Origin: Isoetes taiwanensis
Lineage: Eukaryota; Streptophyta; Lycopodiopsida; Isoetales; Isoetaceae
Length of the DNA: 64,000 bases
Reading direction: 5' to 3'
NCBI GenBank assembly: GCA_021234155.1
Contig: JAJEKV010000035.1
Span: forward strand, 682,001 to 746,000
In this document: positions 1 to 64,000 of the stretch, piece after piece
How positions within the stretch are numbered: the stretch's first letter is position 1
Layout: every line of letters begins with the position of its first letter
Made by a program: the position numbers and the translations under genes
Notes under the pieces: generated by a model
The model's input: only the letters and a program-made list of their open reading frames with translations
Told to the model about the DNA's origin: nothing
The model's database searches: none

Positions 1-36
1 AGACAAGTTCCTTCCACATGGCAGACTGGTGGACCG

Positions 37-234
37 ATGAGTAGAGGTAGATCCCTTAGTCGAGGAGGGATGGCTGCGCAGGCTGTTAGTGTACAGGAAG
101 GCAGTCAAAATCGAGGATCTCAGCCTATATATGCACCTTTGAATGATGAAACCAGGGAAAAGTGTATCAATGAGAATCGATGTTTTAGGTGCAGAGAAGT
201 TGGTCATTATGGACGAGATTGTCCGAGAAGATAG
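37..234 (+). pseudogene. gag: gag C-terminal fragment with CCHC zinc knuckle
   Basis: The last 20 residues of this open stretch (about 181-225) contain CFRCREVGHYGRDCP, a CX2CX4HX4C knuckle typical of retrotransposon nucleocapsid. It would bind the element RNA during particle assembly. The reading frame ends at a TAG at 232, before the protease region, which continues in another frame. The N-terminal gag is outside the window. Confidence in the knuckle is high; whether the stop is the natural end of gag or decay is unclear. Confidence 0.8.
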
Positions 235-268
235 GTAGATAGTACCGCCTCATCTGCATGTTCTCAAC

Positions 269-961
269 GTGGAGGGCAAACAAACCAGTGGTCTAGGTCA
301 AATTCTAGTGATGCTTATGGACGGGGCCAAGGCAGAGGAAACCCAGGCTGAGGTAACAGGGGTGGTCATGTCCAGAGGTTACTGGAATGACAACAGGGGT
401 GGCAGTGGACAAGCTAGAGGAGGTACCAGGATCATGGCACAAGCCAACCCTGCAGTTGAAGTTAGGGCTGCCCGAATCACGGACCCTCTTGTGGAAAGAA
501 TGTGCATGTCTGCTGCAGTGGACCAGGGCCATGTAGATAACCAAGCTGTGATCATCAGAATATCAGGTATTATTCATGAAGTTCATGTTCTATTTCTTAT
601 TGATTGTGGTAGTACACATTGCTTTATTTCCCCAAAGCTGGCAAAGAAACTACGTTTGAACATGATTAGCCGGGACCCTAGATATGTGGAGTTGGCTGAT
701 GGCAAAATTAAAACTTCTTATTCTATGATAGACAATCTTGAATTCCAAGTAGGAGATCTTGAGTCTCACACTAGTTTTGAAGTATTGAGCCTAGGGAAGT
801 ATGATGCTATTCTAGGAATGCCATGGTTGAGACCATATAAAGCTCGCATTGATTGCGGGAAGCAAATAGTTACATGCCAAAGTCCTAATGGAGATAAGTA
901 TGTGCTGGAAGGATTGCCTTCATCATTAGTGGTTACCCCTTTTGTCCCGGGAAAGCTTTAA
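269..961 (+). pseudogene. pol: retropepsin-like aspartic protease region of Ty3/gypsy pol
   Basis: The open frame codes 230 residues. The catalytic loop reads LIDCGSTHCFISPKLA (about 595-645), the family pattern being D-S/T-G-A/S, so a Cys sits where Ser or Thr is normal. The flap-side motif ILGMPWL (about 810-830) is the usual LGMxWL of plant Ty3/gypsy protease. The enzyme cleaves the gag-pol polyprotein. The frame closes at 961, and the linker and RT continue after a frame change, so the polyprotein is broken here. The Cys substitution may further inactivate it. Confidence 0.85.
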
Positions 962-1100
962 GAAACAGATTAAGAAGGGTTGCATAAGAATGGGATGCAC
1001 ATTATTGTTAGATCCATTTTTTAGTACTGCAGAATTGCAAGAACAATCTATTGCTCCTGAGATCCAGAAAGTGTTGGATGAGTAACAGAATTGCTTCCAC

Positions 1101-2229
1101 ATAGAATGGTAGATCATGAGATAGAACTTGTTCCAGGGGCTGAACCTACATCAAGACCTCCATATAGATTTCATACATTAGAGATGGCTGAATTGAAGAA
1201 ATAGTTAGCAGAATTATTGGAACAAGGTTTCATACGGTAAAAGTGTTTTTCTCCGTTTGGGCGCCCGGTTTTGTTTGTGAAAAAGAAAGATGGAACATTA
1301 AGGTTGTGTATTGATTATCGTATGCTTAACCAGATTACAATGAAGAATAGATACGCATTGCCTAGAGTTGATGAGTTATTTGACCAGTTGGGCCAAGCTA
1401 AGTATTTTACAAAAATTGATCTATGATCTGGATATCACCAGATCCGGATCAAAGATACAGATATTAATAAGACTGCATTTAGGACACGCGATGGACATTA
1501 TGAGTTTGTTGTAATGCCATTTGGGTTGACAAATGCTCCCTTACCTTTATCGCCCTAATGAATGAGATATTTCGACCTTTTTTGGATAAGTTCATATTGG
1601 TTTCCTTTGATGCTATTTTGGTATATTCCAGGACATTAGAGGAGCATGTGGAACATGTAAAACATACATTAGCTATTTTGCGATAAGAAAAGTTGTATGG
1701 TAAGCTATCTAAGTGTTCTTTTGCACAAACTAGATTGGTATACCTTGGGCATGTTATTTGAGAAAAAAGGATTGGAGCGGATCCTTCCAAGATTGAGGCG
1801 GTTAAAGGATTGGCCCACATCAAAAACGGTGAAGGAGGTAAGATAATCTTGGGATTAGCAGGGTATTACCGCAAATTTGTTCCTAAATTTGCAAAGATTG
1901 CTGCTCCTTTGACTTCTTTGTTGGGTAAGATGAATGACTTGCATTGGACTGATAGTTGTCAGGAAAGTTTTCAAAAGTTGAAGGACGTCTTGATTAGTGC
2001 ACCAGTTTTAAGGATTCCTGACATGAATATACCCTTCCATGTAGTCACTGATGCTTCTGGGAAAGCTATAGGGGGAGTCTTGTTGCAGAATGACCGAGTT
2101 TGTGCTTACATATCTCGTAAGTTATCCCCTGCTGAACAAAATTACCCATTGCATGATTTGGAAATGTTGGCTTTTATCCATGCCTTAAGGTATGGAGGCA
2201 ATATTTATTGGGTCGTCATTTCTTTTTGA
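1101..2229 (+). pseudogene. pol: Ty3/gypsy reverse transcriptase, frameshifted
   Basis: Recognisable RT blocks are the RPPYRF entry (about 1157), [18 protein letters not shown] (about 1252-1305), [19 protein letters not shown] (about 1307-1363), YFTKIDL (about 1402-1422), the MPFGLTNAP block (about 1515-1540) and LAGYYRKFVPKFAKIA (about 1855-1902). In-frame stops are present near 1202, 1238 and 1424, and a frameshift near 1540. The YxDD active site is altered: the matching place (about 1600-1620) reads FDAILVYS, with the second Asp replaced by Ala. This copy cannot make active RT. Confidence 0.88.
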
Positions 2230-2444
2230 AGACTAACCACCAAAATCTGAGGTATTTTGCAAAACAGCCATATTTGAACAATAGGCAAAGAAGATGGATG
2301 CAGCTAAGGGAAGAGTATGATTTTGAAATTGAATATCAACCTGGCAAGGAAAATGTGATTGCTGACGCTTTGTCTAGGAGGTCATTTTTAACCTCTATTA
2401 GTGTTCTTCAAGGACAATGGATGCTGATATTATTAGCAAATTGA
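2010..2444 (+). pseudogene. pol: Ty3/gypsy RNase H domain
   Basis: The start of the domain reads PFHVVTDASGKAIGGVL (about 2032-2083), containing the first catalytic Asp, followed by the SRKLSPAEQNYPLHDLEML block. A frame change occurs near 2195-2210. The domain resumes with LKTNHQNLRYF and ends with the ENVIADALSRR motif (about 2350-2382) that closes RNase H in nearly all Ty3/gypsy pol proteins. It degrades RNA in the RNA-DNA hybrid during replication. Confidence 0.88.
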
Positions 2445-3075
2445 GGAATGATCCGTATTTTGCACCTGTGGTGGAGAACCCTCAAGACTTTTCGAGGTAT
2501 GCATTGTCCAAAGGAGTTTTATATTATAATGGTCGTGTGTGCATTCCTAATGATCAGGAGTTGAAATTGAGATTGTTATATGAAGCACATGATAGTCCTT
2601 TAGTGGGCCACCCAGGGGTACACAAAACTTTGAGGAAAATGCGTCAGAATTTCTTTTGGCCCGGACAGAAGAAGATGGTTAAGGAGTACGTGGCTAGATG
2701 TTTATCTTGTCATAAGGTAAAAGCATCAAGGTTTAGGGAGCCTGGGGAATTGCAACCTATAGTAATTCCATCTTCTAAGTGGGAGAGTATTACCATGGAC
2801 TTCATTGTTGAACTTCCCCGGACACGTTCAGGTTATGATGCAATTTATGTTGTGGTTGATCGGCTAACTAAGCAAGCCCATTTTATGCCTATAAAGACTA
2901 CTGCCACAACGACGAATATTTCTAAGTTATTTGTTAAGGAGATTTTTAGGTTGCATGGAATGCCAGCCACTATTACATCGGATCAGGATACAAAATTTAT
3001 GAGCCAATTTTGGCAAGGGTTGTTCCAAAATATTGGGACTAAGTTATATGCCAGTACATCTTATCGTCGACAGTC
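2417..3075 (+). pseudogene. pol: Ty3/gypsy integrase, N-terminal part, truncated in the catalytic core
   Basis: The HHCC zinc-binding domain is visible (HDSPLVGHPGVHKTL then CLSCHKVKA, about 2590-2730). The core begins with WESITMDFIVELP, first catalytic Asp (about 2785-2815), and has ITSDQDTKFMSQFW with the second Asp (about 2972-3012). The catalytic Glu region is missing: after about 3071 the translation no longer fits. The expected next segment (ADGQVERVNQVLEDML) lies at 21040. The break is therefore best explained by an insertion within the integrase gene. Confidence 0.88.
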
Positions 3076-3125
3076 AGGTCACCTGCTTCGGCAAACAATT
3101 GCTCCTGATGTGTGGTATCTTTGAC

Positions 3126-5935
3126 CTGCTCATATGCAATGGCCTACCACAATGGCCCTCTTCCCCCAGCATTACACTTTGCGCAGACGGGACAATCACG
3201 GGCGGAACTAGTGTCGTGGATTATGTCATAGTGTGCGCACCCGGGATGTACACCTTGTCGACCATTTTCACGTGGGCGCGGACGGTCGGGGACGAGGAGG
3301 CCGGACTCGGATCACCTCCCACTCTATGTGAGGCGGGCACGGCCCGCCCGCCACCCCTCGATATGACACCTTGCCGACCTCGGTTGATTTGGATTATGGC
3401 GGTGAGAGGGTTCTGTTGACATGCTCGCGAAGCCCTCCCGCGATTCTGCGGGCCCACACGCTGGAGCGACAAACCCGACCAACTGGTTGAGCTCCTCGCG
3501 AGGGGCCGCATACCGCTGGGGAGACCTCCCCACGCCGAGATCGAGGGGCCGCAACCTTTCCGTATGAGGCGGGTTTGATGCCGAAAGTGTAAGGAACATA
3601 AATCGCGACTGGGCCTCATCGTGGATCGGACACGCTGAAGCTCAAGGCCACTAGCCATTACCGCCTTCCTCAAGGAAACAAAGGCAAGGTACCGGCAAGG
3701 CACCAAGGAGAAATGTTCGCCTACTAGACACTCACCCGAGAACTTTCTCGCGCAGGGTACTTCAAAGGGCCAAGATACTTACGGGGCACATCACGGCGAG
3801 CAATGGGAGGCGGTACCTGCAATGCCTTTATGATCCCCGAACACGCATGCATGATGTGCCCCTCGCAATATGGCTCCACACCGGTGATCACGTAAGAAGA
3901 TGCCAAAGATGGGCCGCAGCGGCTAATGGGGAAGGCAAAGCAGACTTAGACCGACCGCAAGCCGAGTTGCTCAAGTGGGGCGGGATAGCCCATGGTGCCC
4001 ATCCTTGCACTTTGTTCAATAGGGTTTTTGCAAGAGGGTTTTCCGGTCATGGACCAGGCGGGGTTGCTCCAGATCTACAAGGCGGGGACCCACAATTGTC
4101 TAGCCAATTACCGAACCATCATGGTCAGATCTCCAGTGTTTGCCAAGCTGTTGGCGGGCATTCTCGAACGAGAGGTAACCGGTGGGCGGGCAGAGGCAAA
4201 AAAATCGGGGCACTTACCCGGGCGGGCTTTGACCTGGACATTCGACCATTGATCACATCTTCACATTCGGGGCCCCGGGTGAGGGGATGCCAGGAACCGT
4301 CGGGAGGACCAGTACTACTATTTTGTGGACTTTGCAAAAGCTTTCGACACGGTACCCCGGGAAAAGTTGTGGGCGAGATTGCACCATCTGGGGCTCCCTG
4401 TGGATCTGCAAAATGCGAAGGTCTGGTATGACGAGAGTAGAGGCCCGATGCAACAGGAAGGGCGATCATTTGCCAGCAAACATTGGAGTTAGGCAAGGTT
4501 GTCTCTCTCACCCACACTTTGGACTTTACATTGACCGGTTTGAAGCTGGCTTGCTGCCAATGGGGGGCGATATCGGCTCTTGCACCGGGTCATCCGCAGC
4601 TCATCTATGCGGATGATGTGGACCTCTTGGCCCATACACCAGAAGGCATGCAGGCACATCTAGATGCCCTGGACACATTCTGCCAGGCGACGGACATGCG
4701 TGTCAACCTGGCCAAGACTAAGGTGGTCCTCATATCCTCCTCACGTCATCCAGCACCTCCAGCGCTCACTTATCAGGGGCAGATGGTAGAGGTCACGCCC
4801 AGCTATAAGTACCTGGGGGTGGAATTTCCATCCTTAATGTATTGGGATGCATCCATTCGCCTTCGGGTGACCGCAGTTGGAAATGCTATGACATAATGCA
4901 AAACAATAGTCACAAAGCAAAAGGCTGTATGGTGGTGCCACCGATTACATTTGTTAGAACCGGTGGAGCCGGTTCTTACGTATGGGGTCGAGGTGTGGGG
5001 CCCGGTGGTGTCTTTGGCGACTTGGAGCGACTTGGAGCAGGTCCGTAAGGCATTTTTTGACGCCGCTTGGGGTCAAGCCCTGGGTTCTATATCGTAACTT
5101 GTTGCAGGAGACAAGATTCATGCCCCGGCTGACATCGACCCTCGATAGACACATTGTTTACTTCTAGAAGGTGGCCAAATGGGTGATACTTGGCTCCCGC
5201 GACTTGGCTTACATTGTGGCGATGAGCCCGCAATGATTTCGAGGGCTTGTTGGAAGGACAAAGAGCCCGGTCGGGCGCTACTGGAACGTAGAGGCACATA
5301 GGTGCGTCCAGTGCAATGCACGCCCAGGGATAGGCTGTGGGGGTACTTGGACTCTTGTTTCCTGGGGAAGCTCTGGGACCACAATGCTCTGGTAAAGATG
5401 GCACACTACAAACAACACATAAACCCCACCCTCGTTCGAGGCCCACAGCTCTACCTGCGTTCTCAGTTGCCCATGAAGAAGCGCAGGATCATCGCGTCCA
5501 TTCGAACATGGGCCCACCATCTTCGGCTTGAGACGGGTCGGTGGATTCGGGAGCCGCACCAGGATAGGCTTTGTCAGTGTTGCCCACTGGGGTTTGTTGA
5601 GGATGAAAGCCATGCCTTCCAGAGCTGTCTAGCCTATAGTCAGATTCGGGCTCGCTACGCCCTCTTGGTGCGACACGGTGCCGCCAAGCGCGACGAGCTA
5701 CTTTCGAAGCGTCAGTTCGATCCCTTGGCTCCTACCTCCAGGAGGTTTTGGATCTGCAGACTCACCTTTGTCCCCGCGCGCCTACCTGAGGTGCCGGGAA
5801 TTCATGTGTATATGTATATTTATACGACTTCCAAAGAGGCTTGTTCTCTGCTGACGGTTTTCCCTCGAAGGGGTTTTTCAATCCGGGGTAGCAAACGCTT
5901 GGCTGCACCTGTGTAATTTGGGTCCCATAAAGCAG
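3126..5935 (+). mobile_element. non-LTR retrotransposon (LINE) relic with RT and C-terminal zinc-binding region
   Basis: Scattered over several frames are LINE reverse transcriptase blocks: NYRTIMVRSPVFAKLLAGIL (about 4110-4170), YYYFVDFAKAFDTVPREKLW (about 4315-4375) with the first catalytic Asp, GVRQGCLS (about 4487), LIYADDVDLLAH (about 4600-4636) with the YADD active site, and VNLAKTKVV plus YKYLGVEF. Downstream, LCQCCPLGFVEDESHAFQSC (about 5570-5630) is the Cys-His segment common near the C-terminus of plant and algal LINEs. No endonuclease domain could be recognised in 3126-3850. Frame changes are frequent, so the copy is dead. It lies within the insertion that splits the Ty3/gypsy integrase. 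Confidence 0.85.
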
Positions 5936-6580
5936 AGTTTCATTAAAGTTGGAATTCTGAAGACAAGTTGGAATAATTTTTATATAGTATACCTTGGAGG
6001 GTTATGTATACCTCAATACTTATAGTATGGTTATGTGTATTACAAAGGTTATGTATACATTTGCATACTATGGTTATGTGTATTACAAAAGGTTATGTAT
6101 ACCGATAACAATAAGATTACAATAAGATAACAATAAGAGTACAAACCAGATTACAATAAGATAACAAGTACTATTATTTTACTATTACTTATATTATTAC
6201 GCTATGTGTATTACAAAAGGTTATGTGTATTGTTGTATACTAACACAACCAGATTACAATAAGATAACAAGTAATATTATTCTTCTACTATTACTCAATG
6301 ATTAGAACTAGCGTAGGAAAGGCTCCGAGATCCTTTCGATCATGAACATTTGATACCCCTATTCCACGGAGATGGATGATAACATCGACGGATCGGGATA
6401 ATGGCGCAGGATTGAGAGCAAATGGTGAGCCAGTCTTTCAGCCCCGGTATATCTCGCGGCGGCACCGCTTGAAGTCCTCATGATTCATCTTGCAAGTGAT
6501 AGAATCACGTTCAAGACCGTAATAAGTCATAGCTAGATCGGAGGCCAATGTTGCCATGACTCGGCAATTTGATGTATATT
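5936..6580. repeat. AT-rich non-coding stretch with short scrambled repeats
   Basis: The words GGTTATGTGTATTACAAAAGG and AGATTACAATAAGATAACAA recur several times between 5990 and 6290 with irregular spacing. No coding region was recognised. It separates the LINE 3' end from the small-ORF module. Confidence 0.6.
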
Positions 6581-6654
6581 TATACCCACCAAAATTATTG
6601 ATGGTATACCCACCAAAATTATTGATGGTATATACTCACCAAAATTATTGATAG
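6581..6654. repeat. three tandem copies of a 24-26 bp unit
   Basis: TATACCCACCAAAATTATTG plus ATGG is repeated exactly at 6581-6604 and 6605-6628, then once with changes at 6629-6654. A fourth degraded half-copy follows to about 6675. It lies about 90 bp upstream of the first small-ORF promoter. Confidence 0.9.
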
Positions 6655-6714
6655 TATATACATAGAAATTATTGGATCATATACATGTATGGTACTCGTG
6701 ATAAAGGCAATGAA

Positions 6715-6755
6715 CACCAATAATTCACATCAATAATTTTACTTCACTATAAAAG
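6715..6755 (+). promoter_or_regulatory. TATA promoter of small-ORF copy 1 (broken gene)
   Basis: TATAAAA lies at 6748-6754, 44 bp before the ATG at 6792. The upstream block CAATAATTTTACTTCACTATAAAA is shared, with few changes, by the other three small ORFs at 7342, 21469 and 22069 (described here in parts because of its length). Conservation of the promoter beyond the coding part argues that it is functional or was recently so. Confidence 0.7.
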
Positions 6756-6791
6756 CAGCTCCATCCGATTGGTAGAGCTCATTCATCTCCC

Positions 6792-7052
6792 ATGGCTTCC
6801 TTTGCCCGATCGTCCGTGAGAACATCCAATCCTTCAGGTGCTACCTTAGCTATAATGATCCGTGTGAATGCTACGTAAATGGTATCAAACTTGATCCATG
6901 GTCGCAAATCCAAAGCGAGATGGTCTGGAAGTGCTTGCGTGAAGCTCACTCGTGTTAAGGTCCACCTTTATTGGCTTCCCGATCGGAGATCTTTGAGCTG
7001 AATAGCATCAATGCTTTGATGTTGATGATGAGTGAATCAGATTCCGCTAAGG
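6792..7052 (+). pseudogene. broken copy of small-ORF type 1
   Basis: The ATG is followed by MASF and the frame soon shifts. In a second frame the stretch EHIQSF.CYLSYND.CECY.NGI.LDPW is nearly the same as in the intact type-1 gene at 21512. A third frame gives TRVKVHLYWLPDR. At least three frameshifts break it. Its position, 595 bp upstream of the type-2 ORF at 7387, repeats the spacing at 21512/22108 (596 bp). Function is unknown. Confidence 0.75.
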
Positions 7053-7317
7053 ATATAATAATGACATGAGTACCTATGAACTATGCAAGTCGCCTTTTAT
7101 TTTCAATCACACCTATATTAGTCAAGCAAAGAATGACGAAAGTGAATCATCTATGATATGTATACCTAATATAAGCACTTATGATTTGTGTATCTCATTA
7201 AGGATATATATAATATAAGCACGTTGAATATTAGTTGATGTATAGAATCTGAGTACATGATAGAATCGTACCTGTACGAGTACATGATACTTGTATACGC
7301 CAATGATGTATTTCAAA

Positions 7318-7348
7318 TCCACCCCAATAATTTTACTTCACTATAAAA
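7318..7348 (+). promoter_or_regulatory. TATA promoter of small-ORF type 2 (copy 1)
   Basis: TATAAAA at 7342-7348 lies 45 bp before the ATG at 7387, in the same CAATAATTTTACTTCACTATAAAA context as the other three copies. The leader GAGGTCATTCGTCTCCCATGG is also shared, giving a conserved start context. Confidence 0.7.
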
Positions 7349-7386
7349 AAACAGCTCCATTCGGGGCTAGAGGTCATTCGTCTCCC

Positions 7387-7629
7387 ATGGATTATTTTCC
7401 TTCTTCTATTCACCACATCGAGGCGATCAAGTGCTCGATGAGCCACTCTGATCTTGTTGGTTGCCTAGATAGGCATCTTCTTCTTGATCCCTACCTGCGA
7501 AGAAAAGCTTTGGGCGCTGAGATTCATTGCCCTGCGTCAATTCGTGTTATGATCCATCTGATATGGCTTCCTGAGCGCATGAGCTATGAGATATCAGGGA
7601 TCACTACTACAGATCCTGAAGATGATTGA
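7387..7629 (+). CDS. small conserved protein, type 2 (80 aa), unknown function
   Basis: The frame is intact from the ATG at 7387 to TGA at 7629. The protein is related to the ORF at 22108 (HHIEAIKCSMS.NDLVGCLDR, RVMIHLIWL) and more distantly to the type-1 protein at 21512, which shares the same layout: an N-terminal H-I-x-x-x-K-C segment, LDP in the middle, RVxVHLxWLP and a YExxGIT end with an acidic tail. No signal peptide or membrane segment is evident. Preservation of frame, TATA box and start context in a heavily decayed region supports a real gene. It is convergent with the DUF7869-type gene that ends about 140 bp to the right. I do not recognise the family. Confidence 0.72.
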   Translation: MDYFPSSIHHIEAIKCSMSHSDLVGCLDRHLLLDPYLRRKALGAEIHCPASIRVMIHLIWLPERMSYEISGITTTDPEDD

Positions 7630-7763
7630 ATCACCTGTTCAACATATAAGCACTTCTGACCATCTTATCTATGAATCATGTATGCATTTATATATTAAAG
7701 ATGTAAGCAGTTATATATGATCACAAATATAGTAATGTTATGTATTAAGATGAAAGATATGTA

Positions 7764-10318
7764 TTACAAGTACAAGATCTCATGTATTAAGATGAACAAT
7801 GTGCTATGTCTTTCCACATGTCTATAATATATTTCGGAATTTGGATTTGTTTTTGACCTCTTGCCATTGGCATCCCATGCATAATGAATAGCATCTAAAT
7901 TTTCATACCTTGAAGGATCGGAAGGATTAGGCCGCCAACGCTTAGTCAAGCAGTCTTTGTAGTCCCCTCCAGTAGGCTTCCACCACGATACAAAAATATG
8001 GCCAAAATATGTAGATTCTGGATCAAGAACAAAGATTCTCCTCGCATATCCTAACCAAGTGGCGGTGTTATCATCTCCGTGTCTGACTAGAACAAACATA
8101 CCCTTTGTCACATGTATGCGGAGGATCAAACTCTTCAAGAGGCAACACTGGGACGGCCATCCGACGGCCCACAATAAGATGGTAAAGGTCGGTGACCAAG
8201 GCAGATATCGTCGACCTCCTCCGGAACAAATGTTTGTTTGTTCTAGAGGAGCTTGTCTTGTTTGTGGCCAAAATGCATCATTTTGAGGATGTCCCTGAAG
8301 CAACATCCTCCAAAGAGATAAGAAGCGGCTCCAATACTCAACACTTGCCGTGTATTGCCTTGCAAACAAGCTACTTTCTTGATTCTTACATATGTCCTTC
8401 CATAGGGAGATGTATTTGTTGATGCTATCCTTCAACCCTGGAAGATCTTTCAATGTTGGTCTAGGAGGAATATTTTGTGGCACACCACTTGGTATCATTG
8501 GCTGACCATGTTCATCCTCTTTCCACATTCTAACTCCTCGGAGAATCTGGCTGGAAGCCACTCTTTATGTGTAGGGACGCATTTTGTATTGCATAACAGG
8601 CCAATCTCCCGCCATCTTAAATTTGAAGAGCAATGGTTCAAGATGCCCAACCGGTGTTGGCCCTTATCGGGATGAATCCCTTCACAAAATCCTTCCAATT
8701 TGGAACTTCATCAATAAAGTATGGAATTGGGGATTTTGCATTGCATTTGCTAAACAAGTAAAGTAGCTCGTAGTGTCAAAGCATCAAACGAACTCATCAA
8801 GGTTGAAAAATTTCCAAATAAAGCATCAATATCATCATGGGTGTGGCCGACCATCATAAAGCCCACTTGGATCTCATCAAAGACCTTAAGCCAAGTCAAA
8901 TAAGATAAGTATGAAAAGACATACCTATTTTTGTTTTGCCCTGCTGCATTATCAAGTTGCAAATAGAGATTTCGGGGAAGAGGGTTGAACACCTCAGGAT
9001 TCGTTGTAGTTGAAGTATTTGGCAATACTTCTCCCATGGAAGCAAGTTTGTTCTTCAAAGGATTGATGTCCTTGACTGCTTGCATCCATTTGCAATCTGC
9101 AGGCTTACTTCCACATAAGTCACCTATCTTGTCCTCTTGCACCAATTCCAAGTTATGCAATATTCTAGAAAGTGAACCAATGTGGAAGTTTGAATCATCT
9201 TTCCATAAATCAAGTGAAAATGACCATAGCACGACCACCATGCCCATGAGTCAAAGCTCCTGACAAACTGCTCTTCAAGCGATCACCTCTCCATACAGAT
9301 TTTGCTAGATGATGACTTCTAGGCACTAAAGTCTTAACCTGATCCATCTTATCATGTATTATACATAGATGATTTTCAGGAGACCTTTGTGACAATGCTC
9401 TCCAATGCCAATATTGACTTCTGCAAGAGCGTTGCTCTAGCATATGAGACCGACGTTGAATTGCAAGATTTCGTCTCTCTCTCGTATCTTTTGTTTTTCC
9501 GCAGTTTTTGCTTAATTACCACGCAGATGTTGCATTTAGAGAAGGCTGTATTTTTTGCAATGCTAACATCTGGAAATTCCCTTTTCCATATACTATAAAA
9601 AGAGTTCAAGGCTACAGTTGTTCCTGTAAGCTCTTCAACGACTGCTCCAACTTCTTTATGTATAAGCTTCTTATTAAGAATGGAAGGAAGCTTGCGTACA
9701 TTTTCTCTTACATCATCTCTACCTCTTTTGCTCCTATGGGGAATACTTTCAGCATTCTCCTGAATGAATCTGTCTAGCACACATTCGGTGGCCAGTGTAG
9801 TGGATCTGGGCTTCTTAGAGCCAAGATTACCATGTTCAGCTACCTTTGCACTGCTTCAAATCTGTTTCTCCAATTATAAAATGTTGATCGACCGATACCT
9901 AAAGCCATGCGCCACCCAAATGACCAATTCCATCCCCTTGAGCACTATCCTGTCCTCTCCTTCTCCTGTGTAAGTCACACTCAGCACGTCAAAAAAAAAT
10001 ACGTAACCCTTGCATTGTATGGTTGAGATAAAAATTCTTTTCTTAATTCACATACTTGATGCTTGGTAAGTTTCTTGTTGCAAGTATTTTTGCAGCAGCT
10101 TGTCTTCATGAACTTATTGATTGAAGTTGTGGAGCATAGCCTTTCCTCTTTGCTCTTTCCTTGGGTTGTCTTGGAATCCTATGTGTGTAAGTATACTTCC
10201 TTTTTCGTTTGAATTGAGCCTGAATGTTGTCCTCAAAAGATTCTATTTCCATATCCTCATTTTCTTTAGCTTCGATAAGGCTTGCAGATGTTGTGAGGCA
10301 GGTCCTTCCATCCTGCAA
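7764..10318 (-). pseudogene. DUF7869-type gene, copy 1
   Basis: Read from the right, the minus strand gives a basic N-terminus (KRKRKYTYTHR, about 10220), a Cys-rich segment (SCCKNTCNKK, about 10090), a helix-turn-helix-like stretch with GIGRSTFYNWRNRF (about 9890), EHGNLGSKKPR (about 9835), KCNICVVIKQKLRK (about 9530), IIHDKMDQVKTLVPR (about 9335), LYLQLDNAAGQNKNRYVFSY (about 8945) and MMVGHTHDDIDALFGNFS (about 8835). The C-terminal block with WWKPTGGDYKD and a W..D.IHYAWD end reaches 7764. Frameshifts near 10106, 9780, 9376, 9220 and 8750 break it. The LQxDN and GHTHDDID motifs mark the DUF7869 family, common in plant transposon-like genes; an RNase H-like fold is possible but is only inference. 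Confidence 0.75.
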
Positions 10319-10510
10319 ACATCACATCGCTATTTTCCCATTGTACAAGGTAATTTTTTGGCTGGCCTTCGCACAAGCATGACATTTGAGATCCTACGTA
10401 ATTAGTGCAGGAAGGATCTTTCCCACCGTGAGCCCCACCTTTGAGTCTCCTAAAAATTCATCGTCAACGGCATCCACGGGGATCATGAAGACAATTATGG
10501 CCTCTGATAT

Positions 10511-11275
10511 TTACTTCCCGGTCACATGCATGAAGAATGTGGCAATGCTTATCCAAGAGATCAGTTCTTGAGAAACTAGGTGGTGGTTCATCATCATCGA
10601 TGCTATCCTGCGAGGAAAACGTGTACCTAGATCCTTTGTAGGATCAATTTCTTCATCGCATCGACATTGCCTCTCTGATTCTACAATCGAGGTCGGTGAT
10701 GGAGTAGCTAAATCAATGGCATGATATCTTATATCTTGCCGAGGCCATTCGATAAGCGTGCCCACGGACCTCTTCCAATGTTGTCGGGCCATCACATGGA
10801 ATCGAAAGGATGTGGGTAGGCACCACGACCTCGGTAACTTCCCTTTCGTTACGTTGAGTCGTCAACATTCTTCCCATGGATGCAAGTTCTATTCACCAAG
10901 ACACCCTTACCAACCACGGTATTATTCGCGACAAGGTTCACCATATTCTGTCTTTGCTTCTTGTTTGAAGGGCGGGCGATCGAATAATCGAAGTCCCGAT
11001 GATGTTGTGGAGGGACTACTAGGCAAGTTCGGGGTTTCGAGATCGGGCGTTTCCGATGAGTAAGTTGGGGCTCCTTCACAAATATTTCACTTGATTTGAG
11101 GCCATTCGATAAATGTCCCCCCGGCCCAAACAATGTTGCTCGCTCCCTCACACGGAATGGGAAGCACATGGGTGGGCACTATGGCTTCAGTGACCTCCAC
11201 GACCACATTGCACCATGGAATGTTCCTGCCATGCAGATGGCCTCTATGCAATTCATGTCCCCTGGCAACTACCAC
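10511..11275 (-). pseudogene. duplicated 'IPC.G....WP' module, minus strand
   Basis: Two homologous segments of about 115 bp lie at 10739-10850 and 11094-11205. On the minus strand they read VPTHILSIPCDGPTT and VPTHVLPIPCEGAS, each followed by IEWP. This resembles the short repeated module (preceding an [IV].WP end) found in proteins of plant CACTA-type transposons. The frames between them are broken. It lies upstream of the DUF7869-type gene on the same strand, so it may be an upstream exon of that gene or a neighbouring element. The family assignment is weak. Confidence 0.4.
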
Positions 11276-11330
11276 ATCCCCATCGACAAGGTTACGCAGG
11301 GGGGGCCTTTTCTGTGAGAATCAATACACA

Positions 11331-14330
11331 TCCTATATTATAAAATTATTGTGTATGTCTGTCTTAAACCTCGCCCTAGATTGGGCGGCTGAGATTATAT
11401 CATGCCACGTGGGCATCATCTCACCCTTCGTATTGTGGTGTAGTTGTCTTCTCTCGGTGGAGCGTCGCCATAGCCATCCCTCTGGCTTCGAGTCGCTATT
11501 AGGGTTTTCTTCACTGCGGCAGGGGGGCGGCTGGTTAGGCGAGATGAATAAGGTGCGAGGGAATCCAAAAGATAATGGTCTTTGTGTAGAAATCCGGCAA
11601 GCATGGGCTCGTGAAGGAGAAACTGGAATCGTGTGCGAGGCTTTGGGTTTTGATCGAATATTTGATTGGCCTTTAAAACAGGTTGTCTTTGCACGAATTC
11701 ATGAGATAGCTGCATCAAAAGAAGACAAGGGTTCATCTCGTGATGTATTCTTTGGAGTTCGCGAGATATCACATCGGTTTGTGAGTCGGGAGATCGGGGA
11801 GGAGAGTTTATATGAAAACAAGACTTTGATTAGGCTTAATGTTGTCTTTGCACGAATTCGCGCGATATTTGCATCAAAAGAAGACAAGGGTGGTGTATTC
11901 TTTGGAGTTCTGGCCGGATACCACATCGGTTGTGTCGGTTGTGAGTCGAGAGATCGGGACATTCTCTTGGCGACAAGGCTCTAATATAAGCTCCTTCATG
12001 CAATTTCTTTGGATGCATTTTGTAGGTGATATTTTTATGGCACTCCAAGCTTCTTGTCGACAAAGGCACATTATAGCTCATGACATGTTCGATCGATGTA
12101 GGTCTATGTTACGGCTTCCTTTTGAGCTTCTAGAAATACATCGATAAAATGTTTTAATTATTTGTGCGAGGTTGAGAATACTTGGGTGCCAAGCAAAAGC
12201 CACCGTCAGGCTTCAATCTTTGAGATAAGCAACTATCGGATGGGTATTTTCGAAGTTCCATTACGCCTATCTAACTTGCATGCCGGATGTTATGCGGGCT
12301 GAGGTTGGCTGGTTTAGTTCATTCTCATGTTGGCATTGCTTATAGATGGAAAATAAAGCACATAAGCAACCACCTTGATCATGCATGAAGGTAAGTTATA
12401 CATTTTGAGTTATTCAATTGTGACTGACTATCTTTGTTGAATCTTTGAGGATAAACAAAAGGCATGTCTTTATCGCAAGTCATAACATATATATTGAGTA
12501 CTTGAGCTCTTTGGACACATTTTGGAGTGTTGAAATATGCCCTTTTGATTTGAAGAGCTTGAAGATCATTTTTTGTGCATGCGCTTTCACATGACCTTAT
12601 TTGCAGATTCAATTGCAGCTTGATATGGTAATAGCGGCAAGTGTACCCATTTTGCTACCATTTAGAATCCCACATGAAGTGAACCCACATAGTTTTCGGG
12701 CATATCACGTGTCTTGGGCTTTTGGACTGGCTCATGTACTTTGATCTATTTCACCCATTTGTACTACTTCAATTTGAAAAACATATACCTAGCATCTTTT
12801 ATAGGTTGTTCCCTGAGCTTTCAATGCATGCTCATGTTTAGGAAATGGAGCTTTCTTCTTAAAGTTACGACCCTATTAGTACTCTGCTGTAAAACTAGAC
12901 CAGCAAATGCAATTTGTCATATTTGACATATTTAGACTAGGAATTTGAGAACTGTGTGCCTAGGATTTTTTTAGGTCTTTCCTTAAGCTTTTAAATGGAT
13001 GCCCTGTTGGTGGAGCGAGCTTGCATTCTTCATTTTCATAGTTTGGCATCATTGGCGAGCTTCTAGGCTCTGCCTTAGTCTCGAACAATTTTCTATGTTT
13101 GCCAAATTTGAGTCCTTTGATCTAAGTTTCTAAGTATGGTACAACGCTTGAGATGCAAATTTGTTTCAAAGAGTTGGCATGTTAGATGATAATCTAAACT
13201 TTGGAGCGGCAAGGCGAGCGCACAAGATCGCCTTCAACTTCCGTGGGATGTTAGTGGGGCATTCATGTGAGATATCCGAGACTCCTAAGTTAGTGTTGGT
13301 GTTGCGTGAAGGCACAAATTCGACTATATGCAGAATTTCCATGTTTTGATGAAGCAAAGTGGCCTTTACGCAACCAATAAGCAATCATGATATTGAAGGT
13401 TAGGGATTATTCCCTCATGCATCTTGGATTTTATAATTCTCTTACGCACAAGGCTATTATACAAAATTTGAAGCAGGCGTCTGTTATGGGCAGGAAATGG
13501 AATCTATTATTAACAACTTGGATATTCTAGATGGCTGTTTTGTAAGCGTGTCATATTTTGATGTGTTTATCCAACAATGAGCTCCGTATATCAACTTCTC
13601 ACCCATGGAATGACTATGAGGAGCTAGGAAAATATAGAAAATATAGAGTTGCTTTTCATATTGGATCTACTAAAGCAAATAGAAGACTTTGTATGGCAAA
13701 TTAATTTATTGTTATTCTTCTTCTTTAAACCCCGGTGTGGTATCTGAGGGGCACCTTTGCTAGGTGAAACTAATTGAAGCTGCAATTCAATCAATATTCA
13801 TTTTTGTCGGTCCAATTTAAACATCTTTACTTTCTTTGTTGTTTATGAATAAGCGAATTTGAAGAATATGGAAAATGCTCATGGATAATGGCGCTCATGG
13901 AGCTTACAAGGAAACACTTAAAGGTTATTATTTGTTGTAGTGCTTTCTACAATGGAGTGTGTTTGGCGCCGCGACAATTGTTTCAGATAAAATGGACTTG
14001 AGCAAGCATTGCTTTTTAGTATATTTTGCTAATGTTACTTCTCATTATAACTTTTACTTGATGTAACTTATAATATAAGCAATAAACATCCATTGTCATT
14101 CATTATCTTCATGTAACATACATAAAAGTAAGCGACATCGATACAAAGGTTCAACATTGTTTTGATATTGTTTACATAATCCATGGAAAGCGTTGTTAAA
14201 GCTTTGAAAAAAAAAAATTGTTATAATAAGAAGTTACAAAAGTTGGCTTATTCTTGCAAGCCCTTCTTATTCTTGGCCAAAACATTTGGGGCGAACTTAT
14301 GCCCGACAAAGAATTTGGCACCATTACTAG
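11331..14330 (+). mobile_element. Helitron 1, non-autonomous, 3000 bp
   Basis: The 5' end is A|TCCTATATTATAAAATT followed by TGTATGTCTGTCTTAAA. The 3' end is GGCACCATTACTAG|T, i.e. CTAG at 14327-14330 followed by T, preceded by a degenerate TGCC...GGCA hairpin at 14300-14320. Both ends match those of the minus-strand Helitron at 31692-34733 (first 17 bases identical; 3' GGCACC.TTACTAG). Insertion between A and T is the Helitron target rule. No Rep/helicase gene was recognised inside, so it is non-autonomous; part of it may be captured host sequence. Confidence 0.75.
11678..11975 (+). repeat. imperfect direct repeat inside Helitron 1
   Basis: Segments 11680-11795 and 11838-11965 share TTGTCTTTGCACGAATTC, GCATCAAAAGAAGACAAGGG, TGTATTCTTTGGAGTTC and GAGATCGGG in the same order. 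On the plus strand this gives two similar peptides (VFARI..I.ASKEDKG...VFFGV), perhaps a captured duplicated coding fragment. Confidence 0.75.
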
Positions 14331-15430
14331 TACTCTATATGATATTTCAAATAATGGAATGACGTGCAGGTTGATTTTTGGGCCCCATTCCATGGTCTAA
14401 ATACATAAAACTGGTTTATGTCTGGTTAAACTCTAGTGTGGCCATACAGAATGTAAATGTCAATATAAAGTGGCTGCATGCATATGCTGGGAACTAAAAT
14501 GTTGCCTTATCATTTGTGTCTTCACATGTACTGCTAGTATCTTTACATGCACTGGTATAATCACTTGCATGCATTGGCTAAGAATTGCATGCATGCAAAG
14601 GATGAGAGTGGCTCAGTTTTAAGTAAAAAATGGCATAACAATGGTAAACGGATGCGGGTTTAACAAATAGTGGGCTAAAGACTTGCATGCATGGTCTAAG
14701 GTCAAAAGGGGCTGTATTTAACTTGTGGAACTGAAAGTTACTCTAGTTCTTTTGAGTCTACAAACACTTATGTCCAATTCTTAACTTTAGTGAAAAGTGA
14801 AAGACACCTTTGGGCTTTTCAAACGTATACCTTAAAACATTCGATCTTTGAGGAAGTAATGCTTACATATGGCTAAAATCTACATGGTCTTAAGATCCTG
14901 CATTTTACTAAGCATCCATATTGACTCTATGCATGGGATTACTGAGCATCCATATTGGCACTATGCATGGGATTATGTAACATATGTGGTTGCACTTGGC
15001 ACTGGCCTTTTGTTATTACCCTAGTAGATCATGGGCAAATGTTATTAATATAACTTGGCTATGTTTATGGAATAGGATTCTCAACTTACAGTTGACCAAT
15101 GGTCTCATGACCTGTTCATTCTTTATATGTACTATGGGATAGATAAGTAAATGTTATGATCTAAATACTTGGTGTTCCATGGCGGATAGTGTCATCAGGG
15201 ATTTCGATAGCTATATCTAAATGCTATATCTAATAGCTAGAGTTATGGATTCCTATTACTACAAGATTCAGCAAGACATCAATTGTTGAGAACTTATCTA
15301 CTGAACAAGATAGAGAAGATCTACCCTTAAACATATTAAAATATTTAACATCCTACATCCTACATTAAACATACTAAAACATTTTACTAGAACTGAATAG
15401 CCTCTAACCTGGACGTCATTGACGATTCCG
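14331..15430. other. non-coding stretch with a 34-bp tandem duplication
   Basis: No gene was recognised. Many GCATGCATGC words occur at 14480-14720. A 34-bp unit containing GAGCATCCATATTGGC and TATGCATGGGATTA is duplicated in tandem at 14908-14941 and 14942-14975. Confidence 0.6.
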
Positions 15431-15439
15431 GATCTGCCA

Positions 15440-15660
15440 TATCAGAGAATGCGCCTGAAGAATTTGGTCAAGCGCCTGAATAATCTTGACAAGTCTGGAC
15501 AAGCGCTTGGAGAATCTGGACAAGCGCCTGAAAAATGAAGACGAGCGCCACTGGAATGAAGCCAAGCGCCTGAAGAATGAAGCCGAGCGCCTAAGAACGA
15601 AGCTGCGCGCCTGAAGAATGAAGACAAGGGCTAAGCGGCTGCAAAAGAAAGACAAGCGGC
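15440..15660 (+). repeat. degenerate tandem repeat of about 24-30 bp, AAGCGCCTGAAGAATGAAG
   Basis: The word GCGCCTGAAGAAT recurs about nine times with changes. In plus-strand frames it yields ERLKNE-like peptides, the pattern of a coiled-coil repeat, but the frame is interrupted. A similar tandem block lies at 26570-26690 in the second insertion. Confidence 0.65.
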
Positions 15661-16489
15661 CAAGCTGGCAACTGCTGCTATCGACTAAGGAACCAACGTC
15701 TAAGACGGAATAGACGTCGGAGAAGCGCCCTGCTTTGTCGACCAAGAGATCTCAAGCGCAAATACCTACGAATATTGAAACGAGGACGAGGTGCATAAAA
15801 TCGCAACCGTCGGAGTCGAGTATAGCGCCTTCTAATGACCATGTCTGCCTCCTGACAGCAGACAGCGAAAGGCGCCCATTATGAAGTGGACGGGCGGGCA
15901 AATTCAAAGTTCAAAATACGGGCGGGCAAATTCAAATTTCAAATTTGAGCGGGCGGAGTGGCGGGACACGCGTCTTGGCTTGAATGACTTAAACTACCTA
16001 AGATTTATAATGGCGAATCCGCGGGAGAAACGGACGGTAGGGAAAATTCAAAAATTTTAAAATTTGTAGAGACGCAATTTGTAGCATAAATTTCGAGGCA
16101 GTGGCGCAAAATTTGAAAGGCGAAGGCGGGTAAAATTGGTTTTCTTTTCTTTCCCCCGACTTTTCTTTTCTTTTCTTTCCGTCCAATTTTCATTTTCAAT
16201 TTCATTGTTCTTTTCTCCGCCTCCGCCTTAGCCTTCGCCTTCCGCATGGCGCCCTGGCGCCCTAGCCTTGCACATTCTCTCTCCTAATCAACCATCTTCT
16301 CTCTCTAGCTTTGTTGATCAGGGGCCTTTCGGAAAAAAAAAGTGGAGTAGGATTTATCTCGGTCTGTACTTTTATACTTTTATACAATGGCGCAATCTTG
16401 ATCAAAATCCGGGGGAGCGGGCTCGAGGTTAGTATCATTGTTTCTTAGGTAGTGTCTTAGGTAGGCTGAAGTGTAGTGTCTTAGGTAGC
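15661..16489. other. mixed non-coding region upstream of the ParB-like gene copy 1
   Basis: A direct repeat GGGCGGGCAAATTCAAA occurs at 15892 and 15924. A pyrimidine-rich run (16140-16230) precedes CGCATGGCGCCCTGGCGCC at about 16243. By analogy with the ParB-like gene at 38919, which starts with a tiny exon ATGGCCAC, the ATGGCGCC at 16245 could be the first exon, but no clear splice site supports this. No other gene is seen. Confidence 0.35.
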
Positions 16490-16960
16490 GAAATGGCGCC
16501 CGGGCGCCATTTCATTAGGAAGGGTGGGTTTGTAGCGACCTTTTCCTCCTATAGTTTGTGAAATGGCTTTTGTCGCCATTTCCATAATGTCTACATTAAT
16601 ATTCTTGTGGAAGCGGACCCATAAAAGAGCAAATGGCGGGTGTATTTTAGACTAAATAAGCAGTCGCCATTTAGACTAAATGGCGACCACGTCCTTTATG
16701 GGTCCCTTTCAAAAATCAAATGGCGCAGCTGCGCCATTTAGACTAAATGGCGCACCTGCGCCATTTGCTCTATTATATAAAAGCTAAATGGCGGGTGTAC
16801 ATTTAGTCTAAATAGCGCAGGCTAGCCATTTAGACTAAATAAGCGCGATTGCTCTATTATATAAAAAGCTAAATGGCTTGGTCGCCCATTTAGTCTAAAT
16901 AGCGCCATTTAATCTAAATGGCGCACCGCGCCATTTAGTCTAAATGCCGTTTGCTGTTTT
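16490..16960. repeat. array A of AAATGGCGC...GCGCCATTT palindromes
   Basis: About a dozen half or full sites of AAATGGCGC and its complement GCGCCATTT occur, for instance AAATGGCGCAGCTGCGCCATTT in parts at 16719-16740. They are separated by TAGACTAAAT or CTCTATTATATAAAAGC. The array lies just before the first exon-like coding of the ParB-like gene, where an intron or 5' region would be. Two further arrays of the same core lie at 18590 and 20500. Confidence 0.85.
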
Positions 16961-17039
16961 AACTTTCTAGCACATGCCATTTCTCTCACCATGCTTACCT
17001 CGCGGTGGGCCGGTGGTCGCGTAGAAATGGGCGTGGTGA

Positions 17040-20000
17040 CTTGAGGAGCATAGTCCTCATTTTGGAAGGTCTTGGTGTATGGAGATCGTTAGAGCCATAC
17101 CCTTGACTGAAGGCGTGACCCAACCAAAGGGAGACAAGAGGCGAGAACTTTGCCTCCTTGTCAAATCGGGTGCAGTGAAGAAGGAGCCTCACCAGGTGGC
17201 CCGGATGGGCATCATTGTCAACATGAGAGAAGTCAAGAAACAAGGAAGACTTGACTTTCTTGGTTGCCGCGATGGAAGATCCGGTCACTGGCAGCATTGA
17301 TCTCTATTGCATGGATTGGCGAGTGCTACGAGCCTGCAATGATGGAGTCCAGCATGAAGGACCAAGCATTGTCGGCCAAGAAAAAAGGTTGGCCGCTGCC
17401 ATCTTATGAGTCCAGAGAGCAAGCAGATATCAAAGGCGGTAGAGATCCTCAAAGGATTGATGATTCTGCGGCGGCCGCCATGGACATGTCAAAAACTCCG
17501 TGTCCTACATTGTAAAAGCGAAGCTCTCGTGCAACATGCCCGATAATGGATAGCGGATGGGCTGCTTTGGGAGAGATCTGAGAAAAGGTGTAAAATTAAA
17601 AATGCCACCAAAGGCGGCAAAGGAACAAAACAGTGGAGGTGGTGATGTACACGGGGATACAAAACAAGAAGAAGGACGAGAAGTTGAGAAAGGGGAGGGG
17701 CATAGGGATGAGAAGAGGGATGAGGCGGAGGCTCACAAACATGATTCTCCGTGAAGTCGAGAACCTGGCGATGAAAAGCCACTGAGCCGATAGTGACCGC
17801 ACTATTAGTGACAATAAGGAGGCTACAAAGCACATAAGAAATGTAGCATCCACGTGAGATAGCACTCCGGCAAAGAAAGAGAAAGAAACCAAAGCCACGG
17901 ATAAGGGCAAGGAAATTACAAAAGATTGCAGATCTTGAAGTGCCAGAGGAACTAAAGATGGGACCGTGGAAGAAGAAGAAGAAATGGCAGAGGAAACACT
18001 AAAGAAAATACAAAACACGGCCACATGTTCCCCTTGGAGTCACATACACGGAAGAATATCTATCCGGGATCTAGAAGAGGCCCCACCTAATATGACCGCC
18101 CGAGGGTTATTAACCCCGAGCATGTTAGGAGGCTACGCAAATCATTTTGAGGATCCACACCGGTATTCACTCCGGCCCGGATGTAGTGCCCTTTGATCCG
18201 GATACAAAGGAGTTCTTGGCTGGTCACGGGAATCGACTTGATCCGGAAAAGATTTTATATTATCAATGGTAATCATTCGATTATTTGCTGCTCGCTTTCA
18301 TTTTATCGGTGCGATAAGTTGGGGACAGAGGATGCTAGAGCTGAGCTCAGCAAGATCTATGTCTATAGAATATGCAGAGTTCTTTCTGGAGAGATCAGTG
18401 ACCTGGACCTTCTTCAGCTCAGTGTGGATGTGAATGATATAGTAGCAAAGACTGTCTTCAAGGAACCATATGTGGATCAGATCCACCATCTTCATAGCGA
18501 TACCGAGAATCGCGGAAGACCAGCCTATTTGGTAAGGGCGATCAAGAAGTGGCGAGTACAAGGTATGTTTCGTCTCCTTACCCATTCATTTATCGAAATG
18601 GCATTGCGCTATTTGAATTCAAATAAGCATTGCGCGCTATTTGAATTGAAATGGCATTACTGCGCGCCATTTGAAATGAAATGGCGCGCGGTGCGCCATT
18701 TCAATTCAAATAGCGCACTGCGCCATTTGAATTCAAATAGCGCAGCTGCGCCATTTCAATTCAAATAGCGCAGCTGCGCCATTTGATGTAAATAGCGCAG
18801 CTGCGCCATTAGATGTAAATAGCAACATTTGAAATTCTAAAATCGCCAGCTCTCTTGCAGCACTACCTTGAAATGGCAGACAAGATTCTGAGGGGCAAAC
18901 ACGCGAAGGATGTCAATCGGTTTGTCTTCATGCGGATGATGTCTATGCACTCTTAGCCGGATGTGGAACAAATGGAGGAAGGAGAACTTAAGGACAGGGG
19001 GGGTCAAGCTATAGTAATCAATTTTGCTAAAGACAAAGATTACTTCAGTGACAACTACCTTAGATGCATGAGGGGCTTGGACTATGATGATTGTAGAAAG
19101 GTCCTCGAAGAAGCTTTAAGCGGGGATATATACGTCAAAGTCACCTCAGTTACAAAGGCGATAATTTCTTCAAGGCGGTATGAGAACTTAAGAGTACTTG
19201 CTTACATGAAGAAGGAGATCGCACTTCATTGCAGATCAAATTGGCACTAAGTACAAGAATTTGAGGACCTAAGGAACCCACGGACCACTTCTCGATAAAG
19301 CACTTACGGTTTGGGGGTATGCCACCATAAGTGGAGATGCGAGGAAGGAATACTCAAAGAGGGAGTTCATGGTAACATGCCATTCTCCTTGGCGGGTCCA
19401 TTGAAAAATCCTTGACTGAAAGCGAGAAAAGGCCACGCCAAGATGGTTTGTGGAGCATGTCTTTGGGGGATTCGAGCGAGCGTGCGGATTCTACACCCGC
19501 CAAACATGATATGTTTAGATGCAAAGGCGACTTACTCCGGCTTGGAAAAGTGAGGGCATGTCGGCGTTCTTCGATAATGTCTCACGGATAATGGACAAAG
19601 AGACATCTTGGATTCTATGTTTCGTCGGGCGGAGCATAACTTACTATTTGCCGGTCGCTTGAAAGACTAGAATCCGGTCTAGAGTGTTTGTAGGAATCTA
19701 TGAAGAAGAGCACGGAGCTCACGGTGGTTCGGGAATCAAAGAGCCACAAGCTCTTCTATTTGCTACGAGGATTTCGACACAGGGCGGGAGAGCGACGAAG
19801 ACACGGACCTTAGGCTATTTGGCGACCATCCTAGAAAGCTCCATAAATTCCTCCTATTCCTAAGGAAGCCATCGGAGTGAGGGCGATGTTATGGCTAAAA
19901 ACTCATGCAAGGCAGGTTTAAGTGGAGTTGGCGGGGGTATGGAGGAGAATATCGGTGCATAAGCAGATTGGTCACCAAGCTGCGTTCTACCTTGTTGATA

Positions 20001-20355
20001 AGCTCGCCCTCAAGGTAACATTGTACTAGATTTCTTTCGGTGGAGCCTTCTCTAGGGCATCCCTTCATGTAGGAAGAATCGGTGTGACATACGAGCATGA
20101 GTTAGGAAAGATGAAATGCGTGGCGGGCATTACGGGTAGGGTCGAGAAGCGTCATGTACCCCGGCTTGACCCAAAGGCCATTGACCACGCCAAGGGGAAG
20201 TCTTGACTTTGCAAGATGGTGAATCTCGGAAGGGCAGGCGAAGAAGCTTCTCATCGAGAGAAAGGTGAGGCGTCGGCCCAAAGGCTGGAGCGAGCGAGGA
20301 TCAAATTGACCCTTGATAAAATTAACACGGATGATTATGAGAAAGTCTCTCGATG
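17040..20355 (+). pseudogene. ParB/sulfiredoxin-like multi-exon gene, copy 1, frameshifted
   Basis: Plus-strand coding pieces are MEIVRAIPLTEGVTQPKGDK (17079), MEDPVTGSIDLYCMDWRVL (about 17272), a highly charged linker (17580-17750, 17966-18010), then FLAGHGNRLDPEKILYYQW (about 18212-18268) and INGNHSI (about 18264). NGNHS followed by DARAELSKIYVYR and LLQLSVDVNDIVAKTVF resembles the ParB-box layout, where G-E-R-R is followed by a strand and a helix ending in N. An intron with GTATG donor at 18563 and TTGCAG acceptor ending at 18860 is likely, but joins out of phase by one base. Coding pieces continue (HYLEMADKILRGKHAKDV; ITYYLPVA about 19650) to about 20355. Stops and shifts break it. Function unknown; a DNA-binding or NTP-hydrolysing ParB-like role is inference. 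Confidence 0.5.
18590..18830. repeat. array B of AAATGGCGC palindromes inside a predicted intron
   Basis: Between the GTATG donor at 18563 and the CTCTCTTGCAG acceptor at 18860, units alternate AAATAGCGCAGCTGCGCCATTT-like palindromes (given in parts elsewhere) with TTGAATTCAAA spacers. The spacer is itself a palindrome. The core GCGCAGCTGCGC is perfect at three places near 18742, 18766 and 18796. Confidence 0.85.
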
Positions 20356-21012
20356 AACACGCCGCCAATGACTATTAAAAAAATTACGTGTTTTGAAAAA
20401 TTGTATCTTATATAATATTTCTATTAATATATATATCTACATGGTCTTACGAAAATATGTGTTATCTATAGCAAAATGGGCGAGAGCACTATTTGCTTGG
20501 TCTTCACGTTCACGCCAAATAAGCGGGCGCTTTGCACTATTTGCTTTCGCTCTTAAATAGCGGCGCCGCACTATTTGCTTGCTTTCGCGTTCAAGCAAAT
20601 GGCGGCGCTGCCACCATTGCTTCCTTTCGCGTTAAAGCAAATATCGGCGTTGCGCTATTTGCTTTGTGGTTATTTCTAAGCTAAAAAGCCGGCGCCATTT
20701 TGTTTGCTTATTTGGTAGCTTTTGGCAATTTAATATTTGCTTTTGTGTTTCTCGGGCCGCTTTTCCTCATACTTTCCAAGTAAATGGCGCCATAGTTCTC
20801 TTCCTGACAACTAAAACCGCGCTGTTTTATATTAAATGTAGCGGTTCTTGCATGATAACTGGTTTCTTTTTAAGCAAATAGTGCCATATCTAGCCATAAA
20901 TGTGTGATAAAACAGGGAAGAAACTGATTTCACGAGAAATTGGAATCACGAAATTTCCAACTTTAATGAAATTCTGCTTCATAGGCCGATTGGCCTCCGC
21001 GGACGATAAAAG
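20356..21012. repeat. non-coding flank with array C of AAATGGCG/GCACTATTTGC sites
   Basis: From 20500 to 20660 the words CGGCGCCGCACTATTTGC, TTTCGCGTTCAAGCAAATGG and GTTGCGCTATTTGCTT form a third array with the same AAAT-GGCGC core but a CTTTCGC spacer. The rest of the stretch is AT-rich, and no gene is seen. Confidence 0.7.
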
Positions 21013-21036
21013 AACCTTCCTTCCTTCCTTCCTTCC
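21013..21036. repeat. (TTCC)n microsatellite at the insertion border
   Basis: Five to six TTCC units end at CTAAG, immediately before the resumed integrase coding at 21041. It marks the right edge of the first insertion. Confidence 0.85.
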
Positions 21037-21240
21037 TAAGGCAGATGGCCAAGTGGAGCGAGTTAATCAAGTTCTGGAAGATATGCTTAGGATGTATGTG
21101 CCTAGCCAACCAAAGGTATAGGATTCGTATCTGTATTTGGCCGAGTTTGCGTACAACAACATTACCAAGATTCCATCAAAATGAGTCCTTTTGAGGCAAT
21201 GTATGGTAAGGAGTGTCGTTGTCCTCTTAATAAGCATGAT
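21036..21240 (+). mobile_element. pol: Ty3/gypsy element, middle piece (integrase Glu region)
   Basis: The plus strand reads ADGQVERVNQVLEDMLRMYV (21043-21102), then YLAEFAYNN (about 21133) and, after a small break, SPFEAMYGKECRCPLN-like coding to about 21238. This is the segment that carries the third catalytic residue (the E of QVER/QxER) and the downstream helix of a Ty3/gypsy integrase. It fits exactly after the truncated core at 2417-3075 and before 27611. Confidence 0.88.
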
Positions 21241-21440
21241 TTCATTAATTGGATAAAATAACGCAATTTTGAGAATTTTAAGCACACCTAATTTGCTCAA
21301 GCACCAATACTTTTACCTAATTCTCGAGCCCAAGATACATGAGGACACTAACATACACTTATCCATACAAATTATGTGTTATACTTGTACGTGTACGTGA
21401 TACTTGTACAAGCTCAATAATGGCGTTACAATCTACACCA

Positions 21441-21475
21441 ATAATTCACATCAATAGTTTTACTTCACTATAAAA
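21441..21475 (+). promoter_or_regulatory. TATA promoter of small-ORF type 1 (copy 2)
   Basis: TATAAAA at 21469-21475 lies 43 bp before the ATG at 21512. The block ACACCAATAATTCACATCAA followed by TAGTTTTACTTCACTATAAAA matches the one at 6715-6754 at nearly every position. Confidence 0.75.
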
Positions 21476-21511
21476 GTAGCTCCATTCGTGGCTAGAGGTC
21501 ATTCATCTTCC

Positions 21512-21745
21512 ATGGCTTCCTTGCCTCCTCGTCCGGAGCACATCCAGTCCTTCAAGTGCTACTTGAGCTACAACGATCTGTGTGAATGCTACAAAAATGG
21601 TATTAATCTTGATCCATGGCTCCAGTCCAAAGCAGATGGTCCTGCGAGTGGTTTCACTCGTGTTGTGGTCCACCTTTATTGGCTTCCTGATCAGGAGATC
21701 TATGAGCTGAATGGCATCACCTTAGCAGGTGGTGATGATGAGTGA
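21512..21745 (+). CDS. small conserved protein, type 1 (77 aa), unknown function
   Basis: The frame is intact from ATG 21512 (context TTCCATGG) to TGA 21745. An in-frame ATG at 21488 exists, but the conserved leader GAGGTCATTCATCTTCC spans that point in the paralogs, so 21512 is the better start. Features include HIQSFKCYLSYNDLCECY, LDPWLQ, TRVVVHLYWLPDQEIYELNG and an acidic end GGDDE. It shares layout with the type-2 proteins at 7387 and 22108. No known domain, signal or membrane segment is recognised. The same module (type 1, then type 2, then convergent DUF7869 gene) occurs at 6792-10318. Confidence 0.75.
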   Translation: MASLPPRPEHIQSFKCYLSYNDLCECYKNGINLDPWLQSKADGPASGFTRVVVHLYWLPDQEIYELNGITLAGGDDE

Positions 21746-22040
21746 ATCGTTGAAGACCTGTGTACCTGTCAAGGATATAATAATGATATATGAGCACTTC
21801 TATAGTATGTAAGGATATAATAAGCATAATCAATGTTATTTGATTAATCGAACCTGAGTGATTCGTATGGGTGTGCTCTTGACCTCCACTTAATCATAGC
21901 GAGGTCCTAATTTAAATCACACCTAAAAAATTTCTTGAAGCACAAATACTTTTACCTTAGTAAAATCCACAAAGCATGTTTTCACTTGATACACATATCC
22001 ATACTATATACGCTCAATAATGGCGCTACAGTCTACCCCA

Positions 22041-22075
22041 ATAATTAACATCAATAATTTTACTTCACTATAAAA
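22041..22075 (+). promoter_or_regulatory. TATA promoter of small-ORF type 2 (copy 2)
   Basis: TATAAAA at 22069-22075 lies 39 bp before the ATG at 22108. Sequence from about 22010 (CAATAATGGCG.TACA.TCTAC) to the TATA box is nearly the same as 21415-21475, showing that the two small-ORF units are a tandem duplication of about 598 bp. Confidence 0.75.
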
Positions 22076-22107
22076 AGCTCACCAGGGCTAGAGGTCATTC
22101 ATCTCCC

Positions 22108-22346
22108 ATGGATTTTTGCCTTCTTACATTTCACCACATCGAGGCGATCAAGTGCTCAATGAGCTACAATGATCTTGTCGGTTGCCTAGATAGGGGTATT
22201 CTTCTTGATCCTACTGCGATCCAAAGCTATGGGTCTTTGAGATTAATTTGCCACGGGCTAATTCGTGTTATGATCCACCTCATTTGGCTTCTGGCGCATT
22301 AGCTATGAGATATCGAGGGATCACTCTGCGGCTGTTGATGATGAAT
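22108..22346 (+). pseudogene. small-ORF type 2, copy 2, frameshifted
   Basis: The start MDF, then HHIEAIKCSMSYNDLVGCLD and LIRVMIHLIWL, match the intact ORF at 7387. Small indels near 22213 and 22290 shift the frame; it stops at 22302, whereas the homologous end (YEISGITL, acidic tail) lies in other frames to about 22346. Confidence 0.75.
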
Positions 22347-22585
22347 GAATCACTGTTCAGCATTGTATAGTGTAGCGACTCTTGTGTTAAGATGAAAAAT
22401 GCAGGCGTAATGAATAATAATTAGTCTATTGTACCTTGCATGTTATATATGATATAGTAATTATGTAAAAGAGCATTGCATACCTCAAGAGTTCTCATCA
22501 TCGTCGTTAGCTTCTTTAGCCACTAATTCTTGCAACCTGAGCCCCCACACTCTTGGGGATCACCAGCGACAACGGCGGTCTCTAC

Positions 22586-24944
22586 GCCCAACCGTAGTCT
22601 ATTGTTTTCAAATGTTGGTAGCATGGCGGGTCATTAGGATTGGGTCTCCAATTCTTGCTCGGCAATCCCTATCTTGCATTGCATATGAGGTTCCCTTTTA
22701 AACAGCGGGCTCAAACCAAGAGACAAACACCTCTTAAGTAATGAGGGAGATTAGGGTCCTCTATTGGGTCCTCTTCGCAAAAAGCCATCCCGTCGGGTAG
22801 TTATCATGTGGCACGATCAGCAAGAGCATTCCTTTCTTGACATCTTGGTAGGGATCGAATATTTCAAGCTGGGTTCTTGGGTCTACCAGAATGGCCCTAC
22901 ATAATGAGATGCTTCAATGTGATGATCCACCAACACGTTTTGGGTTCTTCCAATGCGTCTTGCACAGTCTTTGGGGAGAAATCTTGAATAGCTTGACTCG
23001 GGCTGAGCGTCCCCAAGCACTTTCGCAACAAAGGTGGACCCGGTAGTCAATAACTTCATTCATATATGTGTTGGACCATGAGTTATCGCCCGACTCTAGA
23101 AATAGCTGCCCAGTGCATCATGTACTTGGCAATAGAAGCTCTCAATGCACCTATATCTTTCAAGCTCCCATATGGCTGCACGACCTTAGGTGACCCTCTC
23201 AGAATCATAGGTAAACCTTGGGCATCCTCCTTCCACATTCTGATTCCCTTTTAGGGGAGCCACTCCCTATGTCAGCCTCATCTTGTAGAATATTAGTGGC
23301 CATCCATCCTTCATGAGAACTTGAAGAGTAGAGGTTCCAAATGACCACATAAGCGGTCCTTCTTATCGGGGATAAAACCTTTCGAATTCCTTCCAATTAG
23401 GAACCTCTGACACAAGGTAAGGTGAAGGAGACTTTGAACTACACTGCCTGAAGAGTTGCATAAGCTCTGGAATAGTCAATGCATCTGATCTTCTCATTAG
23501 AGTAGAGTAGTTTCCAAAGAGGGCATCTATGTCATTGGGTGTGTCCAACCATCATGAATCCCAGCTGCACTTGATCGAAGACACCTAACCAAACCAAGTA
23601 TGACAAGTAAGAGAAAAGATACCTGTTCTTCTTTTGACCTGAGCAATTGTCTAGCTGCAAGTATAGCCTCCTAGGCAACTTCTTCGGTACCATAGGGCCC
23701 TTGGGAGGAGGCAGAAAATCATTTCTAGTGCCATTTACCATTTTTGTCCTGAGGGCATCCGTGTTTAAAATTGCTCCACCCCCAGCAGCTTTCAGGATGA
23801 TCTGTATATCTCAAATGTCCCCAATTGTCCTCAGATTGATTCTCCAGTGTTTTTAAGGTATGATTTAAAGATCCCACATGAAAATTCGAATCATCAGGCC
23901 AGAGGTCCAGTGAGAAGTGGCCCAAGGCACCTACACCATGCCCATGCATGAGAGCACCTGTAACACTCACCTTCAATCGTTCGCCCCTCCAAACAGACTT
24001 TGCTAGCTTTTCAAGACAAGGAACCATGGTCTTATTCTGATCCATCTTATCATGTATAATGGTTAAAGCATGTTGAGGAGATCGATGAGACAAAGCTCTC
24101 CATGACCAATAGAGACTCCTGCATGAAAGTTGAGCTGTCATGTGAGATTTCCTTTCTACGGCAAGCTCCCTTCTTTCATTTAGATCTCTAGTCTTGGCAA
24201 GCTTCTCCTTTATCACAATACAGGTATTACACTTAGAAAATGCTATCCTTTTAGCGATTGCTACCTCTGAGTGGTTCTTCTTCCATGCTGACTCGAAGGA
24301 CGAGGGAGAAACATGTTTTCCTGTCATCTCGTGCACTACAGGTAATATCTACCTCTTGATGTATGTCCTTTTTAGTCAAGATGGAAGGTAATCTCTTCAC
24401 GTTCTCTCTAGTGCCTCCACTCGTAACCTTTGAGCGGTGTGGCATAGATCTCAGCATTTTCATCTATATACATAGATAGCACAGCAGTTCCGGCCAGTGT
24501 ATGAGATCTTGTCTTCTTAGATCCGGAGTTTCCATGCTCTGCAATCCTGTGGCCACTCAAAAATAGCTTCCTCCATTTGTGAAATGTAGAAATGGGTATT
24601 ATACCATAAGCCCTATGCCATGCCTTCACGCAGACTTGCTTGTTGTTCAGCATTAGCTTTGTGACAGTTCCATTCTCTGAGCAAAGATCTAGCATATTGA
24701 AAGCAAAAGTTGTGCGTTCTGAGCTTTTCATGTTCCAATAAAAGGTCCTCATGTAGGCTACCTCTTTAAACGTGAAATTAGCACAACATCTCTTCAAGCC
24801 GCAGAGCGAGGACCTGAACTGCAAGATAGCGTCAGTTGTAGTTTTTCTTTCACATTTGTTTAGGGCGGAGCGTGGTCTGGCTCTCCTGTTTACCATGTGG
24901 TATTGTCTTTTTTTTTTGTATTCCAACCTCTGGCATGATAGCAT
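22586..24944 (-). pseudogene. DUF7869-type gene, copy 2
   Basis: From the right, the minus strand gives a basic N-terminus, CGLKRCCANFTFKEVAYMRT (about 24800), an HTH-like ISTFHKWRKLFLSG (about 24590), AEHGNSGSKKTR (about 24545), AFSKCNTCIVIKEKL (about 24230), ALTIIHDKMDQNKTMVP (about 24060), LMHGHGVGALGHFSLD (about 23945), LYLQLDNCSGQKKNRYLFSY (about 23660), MMVGHT with NDIDALFGNYS (about 23550), and a C-terminal WRPNPNDP..Y..L..IDYGW block (about 22600). The order and spacing match copy 1 at 7764-10318 along the whole length. Frame changes near 24400, 23730, 23540 and 23380 break it. An open stretch to 25218 upstream might be a further exon. The same two small ORFs lie beyond its 3' end. 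Confidence 0.78.
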
Positions 24945-25218
24945 AAGGTTCTTTCTCGAGCTCTGTCTCCTTCACGGCCGAAACTAGACTTGAAACTGGA
25001 ATACTGTCTACTAGAACCAATGCTATTGGCCATCTCACCAAATCATGCACCTGCGGCATTTCTGCACAAGCCTGACAGCGCATAGAAACGTTTTCGGGCT
25101 TGGGCAACAAATTCATAATGGAAACCCCTAACCATTCTTCACCCAACTTCATGTCGGACCACGGCATCGTTTTGGATGCGAAGGCGATGATTTTGAAGCA
25201 TAAGGCATATTGCAGCAC

Positions 25219-26060
25219 TCATGCGAACGCCGCATGTCTTCTCCACTAGTTGATCTCTACAAATCCCATGCACTTCACTTGGTTTCTTGTTTTCTACACT
25301 ACCATTTTTCGACGACCGCCAATTTATCCGTTTAATCGACCGGTGGTGTGCTAACATCGGGTCTTTGCATGGACTTCATTCTTAAGGTCGCTTTTGGACC
25401 AAAGAACAAAGCTACCGATAGCTTCGCCTAGCTTGTTCAATTCCGGTTCGGGAAACGGAAGTGGTATCTGCCCATCAAAGACAACTACAACAGAAACTAC
25501 TATCAAATCTTCTGGCACGGGAATGTTGTGGTATGCACTCTGCCTTCAGCCACTTTCTTCCCCAACAAGTAGAACGACTGTAAAGCTTCCATCCTATAAA
25601 AAAGGTCAACATTGCTCGTCAACATCGCGATTGCGATCCTCTGGACCACATTGGTAAGAAAATAACTGGGACAATATTCATGGCCCTAGCAAGTATTATT
25701 TTATGAGTTCAGCTCTATGGCCCACTAGGAAATCATTTTCCTCCAGGATTGCACGACATAATACCTCTACAAGATCGCGAACGCGATCCTCTGGACCACT
25801 TTGGTACATAAATAACTAGAATCTTCTTCAAATCTACCTAGAATCTTCTTCAAATCTAACTAAAATCTTCTTCAGCTCTAACTATTTTAGTTATGACCAT
25901 TTAAAAAACATTTTCCTTGGGGATTTACCTCCACAAGATCGCAGTCGCGATTATTTCGATGCGAGCAGATGTAGAACGTGTACCTCGGGTCGCGTTAAAC
26001 GTCGATATCTCAGCAGGAGCGTAGTCGCGATTCCTTTAGGCAGAGATCCGAGCTGGGGAA
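25219..26060. repeat. non-coding upstream region with GATCGC..GCGATC palindromes
   Basis: Sites are TCGCGATTGCGATCCTCTGG (25624), GATCGCGAACGCGATCCTCT (25775), GATCGCAGTCGCGATT (25936) and a weaker one at 26017. The first two share the following words CTGGACCAC.TTGGTA. The sequence between them is AT-rich. The same core reappears at 27250-27570. No convincing gene is present. Confidence 0.75.
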
Positions 26061-26569
26061 GATGAGCAACAAAACCCTATTTGAGTAAGTCTTGCAAATA
26101 TTAATTGCAACTGTTATTTCCACAACAATTCTCTACTTTACTGTTGATTAGAATGGAGATCGGTCCTAATTTGGCAACCATATAGCAGATCCATAGTCAT
26201 CTAAGGGAGATCACCCAATTTGATCGCCATATACGTATTTATATGCCCAATATTAGGATCATCTTCTAGCCTCATTCTAAAGGCATCGAATGAGCCATTC
26301 TATGCTTGAAACCGAGCTGTCTAAGCCCTTCATTACTCAAGTCCTTGGAGAAATGCACCATTGATTCAGGGCTCCCTTAGCAGATTACACACAGTCATGA
26401 ACAACATATACCATATAAGAGATGGTGTTATTACAGTAAACTGCATTGGTGGTTGTAGAAAGACTATTATCTCCCATACATAAACAACAAAACAGAAATC
26501 ACCTTCTGAATTGAATAATGTCTGGCAGCATATGCAGGTAAGGCCTCAGGATCTTAAACCCTGGCAGCT
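26061..26569. other. no gene recognised
   Basis: An AT-rich stretch with no open frame of note on either strand and no clear repeat. Confidence 0.5.
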
Positions 26570-26690
26570 TAAGAGACTCTAGGGCCTTCAAGAACAGAGC
26601 GGGTGCCTTCAAGAACAGAACGAGCGCCTTCAAGAACAGTTCGGGCCCCTAGGAGGAGATCGAGCGCCTTCAGGAACAGATTGCTTGAAT
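26570..26690 (+). repeat. 21-bp heptad-like tandem repeat GCGCCTTCAAGAACAGAACGA
   Basis: Four to five units of GAGCGCCTTCAAGAACAGA-type sequence code ERLQEQN in one plus-strand frame, a heptad pattern. It is positioned like the related GCGCCTGAAGAAT array at 15440-15660 in insertion 1, so both insertions may carry remains of one coiled-coil gene. Confidence 0.65.
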
Positions 26691-27344
26691 TCAAAATTGA
26701 ATCCCCGCCAACAAGAAGAACGAATTAAATTGCTAATTTCAAACGCTTGTTTTGTCCTTTTCCTTTCCGTCAGTAACTCCTCCTCCTGAAGAAAAGACTA
26801 CTTTATTCCGTGTGGCATTTATTACGCGGGGATTTCGTACAAGGACGTGGTTGTAAGTCTCCCTCAACGTACAGATTTTGAATCCGGACGTCCACTCCAT
26901 AAGTACCTCTTGTCCGGAACATATCTCAATTATAACAAATTTGTTACGCCTCAATAAATGATGGCGGCTGCATTAATGGCGTGTAATTATTAATGCCGGC
27001 TGCAATAATGGTGTGCATTCATGGCGTCGGTGCGCGACGCGTGTGAAATTAAATTCTGGCGACCCTGGGAGTACTACTTATTCTCAGAAATTGCGAAATT
27101 TTTTTTAGAAGAGACTAGCGCCTTCAACGAATTCCGCGCCTTCGATCGCAGACCTAGAAATGCCACTTTCCAATTTTTTCTGGCGCCCGCGATCCATGGC
27201 ACCTAAAGCCAGCATCAGAGAAGGTAAGATCTTGTCCCCTCAGCTCATGAAGATCGCGGCCGCGATTTATTTTGAGAATAGCTTTGAGAATGTTTTATTT
27301 TATGCTTCATCTTTTCGTTTTAACTTAGTCATACAGACTGATAG
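26691..27344. other. non-coding region with one 14-bp GATCGC-type palindrome
   Basis: AATGGCG words recur at 26960-27020. ATCGCGGCCGCGAT at 27252-27265 is a perfect palindrome. Open frames here are short and unlike known proteins. Confidence 0.45.
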
Positions 27345-27600
27345 GCCTCAGCAGGATCGCGGCCGCGATCCTTTGAGTGTTCGGCAATGATCGCAACCCC
27401 TTGATCTTGTGGGGTTTCGGCGGGATCGCGCCAGCGGTCTTGTGGAGCTTCGGCGGGATCGCAGCTATTGGTCTTGTGGGCGCTTCGGCGGGGATCGCAG
27501 CCGCGGTCTTGTGGAGCGCTCGGCAAGATCGCAGCCGCGGTCTTGTGCAGTGCTCGGCAGGATCGCAACCGCGATCTTGTGAAGTGCTCGGCAGGATTAG
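27345..27600. repeat. 34-36 bp tandem repeat, about six units, built on GATCGC palindromes
   Basis: Units begin with TCGGC at 27381, 27417, 27450, 27485, 27520, 27554 and 27588. The consensus is TCGGCGGGATCGCAGCCGCG followed by GTCTTGTGGAGC. The array starts with a perfect 20-bp palindrome AGGATCGCGGCCGCGATCCT at 27353-27372. It ends about 10 bp before the right border of insertion 2. Confidence 0.88.
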
Positions 27601-27610
27601 TTTAGTGCCA

Positions 27611-28194
27611 TTATGTTTAATCCTCAATGCAATGTTGAAGCAGCTAATGAGGTAGCAGAGGACATGGATACTCAACTAAGGAGACTTCGTCAGAACTTGG
27701 CTGTGGCACAAAATAGACAAAAACAATATGCAGACAAGAGGCGTAAGCCACTTGAATTCCAAAAGGGGGATTATGTGTTCTTGAGAATTAATCCCAAGAG
27801 AGCTCACTGGCATTTAAAAGTGCAAGTAAATGGGCTCCTAGGTATGCAGGTCCGTATGAGATTTTGGAACGCATTGGAAAGGTGGCTTACAGCTTGGAGT
27901 TAACTTCACACTTGAAAGCACATAATGTCTTCCACGTGAGTAACTTGAGGAAGTATATTTTTTATCCTTCCCATATGTTCGGGGACGATGATTTGGTAAG
28001 CAGGGAAAACTTTTTGTACCCCAACCAGAGCGTATTTTGTGAGAGAAGACCCGTCGCTTAAGGAGGTGAACAATACGTAGATTTTTTGTTCAATGGGCGG
28101 GTTGGATGCCACATGGGAAGATGCCAATTGGATTCTTCGTGAGTTTCTGGAGATGCAGCCATGAGGACATGGGTTGAATTTTTGGAGGAGAGAC
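27611..28194 (+). mobile_element. pol: Ty3/gypsy element, 3' piece (integrase C-terminus) and polypurine tract
   Basis: The plus strand gives RLRQNLAVAQNRQKQYADKR, RKPLEFQKGDYVFLRI (about 27740-27790), PYEILERIGKVAYSLEL (about 27855-27900) and HNVFHVSNLRKY (27918-27953), the linker and GPY/F module of plant Ty3/gypsy integrases. A weak chromodomain-like end (VREDPSLKEV, then DATWED at about 28107) follows in other frames. TTTTTGGAGGAGAGAC (28179-28194) is the polypurine tract, directly before the LTR start. It completes the element begun at 1. Confidence 0.88.
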
Positions 28195-29260
28195 TGTAAC
28201 GGACCTAGGATTTTGAGGTATGTTGTGGAATTATATTACTAAGGAGATGCAAGGGAATAATAAATTGAAATACCATGCATGCAGAGTTAATACGTCGTCT
28301 ATGCAGAGATTGTACGGACAAAATACTGGTGGTTAATAAATGCAAATACAGCGAAAAAACTTGATGCATGTGACGGTGGAACATTTTGGAAGGCGATAGA
28401 TTGCAGCTGGATTTTTGAAAGGCGAGTTGTGGCGATACAAAGACGGGAGAGTGTTGGAGTGAGAGGAAGCAAGCGGGATTTCCAGGTGGGGATCAAGACT
28501 TACACCTGGGGTTTTCTAGTGTAGTAAAGTTGTGCTTGTATTTTTTATTGTTATGCATCCAACATAGGATTAGAATTGAATCATATGAGCATGGTTATAA
28601 ACAGGAACACATGGCTTATGGACAATGATTCTTTTAGTACCAAAATATTTGAAGCTTGCATGGCTAGTAACAGATCCAATATTGTCCGAATATTTCCACC
28701 ATGATAATAGCTGTAATCTGTAATAGAAGAAGCTAGGCAGCTCAGAATAGCTAGAACTTCTGCAGAATGGATCAAGATCATATTATTTCTAAGACATCAT
28801 ACTTCTTCTTGCATGCCACTGGCAGAACGACATGATCTTGTTGAATTGGAATGCTTGAAAAGCATGGAAACTGCCTGGAATGGGTCGAGCTTCGTGGAGA
28901 GTATTCATACCTCCAGAACCATATTATCATGAACCTACTCGAAAATAAGGAAAATACGTGGAAAATACGTGGAAAATACGCAAGAAATACGGAAGAAATA
29001 CGCCAAGATCAGCAAAGAATCTGATATATGAACAAGAATCAAGAATACAATGGCCCGAAGGCAAGCAGGAACATGAGACAGATGCCTAGAAGGCTCAAGA
29101 CTGGCGTTGAACTGGAATGGTTTGACAAGAAGGAGGTGCCTCCTTATATATCTAAGCCAACGGTCAGGATCGCGCCACTCCAATGGATGAGATCGCGCCA
29201 AGTGTCGCGCATGCATTTAGGTTTTAGAATATTCTAGAACCTCCTGGAGATAGTCCCACA
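28195..29260 (+). mobile_element. 3' LTR of the split Ty3/gypsy element (right edge approximate)
   Basis: TGTAACGGACC follows the polypurine tract at 28195 and is the usual beginning of an LTR. A TATA-like TCCTTATATATC lies at 29141. The end is not certain: CCCACA at about 29260 would give TG...CA and a length near 1.07 kb, but no 5' LTR is in the window for comparison. No gene is seen inside. Confidence 0.55.
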
Positions 29261-29289
29261 TATGAGAAAGACGTGAAGGAATGTTTTCA

Positions 29290-29375
29290 ACAAATATTGG
29301 TAGCGCACTTGGCAAGGATGTGTGACTCACAATTGAAAGGTTGCGTGTTCAAACCCTGTCTTGTGCAACTACCCT
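29290..29375 (+). repeat. tRNA-like (SINE head or tRNA pseudogene)
   Basis: GGTAGCGCACTTGG (29303) resembles an A box, and GGTTGCGTGTTCAAACCC (29339) a B box with T-stem and loop, about 35 bases apart, with GACTCACAAT where an anticodon loop would be. The acceptor stem does not pair convincingly, so it is not called as a tRNA gene. Confidence 0.35.
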
Positions 29376-29386
29376 TTTGCATCCGT

Positions 29387-29460
29387 GTGACGACCATCTT
29401 TTGTACATACGAGTATAATGTTCGTATGATATGAATATGAATATCCGTATGGTCGTCACA
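29387..29460 (-). repeat. 74-bp inverted-repeat segment TGTGACGACCAT...ATGGTCGTCACA, LTR edge
   Basis: Twelve bases at the two ends are exact inverse complements, and an inner CATACGA...TCGTATG pair nests inside. On the minus strand it begins with TG directly after a purine-rich AGGAGGGGAATGG and the end of a chromodomain-integrase reading frame, exactly where a 3' LTR should start. It may be a very short LTR, an LTR trimmed to a solo edge, or a foldback inserted there. Confidence 0.5.
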
Positions 29461-29758
29461 CCATTCCCCTCCTACGACGGCGACGAGTCCTCGGAGTTGG
29501 TGCCGGAGTACTCAAACTTGGCTTATCCAGGTAATGTCGGTGAAACTCTGCAATTATCAGGAGCATTACTCAGATTCTTGGTAGGCTCCCAGGTTCTATC
29601 ACTTGGCGAGTAACCTTCCCAATCGACAAAGTAATACAATCGACGACGAAGAAACTTGGAGTCCAGAATCTCTCGAACCTCGAACTCCTCATGATCATCA
29701 ATTTCTACTGGTGGTGGCGGCGGAGGAACGCGATCTGGAAAAGTATTGGTTGTGCTCT
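29461..29758 (-). pseudogene. pol: chromodomain end of a second Ty3/gypsy integrase (chromovirus)
   Basis: The minus strand reads [20 protein letters not shown] (about 29735-29676), then [18 protein letters not shown] (about 29655-29602) and NLSNAPD, the typical chromodomain of chromoviruses that binds modified histone tails and guides integration. An Arg-rich tail lies in a shifted frame before the polypurine-like tract at 29461. The integrase core upstream is missing, cut off at about 29758 where hAT-like sequence begins on the other strand. Confidence 0.85.
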
Positions 29759-29769
29759 CACTATAGAGA

Positions 29770-30475
29770 AGTCAGGAAAACTTGTGACCTTTGTGAATTC
29801 ACACTTAAAGGTCTTGACTATATTTCAAAAGCTGAGCAAGGATAAGGACCTTTAGAAGTATTGTGAGACGAGGTTTGCTTATAAGTTTTTGATGATGGAA
29901 CGTCTTATGGAGTGCAAAGACTCAATTATCACTGCTTCACTGATCCAAGTTTCCTTCGTCTACAAGAAGCAAGTTCTGATACATGTATATCTTCTTTTTA
30001 ATATTTAATTAATATATTCATTCATACGTAATTAATATATTCATGCATATCTTATGTGAGGAAGAAAAGTGTACGATTTTATACATCCAGATGCTATTGG
30101 CATTGCATTTGATGGATTATTTTGGAAAGATATTGAGTATCTTGGTCAGATCGGTGCAAGAGTGATGAAGATGTTGAGACTGGTAGATGGTCTGCAACCT
30201 TGACTTGGCAAGGTCTAGATCGTATGGTGGAGTACTTGAATGACATTGTAGAAGATGACACAAAACTTGCTGATGTGCAAGAAATTTGCTCAAACAGGTG
30301 GACCGGATTTAAAATGTGCTGCTTTTTATGAAATCCTGAATTTCATGGGAGTCGAGAGAAAGATAAGGAGGTGTCCAAGGGATGGGATGGAACTCTCATT
30401 CGATTGGTATCTCAAAATGGAGTATGAGGAAGATAACGATGATGATGATCAAGAAGTCCTGCATAGATGATATAC
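29770..30475 (+). pseudogene. hAT-type transposase fragment
   Basis: The plus strand gives KLVTFVNSHLKVLTIFQKLS (about 29779-29838), then, after one in-frame stop, CETRFAYKFLMMERLMECKD (about 29862-29921) and FWKDIEYLGQIGARVMKMLR (about 30120-30179) followed by LVDGLQP. These are the TRFAS-like and W..I......LR.+D blocks of plant hAT transposases. The rest to 30470 is a charged tail ending in DNDDDDQEVLHR. Catalytic N-terminal parts and the dimerisation domain are not recognised. It is a dead fragment. Confidence 0.6.
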
Positions 30476-30732
30476 ACGAACTCGTAGTGTGGCTGCAATG
30501 TATTAGACTGGACTTAAGTATTTGATATTTTGTCTGTTTATCTAACAATTTAAGCTTAGATAGATAATTTTAACGTCCGCGAAAACTCAATCGGGTTATG
30601 GGACCCAATGGGTATAAGCCCGATCACGGTGATGAGAGACAAAGAATATAAACATGACAAACATACAATAGAAATAATAATAAAGTGTGTAAGCACAGTG
30701 AGCTAAAGGTAAACAAACCATGGGTTCTGAGG
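30476..30732. other. no gene recognised
   Basis: A short spacer between hAT and ORF1-like fragments. ORF2 of the LINE would be expected here on the minus strand but is not seen. Confidence 0.5.
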
Positions 30733-31255
30733 CTACTGATCTCGGATAATAGCTGTGCCTCCCCGGTACACTGCCCACTTTCGCTGTAACCTAGCCTCTC
30801 GCACCTTACACAACTCCTGGCGTCGTCTGGTCAACTGAAGTGGAAAGAGATCCTCCTGAACTGAGAACTGGGTGTCTTTTAGATGACTTCCATGTTGAAG
30901 GACATACAGCCTGTCCTGTAGGCTATTGAACTGCACGACGATATGGCGGGGACGGTCTGGCCTCTGAGTCCCAACCCTGTGCGCTGTAATAATGGCGGGC
31001 CTCTGAATATGCATAACATATGTAAAGAAGTTCTGCCTGTTCTGTATCCAAGGCAGGATTTGCCTCTGGCTCTGGCACACTGACAATGCGCAAATTCAAG
31101 CTTCTGTCCACTGCCGTCTGAGCGAATTTTGCTGCCTGCGCGTTCCCAGGGCTCTTATCCTGCCTGCGACTGTGATCCTGCTCCTGCTCTTGTGTACCAT
31201 CATGGTCTTTTTCTGCCATCTCCACATCGGCAGTCCCATAGGCCTCTGTTTGCAA
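30733..31255 (-). pseudogene. L1-type LINE ORF1 fragment
   Basis: On the minus strand one frame gives an acidic N-terminus and RSLNLRIVSVPE (about 31110-31075). After a -1/+1 change the next frame gives FFTYVMHIQR, ITAHRVGTQRP (about 30980), RHIVVQFNSLQDRLYVLQHG and FSVQEDLFPLQLTRRRQEL, ending near 30733. This order (R.LNLRI.G+PE, AHRVG, RPI+V+F, EDL...R+.L) is that of L1-family ORF1 proteins, an RNA-binding chaperone with RRM-like and C-terminal domains. The frame break and missing ORF2 show a dead, truncated copy. Confidence 0.65.
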
Positions 31256-31691
31256 CAGAGTTTAAAATGAAACGCACTTATTTAAGAAGTGCGTTTGAAA
31301 GATTCCTTTATAAAAATTAAGAATCTGAAAAAAAACACACAAAATAGGGAGCAAAATAGATTGTTGAGCAATTAGCATTCGGGAAACCCCCAAAAAAGCA
31401 ACATTTTTAAAGCCTTTCCATTTTTAAAAGAGGGCAAAAAAAAATGCTTGTTTTTGAGGAGTGAGACATTAATTTTGATAACTCAGTAAATATTTATTGT
31501 TAAAAACAGAGGGAAATATAGTTTGTCTTTTTGCAAGCTTAATATAAGTACTAAGAAAGTCAGACATTGGAAAGATAAAGAGTGTGAAATCATAGAGCAA
31601 GAAAGTGTTATTTCAATCAAGCATTGTTGAAGAGACAAAGCTTTCAGTTTAAAAATCCTCATCAAAATAAATTATAATTATATAGTTTACA
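31256..31691. other. non-coding, with a 10-bp-stem hairpin
   Basis: AAACGCACTT and AAGTGCGTTT (31271-31297) form a perfect stem with a 7-base loop. The remainder is AT-rich and has no recognised gene. Confidence 0.55.
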
Positions 31692-34600
31692 CTAGTAACG
31701 GTGCCCAGCGTTGCTGGGCATTCGTTGGCTGATTATGTGTTAGTAGTATTGTTGCCGACGATGCCGGGCATCTAAGATTGTGTGTCGGGCATGGTGGTAC
31801 AACTCGAACTTTATGCATATGATGGTAAGCAATATGTTAGGGGATTGAGCTACATCGCTTTTCGTATCTACGGGGATATATGTAGTAGATAAGATTTAGA
31901 TCTTAATTTCTTTTCCTTTGATCATTCCATAAGGTCATAAACACAATATAGGCTCTTTTTTGTTCTTTCTTGCTAAAGAAGAATGTTTGCAAAGGCTACC
32001 GTTCTATGAAAGTGCTTCGACATGCATGGGCAAGGCAAATAGCCTTTTTTTTATTAATAAGAAAAATGGCCTCCAGCAAGGCTTGCATCGCAGGGTGAAT
32101 TTTTGTAGTCAAGCATCTAGACACCTACATCTAACACCCCTAAAAGTGAGAGTTATATCTCAGTTTAAGGTGTACACAAAATGTCCCCTAAAAGTGAGTT
32201 ATATCTCAGTTTAAGGTGTACACAAAATGTTTCAGTGGAGGTGACAATAGATGTGACAAAATGGTGGGTCTTTGAACTCAAAATGGTGGCATATTATGGA
32301 TTGTACAATTTGGTGACATACATTGCGGGGAATATAACCAACAATTACTTAGTGCCCTTATTGTTGTTACGTATTGTTTAGAGTATTGTAAAAATCATAT
32401 GCTAACTTGCTTGTTAACTTAAATGCGAGAGATTATATATGCAAGAAAAGACCGATGCCAGAGAATATTGTGGCGGGGAGCTGCAAAGTGCAATATTAGA
32501 AGGAATATTCAAGAGAGAGCCAAACCTTTGATTTGTAGACCATTATAAAATGCTCATTTGCAATTTTACAATGTTGGAAGATATTGCCTTATATCGAAGT
32601 TTGACTTTAAGCAACTTATAGTTGCATGTTCAAATTTAAAACATTAACAACATCACCTTTGCATGCTTCTTTGGAACTTAGAAAGAGATAAAAACAGTTC
32701 CCAAAAATATCTCTTGACCATTGGGGTATTTTGCAAGATCAAGGTGACCAAACAACAAAGATAGATGCTTTTTAATCAATAGCATATTGAACTCGTGCCT
32801 CTCATCAAAAAGCACAATATTTACATAAAATACCATTTCCACAAAGTAGTATAACCGAAACTTCTTTGCAGAGATCAAAAATGTGGAAGGCTAGGATAAT
32901 CATGCAAGGACCTCTGTCATACCATCCGTACTCATCCAAATCTATAAGCCACAATGCATAGAGGTCTTGAAAAAAAGAAATGAAGAACGGGAGAAAAATG
33001 GGCCGATCATTGGGACCCTATCCTCCGCAATAGAAGGGATGGAGATACTCATCGAAATGGGCTCCACCGAATGGCTCTTCACAAATAACTCCTCCCGAAA
33101 TAGAACGCCAGCCTATCCAACCTCAAAAAAGAAGAAGTAAAATGAAATGGGCCCCCCGAATGGCTACTCTATTAATACACGATAGCCTCATGCAAACAGT
33201 ATTAAACATGTACTTTGCCATGCGGAATTTCTCGGCATGCCTAGGAAACGAACGGATGCATACGATCCCAAGCACAACAGGCTCTGAGTCCAACCAGCAA
33301 GGAAATGCCCAAGCCGTAAATTATAAAATGCAAGGCCGGATCCCCCTGCTCGGATTTCGTTGCCATGATTCCAATCTTTGGAGGAGGCCCGAGCACATTG
33401 ACAATTAATGAGCATGAATTAAGACGAACCTCTAAAGGATAGAAATTTGACTCGCACACTCTAGCTTGGCGAAGAGTATTAGATAGATGTTCCTCTTCTC
33501 AGATAAAAACAAGCAAATACAAGAGAAATAAATCTATGAATCGCTTTGAAACATTATAAATTGTACGTATTGTGCCAAGGAACTGGCTATGGTGAAATTT
33601 GGAATCTGCAAACATATAAAAACATTGAGCGTCTGAGAAAAAATGAATAGATGAGAAATAAAAGAAAGCTAAGATCAAAGATGGATGGAAGACTACTAAA
33701 GGAGGTATACATTGAATAATCGAGGCACTGATTTCAAGTATGGACTTCAAAATTGCTTATATGCAAAGGAAAGCTCTAACCACTTGATTCCATTCATATC
33801 ATATTATGAACTTAATTTGCTTATTTTCAAAGGAAAACTCTAACAACGTTATTCATTTTAATTCGGGTCAATTGACATAAGCCCCGCAAAATTAGGTGGG
33901 CAAAAACCCGTGCAAAACCCCCTCGTGCTAACATAAGAAAAACACCGACATGATAAAAATCATTGCGGCTTATAGTTATGACCAAAACTTTGCATAGACG
34001 CACGGACATAGTTGTCTCATCCCCAATTATTCACAATACTATGCATGTTACTCAAATGATCAAGCTAATCACAGGTCAAATGACAAAAGTGAAATAAATC
34101 GTTCTCAGATTCGGACTTGCGATTTAGGGCTAAGGTAAGCATTCGACTCTTCGGGATGAGAGACAACCTAGAAAATGTGAAGTTGAAGTAAGCAACCCAT
34201 AGCCACAACATAAAGTAGTAAATTTTTGCAAGCACGGATGAGAAGTGTTCCACTTACAGGAACTTATAGCTAGATTGATTCATGGCTACCATTTGTGACA
34301 TATGGTGGCGGATATGCTAGGATATGCACTGCTCTTTTATGTTTACAGGGGTGCAAAACATGCATCTAGACGGCATGCGAGAGACAAAGCACCACATCTG
34401 GCCGGAGCTCCATGACTTTGCTTACGTGAGCAAGAATGCCTTTGTTGAAGAGCTCATCTCGCCATGGCTAAGCGAGAAAGTGAAATTCGGCGTGAGGAGC
34501 CGCAAAAAGAAAAACCAAAACATATGCCACGACCTTCCATTCTCTACCGGTTATTAATTTGATTCAATGTCAGTAAAAGCCAACACGCCGTTGAATAGCA

Positions 34601-34733
34601 GCTCCGGAAACAACTCGTTCCCATGAAGGAGAAACCGTAAAGAAAGGTATGTTGGAAAAAAAAGTCCAAAAATCCAAACCGTTCAATTTAGGGGTTTTAA
34701 GACAGACATACATTAAAATTTTATAATATAGGA
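31692..34733 (-). mobile_element. Helitron 2, non-autonomous, 3042 bp
   Basis: Minus-strand 5' end: A|TCCTATATTATAAAATT at 34733, then AATGTATGTCTGTCTTAAAA. Minus-strand 3' end: hairpin TGCCCAGCAACGCTGGGCA (8-bp stem) at 31720-31702, then CCGTTA, then CTAG at 31695-31692 followed by T. All Helitron hallmarks are present: 5' TC, hairpin about 6 bases before 3' CTAG, insertion between A and T. No helicase was found inside. An open stretch at 34324-34557 (plus strand; HLDGMRETKHHIWPELHDF) might be captured host coding sequence. Confidence 0.88.
31702..31720 (-). other. 3' terminal hairpin of Helitron 2
   Basis: TGCCCAGC-AAC-GCTGGGCA forms a perfect 8-bp stem with a 3-base loop, the rolling-circle termination signal of Helitrons. 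Confidence 0.88.
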
Positions 34734-35201
34734 TTGGTAGTAGTTAAGAACTCTGTCTGTATAAATTTATACGGGAGGTGGGAGAGGTGGATCTTCCCGG
34801 TCCACAGACTCTCGTACCCTTTGGGATCCGGCTCTTGCAAGCTTACAACAGCGAGAGACGCCTCCTTCCGATTCCAAACCTATTGGCACAGCGGTTTCTC
34901 CGCGCTCGGGCACCACAGGGCTCAAGTCAACAAACTCCACCTCCTCATCTTTTCTTCCCCGTAAGTGGAGGTCGTATTTACGCATGTAAGTGCCCTTAAC
35001 ATCGCTGGCACCGTTCTTTGCTCCCAGTTCCTCGTTTTCATCGGGAAAGGATTCGCAAGAGCTTATCCCGGTCCCGATGAAACTTACTTTATCCGGGTCT
35101 ATGTCGCGAGATCTACATTGCGCCGCTAAGGAAGAATCGCTGGCGGGTGCCCGATCCAGTAAAAAGGCATCTAGGATCCATCTGGGCGAGAAACCACTAT
35201 A
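34734..35201. other. non-coding or unassigned, one palindrome copy
   Basis: GTATAAATTTATAC at 34759 is the first member of the palindrome family that fills the introns of the neighbouring gene. Open frames on both strands (for example 34990-35340 plus) show no family features; part may belong to the 3' end of the minus-strand ParB-like gene. Confidence 0.4.
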
Positions 35202-35459
35202 TCAAATTATTAATAAGCCGCCGGGTTTCGATAATGGGGACCACCACTTTGTCGTTGTGGGTCTCTCAATTTCCGAAAAACAAATTGAACCGAAATGCAT
35301 TGCGGTGGAGGAGTCTTCATTCTCAAGCGTGTTAAAATGAACCATGGTTTTTGGCATCCGCTTGTAAAACCTATATGAAAATGCTCAAACAACTCACTAA
35401 GCGGACCACCACCATGACCCTTGACGTTTGTTTTAAGCCCGCCAAGCAAAGCAAAGAAT

Positions 35460-35709
35460 TACAAATTAGTAGAAAGAAAACAAGGAAAACAAGTTAGCCC
35501 AAGAGTGTAGCGGTGTAAACTTATATGGGGAGTTGCCTTCTTTGTCAGATAAATTTATACCACGGCGTGAAGCCAGATAAATTTATACGCATTATTGCCT
35601 TGTCAGATAAATTTATACCACCACGGTTGTTCCACCTTTAAGACGGATGTGGTATAAATTTATACCGTGGAGTTACCGTAAAAAAAAAAACGTTAAATAT
35701 AATGCTTAC
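35460..35709 (-). repeat. intron 6 with at least four palindrome-family copies
   Basis: CAGATAAATTTATAC occurs at about 35546, 35575 and 35605, and GGTATAAATTTATACC at 35651. The donor GTAAGC is at 35709. The acceptor near 35420-35460 is not certain. Confidence 0.8.
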
Positions 35710-36658
35710 CAAACGCAGCTGGGCTTCGGCGTTCATGCATCGCCTCCCATAGGTTTAAGCACCGACATCGCCGGGCAGGTCGAATGAAAAATGATGACCC
35801 TCCGCCAGATGTGGTGACTTCTTTGAGGCCATCCAAGAAAGAACGGACTTGCAAGTGAGTAAAAGCCTCCTCGTCAAAAGTGCTATCCTTGATTTTGAAG
35901 TCAGTAAGGAATATCTCGCAATGCATAATGTAAAGTTTTGTTTGTCTAAAAGAATCCCCACCTTGTGCAAATCCACCCCTGAATAACCCCATCTTCGGAC
36001 GCCTTGACCAAATGTAGTAAATTTTTCGTAAGTAGTGTCAAACCGCTAGTGATGACTTCCTTTCCTTGCTCAATTGCTTTTCGATCCCGCGCCTCTCCTC
36101 CTTGGCTCTACTGAACCGGTTTAAAAATCCTCGTTGGTAGGCCTTTCTTCTTATTCTCAGAAGAAAACCGTGAGACAAAGGCACTAAAACAAGTATTTTC
36201 TGCGACAACTTACCCAATAAATCGGTTAATGGGCGTGTTCTCGATAATAGAATCTGTAGTAGAAGTTGGATATAAAGACTTGCACTCCTCCCAGTCCTCC
36301 AGGTTTAGTTGCTTCATTAATTCTGCCTGGCAGGTGACAATGTCTTTCTGACTGCAGAGAGAAAAATGTGGTCAGACAAAGTTAGGAAAAAAAGAACACG
36401 AGATAAGATAATGTGGCTTACGCCTTAACTTCTTTGGCCATTTAAACGAGAGTGAATTCTTTGGCCACAACTTTTTCCGTAAGTCTTACAAAAATTTCTT
36501 TGTTTTTTAAACCCACAGAGTTGCGCCTGTGGTACAATGCTCATGTTTTTTTGTTTTCCCTCACCACCTTTTTTTGGTTTCTTTCCGGCAGAGCTAGATT
36601 GTTCTTTCAGCTCACCATCTTCAAACATACAAAATATTCTTTCTTGAAGATCCCAAAC

Positions 36659-36962
36659 CTGTCAACGATTGAACACAAGTATTTTAGTGTTGAATGGCGA
36701 AAAAGTGTTTATTGTGAAGTCTACTATTTAATTGCACATGAAAGATAGGGGCCACGGTATAAATTTATACGGGTGTACCCGCACTGGTGATAAATTTATA
36801 TCATGGCCACCCTGATTTAAACTTATATCAGTGCACCGGGCACTGATATAAGTTTATATGCGTCCGGGTCACGCGCGTGATAAATTTATACCGTGCCTGG
36901 TCTTCCTTGGTACGCATTTACAAAGTTCATACTGAGAGAACTAAATTAAAGCTTTTACTTAC
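36659..36962 (-). repeat. intron 3 with five palindrome-family copies
   Basis: GGTATAAATTTATAC (36758), GATAAATTTATATC (36788), two degenerate sites (36810 and 36839, TTTAAACTTATATCAG and CTGATATAAGTTTATAT) and GATAAATTTATACC (36879). All lie between the donor at 36962 and the acceptor at 36659. Confidence 0.88.
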
Positions 36963-37915
36963 TTGACCGCCTCGAAAAGCAAGCCGGAAGTAATTGTCGT
37001 CTTCGCTTCACGCCCATTATGGGCTTCTTATCCTCAATCATAGCTAAGGCAAAGACTCGCGTGACACAAGCTTCGAAGTTCTTGGAGCTTGTTCTTTTGT
37101 TTTTGAAGTCCTCTCCGTGCACTTGCTTGAACTCTACGTATTCCGGTGCATGAAGCTTAATCTTGTCTATAAGACTTATTTTTAGTCCAAGTCATTGTCG
37201 AGATTATGACTCCGCGGCAATGACCTTTGCTTCCTCGTCTGCGGACTCCAACGTAGATATGTGCTTCCACACTCTTCCAAACCTCGTTACGGATTCTTCT
37301 TTTGAAAGTTCCTTCCTTGCTTTGTAGCTATGTGTGCCTCCAAGAACAAAGTAGGTGTAATCCTCGAAGTTAGCCTTTTGAAATCTTTCAATTGGTTGCA
37401 CCGACTCTCATCAACCATTACAACTAGTGGCGACACATGGGCATGAGGATTTCTTCTCATTCTTTGCTTCAAGATAGCCACATGTGCCCCGCATGCCTTC
37501 CGGACTGAAGAACTCGACCCCATCTTCATTTTTAGGGCGGCCTCTTAATAGTGCTCAATGTCAAAGAAATTGTTTGTTTGAGCAGTTTAGTTTCATTAAC
37601 CTGCTTAAGAATAGCACTTGACTTATCTGCGGGCTTCACAACGATATCTGCTCCAGGAGCCTTCTGAAGAGCTTCTGCTGACTCCTCTATCGTCAAGGGC
37701 TTTGTGGTTCTAGTTTTTTTCTTAGTAGGAGGCTGTGTATCTACTACCAGTGAATGCTTCCTACCCTTTCCCTTTGGTATTACTATGTCCTCCTCTTCAT
37801 CTTCCTCTTCTTCTTCTTCCACATCTTCCTCTTCGATATTACGGGGGTACCATAGACCCTTGACCAACCCTTTTTCTTCACACAGCACCACTGACATTAA
37901 AATTTCTACTATGTC

Positions 37916-37985
37916 CTGTAATGCAGGGTTAAGTTTAGAGAATGACGGTATAAATTTATACGGAAAGCAACTAAGAGTAACTTAC
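37916..37985 (-). other. intron 2 (70 nt) with a single palindrome
   Basis: GTAAGTTACTC at the donor and CCTGCATTACAG at the acceptor flank GGTATAAATTTATAC at 37947-37961. The exons join in frame across it. Confidence 0.85.
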
Positions 37986-38349
37986 AAAGCCGTTCTTGTA
38001 ATTGTCCGCAATGTAATCATACACGTCTTTGGGCTTGCACATGCTTATTCTAAGCATTCTACTATTCAGAACATAGTAGACCTCCCCCTTGTCATGATTG
38101 CACTTCATCAAAACTTCATCATCGTTCTCTGTAGTAACAAGGCTCATCATTTCGCCAGCAGGGTAATAATCATCAGTCTTGAACTTGCCCTTCCCTGAGT
38201 GGTTGCACAAGTAAAGGTACACCTCAGTGGGTTTGCTCTCTCTTGCACCCCTGTGGACGTACCAAGTCTGTTCCTTTAGTTCATAAGTCTGTGGCTCTGG
38301 TGGTGTAGCCTTTGATGATGAACCTCCGAGTATAAACTTGATCTTTGGG

Positions 38350-38911
38350 CTGAAAAACGCGTAAAAAAAACCACTTTTATACAAGAAACTGAACCTTTTT
38401 CGACTTTTTGAAACACAAAAACAGTAAAAAAAGAGGCTGAAAGGGCATAAAATCCACACTAAATTAACACTTTATTTGTGTCATTTAAGCTTAAAACACA
38501 ACAATATTACCCAAATATTAAGGTTCGGGACCATTCGTTAAGCACTAGACATCAAGACTCCGAAATGGTTCTGAAGCCAGATAAATTTATAACGACTTGT
38601 TAACAGCGGTATAAATTTATATCATAGTACTGATGCAGTATAAATTTATACCGCTTTCGCTCGTTGCTCAGCGGTATAAATTTATACCCCTCGTGCTCGA
38701 GCGGTATAAATTTATACCGCTCCAGAACACTTGCGGTATAAATTTATACCGTTCCAGAACCCAGTCGGTATAAATTTATACCGCTGCGTTCGGCGGTATA
38801 TAAATTTATACCACTCCAGAACCATATCGGTATAAATTTATACCGTGGGCGCTTACACTCTAACAGATTAAAACAAAAGAGAAACTAAAACAGTACGGAT
38901 AGTAGACTTAC
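38350..38911 (-). repeat. intron 1 of the ParB-like gene, with nine palindrome copies
   Basis: The intron runs from GTAAGTC (38911) to TTTTTCAG (38350). Between 38578 and 38850 it holds nine copies of the TATAAATTTATA core: 38579, 38609, 38637, 38673, 38702, 38733, 38767, 38793 and 38829 (approximate starts). At least five are the full 16-bp GGTATAAATTTATACC. Spacing is about 28-36 bp, and spacers such as CGCTCCAGAAC and CGTTCCAGAACC are partly shared. Confidence 0.92.
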
Positions 38912-38959
38912 GTGGCCATGGTCGTATGGATTCGCTTATAGCTGTTCGGAGAAGCAATT

Positions 38960-38985
38960 TGGAGGGGGTATATAAGGCGCAGCTC
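38960..38985. promoter_or_regulatory. TATATA box between divergent genes
   Basis: GGGGGTATATAAGGCGC (38965-38981) reads as a TATA box on the plus strand (TATATAAG). Its complement CTTATATACCCC can serve the minus-strand gene, about 50 bp upstream of the ATG at 38919. It may be shared by the divergent ParB-like and DUF7869-type genes. Confidence 0.45.
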
Positions 38986-39114
38986 GAGCGCCTTGGACTC
39001 CTAGCAGCGTATGTAGAAAATAGGGTGGCCGGCGCCGGGCTTAAGTACCCTCGCTAATGTCGTTTCCAGATAAGCGCTTCTCCATAAAGTTTTCAATACA
39101 ACTCTGTCGTGGAG

Positions 39115-39295
39115 TTTTTCAGATAAATTTATACCGTTTCTTTTCTATGTTGCCCCTCCTAGTACAAATTTGTACCATCTCTCAGATAAATTTATACGGC
39201 CGCTTCAAGTTTGCCTTCTTCAGATAAATTTATACCATCCATGTGTAAACTTTTACCGCTCTTCTCTCGTCAGATAAATTTATACAAGCAGACGC
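39115..39295. repeat. four CAGATAAATTTATAC copies before the DUF7869-type gene copy 3
   Basis: Copies start at about 39119, 39184, 39221 and 39270, each preceded by TCAG and a pyrimidine-rich word. They lie in the 5' region of the gene starting at 39310, showing that the palindrome family flanks both divergent genes. Confidence 0.85.
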
Positions 39296-39309
39296 TTAGC
39301 TTTCTCGGT

Positions 39310-41998
39310 ATGGCTCGAGAAAAAGAACCGCAGAGCCTACAACTCCCCGCTCGCGCAGGCTTCCTCCCCGCAATGACATTCACACCCCTCAATTGACACC
39401 TGGAAGTAGCCTCAAAATTCTGCCTCCGATATTCAAACCCCCAGCCTGTTGAGTTTACTCCAAAGACGACGACCGCCGGCTTCCACCACCAGTTCAATTT
39501 ACTCCACCACACCCCTCGCCCCCGAACGTCGTTTGCCCCACCAATGCGTTTTACCCCACCACTGGGCTAGAGAGGTCGACTACCTCCTCCACTTCATTTT
39601 AGTCGCCACCCATAGTCCAATCAGAGGCTAAATCCCCTGAGGCAAATCACGCCAACTCCATCCATTTCGCTAAATGGTACTACAACAAGTGGGAGCGGTA
39701 CAATGACGCATAACTCTTGTGTTCCCACGACACTTCAGTGGGCTGGTCAACTACGCCACCAACCTCGATTACTTTTTCCCGTAGAGAGGGAAAGCACCTC
39801 CCCCGGGACTTGCCCACACCAAACCTCTCAAAGATCTACAAGTACACCTCAAGTTGATCTCTCGCATCTAAGAAACACCTCATGTTGATCCGTCGGACGA
39901 GGACCTACCAAAGCCACAAGACTCTTTGTTCGAATTCAAAGCCCCTGCAAGTAAGAATCTTAAGCGTAACTTACACAAGAAAGCATGTACAACCGTTAGA
40001 AGAAAGAAACTCATGGACGAGGCTCACTTGAGGGCAACACATACAAAGCACTGTTGTTCTCAACGTTGTTTGCTTAAGATTGGACTAAAGGAATTGAGGT
40101 TGATTCGTGATAGTTACAGTTCAATGACTCTGCTAGACCAAAGGGGCTACTTAGCCTTCAATATTAGGCGGATGATGGTGAGAAGTTTACTTACACAACT
40201 GGTGGCCACACCGCCTCGTCAAACGACCTTCAAATTGATTCATGCTTTAGGCAGTACAGACGACTTGACCGCCAAGAAAAAGGCTTGACAAGAATCCGGG
40301 CATCAATGACTCACCGCCATTGGGAGGCATAACCGAATTCATGCCCTTCAATGTGTTTCCCGGATGGAAGGTTTCTTTAAGGAGTCTTGTGAGAAACTCC
40401 CTAACAGCCCTATGTACCACTTGAGTGACAATTTCACGGTAAAACAAGAAGTCTCGATAATTATAAGATGTGTGTTGAGGCCGGAGAGAACGCTTTGTCT
40501 CAGCTACTCTTACTTTTTGTGCTCTCGAAAAAAGAGTTTTCTCGCGTGTCCATTCCTAGAAAGCATAGGATGTCTGTTTGTGCTACATGCTCAATTAAAA
40601 GCTCGAGAGACAAAATGCAAGGACACTTCACACTAAAAGTAAGCTTCCGGGACGTGTTCTTGCCTAGTTCTACTTAAAAGTAGGTTCTTTCCTAAACATA
40701 TTTTCATTTTCGGATGCATTGAAGGAGAAACCGAAACAAGCACAGAGAACAACAATCTTTGGAAAGGAGAAAATTGACAAAACATAGGAAGAAAGCACCG
40801 AACAACCACTCAACTACATATCGGGTTGTTATTGATGGAATGGACCGTAAGAAGACCACCCTACCACATTTTGTCAATGTGCCTAAGGATGTCTTGAAGA
40901 AGATTTCATACATCCTGCATGTTGTTGGTGCTATGGTATTTAATGGAAAACTATCTTGCAAGGCATTTTTGAATTATCCAAATATTCATGCCGATCCAAA
41001 TCTCACTATCACAATATTGAATAAGCTTCTTTCCAATCTAGAACATATACCAACGGTTCAGATCTTGACTAGACAACACGACAAGGGAAAATAAGAATCA
41101 GCGTTGTTTGCTTACTGTGTTATGCTAGTAGAGAAACAAATCTTCAAGAAGGTGAAGATTGGTTTCGCTTGTTGGTCATACACACGCATCAAATTGATCG
41201 ATGTTCAAGAGAGGTTCTCTAAACGCCTTGCTCGAAAAGCTCTCTCGGCCTACCAAAGAATGATTGAGGTTATCCAAAATTCCTACAATCCTCGCCCGGA
41301 CATCGAAGTTATTGGAAGAAACTTATGATTTCAAAGAATGGATTTTTCTGAGAGATCAACTGGGTCTTTGTGCTATTAAGCCTTTGAGAAACATTACATT
41401 TCAGCATCGGATCAAAATTTCACTTGTAGATGGCAAGGCCATCTTACAAGGAAAGAAATATGCCACATCCTTGCAAGTATGGACCCGGCCAGTTGTGTAT
41501 TCAATTCATTCGCACCATCCCCAATACTAGTTCCATGCTCTTCGCAGAAAGCAAATGCCTCTAAAAGCTTGAAAGAAATCACAAAGAGTAAAAAGGAGGG
41601 GGAAGAGCATTTGACTCAAACAAATCATTGGATTTTATTGAGACAAGTATTCGGGCCGTGTTTCTAACCACTTTGGGGAGGCGATGCTTTATGGTGGCCT
41701 CGCTTTTTTTCAAGAACGTGACATGTTGCAAGCTTCATTACAAGGTCGAAGACCGTTACATTCAATCCGGCCATCTAGGCAAACTCTCCCCGTGCAAGTT
41801 GAGAATCAAGAGGAACATGTAGAGATATTGGCTAGCTCGGATGAAGATGACAGAAGTCATGTACACCGCCCTGTGACGCACAAAGACAACAAGTTGCTCG
41901 AAAGTATCCGTTCGGCCTCGTCGAGATTCGTAAAGGAATGCTCATACCGTCCCCTGTCGGTGATAATGATGAATCTGGGAAGCCGTTCGGCTAGCTAA
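39310..41998 (+). pseudogene. DUF7869-type gene, copy 3
   Basis: A start at 39310 (MAREKEPQSLQL) follows the palindrome group. Plus-strand blocks are a Pro-rich N-terminus, HCCSQRCLLKIGLKELRLIR (about 40049), FSRVSIPRKHRMSVCATCS (about 40540), YRVVIDGMDRKKTTLPHFVN (about 40820), VVGAMVFNGKLSCKAFLNYP (about 40921), LTITILNKLLSNLEHIP (about 41002), CVMLVEKQIFKKVKIGF (about 41116), RFSKRLARKALSAYQRMIEV (about 41212) and KEWIFLRDQLGLC (about 41335). The GHTHDDID motif is degraded to WSYTRIKLID. These blocks match other DUF7869 proteins, of a different subtype from copies 1 and 2. There are several frameshifts. It is divergent from the ParB-like gene at 38919. Confidence 0.65.
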
Positions 41999-41999
41999 A

Positions 42000-42149
42000 G
42001 TACTAGAGGTAACAAAGAGGATGGAATTCCCACTCAATTAAAAAGTGCATCGATGAGAACAAATGCTACCCGGTGCTTTGATGGGAGTTATACTTTGGAG
42101 ATGGTAAAAAAAAGGAGTGGGAAAGAGAGCAAACACAACAAGAGAATGG
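42000..42149. other. short spacer after DUF7869-type copy 3
   Basis: No gene or repeat was recognised. Confidence 0.4.
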
Positions 42150-42510
42150 ACTTTTAGCGACGTGGGCTTTGCGACGCTCAGGCGGCGGACGTCGCGAAAT
42201 AACGCCACCATGCGGCGCCAACGCGACGCCACGCCGAGCAGCACGCCGCATGCGACGTATGGTGCGGACGCCCGACATCATGATGGTGCGACGTCGACAT
42301 TTGGACGCCGCCAGCGGACGACAGTGTCACGCCAGCGACGACAAAAGTGTCACGCCAGCGGACGGCGTGTGTCACGCCAGTCGCGCCGCGATGCGGCGTA
42401 TGGTGCGGCGCCCGACACCGCGGCGTGGCGTATCGTCATCCGCGCTGGGTGGACGCTTTAGCGCCTGTGGACGGCAGTGTGATGTTTACGGCGTGGACGC
42501 CGCATGCGGA
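42150..42510. repeat. CpG-rich block with GACGCC and TGTCACGCCAG repeats
   Basis: GTGTCACGCCAG occurs three times (42325, 42347, 42368). GACGCC, GCGGCG and their variants fill the block, in sharp contrast with the AT-rich flanks. Open frames appear in several phases and on both strands, as expected from low-complexity CpG-rich sequence, so no gene is called. Confidence 0.75.
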
Positions 42511-42540
42511 CGTCGTGATATGTGACGTGATGTGACGTTT

Positions 42541-42690
42541 ATGTGTCGATATGACACGCCAATATTATATGTGACGATATGACACGCCCATACATTATAT
42601 GTGACGATATGACACGCCAAGATGTATATGTGACGTATATGACACGTTAGTACGTATATGTGACGTAGGTGGTCGCATGTGACGTATATT
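42541..42690. repeat. 30-bp tandem repeat with TGACG motif, five units
   Basis: Units start at 42541, 42569, 42599, 42628 and 42658 with consensus ATGTGACGATATGACACGCC plus about 10 bases. The repeated TGACG(T) is the core bound by plant TGA-type bZIP factors, so a regulatory use is possible. Confidence 0.9.
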
Positions 42691-43023
42691 TTTTATACAC
42701 GAAGTTTTGGTTTTTTAGGATTACAAATTCAATACCTGTCTGATTGATACCTGTCTGAAAAAGACTCTGACGACCAACCTGCAACTTCATTTAAGCGTGT
42801 TGCCCGCACATGCATCATCAATAGATGTGCTACCGCATGAATTACCTCCTTCATCTAGACTTTGAAAAAATGGTTTTTTTGGGGCTTTGAGAGATTGCAA
42901 GAGTCGGAAAAAATATTGTCTCGAACTATATCAAGAAACCAAAGAAGCACATATGGATACGCCAATACGGGGAAGAAGGTTATGATTTAAAATCTTATCT
43001 TTGGGTATACAAGTAATTCTAAT
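42691..43023. other. left flank of the large tandem array
   Basis: GATACCTGTCTGA is duplicated at 42735-42765. A short plus-strand peptide IKKPKKHIWIRQYGEEGYD (about 42934) could be an exon remnant, but it has no partner. The array begins at 43024. Confidence 0.4.
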
Positions 43024-43029
43024 GGCACT

Positions 43030-43415
43030 ATGGAAGTTGAAAGATCAACATCAAGGTTGGAATCAGCAGCAATGCTTGAACTTGCAACTTTACCTGCCAA
43101 ACGTCAGGATGATTTTGTGATATATGATGGTGGAGGAATTTGCGTTTCAATTGCACAAGTTCCATATGAAGCCCAACCCCATTGATGAGGATTTTGAAAA
43201 AGCCGAGATACTATGTGGCTACACCTGTTGATGGCCTTGTTTCGGAGATCCATACATGGAAAGTGGAATTGGAACATAGCTCTGGCTGCTATGCCAGTAA
43301 GAGTATCTAAACTGCCAGCTGTTACCTTGGAAGTCTTCAAAGTAGAGCATGTCATGGTGCAAAGGAAAATGGGCTTCAGCCTGGAGCTTAGGGATCACAA
43401 AGGCGGTTGAGCTTG
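43030..43415 (+). pseudogene. unknown coding fragment, array copy 1 (frameshifted)
   Basis: Starts [20 protein letters not shown] as in copy 2, then shifts near 43175 because of extra bases in A and C runs. The second frame gives [20 protein letters not shown]. The family is not recognised. Confidence 0.5.
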
Positions 43416-43791
43416 CCGACATTCTTTGGGGGTCCTTTGGTGCGCTTTTTAACGCCATGCTTTCATTGTTTTCGCTTCATGACTCATGAACTTGTTCCGT
43501 TTGAGCGCCAAGATTTTTATGGGTTTCTTCTTTGCATCGATTGTATGATCAAACTGATCCACAACATACAAGCAGACCAAAAATCATGCGCTTTTTTCAA
43601 GAAATCTCTTAACTGTCTTTTTAATTTCTTCATTATGGCCATTCGAGGTTGTGGAGGTTGTTGCCTTCTTGGACAAGTTTGTTCATCGAAAAATCAAGAG
43701 AATTGTGGAGTTGGTTGAACTAAAATATTTTAATTGGTCATCTAGCAAAATGCTTTGGGAAGAAAATAAGTGTATTCTCTCATAACATTCA

Positions 43792-43906
43792 TTCTAGAAC
43801 TTTCTACAACATTCTCGAAATTTTCTAGAAGGATTCCTTAGGCTCACCCAAGATTCTCTTATATTTTAAAACTTTTTAAAACTTTCTAGAACATTCTAGA
43901 ACTTTC
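43792..43906. promoter_or_regulatory. heat-shock-element arrays in unit 1
   Basis: At 43884-43906 the sequence is TTC-TA-GAA-CA-TTC-TA-GAA-CT-TTC, five perfectly alternating HSE pentamers. At 43792-43819 a second run reads TTC-GAA-TTC-(CAA)-TTC-GAA with one mismatch. These are optimal heat-shock factor binding sites by consensus. Confidence 0.75.
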
Positions 43907-43959
43907 AGATATGTGACATATGTGACATATGTGTCGTAGAAGGTCGCATGTTCTTAAAG

Positions 43960-44485
43960 GCACCATTTTCATTGTGCCCTTAAGCCCCACAAGCACGTGA
44001 ACTTTTAGTGTGAGCTTTTCTAATGGATTGAGCTTCATCCAGAATAATTCTAAACCACCTAATGTTGACAAGGTGTGCCCCTTAGCCCTGGGGTCGCTTC
44101 TTTTCATCCTCTTCGGATGGCTTCGTAATTCGAACAAATGGTTCCATATGTAGTAAGCACAATGTCGTGCTTACAAAGTTCAACACAATTTATTCTTCTC
44201 GATCTTCATGGTATATGTACGGATATAGCTTGACGGATGGTGCTACTTTTTCCTTCAATTCATGTTCCCATTGTTTTAAAAGCGATTTAGGGCAAACAAT
44301 CAAGGTGCTCCTCATTCTTCTACATTGTATCTTTGACGTTTTGGCGGTCTAGCCTTCAAAATCAAAGCAATTGCGTAGATTGTCTTTCCAAATCCACGAT
44401 AATTTGATAATTATAAACATATGAGTTCCCCGACAATCTGCCACGAGTTGATTTCTCCATCCAAGCAAGGGCAATACGCTATATT
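43960..44485 (-). pseudogene. SNF2-family helicase fragment (CHR27/CHR28-like), array copy 1
   Basis: From the right on the minus strand: RIALAWMEKSEL (about 44480), a Walker A-like GFGKTIYAIALILKARPPKR (about 44398), STLIVCPKSLLKQWEHELK-type coding (about 44300; motif Ia), CKHDIVLTTYGTI (about 44175), RIILDEAQSIRKAH-type coding with the DEAQ box (about 44050), and a WGL.A..KWCL tail (about 43980). This is the N-terminal ATPase lobe of the RAD5/RAD16-type SNF2 helicases found in plants, where RIALAWM precedes the GGILADDQGLGKT motif. The segment that should carry that GGILADD block is degraded, and frames shift several times. It is a dead fragment. Confidence 0.75.
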
Positions 44486-45763
44486 ACATCCCAACCATGT
44501 CAATTGCAGCTATAAAATATGAAATAATAATATATCTAGTCATACCCGGTGCTTCGAAGTTCTATTGTTATCGTGTCATTGTCTAGATTTGCTTCTTCAT
44601 CTCCTCGCAATTGTATTCTAATATTCTAACCAATTTATCAGTCCAGGTTGCGAATGGCTAATATGGGATGCCCCGGATTTGAGCAACCGAGCTGGCACCC
44701 TTCCCCCAAGTCAAACGAGGCGAGGACCTTGGGGGATCCTCACAAGAGGGGGAGAGTCCAGGACCCCAAGAGGCGGGATCCAAAAAGTTCCCGAGGCAGC
44801 CCCTTCCCGGGCCCGGGGGCCGCACGCTAATGACCACCCTCCGGAGCCGGTTCCCCTATCCGACCGTTGGATCCCTCCGTTAGGGGGGCCCCTCTTCGGA
44901 AGGCCCAAAGATTCCAGATCGGTCCGGGAGAACTTGTCAAAGCTGGGCCCCGGTGGGTCGGCCTTGTAGAAACCGCGGATGTCTTGTCGTTCGCACCGGG
45001 AGGCTCGGAATGGCAAATCGACCGCCAAATCGTCGGAATAGCGAAATTACCCTAGGGAGCAAGTTACAAGGTCGGTTTTGCAAAGAAAGAAACACTCACG
45101 CCTCCACGACAAGATCCCCGAGATCCACATCCTAGGCCAATTGACTACGAAAGTGTGATGGAAGTGAGCTACTTTGGCGCTTCTTGGAGGTCGGGTGGTC
45201 TTCTCGCCACGGAACTTGGTCCCTGTGGCAACGCCGACGCTCGAGTCCATTGGCGAGTCAAATTGCGATTCCGGAGAGGGGAGGTCGCCTGTCCGGCCCC
45301 TCGTGGCCTTGGGGAGAGGAAATTCGGGCAAGCGCCTTCGGGATTTTAGGGTCCGTGCTCAAGGCCAACACCCCCACTCCACGTCAAGTCACCGCCGCTA
45401 AAGGTCCCGCCCGAACCGGACAGGAGAGGGCCTCCAAAACGTAAACCCCGTGGGTTGCCGTGTTCTAGAAGGGTTTGGCGCTTTGGGGCCGAGACTTGGT
45501 CTGCTGCACTTGGGACCTGGCCGTGAAGCCGCAACCGAGAATACGGAGCAAGGGGAACCGACGGAGCGGAGTTTGGGCCTGCCCTCCTCCGATGTGGCAA
45601 GTAGAAGCCGGGGGCGCTTTGCGATGGCAAGACATTCATAAATTCGCAATTAATGCATTGTACGAAAATAAATTCTGATTTTTTGCCAGCTGGAATCCTA
45701 ATCCATTTCCAGCACACAGCCCAATTTTCGAAATTTTCGGAGAAGGTCTAGGTCAAAGGCACT

Positions 45764-46042
45764 ATGGAAGTTGAAAGATCAACATCAAGGTTGGAATCAG
45801 CAGCAATGCTTGAACTTGCAACTTTACCTGCCAAACGTCAGGATGATTTTGTGATATATGATGGTGGAGGAATTTGCGTTTCAATTGCACAAGTTCCATA
45901 TGAAGCCGACCCCATTGATGAGGATTTTGAAAAGCCGAGATACTATGTGGCTACACCTGTTGATGGCCTTGTTTCGGAGATCCATACATGGAAAGTGGAA
46001 TTGGAACATAGCTCTGGCTGCTATGCCAGTAAGAGTATCTAA
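45764..46042 (+). CDS. unknown 92-aa open frame, array copy 2
   Basis: This is the only copy with an unbroken frame over the first part: [55 protein letters not shown]. It ends at TAA 46040-46042. A further peptide in another frame ([20 protein letters not shown]) lies just downstream, which suggests a longer original gene with an intron or a shift. It is probably an exon piece captured into the repeat. I do not recognise the domain. Confidence 0.4.
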
Positions 46043-46515
46043 ACTGCCAGCTATTACCTTGGAAGTCTTCAAAGTAGAGCATGTCATGGTGCAAAGGAAA
46101 ATGGGCTTCAGCCTGGAGCTTAGGGATCACAAGGCGGTTGAGCTTGCCGACATTGCTGGGGTCCTTTGGTGCAGTTTTTTAACGCCATGCTCAGATTGTT
46201 TTCGCTTCATGACTCATGAACTTGTTCCGTTTGAGCGCCAAGATTTTATGGGTTGTGCCCCGATCGATTGTATGATCCGACAGTCACAACATACAGCAGC
46301 CAAAAATCATGCGCTTTTTTCGAGAAATCTCTTAACTGTCTTTTTTAATTTCTTCATTATGGCCATTCTGAGGTTGTGGAGGTTGTTGCCTTCTTGGACA
46401 AGTTTGTTCATCAAAAATCAAGAGAATTGTGGAGTTGGTTGAACTAAAATATTTTAATTGGTCATCTAGCAAAATGCTTTGGGAAGAAAATAAGTGTATT
46501 CTCTCGCAACATTCA

Positions 46516-46629
46516 TTCTAGAACTTTCTACAACATTCTGGAATTTTCTAGAAGGATTCCTTAGGCTCACCCAAGATTCTCTTATATTTTAAAACTTTTT
46601 AAAACTTTCTAGAACATTCTAGAACTTTC
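46516..46629. promoter_or_regulatory. heat-shock-element arrays in unit 2
   Basis: 46516-46553 has eight pentamer positions in register (TTC, GAA, TTC, CAA, TTC, GAA, TTC, GAA), seven matching. 46607-46629 has five of five. Confidence 0.78.
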
Positions 46630-46689
46630 GTATATGTGACATATGTGACATATGTGTCGTAGAAGGTCGATGTTCCGTAAAAGGCACCA

Positions 46690-47225
46690 TTTTCATTGTG
46701 CCCTTAAGCCCCAAAGAATCACGTGAACTTTTTAGTGTGAGCTTTTCTAATGGATTGAGCTTCATCCGGAATAATTCTAAACCACCTAATGTTCGGGACA
46801 ATTATTGTGCCTTAATTGGGGGGCTGCTTCTTTTCATCCTCTTAGGATGGCCGTAATTGGAACAAATGGTTCCATATGTAGTAAGCACAATGTCGTGCTT
46901 ACAAAGTTCAACACAATTTATTCTTCTCTGATCTTCATGGTATATGTACACAGATAGCTTGACAGATGGTGCTACTTTTTCCTTCAATTCATGTTCCCAT
47001 TGTTTTAAAAAGCGATTTAGGGCAAACAATCAAGGTGCTCTCCGCATTCTTCTACATTGTATCTTTTGACGTTTTGGCGGTCTAGCCTTCAAAATCAAAG
47101 CAATTGCAGAGATTGTCTTTCCAAATCCATGATAATTTGATAATTATAAACATATGAGTTCCCAGACAATGCATACGAGTTCAGATTTCTCCATCCAAGC
47201 AAGGGCAATACGCTATATTACATCC
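46690..47225 (-). pseudogene. SNF2-family helicase fragment, array copy 2
   Basis: Best-preserved middle: CPKSLFKQWEHELKEKVAPS, SVYIYHEDQRRINCVELC and KHDIVLTTYGTICS are in one frame (about 47025-46860). Walker A-like GFGKTISAIALILKARPPKR is at about 47131, with RIALAWMEKSEL upstream near 47213. The DEAQ box is changed to PDEAQS (RIIPDEAQ). Fragmented by frameshifts. Confidence 0.78.
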
Positions 47226-48499
47226 CAACCATGTCAATTGCAGCTATAAAATATGAAATAATAATATATCTAGTCATACCTGGTGCTTCAGAAGTTCTAT
47301 TGTTATCAGGTCATTGTCTAGATTTGCTTCTTCATCTCCTGCAATTGTATTCTAATATTCTAACCAATTTATCAGGTCCGGTTGCGAATGGCTAATATGG
47401 GACAGCCCGTTGCAGGGCAACCGAGCTGGCACCCTTCCCCAAGTCAAACGAGGCCAGGACCTTGCAGGGATCCCTCACAAGAGGGGAGAGTCCGGACCCC
47501 AAGAGGCGGGATCCAAAAAAGTTCCCGAGGCAGCCCTTCCGGCAGCGGCGCTCCCCGACGCTAATGACCACCCTCCCTGAGCCGGTTCCCCTATCCACCG
47601 TTGGATCCTCCGTTCAGGGCCCCCTCTTCGAAGGCCCAAAAGATTCGGATCGGTCGGGAGAACTTGTCAAACGCTGGGCGGCCCCGAGACGGCCTTGTAG
47701 AAACCGCAGTGTCTTGTCGTTCGGGCACCGGGGAGGCTCCGGAATGGCAAATCGACCCTGCCAAATCGTCCGGAATGGCGAAATTACCCTAGGGAGCAAG
47801 TTACAAGGTCGGTTTTGCAAAAGAAAGAAACACTCACGCCCTCCACGACAGTATCCCGCATCCACATCCTAGGCCAATTGACTACGAGTGTGATGGAAGT
47901 GAGCTACTTTGGCGCTTCTTGGAGGTCGGGTGGTCTTCCGGCCACGGAACTTGGTCCCCGTGGCAACGCGTCGACGTTCGAGTCCATTGGCGAGTCAAAT
48001 CGCGATTAGGAGAGGGGAGGTCGCCCGTCCGTCCCCGTGGCCTTGGGGAGAGGAAATTCGGGCAGCGGCTTCCGGGGATTTTAGGGTCCGCGGCTCGGGC
48101 GCCAACACCCCCACTCCACGCAAGTCAAGTCCGCAAGGTCCCGCCCGAATCGACAAGGAGAGGGCCTCCAAAACGTAAACCCCCGTGGGTTGCCGTGTTC
48201 TAGAAGGGTTTGGCGTTTTGGGGGGGCGACTTGGTCCGCTGCACTTGGGACCCGGCCGAGAAGCCGGAGCCGAATCTGGAGCAAGGGGAACCGACGAGCG
48301 GAGTTTGGGCCTGTCCTCCTCCCCGATGTGGCAAGTAGAAGTTCGGGGGGCTTTTGCGATGGCAAGACATTCATAAATTCGCAATTAATGCATTGTGCGA
48401 AAATAAATTCTGATTTTTGCCAGCTGGAATCCTAATCCATTTCCAAGACACACGACCCAATTTTCGAAATTTTCGGAGAAGGTCTAGGTCAAAGGCACT

Positions 48500-48960
48500 A
48501 TGGAAGTTGAAAGATCAACATCAAGGTTGGAATCAGCAGCAATGCTTGAACTTGCAACTTTACCTGCCAAACGTCAGGATGATTTTGTGATATATGATGG
48601 TGGAGGAATTTGCGTTTCAATTGCACAAGTTCCATATGAAGCCGACCCATTGATGAGGATTTTGAAAAGCCGAGATACTATGTGGCTACACCTGTTGATG
48701 GCCTTGTTTCGGAGATCCATACATGGAAAGTGGAATTGGAACATAGCTCTGGCTGCTATGCCAGTAAGAGTATCTAAACTGCCAGCTGTTACCTTGGAAG
48801 TCTTCAAAGTAGAGCATGTCATGGTGCAAAGGAAAATGGGCTTCAGCCCGGAGCTTAGGGATCACAAGGCGGTTGAGCTTGCCGACATTGCTGGGGTCCT
48901 TTGGTGCAGTTTTTTAACGCCATGCTCAGATTGTTTTAAACTTCATGACTCATGAACTTG
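48500..48960 (+). pseudogene. unknown coding fragment, array copy 3 (frameshifted)
   Basis: The start is the same as at 45764. One C fewer in the C-run near 48647 moves the frame, giving a 151-aa hybrid frame that is not the original protein. Confidence 0.5.
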
Positions 48961-49252
48961 TTCCGTTTTGAGCCAAGATTTTTATGGGTTCTTCTTTGCA
49001 TCGATTGTATGATCCGACAGTCACAACATACAGCAGCCAAAAATCATGCGCTTTTTTCGAGAAATCTCTTAACTGTCTTTTTTAATTTCTTCATTATGGC
49101 CATTCTGAGGTTGTGGAGGTTGTTGCCTTCTTGGACAAGTTTGTTCATCGAAAATCAAGAGAATTGTGGAGTTGGTTGAACTAAAATATTTTAATTGGTC
49201 ATCTAGCAAAATGCTTTGGGAAGAAAATAAGTGTATTCTCTCGCAACATTCA

Positions 49253-49366
49253 TTCTAGAACTTTCTACAACATTCTGGAATTTTCTAGAAGGATTCCTTA
49301 GGCTCACCCAAGATTCTCTTATATTTTAAAACTTTTTAAAACTTTCTAGAACATTCTAGAACTTTC
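49253..49366. promoter_or_regulatory. heat-shock-element arrays in unit 3
   Basis: The same two runs as in unit 2 occur at 49253-49290 (seven of eight) and 49344-49366 (five of five). Phase and spacing are unchanged. Confidence 0.78.
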
Positions 49367-49431
49367 GTATATGTGACATATGTGACATATGTGTCGAGAA
49401 GGTCGATGTTCGTTCCGTAAAGGCACCATTT

Positions 49432-49962
49432 TCATTGTGCCCTTAAGCCCCAAAGCAAGCACGTGAACTTTTTAGTGTGAGCTTTTCTAATGGATTGAGC
49501 TTCATCGAGAATAATTCTAAACCACCTAATGTTCGACCGGTGCCCTTTAGCACGGGGGCTGCTTCTTTTCATCCTCTTCGGATGGCTTCTGTAATTCAGA
49601 ACAAATGGTTCCATATGTAGTAAGCACAATGTCGTGCTTACAAAGTTCAACACAATTTATTCTTCTCTGATCTTCATGGTATATGTACACAGATAGCTTG
49701 ACAGATGGTGCTACTTTTTCCTTCAATTCATGTTCCCATTGTTTTTAAAAGCGATTTAGGCAAACAATCAAGGTGCTCCCCTGCATTCTTCTACATTGTA
49801 TCTTTGACGTTTTGGCGGTCTAGCCTTCAAAATCAAAGCAATTGCAGTAGATTGTCTTTCCAAATCCCGATAATTTGATAATTATAAACATATGAGTTCC
49901 CGACAATGCCCCGAAGTTCAGATTTCTCCATCCAAGCAAGGGCAATACGCTATATTACATCC
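49432..49962 (-). pseudogene. SNF2-family helicase fragment, array copy 3
   Basis: The open frame at 49653-49432 gives SHPKRMKRSSPRAKGHRSNI, then RWFRIILDEAQSIRKAHTKK and LLWGLRAQ, the DEAQ box and the following helix that define this SNF2 subgroup. Motif I and Ia coding lie upstream at about 49870-49700. Fragmented as in the other copies. Confidence 0.78.
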
Positions 49963-51250
49963 CAACCATGTCAATTGCAGCTATAAAATATGAAATAATA
50001 ATATATCTAGTCATACCTGGTGCTTCAGAAGTTCTATTGTTATCAGGTCATTGTCTAGATTTGCTTCTTCATCTCTTGCAATTGTATTCTAATATTCTAA
50101 CCAATTTATCAGGTCCGGTTGCGAATGGCTAATATGGGACAGCCCGATTCTGCGAGGCAACCGAGCTGGCACCCTTCCCCAAGTCAAACGAGGCCAGGAC
50201 CTTGCAGGGATCCCTCACAAGAGGGGAGAGTCCGGACCCCAAGAGGCGGGATCCAAAAAAGTTCCCGAGGCAGCCCTTCCTGGCAGCGCTCCCCCGGGGG
50301 GCTGCACGCTAATGACCACCCTCCCGGAGCCCGGTTCCCCTATCCGACCGTTGGATCCTCCGTTCAGGGGCCCCTCTTCGGGAAGGCCCAAAAGATTCCA
50401 GATCGGTCCGGGAGAACTTGTCAAAACCGCGGAAGCGCCCACGAGGTCGGCCTTGTAGAAACCGCGATGTCTTGTCGTTCGGCACCGAGGAGGCTCGAGG
50501 AATGGCAAATCGACCACATAAATCGTCCAGGAATGGCGAAATTACCCTAGGGAGCAAGTTACAAGGTCGGTTTTGCAAAGAAAGAAACACTCCACCCTCC
50601 ACGACAAAGATCCCGCATCCACATCCTAGCCAATTGACTACTGAGTGTGATGGAAGTGAGCTACTTTGGCGCTTCTTGGAGGTCGGGTGGTCTTCGGCCA
50701 CGGAACTTGGTCCCTGTGGCAACGTCGACGCTCGAGTCCATTGGCGTAATCAAATCGCCGATTAGGAGAGGGGAGGTCGCCTCGTCCGGCCCCGGGGCCT
50801 TGGGGAGAGGAAATTGGGGCAAAAGCTTCGGGGATTTTAGGGTCCTCAAGGCGTCAACACCCCCACTCCACGTCAAGTCACGGCGCAAGGTCCCGCCTGA
50901 ATCTGACAAGGAGAGGGCCTCCAAAACGTAAACCCTGTGGGTTGCCAGGTTCTAGAAGGGTTTGCGTTTTGGGGGCCGAGACTTGGTCTGTTGCACTTGG
51001 GACCTGGCCGAGAAGCTGCAGCCGAGAATACGGAGCAAGGGGAACTGACGGAGCGGAGTTTGGGCCTGTCCTCCTCCCGATGTGGCAAGTAGAAGTCGGG
51101 GGGCGCTTTTGCAGTGGCAAGACATTCATAAATTCGCAATTAATGCATTGTACGAAAATAAATTCTGATTTTTTGCCAGCTGGAATCCTAATCCATTTCC
51201 AGCACACAGCCCAATTTTCAAAATTTTCGGAGAAGGTCTAGGTCAAAGGG

Positions 51251-54200
51251 TTAGCATTAGAACGGCCGGGGCAGCCCGTTGCAGGGCAACCGAGCTGGCA
51301 CCCTTCCCTAAGTCAAACGAGGCCAGGACCTTGGGGATCCCTCACAAGGGGGGAGAGTCCCGGACCCCAAGAGGCGGGATCCAAAAGTTCCCCAGGCAGC
51401 CCTTTCCGGCAGGCGCTCGGGGGTCGCGACGCTAATGACCACCCTCCCGGAGCCCGGTTCCCCTATCCGACCGTTGGATCCTCCGTTCAGGGGCCCCTCT
51501 TCGAGAAGGCCCAAAAGATTCCAGATCGGTCCGGGAGAACTTGTCAAACCGCGGGCGCCCCGAGGTCGGCCTTGTAGAAACCGGCAGTTGTCTTGTCGTT
51601 CGGGCATCGGGAGGCTTCGGAATGGCAAATCGACCGCCAAATCGTCCGAATGGCGAAATTACCCTAGGGAGCAAGTTACAAGGTCGGTTTTGCAAAAGAA
51701 AGAAACACTCACGCCCTCCACGACAAGCATCCCGCATCTACATCCTAGGCCAATTGACTACGAGTGTGATGGAAGTGAGCTACTTTGGCTTCTTGGAGGT
51801 CGGGTGGTCTTCGCCACGGAACTTGGTCCCCTGTGGCAACGCCGACGTTTCGAGTCCATTTAGAGCCAAATCAGCGATTCCGGAGAGGGGAGGTCGCCTG
51901 TCCGGGTCCCCGTGGCCTTGGGGGAGAGGAAATTGAGGGCAAGAAGCTTCCGGGATTTTAGGGTCCGCGGCTCGGGCCAATACCCCCACTCCATCGCCAA
52001 GTCACGGGCGCAAGGTCCCGCCTGGACCGAAGGAGAGGGCCTCCAAAACGTAAACCCCCGTGGGTTGCCGTGTTCTAGAAGGGTTTGCGTTTTGGGGCCG
52101 AGACTTGGTCTGCTGCACTTGGGACCGGCCGAGAAGCTGCAGCCGAGAATACGGAGCAAGGGGAACCGACGGAGCGGAGTTTGGGCCTGTCCCTCCTCCC
52201 GATGTGGCAAGTAGAAGTCTGGGGCTTTTGCGGTGTCAAGACATTCATAAATTCGCAATTAATGCATTGTAACTAAAATAAATTCTGATTTTTTGCCACT
52301 GGAATCCTAATCCATTTCCAGCAAAGACACAACCCAATTTTTGAAATTTTCTGAGAAGGTCTAGGTCAAAGGGTTAGCATTAGAACGGTCGGGGCAGCCC
52401 GCTGCGGGGCAACCGATTTGGCACCCTTCCCCAAGTCAAACGAGGCCAGACCTTGCGGGGATCCCTCACAAGAGGGGAGAGTCCAGACCCCAAGAGGCGG
52501 GATCCAAAAAGTTCCCCGAGGCAGCCTTCCCGGCAGCAAGCCCCCTGGGGGTGTGACGCTATCGACCACCCTCCCGGAGCCCGGTTCCCCTATCCCAACC
52601 GCTGGATCCTCCGCTGGGGGCCCCTCTTCGGGAAGGCCCAAAAGATTCCAGATCGGTCGGGGAGAACTTGTCAAACCGCTGGGGCCCCGGAGGTCGGCCT
52701 TGTAGAAACCGCAGTTGTCTTGTCGCTTGGGCACCAGGGGAGGTCCGAATGGCAAATCGACCCCGCCAAATCGTCCCGAATGGCTTAAATTACCCTGGGG
52801 AGCAAGTTACAAGGTCGGTTTTGTAAAAGAAAGAAAACACTCACGCCCTCCACGACAAGATCCCGCGATCCACATCCTAGGCCAATTGACTACGAAAGTG
52901 TGATGGAAGTGAGCTACTTTGGCGCTTCTTGAGGTCGGGTGGTCTTCGCCACGGAACTTGGTCCCTGTGGCAACGCCGACGCCTGAGTCCATTGGCAGAG
53001 CCAAATCGCGATTCCTGAGAGGGAGGTCGCCCGGCCCGGCCCCCGTGGCCTTGGGGAGAGGAAATTCGGGCAAGTAGCCCCGGGGATTTTAGGGTCCGTG
53101 GTCAAGCGCCAACACCCCCACTCCACGCCAAGTCACGGGCCGCGAAGGTCCCGCCGGACCGACAAGGAGAGGGCCTCCAAAACGTAAACCCCGCGGGTTG
53201 CCGTGTGTTCTAGAAGGGTTTGGCGCTTTGGGGCCGAGACTTGGTCTGCTGCACTTGGGACCGGCCGAGAAAGCTGCGGTGAATACGGAGCAAGGGGAAC
53301 CGACGGAGCGGAGTTTGGGCCCGCCCTCCTCCCGATGTGGCAAGTAGAAGTCTGGGGGCTTTTGGTGCTGGCAAGACATTCATAAATTCGCAATTAATGC
53401 ATTGTAACGAAAAATAAATTCTGATTTTTTGCCACCTGGAATCCTAATCCATTTCCAGCACACAGCCCAATTTTTCTTGAAATTTTCTGAGAAGGTCTAG
53501 GTCAAAGGGTTAGATTAGAAACGGTCGGGGCAGCCCGCTGCGTGGCAACCGAGCCGCACCCTTCCCCAAGTCAAACGAGGCCAGGACCTTGCAGGGATCC
53601 CTCACAAGAGGGGAGAGTCCTGACCCCAAGAGGCGGGATCCAAAAGTTCCCCGAGGCAGCCCTTCCCGCAGCCCCTGTGGGGCCAGACGCTTAATGACCA
53701 CCCTCCCCGAGCCGGTTCCCCTATCCCAACCGCTGGATCCTCCGCTCGGGGGCCCCTCTTGGGGAAGGCCCAAAAGATTCCGTGATCGGGTCCTGGGAGA
53801 ACTTGTCAAACCGGGCGCCCCCGAGGCCTTGTAGAAACCGGGCAGTTGTCTTGTCGCTCGCACCGGGGGAGGCTCGAATGGCAAATCGACCGCCAAATCG
53901 TCCGGAATGGCTAAATTACCCTAGGGAGCAAGTTACAAGGTCGGTTTTGCAAAAGAAAGAAACACTCACGCCTCCCACGACAAGATCCCGCATCCACATC
54001 CTAGGCCAATTGACTACGAAAGTGTGATGGAAGTGAGCTACTTTGGCGCTTGAGGTCGGGTGGTCTTCCGCCACTTTGGAACTTGGTCCCCGTGGCAAGT
54101 CGACGCTTCCGAGTCCATTGGCAGAGTCAAATCGCGATTCTCGAGAGGGAGGTCGCCTCCGTCCGGCCCCTGTGGCCTTGGGAGAGGGAAATTCGGGCAA

Positions 54201-56878
54201 GCAGCTTCCTGGGATTTTAGGGTCCGTGGCTCAAGGCCAACACCCCCCACTCCATCGCCAAGTCACACGCAAGGTCCCGCCTGACCGACAAGGAGAGGGC
54301 CTCCAAAACGTAAACCCCGTGGGTGGGTTGCCGTGTTCTAGAAGGGTTTGCGTTTTGGGGCCGAGACTTGGTCTGCTGCACTTGGGACCTGGCCGAGAAG
54401 CCGCAGCCGAGAATACACGGAGCAAGGGGAACCGACGGAGCGGAGTTTGGGCCTGTCCTCCTCCCGATGTGGCAAGTAGAAGTCGGGGGGCTTTTTGCAA
54501 GTGGCAAGACATTCATAAATTGCAATTAATGCATTGTACCTAAAATAAATTCTGATTTTTTGCCACCTGGAATCCTAATCCATTTCCAAAGACACCCAAT
54601 TTTTTGAAATTTTCGAGAAGGTCTAGGTCAAAGGGTTAGCATTAGAACGGCCGGGGCAGCCCGCTGCAGGGCAACCGAAGCCGCACCCTTCCCCAAGTCA
54701 AACGAGGCCTGACCTTGCAGGATCCCTCACAAGAGGGGAGAGTCCGGACCCCAAGAGGCTGGATCCAAAAAGTTCCCCGAGGCAGCCCCTTCCTCGGCAG
54801 CGCCTCCCCGGGCCGTGACGCTAACGACCACCTCCCGAGCCCTGGTTCCCCTATCCGACCGCTGATCCTCCGCTCGGGGGCCCCTCTTCAAGAAGGCCCA
54901 AAAGATTCCAGATCGGGTCCTGAGAACTTGTCAAACCGGGGGGGCCCCCGAGGGTCGGCCTTGTAGAAACCGCATTGTCTTGTCGCTCGCACCGGGAGGT
55001 TCGGAATGGCAAATCGACCGCCAAATCGTCCGAATGGCTTAAATTACCTAGGGAGCAAGTTACAAGGTCGGTTTTGCAAAAAGAAAGAAACACTCACGCC
55101 TCCACAAAGATCCCCGATCCACATCCTAGGCCAATTGACTACGAGTGTGATGGAAGTGAGCTACTTTGGCGCTTCTTGAGGTCGGTGGTCTTCCGCCACC
55201 TTAACTTGGTCCCCTGTGGCAACGCCGACGCTTCGAGTCCATTGGCGAGTCAAATCGCGATTCCGAGAGGGGAGGTCGCCCCGTCCGGCCCCTGTGGCCT
55301 TGGGGAGAGGAAACCGGGGCAAGCACCGGGATTTAGGGTCCGTGCTCAAGGCCAACACCCCCACTCCACGTCAAGTCACCGCAAAGGTCCCACCCGGACC
55401 GACAAGGAGAGGGCCTCCAAAACGCAAAACCCCCGGGTTGCCGTGTTCTAGAAGGGTTTGCGCTTTGGGGGCCGAGACTTGGTCTCGCTGCACTTGGGAC
55501 CTGGCCGAGAAGCCGCAGTCGGAGAATACGGAGCAAGGGGAACTGACGGAGCGGAGTTTGGGCCTGTCCTCCTCCCGATGTGGCAAGTAGAAGTCGGGGG
55601 CTTTTGCGCTGGGCAAGACATTCATAAATTCGCAATTAATGCATTGTACCTAAAATAAATTCTGATTTTTGCCACTGGAATCCTAATCCATTTCCAAAGA
55701 CACAGCCCAATTTTCGAAATTTTCTGAGAAGGTCTAGGTCAAAGGGTTAGCATTAGAACGGGTCGGGCAGCCCGCTGTGGTGGCAACCGAAAGCTGGCAC
55801 CCTTCCCCAAGTCAAACGAGGCTGGACTTTGGGGATCCCTCACAAGAGGGGAGAGTCCGGACCCCAAGAGGCTGGATCCAAAAGTTCCCCGAGGCAGCTC
55901 CTTCCCCGAAGCGCCCCTGGGCCGCAGACGCCAATGACCACCCTCCGGAGCCCCGGGTTCCCCTATCCGACCGCTGATCCTCCGCTCGTGGGCCCCTCTT
56001 CGGAAGGCCCAAAAGATTCCAGATCGTGGTCCTGGGGAGAACTTGTCAAACCGCAAGGCCCCCGAGGCTCGGGCCTTTGTAGAAACCGCAGATTGTCTTG
56101 TCGCTCGGCACGGGAGGTCCTCGAATGGCAAATCGACCCCCGCCAAATCGTCCGGAATGGGCGAAATTACCCTAGGGAGCAAGTTACAAGGTCGGTTTTG
56201 CAAAAAGAAAGAAACACTCACGCCTCCACGACAAGATATCCCCATCCACATCCTAGGCCAATTGACTACGAGTGTGATGGAAGTGAGCTACTTTGGCTTT
56301 CTTTGAGGTCGGGTGGTTCTCTGGCCACGGAACTTGGTCCCCTGTGGCAACGCCGACGCTCCGAGTCCATTGGCAGAGCCAAATCGCGATTCCCGAGAGG
56401 GAGGTCGCCTGGCCCCGCCCTCGTGGCCTTGGGGAGAGGAAATTCGGGCAAGCAGCCCGGGGATTTTAGGGTCCCGCTCGGCGGGCCAACACCCCACTCC
56501 ACGCCAAGTCACGCGCAAGGTCCCCGCCTCGGACCGACAGGAGAGGGCCTCCAAAACGAAACCCCTGGGCTGCCGTGTTCTAGAAGGGTTTGGCGCTTTT
56601 GGGGCCGAGACTTGGTCTGTTGCACTTGGGACCCCGGGCCGAGAAGCCGCAGCCAGAATACGAGCAAGGGGAACCGACTGAGCGGAGTTTGGGCCCGTCC
56701 TCCTCCCGATGTGGCAAGTAGAAGTCGGGGCTTTTGGCAAAGGGCAAGACATTCATAAATTTAATTAATGCATTGTACGAAAATAAATTCTGATTTTTTT
56801 TGCCAGCTGGAATCCTAATCCATTTCCAGCACACAGCCCAATTTTCTAAATTTTCGAGAGAAGGTCTAGGTCAAAGGG
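51251..56878. repeat. 1.1-kb S-unit tandem array, five units
   Basis: Units start at GGTTAGCATTAGAACGG-type sequence at 51251, 52374, 53510, 54636 and 55747, so lengths are 1123, 1136, 1126, 1111 and 1132 bp. Constant landmarks include ACCCTAGGGAGCAAGTTACA, CCTAGGCCAATTGACTACGA, GAGAGGGCCTCCAAAACG and CATTCATAAATTCGCAATTA. Open frames (up to 309 residues in one unit) are not conserved between units, so no protein is called. Confidence 0.95.
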
Positions 56879-57146
56879 TTAAGATTAGAACGGCCGGGGC
56901 AACTCTCGCTGGTAGCAACCGAAGCCGCACCCCTTCCCCAAGCCAACGAGGCTGGGACCTTGGTGGATCCCTCACAAGAGGGAGAGTCCTGACCCTGGGC
57001 AAGAGGCTGGATCCAAAAAGTTCCCGAGGCAGCCCTTCCCCCAACCGCCCCCTGGGTCAGACGCTAATGACCACCTCCCTGCTCCGGTCCCCTATCCACC
57101 GCTGGATCCTCCGCTCAGGCCCCTCTTCGAAGACCCAAAAGATTTT
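56879..57146. repeat. truncated S unit
   Basis: The unit begins normally but stops at GACCCAAAAGATT (about 57145), after about one quarter of its length. Confidence 0.88.
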
Positions 57147-57600
57147 GCTATAGCTCGACAGATGGTGCTACTTTTCCTTCAATTCATGTTCCCATTGTTT
57201 TAAAAAGCTTATTTAGGCAAACAATCAAGGTGCTCCTCGCGATTCTTCTACATTGTATCTTTGACGCTTGGCGGTCTAGCCTTCCAAAAATCAAAGCAAT
57301 TGCGTGAGATTGTCTTTCCAAATCCCTCGATAATTTGATAATTATAAACATATGATGTTCCCTCTGCATAATCATTCCGAAGTTCAGATTTCCTCCATCC
57401 AAGCAAGGGCACACGCTTATATTACATCCCAACCATGTCAATTGCAAAATGAGAAATATGAAATAATAATATATCTAGTCATACCTGTGCTTCTCGTGGT
57501 TCTATTGTTATCGTGTCATTGTCTAGATTTGCTTCTTCATCTCCCCTCGCAATTGTATTCTCAATATTCTAACCAATTTATCAGTCCGGCTAAGTAATGG
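57147..57600 (-). repeat. isolated 0.45-kb piece of the L part inside the S array
   Basis: GCTATAGCTCGACAGATGGT to GCTAAGTAATGGCTAATATG matches the end of the L part in unit 2 (about 46955-47400). It holds the motif I and Ia part of the SNF2 fragment on the minus strand (STLIVC, about 57230; MQREHHMFIIIKL) but lacks the DEAQ part and the heat-shock elements. Confidence 0.9.
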
Positions 57601-60600
57601 CTAATATGGGATGTACCACAGGCAACCGAGCCGCACCCTTCCCCAAGTCAAACGAGGCCAGACCTTTGCAGTGGATCCTCTACAAGAGGGAGAGTCCTGA
57701 CTCCCAAGAGGCGATCCAAAAGTTCCCGGCAGCCTCTTCCCGGCAAATGCCTCCTGGGCCGCAGATTTAATGACCACTTCTCCTGAGTCCTGCCTCCCTA
57801 TCCGGACCGCTGGATCCTCCGCTCAGGGGCCCCTGAAGGCCCAAAAGATTCCAGATCGGGTCCGAGAACTTGTCAAACCAAGGCCCCGGGAGGCCTACCA
57901 GAGAAACCGGCAGTTGTTCACGTCGCCCGCACCGAGGCTCCTATCGGCAAATCGACCGCCAAATCGTCCTAATGGCGGTAAACACCCTAGGGAGCAAGTT
58001 ACAAGGCTCATAAAAGAAAGAACACCACGCCTCCACGACGCAGAGATCCCCGTGATCCACATCCTAGGCCAATTGACTACGAGTGTGATGGAAGTGAGCT
58101 ACTTTTGGCGCTCTTGAGGCCGGGTGGTCTTCGCCACTTTAACTGGTCCCGTGGCAACGTCGACAACAAGCCTGAGTCCATTGGGCGTAGCCAAATCGCT
58201 GATTCCCGAGAGGGAGGTCGCCTGTCCGTCCCCAAGGGCCTTGGGGAGAGGAAATTCAAAAGCAGCTTCCTGGGATTTTTAGGTCCGCGGCTCAAGGCCA
58301 ACACCCCACCCACGCTGTCACGCGCAAGTCCCCCGACTTGACAAGGAGAGGGCCTCCAAAACGAAACCCCGTGGGGTGCCGTGTTCTAGAAGGGTTTACG
58401 CTTTGGGGCCGAGACTTGGGTCTGTTGCACTTGGGACCGCCCGAGAAGTTTGTTTAGAATGGAGCAAGGGGAACTGACGGAGCGGAGTTTGGGCCTGTCC
58501 TCCTCCCGATGTGGCAAGTAGAAGTCGGGGGCGCTTTTGGCAAAGGGTAAGACATTCATAAATTCGCACTAATGCATTGTACGAAAATAAATTCTGATTT
58601 TTGCCACCTGATTCTAATCCATTCCAAAGACACAGCCCAATTTTCAAATTTTCGAGAAGGTCTAGGGTGAAAGGGTTAAGATTAGAACGGCCGCAGCCCG
58701 CTGGCAGTATAAACCGAGCTGGGCACCTTCCCAAGTCAACGAGGCCAGACCTTGCAGGATCCCCCAAAGAGGGGAGAGTCCTAATTCCCCAAGAGGCGAT
58801 CCAAAGTTCCCGAGGCAGCCCTTCCCCTGCGCCGGGGGCTGTCACGACGCACGACCACCTCCCGAGCCCGGTTTCCCCATCCGACCGCTTGGATCCTCCG
58901 CTCAAGGGCCCCTTTTCTAGAAGGCCCAAAAGATTCCAGATCGGGTCCGGAGAATTTGTCAAATCACAAGGCCCCGGCGAGGCTCACCTTGTAGAAACCG
59001 GGCAGTGTCTTGTCGTTCTAACCGGGAGGCTCCAGAATGGCAAATCGACCCGCCAAATCGTCCGAATGGCGAAATTACCCTAGGAGCAAGTTACAAGGTC
59101 GGTTTTGCAAAAGAAAGAACACCACGCCTCCACGACAAGATCCCGCATCCACATCCTAGGCCAATCGACTACGAGTGTGATGGAAGTGAGCTACTTTGGT
59201 GCTTCTTGGAGGTCGGGTGGTTCGCCACTTTAACTTGGTCCCTGTGGCAATGTCGACGCTTCGAGTCCATTGGCGAGCCAAATCGCGATTCCGGAGAGGG
59301 GAGGTCGCCCATCCGTCCCCTGGCCTTGGGAGAGGAAATGAGCTCATGGATTTTTAGGGTCCATGCTGGTCGAAGGCCAACACCCCCACTCCATGGTTGT
59401 CACGTGCAAGGTCCCGCCCCATCCGATGAGAGGGCCTCCAAAACGAAACCCCGTGGCCAAAGAAGGTTTGTGTTTTGGGGCCGAAACTTGGTCCGCACTT
59501 GGGACTCCGGCCGAGAAGCTGCATGGAGAATACGGAGCAAGGGGAACCGACGGAGCGGAGTTTGGGCTTGGGCCTGTCCTCCTCCCGATGTGGCAAGTAG
59601 AAGTGGGGGCAAAAGGGCAAGACATTCATAAATTTTTAATTAATGCATTGTACCAAAAATAAATTCAGATTTTTTTGCCACCGATTCCTAATTCATCTCC
59701 AAAGACACAAAAACAATTCTCAAATTTTCTAGAAGGTCTAGGTCAAAGGGTTAGTATTAGAATCTTGTATATTTGCACAGGCAAACCGGGCCGCACCTTT
59801 CCCAAGTCAAACGAGGCTAGACCTTTGCGTGATCCTCACAAGAGGGGAGAGTCCCGACCCCAAGAGGCAGGATCCAAAGTTCCCGAGGCAGCTCTTTTCC
59901 CGGGCAGATAAATGCCCCCGGGTCGCAGCAATGACCCTCCCGAGTCTTGCCTCTATCCGACCGCTGATCCTCCGCTCATGGATTGAAGGCCCAAAAGATT
60001 CCAGATCCCCGAGAACTTGTCAACCAGAATGCCCCGAGGCGGCCCCTTGTAGAAAGCTGGCATTTGTCTTGTCATCCTTACTTGGGAGGTGGCCAAATCG
60101 AATGGCAAATCGATTCCTCGCCAAATCGTTCGGAATGGCGAAATTACCCTAGGGAGCAAGTTAAAGGTCGGTTTTGCAAAAGAAAGAAACACTCACGCCC
60201 CACGACAAAGATCCCCGCATCCACATCCCAGGCCAATTGACTACGAGTGTGATGGAAGTGAGCCACTTTTGCTTCTGGAGGTCGGGTGGTCTCGCCACTA
60301 ACTTGGGTCCCTGTGGCAATGTCGACGTTTCCGAGTCCATTGGCAGAGCCAAATCACGATTCCCGAGAGGGAGGTCGCCCGTCCGTCTCTGTGGCCTTGG
60401 GAGAGGAAATTCAAAGAAGCCTGGGATTTTAGGGTCCGTGTTCAAGGCCAACACCCCACTCCACGCCAAGTCACGCAAGGTCCCGCCTACAGAGAGGGGC
60501 CTCCAAAACGAAACCCCGTGGGTTGCCAAGTTCTAGAAGGGCTTATGCTTTGGGGGTCGAGACTTGTCTGCTGCACTTGGGACCCGGCCAAGAAGTCGCA

Positions 60601-63600
60601 GCCGAGAATGCGAGTAAGGGAAACCGACGAGCGGAGTTTGGGCCTCCCTCCTCCGATGTGGCAAGTAGAAGTCGGGGGGCTTTTTGCAAGGGCAAGACAT
60701 TCATAAATTCGCAATTAATGCATTGTACGAAAATAAATTCTGATTTTTGCCACCGGATTCCTAATCCATCTCCAAACACAGCCCCAATTTTCAAATTTCG
60801 AGAAGGTCTAGGTCAAAGGGTTAGCATTAGAACGGCTTGGGGCAGCCCGCTGTGGCAACCGAAATGGGGTTGACCCTTCCCCAAGTCAAACGAGGCTATA
60901 CCTGGCTAAGATCCCTCACAAGAGGGGAGAGTCCTAACTCCCAAGAGGCGGATCCAAAAGTTCCCGAGGCAGCCCTTTTCCTACGCAGCGCCCCCGGGTC
61001 TGACGCTAATGACCACCCTCCCGAGCCCGGGCTCTATCCGACCGCTGATCCTCCGCTCAGGCCCTCTTCGAAGGCCCAAAAGATTCCAGACGGCCCCGAG
61101 AACTTGTCAAACCACGGGGCGCCCCGAGGCTCGGGCCAGAAACCGGGCAGTTGTTTTGTCGCTCGGCACCGGGAGGCTCCTAATGGCAAATCGACCGCCA
61201 AATCGTCCGAAATGGCGAAATTACCCTAGGGAGCAAGTTACAAGGTCGGTTTTGCAAAAGAAAGAAACACTCACGCCTCCACGACAAGATCCCGCATCCA
61301 CATCCTAGGCCAATTGACTACGAGTGTGATGGAAGTGAGCTACTTTTTGGCGCTTTTGGAGGTCGGGTGGTCTTCCTCGCCACGGAACTTGGTCCCTGTG
61401 GCAATGTCGACGCCCGAGTCCATTGGCAGAGCCAAATCGCGATTCCCAGAGGGAGGTCGCCTGGGTCCGTCCCCTGTGGCCTTGGGAGAGGGAAATTCGG
61501 GGCAAGCAGCCCGGGGATTTTAGGGTCCGTGCCTTTGGCCAACACCCCACTCCACGCCAAGTCACGGTGCAAGGTCCCGCCCGACCCGACAAGGAGAGGG
61601 CCTCCAAAACGAAACCCCGTGGGCTGCCAAGTTCTAGAAGGGTTTGCGCTTTGGGGCCGAGACTGGTCTGCTGCACTTGGGACCCGGCCGAGAAGCCGGA
61701 GCCGAGAATACGAGCAAGGGAACCGACGGAGCGGAGTTTGGGCCTGTCCTCCTCCCGATGTGGCAAGTAGAAGTTTGGGGCGCTTTTTGCGCTGGCAAGA
61801 CATTCATAAATTCGCAGAATTAATGCATTGTACGAAAATAAATTCGATTTTTGCCACCGATTCCTAATCCATCTCCAAAGACACAACCCAAATTTTCGGA
61901 ATTTTCGGAGAAGGTCTAGGTCAAAGGGTTAGAAGGTCAGAAAAGAATGGGCAGCCCGCTGGAATCAAACCGAGCTGGCACCCTTCCCAAGTCAAACGAG
62001 GCCAGATCCTCCCCACAAGATTGGGAGAGTCCGACATCAAGAGGCGGATCCAAAAGTTCCCGAGGCAGCGCCCTTTCCGCATTGATGAAGATAAATGCCA
62101 ATGACCACCAAAAGCCCGTTCCCCTATCCGACCGCTGATCCTCCGCTGGCCCCCTTTCGGAAGGCCCAAAAGATTCCAGATGGATAGGAGAACTTGTCAA
62201 ACCGCCGGGCGTCCCCGAGGCTATTAAACCGCAGTTGTTTTGTCGTAATGAACCGGAGGTTTCTAATGGCAAATCGACCGCCAAATCGTCCGACGGCAAA
62301 ATTACCCTAGGGAGCAAGTTACAAGGTCGGTTTTGCAAAAGAAAGAAACACCACGCCCTCCATGACAAGATCCCGCATCCACATCCCAGGCCAATTGACT
62401 ACGAGTGTGATGGAAGTGAGCTACTTTGGCGCTTTGGAGGTCGGGTGGTCTTCCGCCACGGAACTTGGTCCCTGTGGCAATGTCGACGCTTCGAGTCCAT
62501 TGGCAGAGCCAAATCCGCGATTCCGGAGAGGGGGAGGTCGCCGTCTGCCCCCAAGGCCTTGGGGAGAGGAAATTCGGGGCAAGCAGCCCGGGGATTTAGG
62601 TCCAAAGGCCAACACCCCACCCACGTCAAGTCACTGCCAAGGGTCCCTAACGAACTGACAAGGAGAGGGCCTCCAAAACGAAACCCCGTGGGCTGCTGTG
62701 TTCTAGAAGGGTTTTTTTTGGGGGGCGAGGACTTGGTCTGTTGCACTTGGGACCGCCGAGAAGCCGAGTTGAATGGAGCAAGGGAAATCGACGGAGCAAG
62801 TTTGTTCCTGTCCTCCCGATGTGCAAGTAGAAGCCTGGGGTTTTTGAACTAAAAAAGACATTCATAAATTAGCAATTAATGCATTGTAAGAAAAAAATTC
62901 TGATTTTTGCCACCGGATTCCTAATCCATCTCCAAGACACATTCGAATTTTCTAAATTTTCCTTTAGGGCTAGGTCAAAGGGTTAGCATTAGAACGTTAA
63001 AAACTTTTTAAAACAGGCAACATTCTGGCACCCTTCCCCAAGTCAAACGAGGCCAGGACCTTGCAGTGATCCTCACAAGAGGGGAGAGTCCCCCCCAAGA
63101 GGCGGATCCAAAATGTTCCCCAGGCAGCCCTTCCCGGCAGCCCCCGGGGCCGTGCACGCTAATGATCACCTTTAGAGCCCGGTTCTATCCGGCATGATCC
63201 TCCGCTCAGGCCCCTCTTCTGAAGGCCCAAAAGATTCCGTGATCGTCCGGAGAACTTGTCAAACCGCGGGGCCCCGAGGCCGGCCTTGTAGAAACCGGCA
63301 GTTGTTTTGTCGTTCGGCACCGGGAGGCTCCGAATGGCAAATCGACCGCCAAATCGTCCAAATGGCGTTACCCTAGGGAGCAAGTTACAAGGTCGGTTTT
63401 GCAAAAAGAAAGAAACACTCACGCCCACACGAAAAGATCCCGCATCCACATCCTAGGCCAATTGACTACGAGTGTGATGGAAGTGAGCTACTTTGGCCTT
63501 GGAGGTCGGGTGGTCTTCTTTTAACTTGGTCCCTGTGGCAATGTCGACGCTCGAGTCCATTGGCGCAGCCAAATCAAGATTCCCAGAAGGGAGGTCACCC

Positions 63601-64000
63601 GACCCTGTGGCCTTGGGGAGAGGAAATTTGGGGCAAGCACCTCCTGGGATTTAGGGTCCCCGCCCAAGGCCAACACCCCACTCCACATCAAGTCACAAAG
63701 GCAAGGTGGTCCCGCCGACATATGGAGAGGGCCTCCAAAACGTGAAACCCCGTGGGGCTGCCGTGTTTCTAGAAGGGTTTGCGCTTTGGGGCCGAGACTT
63801 GGTCTGCTGCACTTGGGACCTCGGGCCGAGAAGCCGCATGAGAATACGAGCAAGGGGAACCGATAGTGGAGTTTGGGCCCGTCCCTCCCGATGTGGCAAG
63901 TAGAAGCCTGGGGCTATTGTGGCAAGACATTCATAAATTCGCAATTAATGCATTGTACAAAAATAAATTTGATTTTTTTGCCACTGATTCCTAATCCATT
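57601..64000. repeat. 1.1-kb S-unit tandem array continued, six units, runs off the window
   Basis: Units start at about 57601, 58676, 59751, 60821, 61929 and 62983. Lengths are 1075, 1075, 1070, 1108 and 1054, and the last is cut by the window end. From about 59680 on, the unit end reads GCCACCGATTCCTAATCCATC instead of GCCAGCTGGAATCCTAATCC, so these units form a distinct sub-group. No gene is supported. Confidence 0.95.

What the first reader, a model, noticed from the sequence alone, without database searches (positions are those of the whole stretch)
35202..38919. A ParB-like gene whose introns carry arrays of one 16-bp palindrome
GGTATAAATTTATACC or its shorter core (ATAAATTTATA) occurs about 20 times between 34759 and 39285. 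Wherever exons can be placed, all copies fall in introns (1, 2, 3 and 6) or in 5' and 3' flanks, never in coding sequence. For an 11-base core in 4.5 kb the uniform-composition expectation is about 0.001. The gene codes a ParB/sulfiredoxin-like segment (DYTYFVLGGTHSYKARKEL). Bacterial ParB binds 16-bp palindromic parS sites, so the pairing of a ParB-like protein with 16-bp palindromes is suggestive, though this link is speculation. Alternatives are intron-spreading elements, or sites that silence or insulate the gene.
Basis: partly seen in the sequence, partly recalled or inferred. Interest (0 to 1): 0.86.

Follow-up and report, generated by a model that had tools for sequence, protein, structure and literature searches.

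The report
Jumping gene studded with palindromic docking-like sites
The palindromes belong to a very numerous plant jumping gene that also carries a bacterial-style DNA-methylating protein; they sit only in its non-coding parts, like docking sites for one of the element's own proteins, a pairing that can now be tested in the laboratory.

Summary
In detail: all 22 exact ATAAATTTATA positions of the window lie in 34760-39284 (shuffle expectation 0.01). The gene is gene A of an ~8.5-kb DNA transposon with inverted terminal repeats and 4-bp target duplications in 8 of 9 copies. In this 1.66-Gb genome the palindrome occurs 7,218 times; the terminal-repeat core occurs 679 times per strand.
Gene A encodes a ParB-like domain fused to an N6/N4 DNA methyltransferase (PF01555). 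Divergent gene B encodes a DUF7869 protein, presumed transposase.
In 20 gene-bearing copies, 398 of 398 sites avoid 58 kb of coding matches; they lie in gene-A introns and the shared promoter. All 8 short copies whose two ends I saw keep 9-12 sites.
Best reading: docking sites for an element-encoded protein, most likely the ParB-methyltransferase, which marks or de-silences the element (compare VANC). ParB-methyltransferase genes are already reported in algal transposons (PMC12477816); I found no report of the site arrays or of vascular plants in my searches. Binding and methylation are untested, Pfam's ParB model does not match, and the window copy is decayed.

The parts
31254..31691 (+). Left end of the transposon: inverted terminal repeat (AACAGAGTTTAAAATGAAACGCACTTATTT...) and adjoining terminal segment
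   Evidence: 89.8% identical to L047 1915-2361; same terminus in L039, L043, L046, L048
31692..34734 (.). Insertion in this copy, absent from the related copy L047 (not part of the element)
   Evidence: L047 is continuous across this point (2361 to 2363)
34758..34773 (.). Single palindromic site near the 3' end of gene A (in the 3' flank, or in a possible intron 7 whose donor-like GTAAGC is at 34846)
   Evidence: same place in L047, L061, L063, L065; +473 to +510 from the left end in L063, L039, L046, L048, L042
34847..35438 (-). Gene A exon 7 (ends approximate): motif I half of the DNA methyltransferase, decayed here
   Evidence: relatives hit PF01555 N6_N4_Mtase, E 9.1e-13 and 2.4e-13
35514..35666 (.). 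Intron 6 array (5 sites at up to 2 mismatches)
   Evidence: donor at 35709
35710..36155 (-). Gene A exon 6 (upstream end approximate, read by eye): motif IV half of the methyltransferase (IADIPYGF in relatives)
36214..36351 (-). Gene A exon 5
36422..36658 (-). Gene A exon 4
36756..36892 (.). Intron 3 array (5 sites at up to 2 mismatches; intron 36962-36659)
36963..37915 (-). Gene A exon 3: acidic linker and ParB-like domain, broken by frameshifts in this copy
37947..37962 (.). Single site in the 70-bp intron 2 (37985-37916)
   Evidence: one site in intron 2 of 18 of 20 copies
37986..38349 (-). Gene A exon 2: N-terminal domain of unknown family
38580..38844 (.). Intron 1 array (9 sites, 29-36 bp apart; intron 38911-38350)
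38912..38919 (-). Gene A exon 1 (ATGGCCAC, then donor GTAAGT)
39122..39285 (.). Array in the divergent promoter region between gene A and gene B (5 sites at up to 2 mismatches)
   Evidence: the last site core ends 25 bp before the proposed gene B start codon at 39310
39310..42133 (+). Gene B: DUF7869 protein, presumed transposase (decayed; start codon proposed; similarity to other copies ends at 42133)

Best explanation
SHOWN: the palindromes are part of a high-copy DNA transposon with inverted terminal repeats and 4-bp target duplications. It carries two divergent genes: gene A, a ParB-like domain fused to an N6/N4-type DNA methyltransferase, and gene B, a DUF7869 protein. In the copies examined the sites are confined to gene-A introns and the shared promoter region, never overlap coding matches, and arrays persist in short copies too small to hold both genes. 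INFERRED: the sites are a cis-acting address read by a protein of the element itself, most likely the ParB-methyltransferase. It binds arrays of sites about 28-32 bp apart and modifies or occupies the surrounding DNA. That would mark the element as self, keep it open against host silencing (as VANC proteins do for VANDAL elements), and control the divergent promoter. Short copies keep the address because it lets them be served in trans. Which base is methylated, and whether methylation or only binding matters, is unknown.
For: 7,218 exact palindromes in the genome, control pattern 0; 10 of 10 inspected clusters lie in this family (8 with a terminal repeat within the 10 kb fetched, 2 by gene similarity). 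398 of 398 sites in 20 copies lie outside coding matches although those make up 58,204 of 97,570 bp. The same introns carry sites from copy to copy, with one site in the 70-bp intron 2 of 18 of 20 copies. No site in 2,365 bp of unmatched sequence inside gene B of 8 copies. Spacers between array units agree at 41%, against 27% when shuffled, while the cores match to within one base, by which they were chosen. Open frames of up to 395 aa without an internal stop among 150 scored matches; ParB exons 84-97% identical to that of L065 in 11 other copies. Methyltransferase: PF01555 E 9.1e-13 and 2.4e-13. ParB-like domain: hhalign 82%. A fern protein of the same architecture: P0003, 31.5% over 666 columns, PF01555 E 4.3e-9. 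All 8 short copies with both ends seen keep 9-12 sites. Precedents: algal Sola1 ParB-methyltransferase (PMC12477816) and VANC arrays in non-coding DNA (PMC5735166), passages read.
Against: No binding, methylation or expression data. Pfam ParB_N does not match, PHROG ParB hits are weak (E 0.08, 0.19), and a smaller row set with one fern sequence lowered the profile match to 59%. The domain that reads the palindrome is not identified. Sites could serve the gene B protein or a host factor. The same palindrome occurs beside an N-terminal domain only about 34% identical (L042), so I found no co-variation of protein and site. Motif IV reads IPYG rather than the usual DPPY (recalled), so activity is uncertain. 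Four related copies showed only 2-5 sites in the stretch held, but their right ends were not in it.
Confidence: 0.58

Rival explanations
1. The palindromes are binding sites of the transposase (gene B product) needed to assemble the transposition complex, like subterminal repeats of other DNA transposons; gene A is a passenger or helper.
For: All 8 short copies with both ends seen keep 9-12 sites together with the terminal repeats; clustered motifs bound by transposases are known from other elements (recalled).
Against: Sites are not concentrated at the ends: in L063 they run from 473 to 4960 of 8529 bp with none in the right 3.5 kb, and in the 20 gene-bearing copies most lie in gene A introns, none in the matched span of gene B.
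Confidence: 0.2
2. The sites bind a host factor: a regulatory or TATA-like array that the element uses for expression, or that the host uses to silence it.
For: A group lies directly upstream of gene B and between the two divergent genes; the core contains TATAAA.
Against: None of the 10 clusters inspected lies outside the family, whereas a host factor's sites should also serve host genes; 10 clusters are a small sample of 7,218 sites. Arrays in introns 3 and 6 are far from the promoter.
Confidence: 0.13
3. The palindromes are selfish or neutral micro-repeats that expand by tandem duplication in introns and avoid exons only because exons are under purifying selection.
For: Array units differ in number between copies and sit in tandem, so expansion and loss clearly occur.
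Against: Spacers diverge more than cores (cores chosen at up to one mismatch); a lone site is kept in the 70-bp intron 2 of 18 of 20 copies and at +473 to +510 from the left end in five copies; none in the unmatched parts of gene B, which are short.
Confidence: 0.06

Closest known systems
Sola1-1_Ec32 and similar algal transposons with a ParB-methyltransferase gene (PMC12477816, passages read; its references 50 and 51 not read)
   Same: DNA transposon; [quoted passage not shown] ParB-like domain plus a methyltransferase predicted to make 4mC or 6mA
   Different: 8.5 kb against 21.5 kb; a plant genome whose protein relatives here are ferns; thousands of palindromic sites in introns and promoter, which the passages I read do not mention; homology of the DUF7869 protein to Sola1 transposase not tested
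VANC / VANDAL21 anti-silencing system of Arabidopsis (PMC5735166 passages, PMC10398659 abstract and outline)
   Same: Element-encoded protein; short motifs repeated in introns, intergenic and terminal non-coding DNA; motif numbers vary between copies
   Different: Different transposon and protein, no methyltransferase in the passages read; there binding and methylation loss were measured, here nothing was
Bacterial ParB / parS partition systems (recalled)
   Same: ParB-like domain; palindromic 16-bp sites
   Different: Pfam ParB_N not met; ParA was not searched for; sites are arrays inside a mobile element; no parS-reading domain identified
Phage ParB-methyltransferase fusion proteins, e.g. 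Gordonia phage Barb gp85
   Same: ParB-like domain first, then DNA methyltransferase with DPPY before the motif I glycine box
   Different: Phage gene annotated as one uninterrupted frame; linked arrays not examined
Adiantum (fern) hypothetical proteins P0001-P0005
   Same: P0003 has the same architecture, 31.5% identity over 666 columns and PF01555; the others match parts
   Different: Their genomic surroundings and any palindromes could not be examined here

Membership tests
Sola superfamily DNA transposon | 4-bp target site duplication | tested here: met
   8 of 9 copies with both ends: L039, L043, L046, L063, L075, L078, L079, L080; not L048. 4-bp duplications of Sola2: PMC3627910 passages
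Sola superfamily DNA transposon | Terminal inverted repeats | tested here: met
Sola superfamily DNA transposon | Transposase homologous to Sola1 transposases | not tested
   No Sola reference sequence was at hand; gene B is DUF7869
Algal ParB-methyltransferase transposon type | ParB-like plus N4/N6 methyltransferase gene opposite in strand to the transposase gene | tested here: met
   assumes that the DUF7869 gene is the transposase
ParB family | Match to Pfam ParB_N PF02195 | tested here: not met
   (0 matches in the genome; control positive in 10 of 14 genomes)
ParB family | Profile similarity to ParB-like proteins | tested here: met
   hhalign 82.4% over 84 columns, reversed control 0.1%; 59.1% with another row set; PHROG best hits ParB-like but E 0.08 and 0.19
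ParB family | Binding to the palindrome through a parS-reading domain | not testable with these tools
N6/N4 DNA methyltransferase | PF01555 above cut-off | tested here: met
   49.1 and 51.0 bits against a cut-off of 26.7
N6/N4 DNA methyltransferase | Intact catalytic motif IV (DPPY-like) | tested here: inconclusive
   IADIPYGF in copies with open exon 6, IADAPYGF or IAEAPYGF in ferns; DPPY as the usual motif is recalled, and is seen in phage Barb gp85
VANC-like anti-silencing system | Motif arrays confined to non-coding parts of the element | tested here: met
VANC-like anti-silencing system | Protein-dependent loss of silencing marks | not testable with these tools
   needs methylome data

The most novel reading that the evidence does not exclude
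A vascular-plant transposon carries its own sequence-addressed DNA-methylation system: a bacterial-type ParB-methyltransferase reads palindrome arrays in the element's introns and promoter and writes N4-methylcytosine or N6-methyladenine along the element, marking self copies, including short copies in trans, against host silencing.
Probability: 0.33. Interest if true: 0.87.

Novelty: new variant of a known kind. Interest (0 to 1): 0.66.

Why it matters
ParB-methyltransferase genes in algal transposons have been proposed to bind and modify their own element, but in the passages I read no target site is named. This family supplies a concrete candidate address, GGTATAAATTTATACC, present thousands of times in one genome, with open protein frames in many copies and short copies that keep the address without room for both genes. 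That makes the proposal directly testable by binding assays and by long-read methylation calls. It would also extend bacterial-type 4mC/6mA writers carried by transposons to vascular plants and parallel the VANC anti-silencing strategy with a different kind of protein.

Tried and rejected
Literature by letters: full-text search for the palindrome and its cores found five papers, none on this subject by title and abstract start. Viral contigs: 34 stretches hold the 16-mer, each listed with a single site; not followed. One window ORF against the protein database: nothing. Helical phasing of the sites: 202 of 309 spacings under 70 bp are 28-32 bp, but the 10.5-bp period is not sharper than other periods (R 0.43; 0.26 at 10.5 and 0.30 at 10 without the main mode), so I do not claim it. 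Conservation of the intron 2 site: in the first 6 introns aligned the site is 100% and the rest 95%, too young to discriminate. ParB by Pfam, NCBIfam and PDB sequence: no match at a usable level. Co-variation of protein and site between subfamilies: the set with a diverged N-terminal frame (150 matches scored of 1,468 candidates, some overlapping) has the same palindrome at the eight loci checked, so no test came out of it. A model of full genomic distribution was not possible: the pattern tool lists only the first places, so only the first 10 clusters were inspected.

Full report
Observation. All 22 distinct positions of exact ATAAATTTATA in the 64-kb window lie between 34760 and 39284; shuffles of the window give 0.01 on average. 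Six 16-mers are exact and 13 match within two mismatches. A second form, TCAGATAAATTTATAC, is mixed in. Over the 20 gene-bearing copies, 202 of 309 spacings under 70 bp are 28-32 bp.

The gene. On the minus strand an ATG at 38919 is followed by six donors that I assign, all GTAAGT or GTAAGC. Introns 1 (38911-38350), 2 (37985-37916), 3 (36962-36659) and 6 (from 35709) contain sites; introns 4 and 5 do not. There is no RNA evidence. The reading frame of this copy is broken by several frameshifts and stops, so this copy is a relic.

It is a transposon. The window lies in a 1.66-Gb genome of 1,110 contigs. The exact 16-mer occurs there 7,218 times, the backwards control 0 times. I fetched 10 kb around the first ten clusters listed. 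All ten belong to one family: eight contain a recognisable terminal repeat within the 10 kb held, and the other two (L040, L045) match gene A or gene B of the family. Ten clusters are a small and not random sample of all sites. The ends are an inverted repeat beginning AACAA[G/A]GTTTAAAATGAAACGCACTTATTT. Eight of nine copies with both ends legible have 4-bp target duplications; L048 has none. L063 is 8,529 bp from end to end. The inner terminal-repeat sequence occurs 679 times on each strand, control 0; among the first places listed, plus/minus pairs are often 8.3-8.8 kb or 2.2 kb apart. In the window the left end is at 31254; a 3-kb insertion (about 31692-34734) separates it from gene A; similarity on the right stops at 42133 and no right terminal repeat is found within 3 mismatches.

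Gene A. A protein search of the genome with the ParB-like segment scored 150 of 2,432 first-look candidates, all 150 significant; rows without an internal stop have open frames of up to 395 aa. Copies with open exons show three parts: an N-terminal domain without Pfam match, a ParB-like exon and a C-terminal DNA methyltransferase. The last matches PF01555 N6_N4_Mtase at 49.1 and 51.0 bits (cut-off 26.7). The motif IV half lies before the motif I half; 53 of 361 phage records with a match align over at least 80% of it, the best at about 24% identity and E 3e-5. Motif IV reads IADIPYGF; that bacterial enzymes usually have DPPY or SPPY here is from memory. The ParB-like part does not reach Pfam ParB_N anywhere in the genome and has only weak PHROG hits, whose two best are ParB-like partition proteins (E 0.08 and 0.19). 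Comparison of profiles with eight rows of phage ParB-like domains gave probability 82.4% over 84 columns, reversed control 0.1%. The phage set was seeded from two of the weak hits (seven proteins in all, five of them found with Laroye gp2), so it is not fully independent. With a smaller set plus one fern sequence the probability was 59.1%. Phage Barb gp85 has the same ParB-then-methyltransferase order.

Relatives. The protein database returned two, then five relatives, all from the fern genus Adiantum (in one search only the 8,000 candidates sharing most words were scored). P0003 (752 aa) aligns at 31.5% over 666 columns and has PF01555.

Gene B. The divergent gene on the plus strand matches DUF7869 (PF25273, E 1.4e-46 in L065) with recurring segments of the type D..MDQ, LDN and GHTHD. 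I take it as the transposase; this is inference. No paper in the library names DUF7869.

Where the sites are. In 20 copies with a ParB exon match, 0 of 398 sites overlap 58,204 bp of coding matches; all lie in the other 39,366 bp of the spans examined (left out: L049, a duplicate of the window, the 3-kb loci L035-L038, and the fetched loci without a ParB match). By place: 123 in intron 1 and 24 in intron 1 or the 5' flank, 110 in intron 3, 65 in intron 6, 36 in the 5' flank, 18 in intron 2, 5 at the 3' end, and 17 of L040 left unassigned by the script. Intron 2 has exactly one site in 18 of 20 copies; L058 and L062 gave none. No site lies in the 2,365 bp of unmatched sequence inside gene B of eight copies, which is little sequence. 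In the window the last promoter site ends 25 bp before the proposed gene B start codon. Between array units the spacers agree at 41% (27% when shuffled) while the cores match to within one base; the cores were chosen by that, so part of this is selection by the search.

Short copies. L039, L046 and L048 (2.2 kb) keep about 75 bp of the left end, the site at +505 to +510, an array like that of intron 1 and about 440 bp of the right end. A related set with a diverged N-terminal reading frame (150 matches scored of 1,468 candidates) was checked at eight loci: all eight have a left terminal repeat and a site near +505. Four of them show both ends, and 10-12 sites; the other four show 2, 2, 4 and 5 sites, but their right ends were not in the stretch held. 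Counting all short copies with both ends seen (L039, L043, L046, L048, L075, L078, L079, L080), 8 of 8 hold 9-12 sites in 2.2-3.4 kb.

Mechanism. Shown: a transposon, its two genes, and site placement that is confined to non-coding DNA of gene A and the promoter region and kept in short copies. Inferred: an element protein reads the sites. The ParB-methyltransferase is the best candidate because the arrays sit in its own gene and promoter, because ParB-like and methyltransferase proteins act on specific DNA sites (general knowledge), and because two published systems point that way. In Ectocarpus a Sola1 transposon carries a ParB-methyltransferase gene opposite to the transposase, and its authors suggest that such proteins bind and modify their own transposon (PMC12477816, passages read). 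In Arabidopsis, VANC proteins bind short motifs that accumulate as tandem repeats in introns and other non-coding parts of VANDAL elements and cause methylation loss (PMC5735166, passages read; PMC10398659, abstract and outline). The main rival is that the transposase reads the sites.

Novelty. ParB-methyltransferase transposons are published for algae, so the kind is known. My full-text searches brought up no report of the palindrome or, in their listings, of such a gene in vascular plants; the library lacks most subscription journals, and the two references cited for green and red algae were not read. I rate it a new variant of a known kind.

Noticed in passing
window 7767-9855 (-) and 23535-24971 (-): Two further decayed DUF7869 genes, about 41-45% identical to gene B over short stretches; no palindrome of this type near them and no methyltransferase exon matched there.
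   Followed up: partly
window 43000-64000: Large tandem duplication: the same short repeats recur at 43867, 46590 and 49327, about 2.7 kb apart; similar reading frames seem to repeat to the window end (by eye).
   Followed up: no
window 6581-6674: Tandem array of about 24-26-bp units (TATACCCACCAAAATTATTGATGGTA) resembling another spaced-palindrome array, downstream of the DUF7869 relic at 7767-9855.
   Followed up: no
window 18601-18823: Tandem repeat with units containing ATTTGAATTCAAAT, itself palindromic, about 27-28-bp period.
   Followed up: no
window 239-3124 (+): Remains of a retrotransposon with aspartyl protease and integrase domains by Pfam; Gypsy type by my reading.
   Followed up: partly
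window 31692-34734: Insertion that splits this copy from its left end; contains a plus-strand exon-like frame at 34321-34554 of unknown origin.
   Followed up: partly
L074-L081 and L042 4224-4679 (-): Elements, several of them about 2.2 kb, with a diverged N-terminal-domain reading frame; 150 matches scored in the genome, some overlapping. They may make a small protein of their own.
   Followed up: partly
L061 4797-8259: A nested insertion in the 5' flank with long minus-strand frames that look like a CACTA transposase gene (recognised from memory, not run against Pfam).
   Followed up: no
L069 1486-2700 (Gordonia phage Barb gp85): Phage protein annotated only as DNA methylase is a ParB-like plus methyltransferase fusion.
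   Followed up: partly
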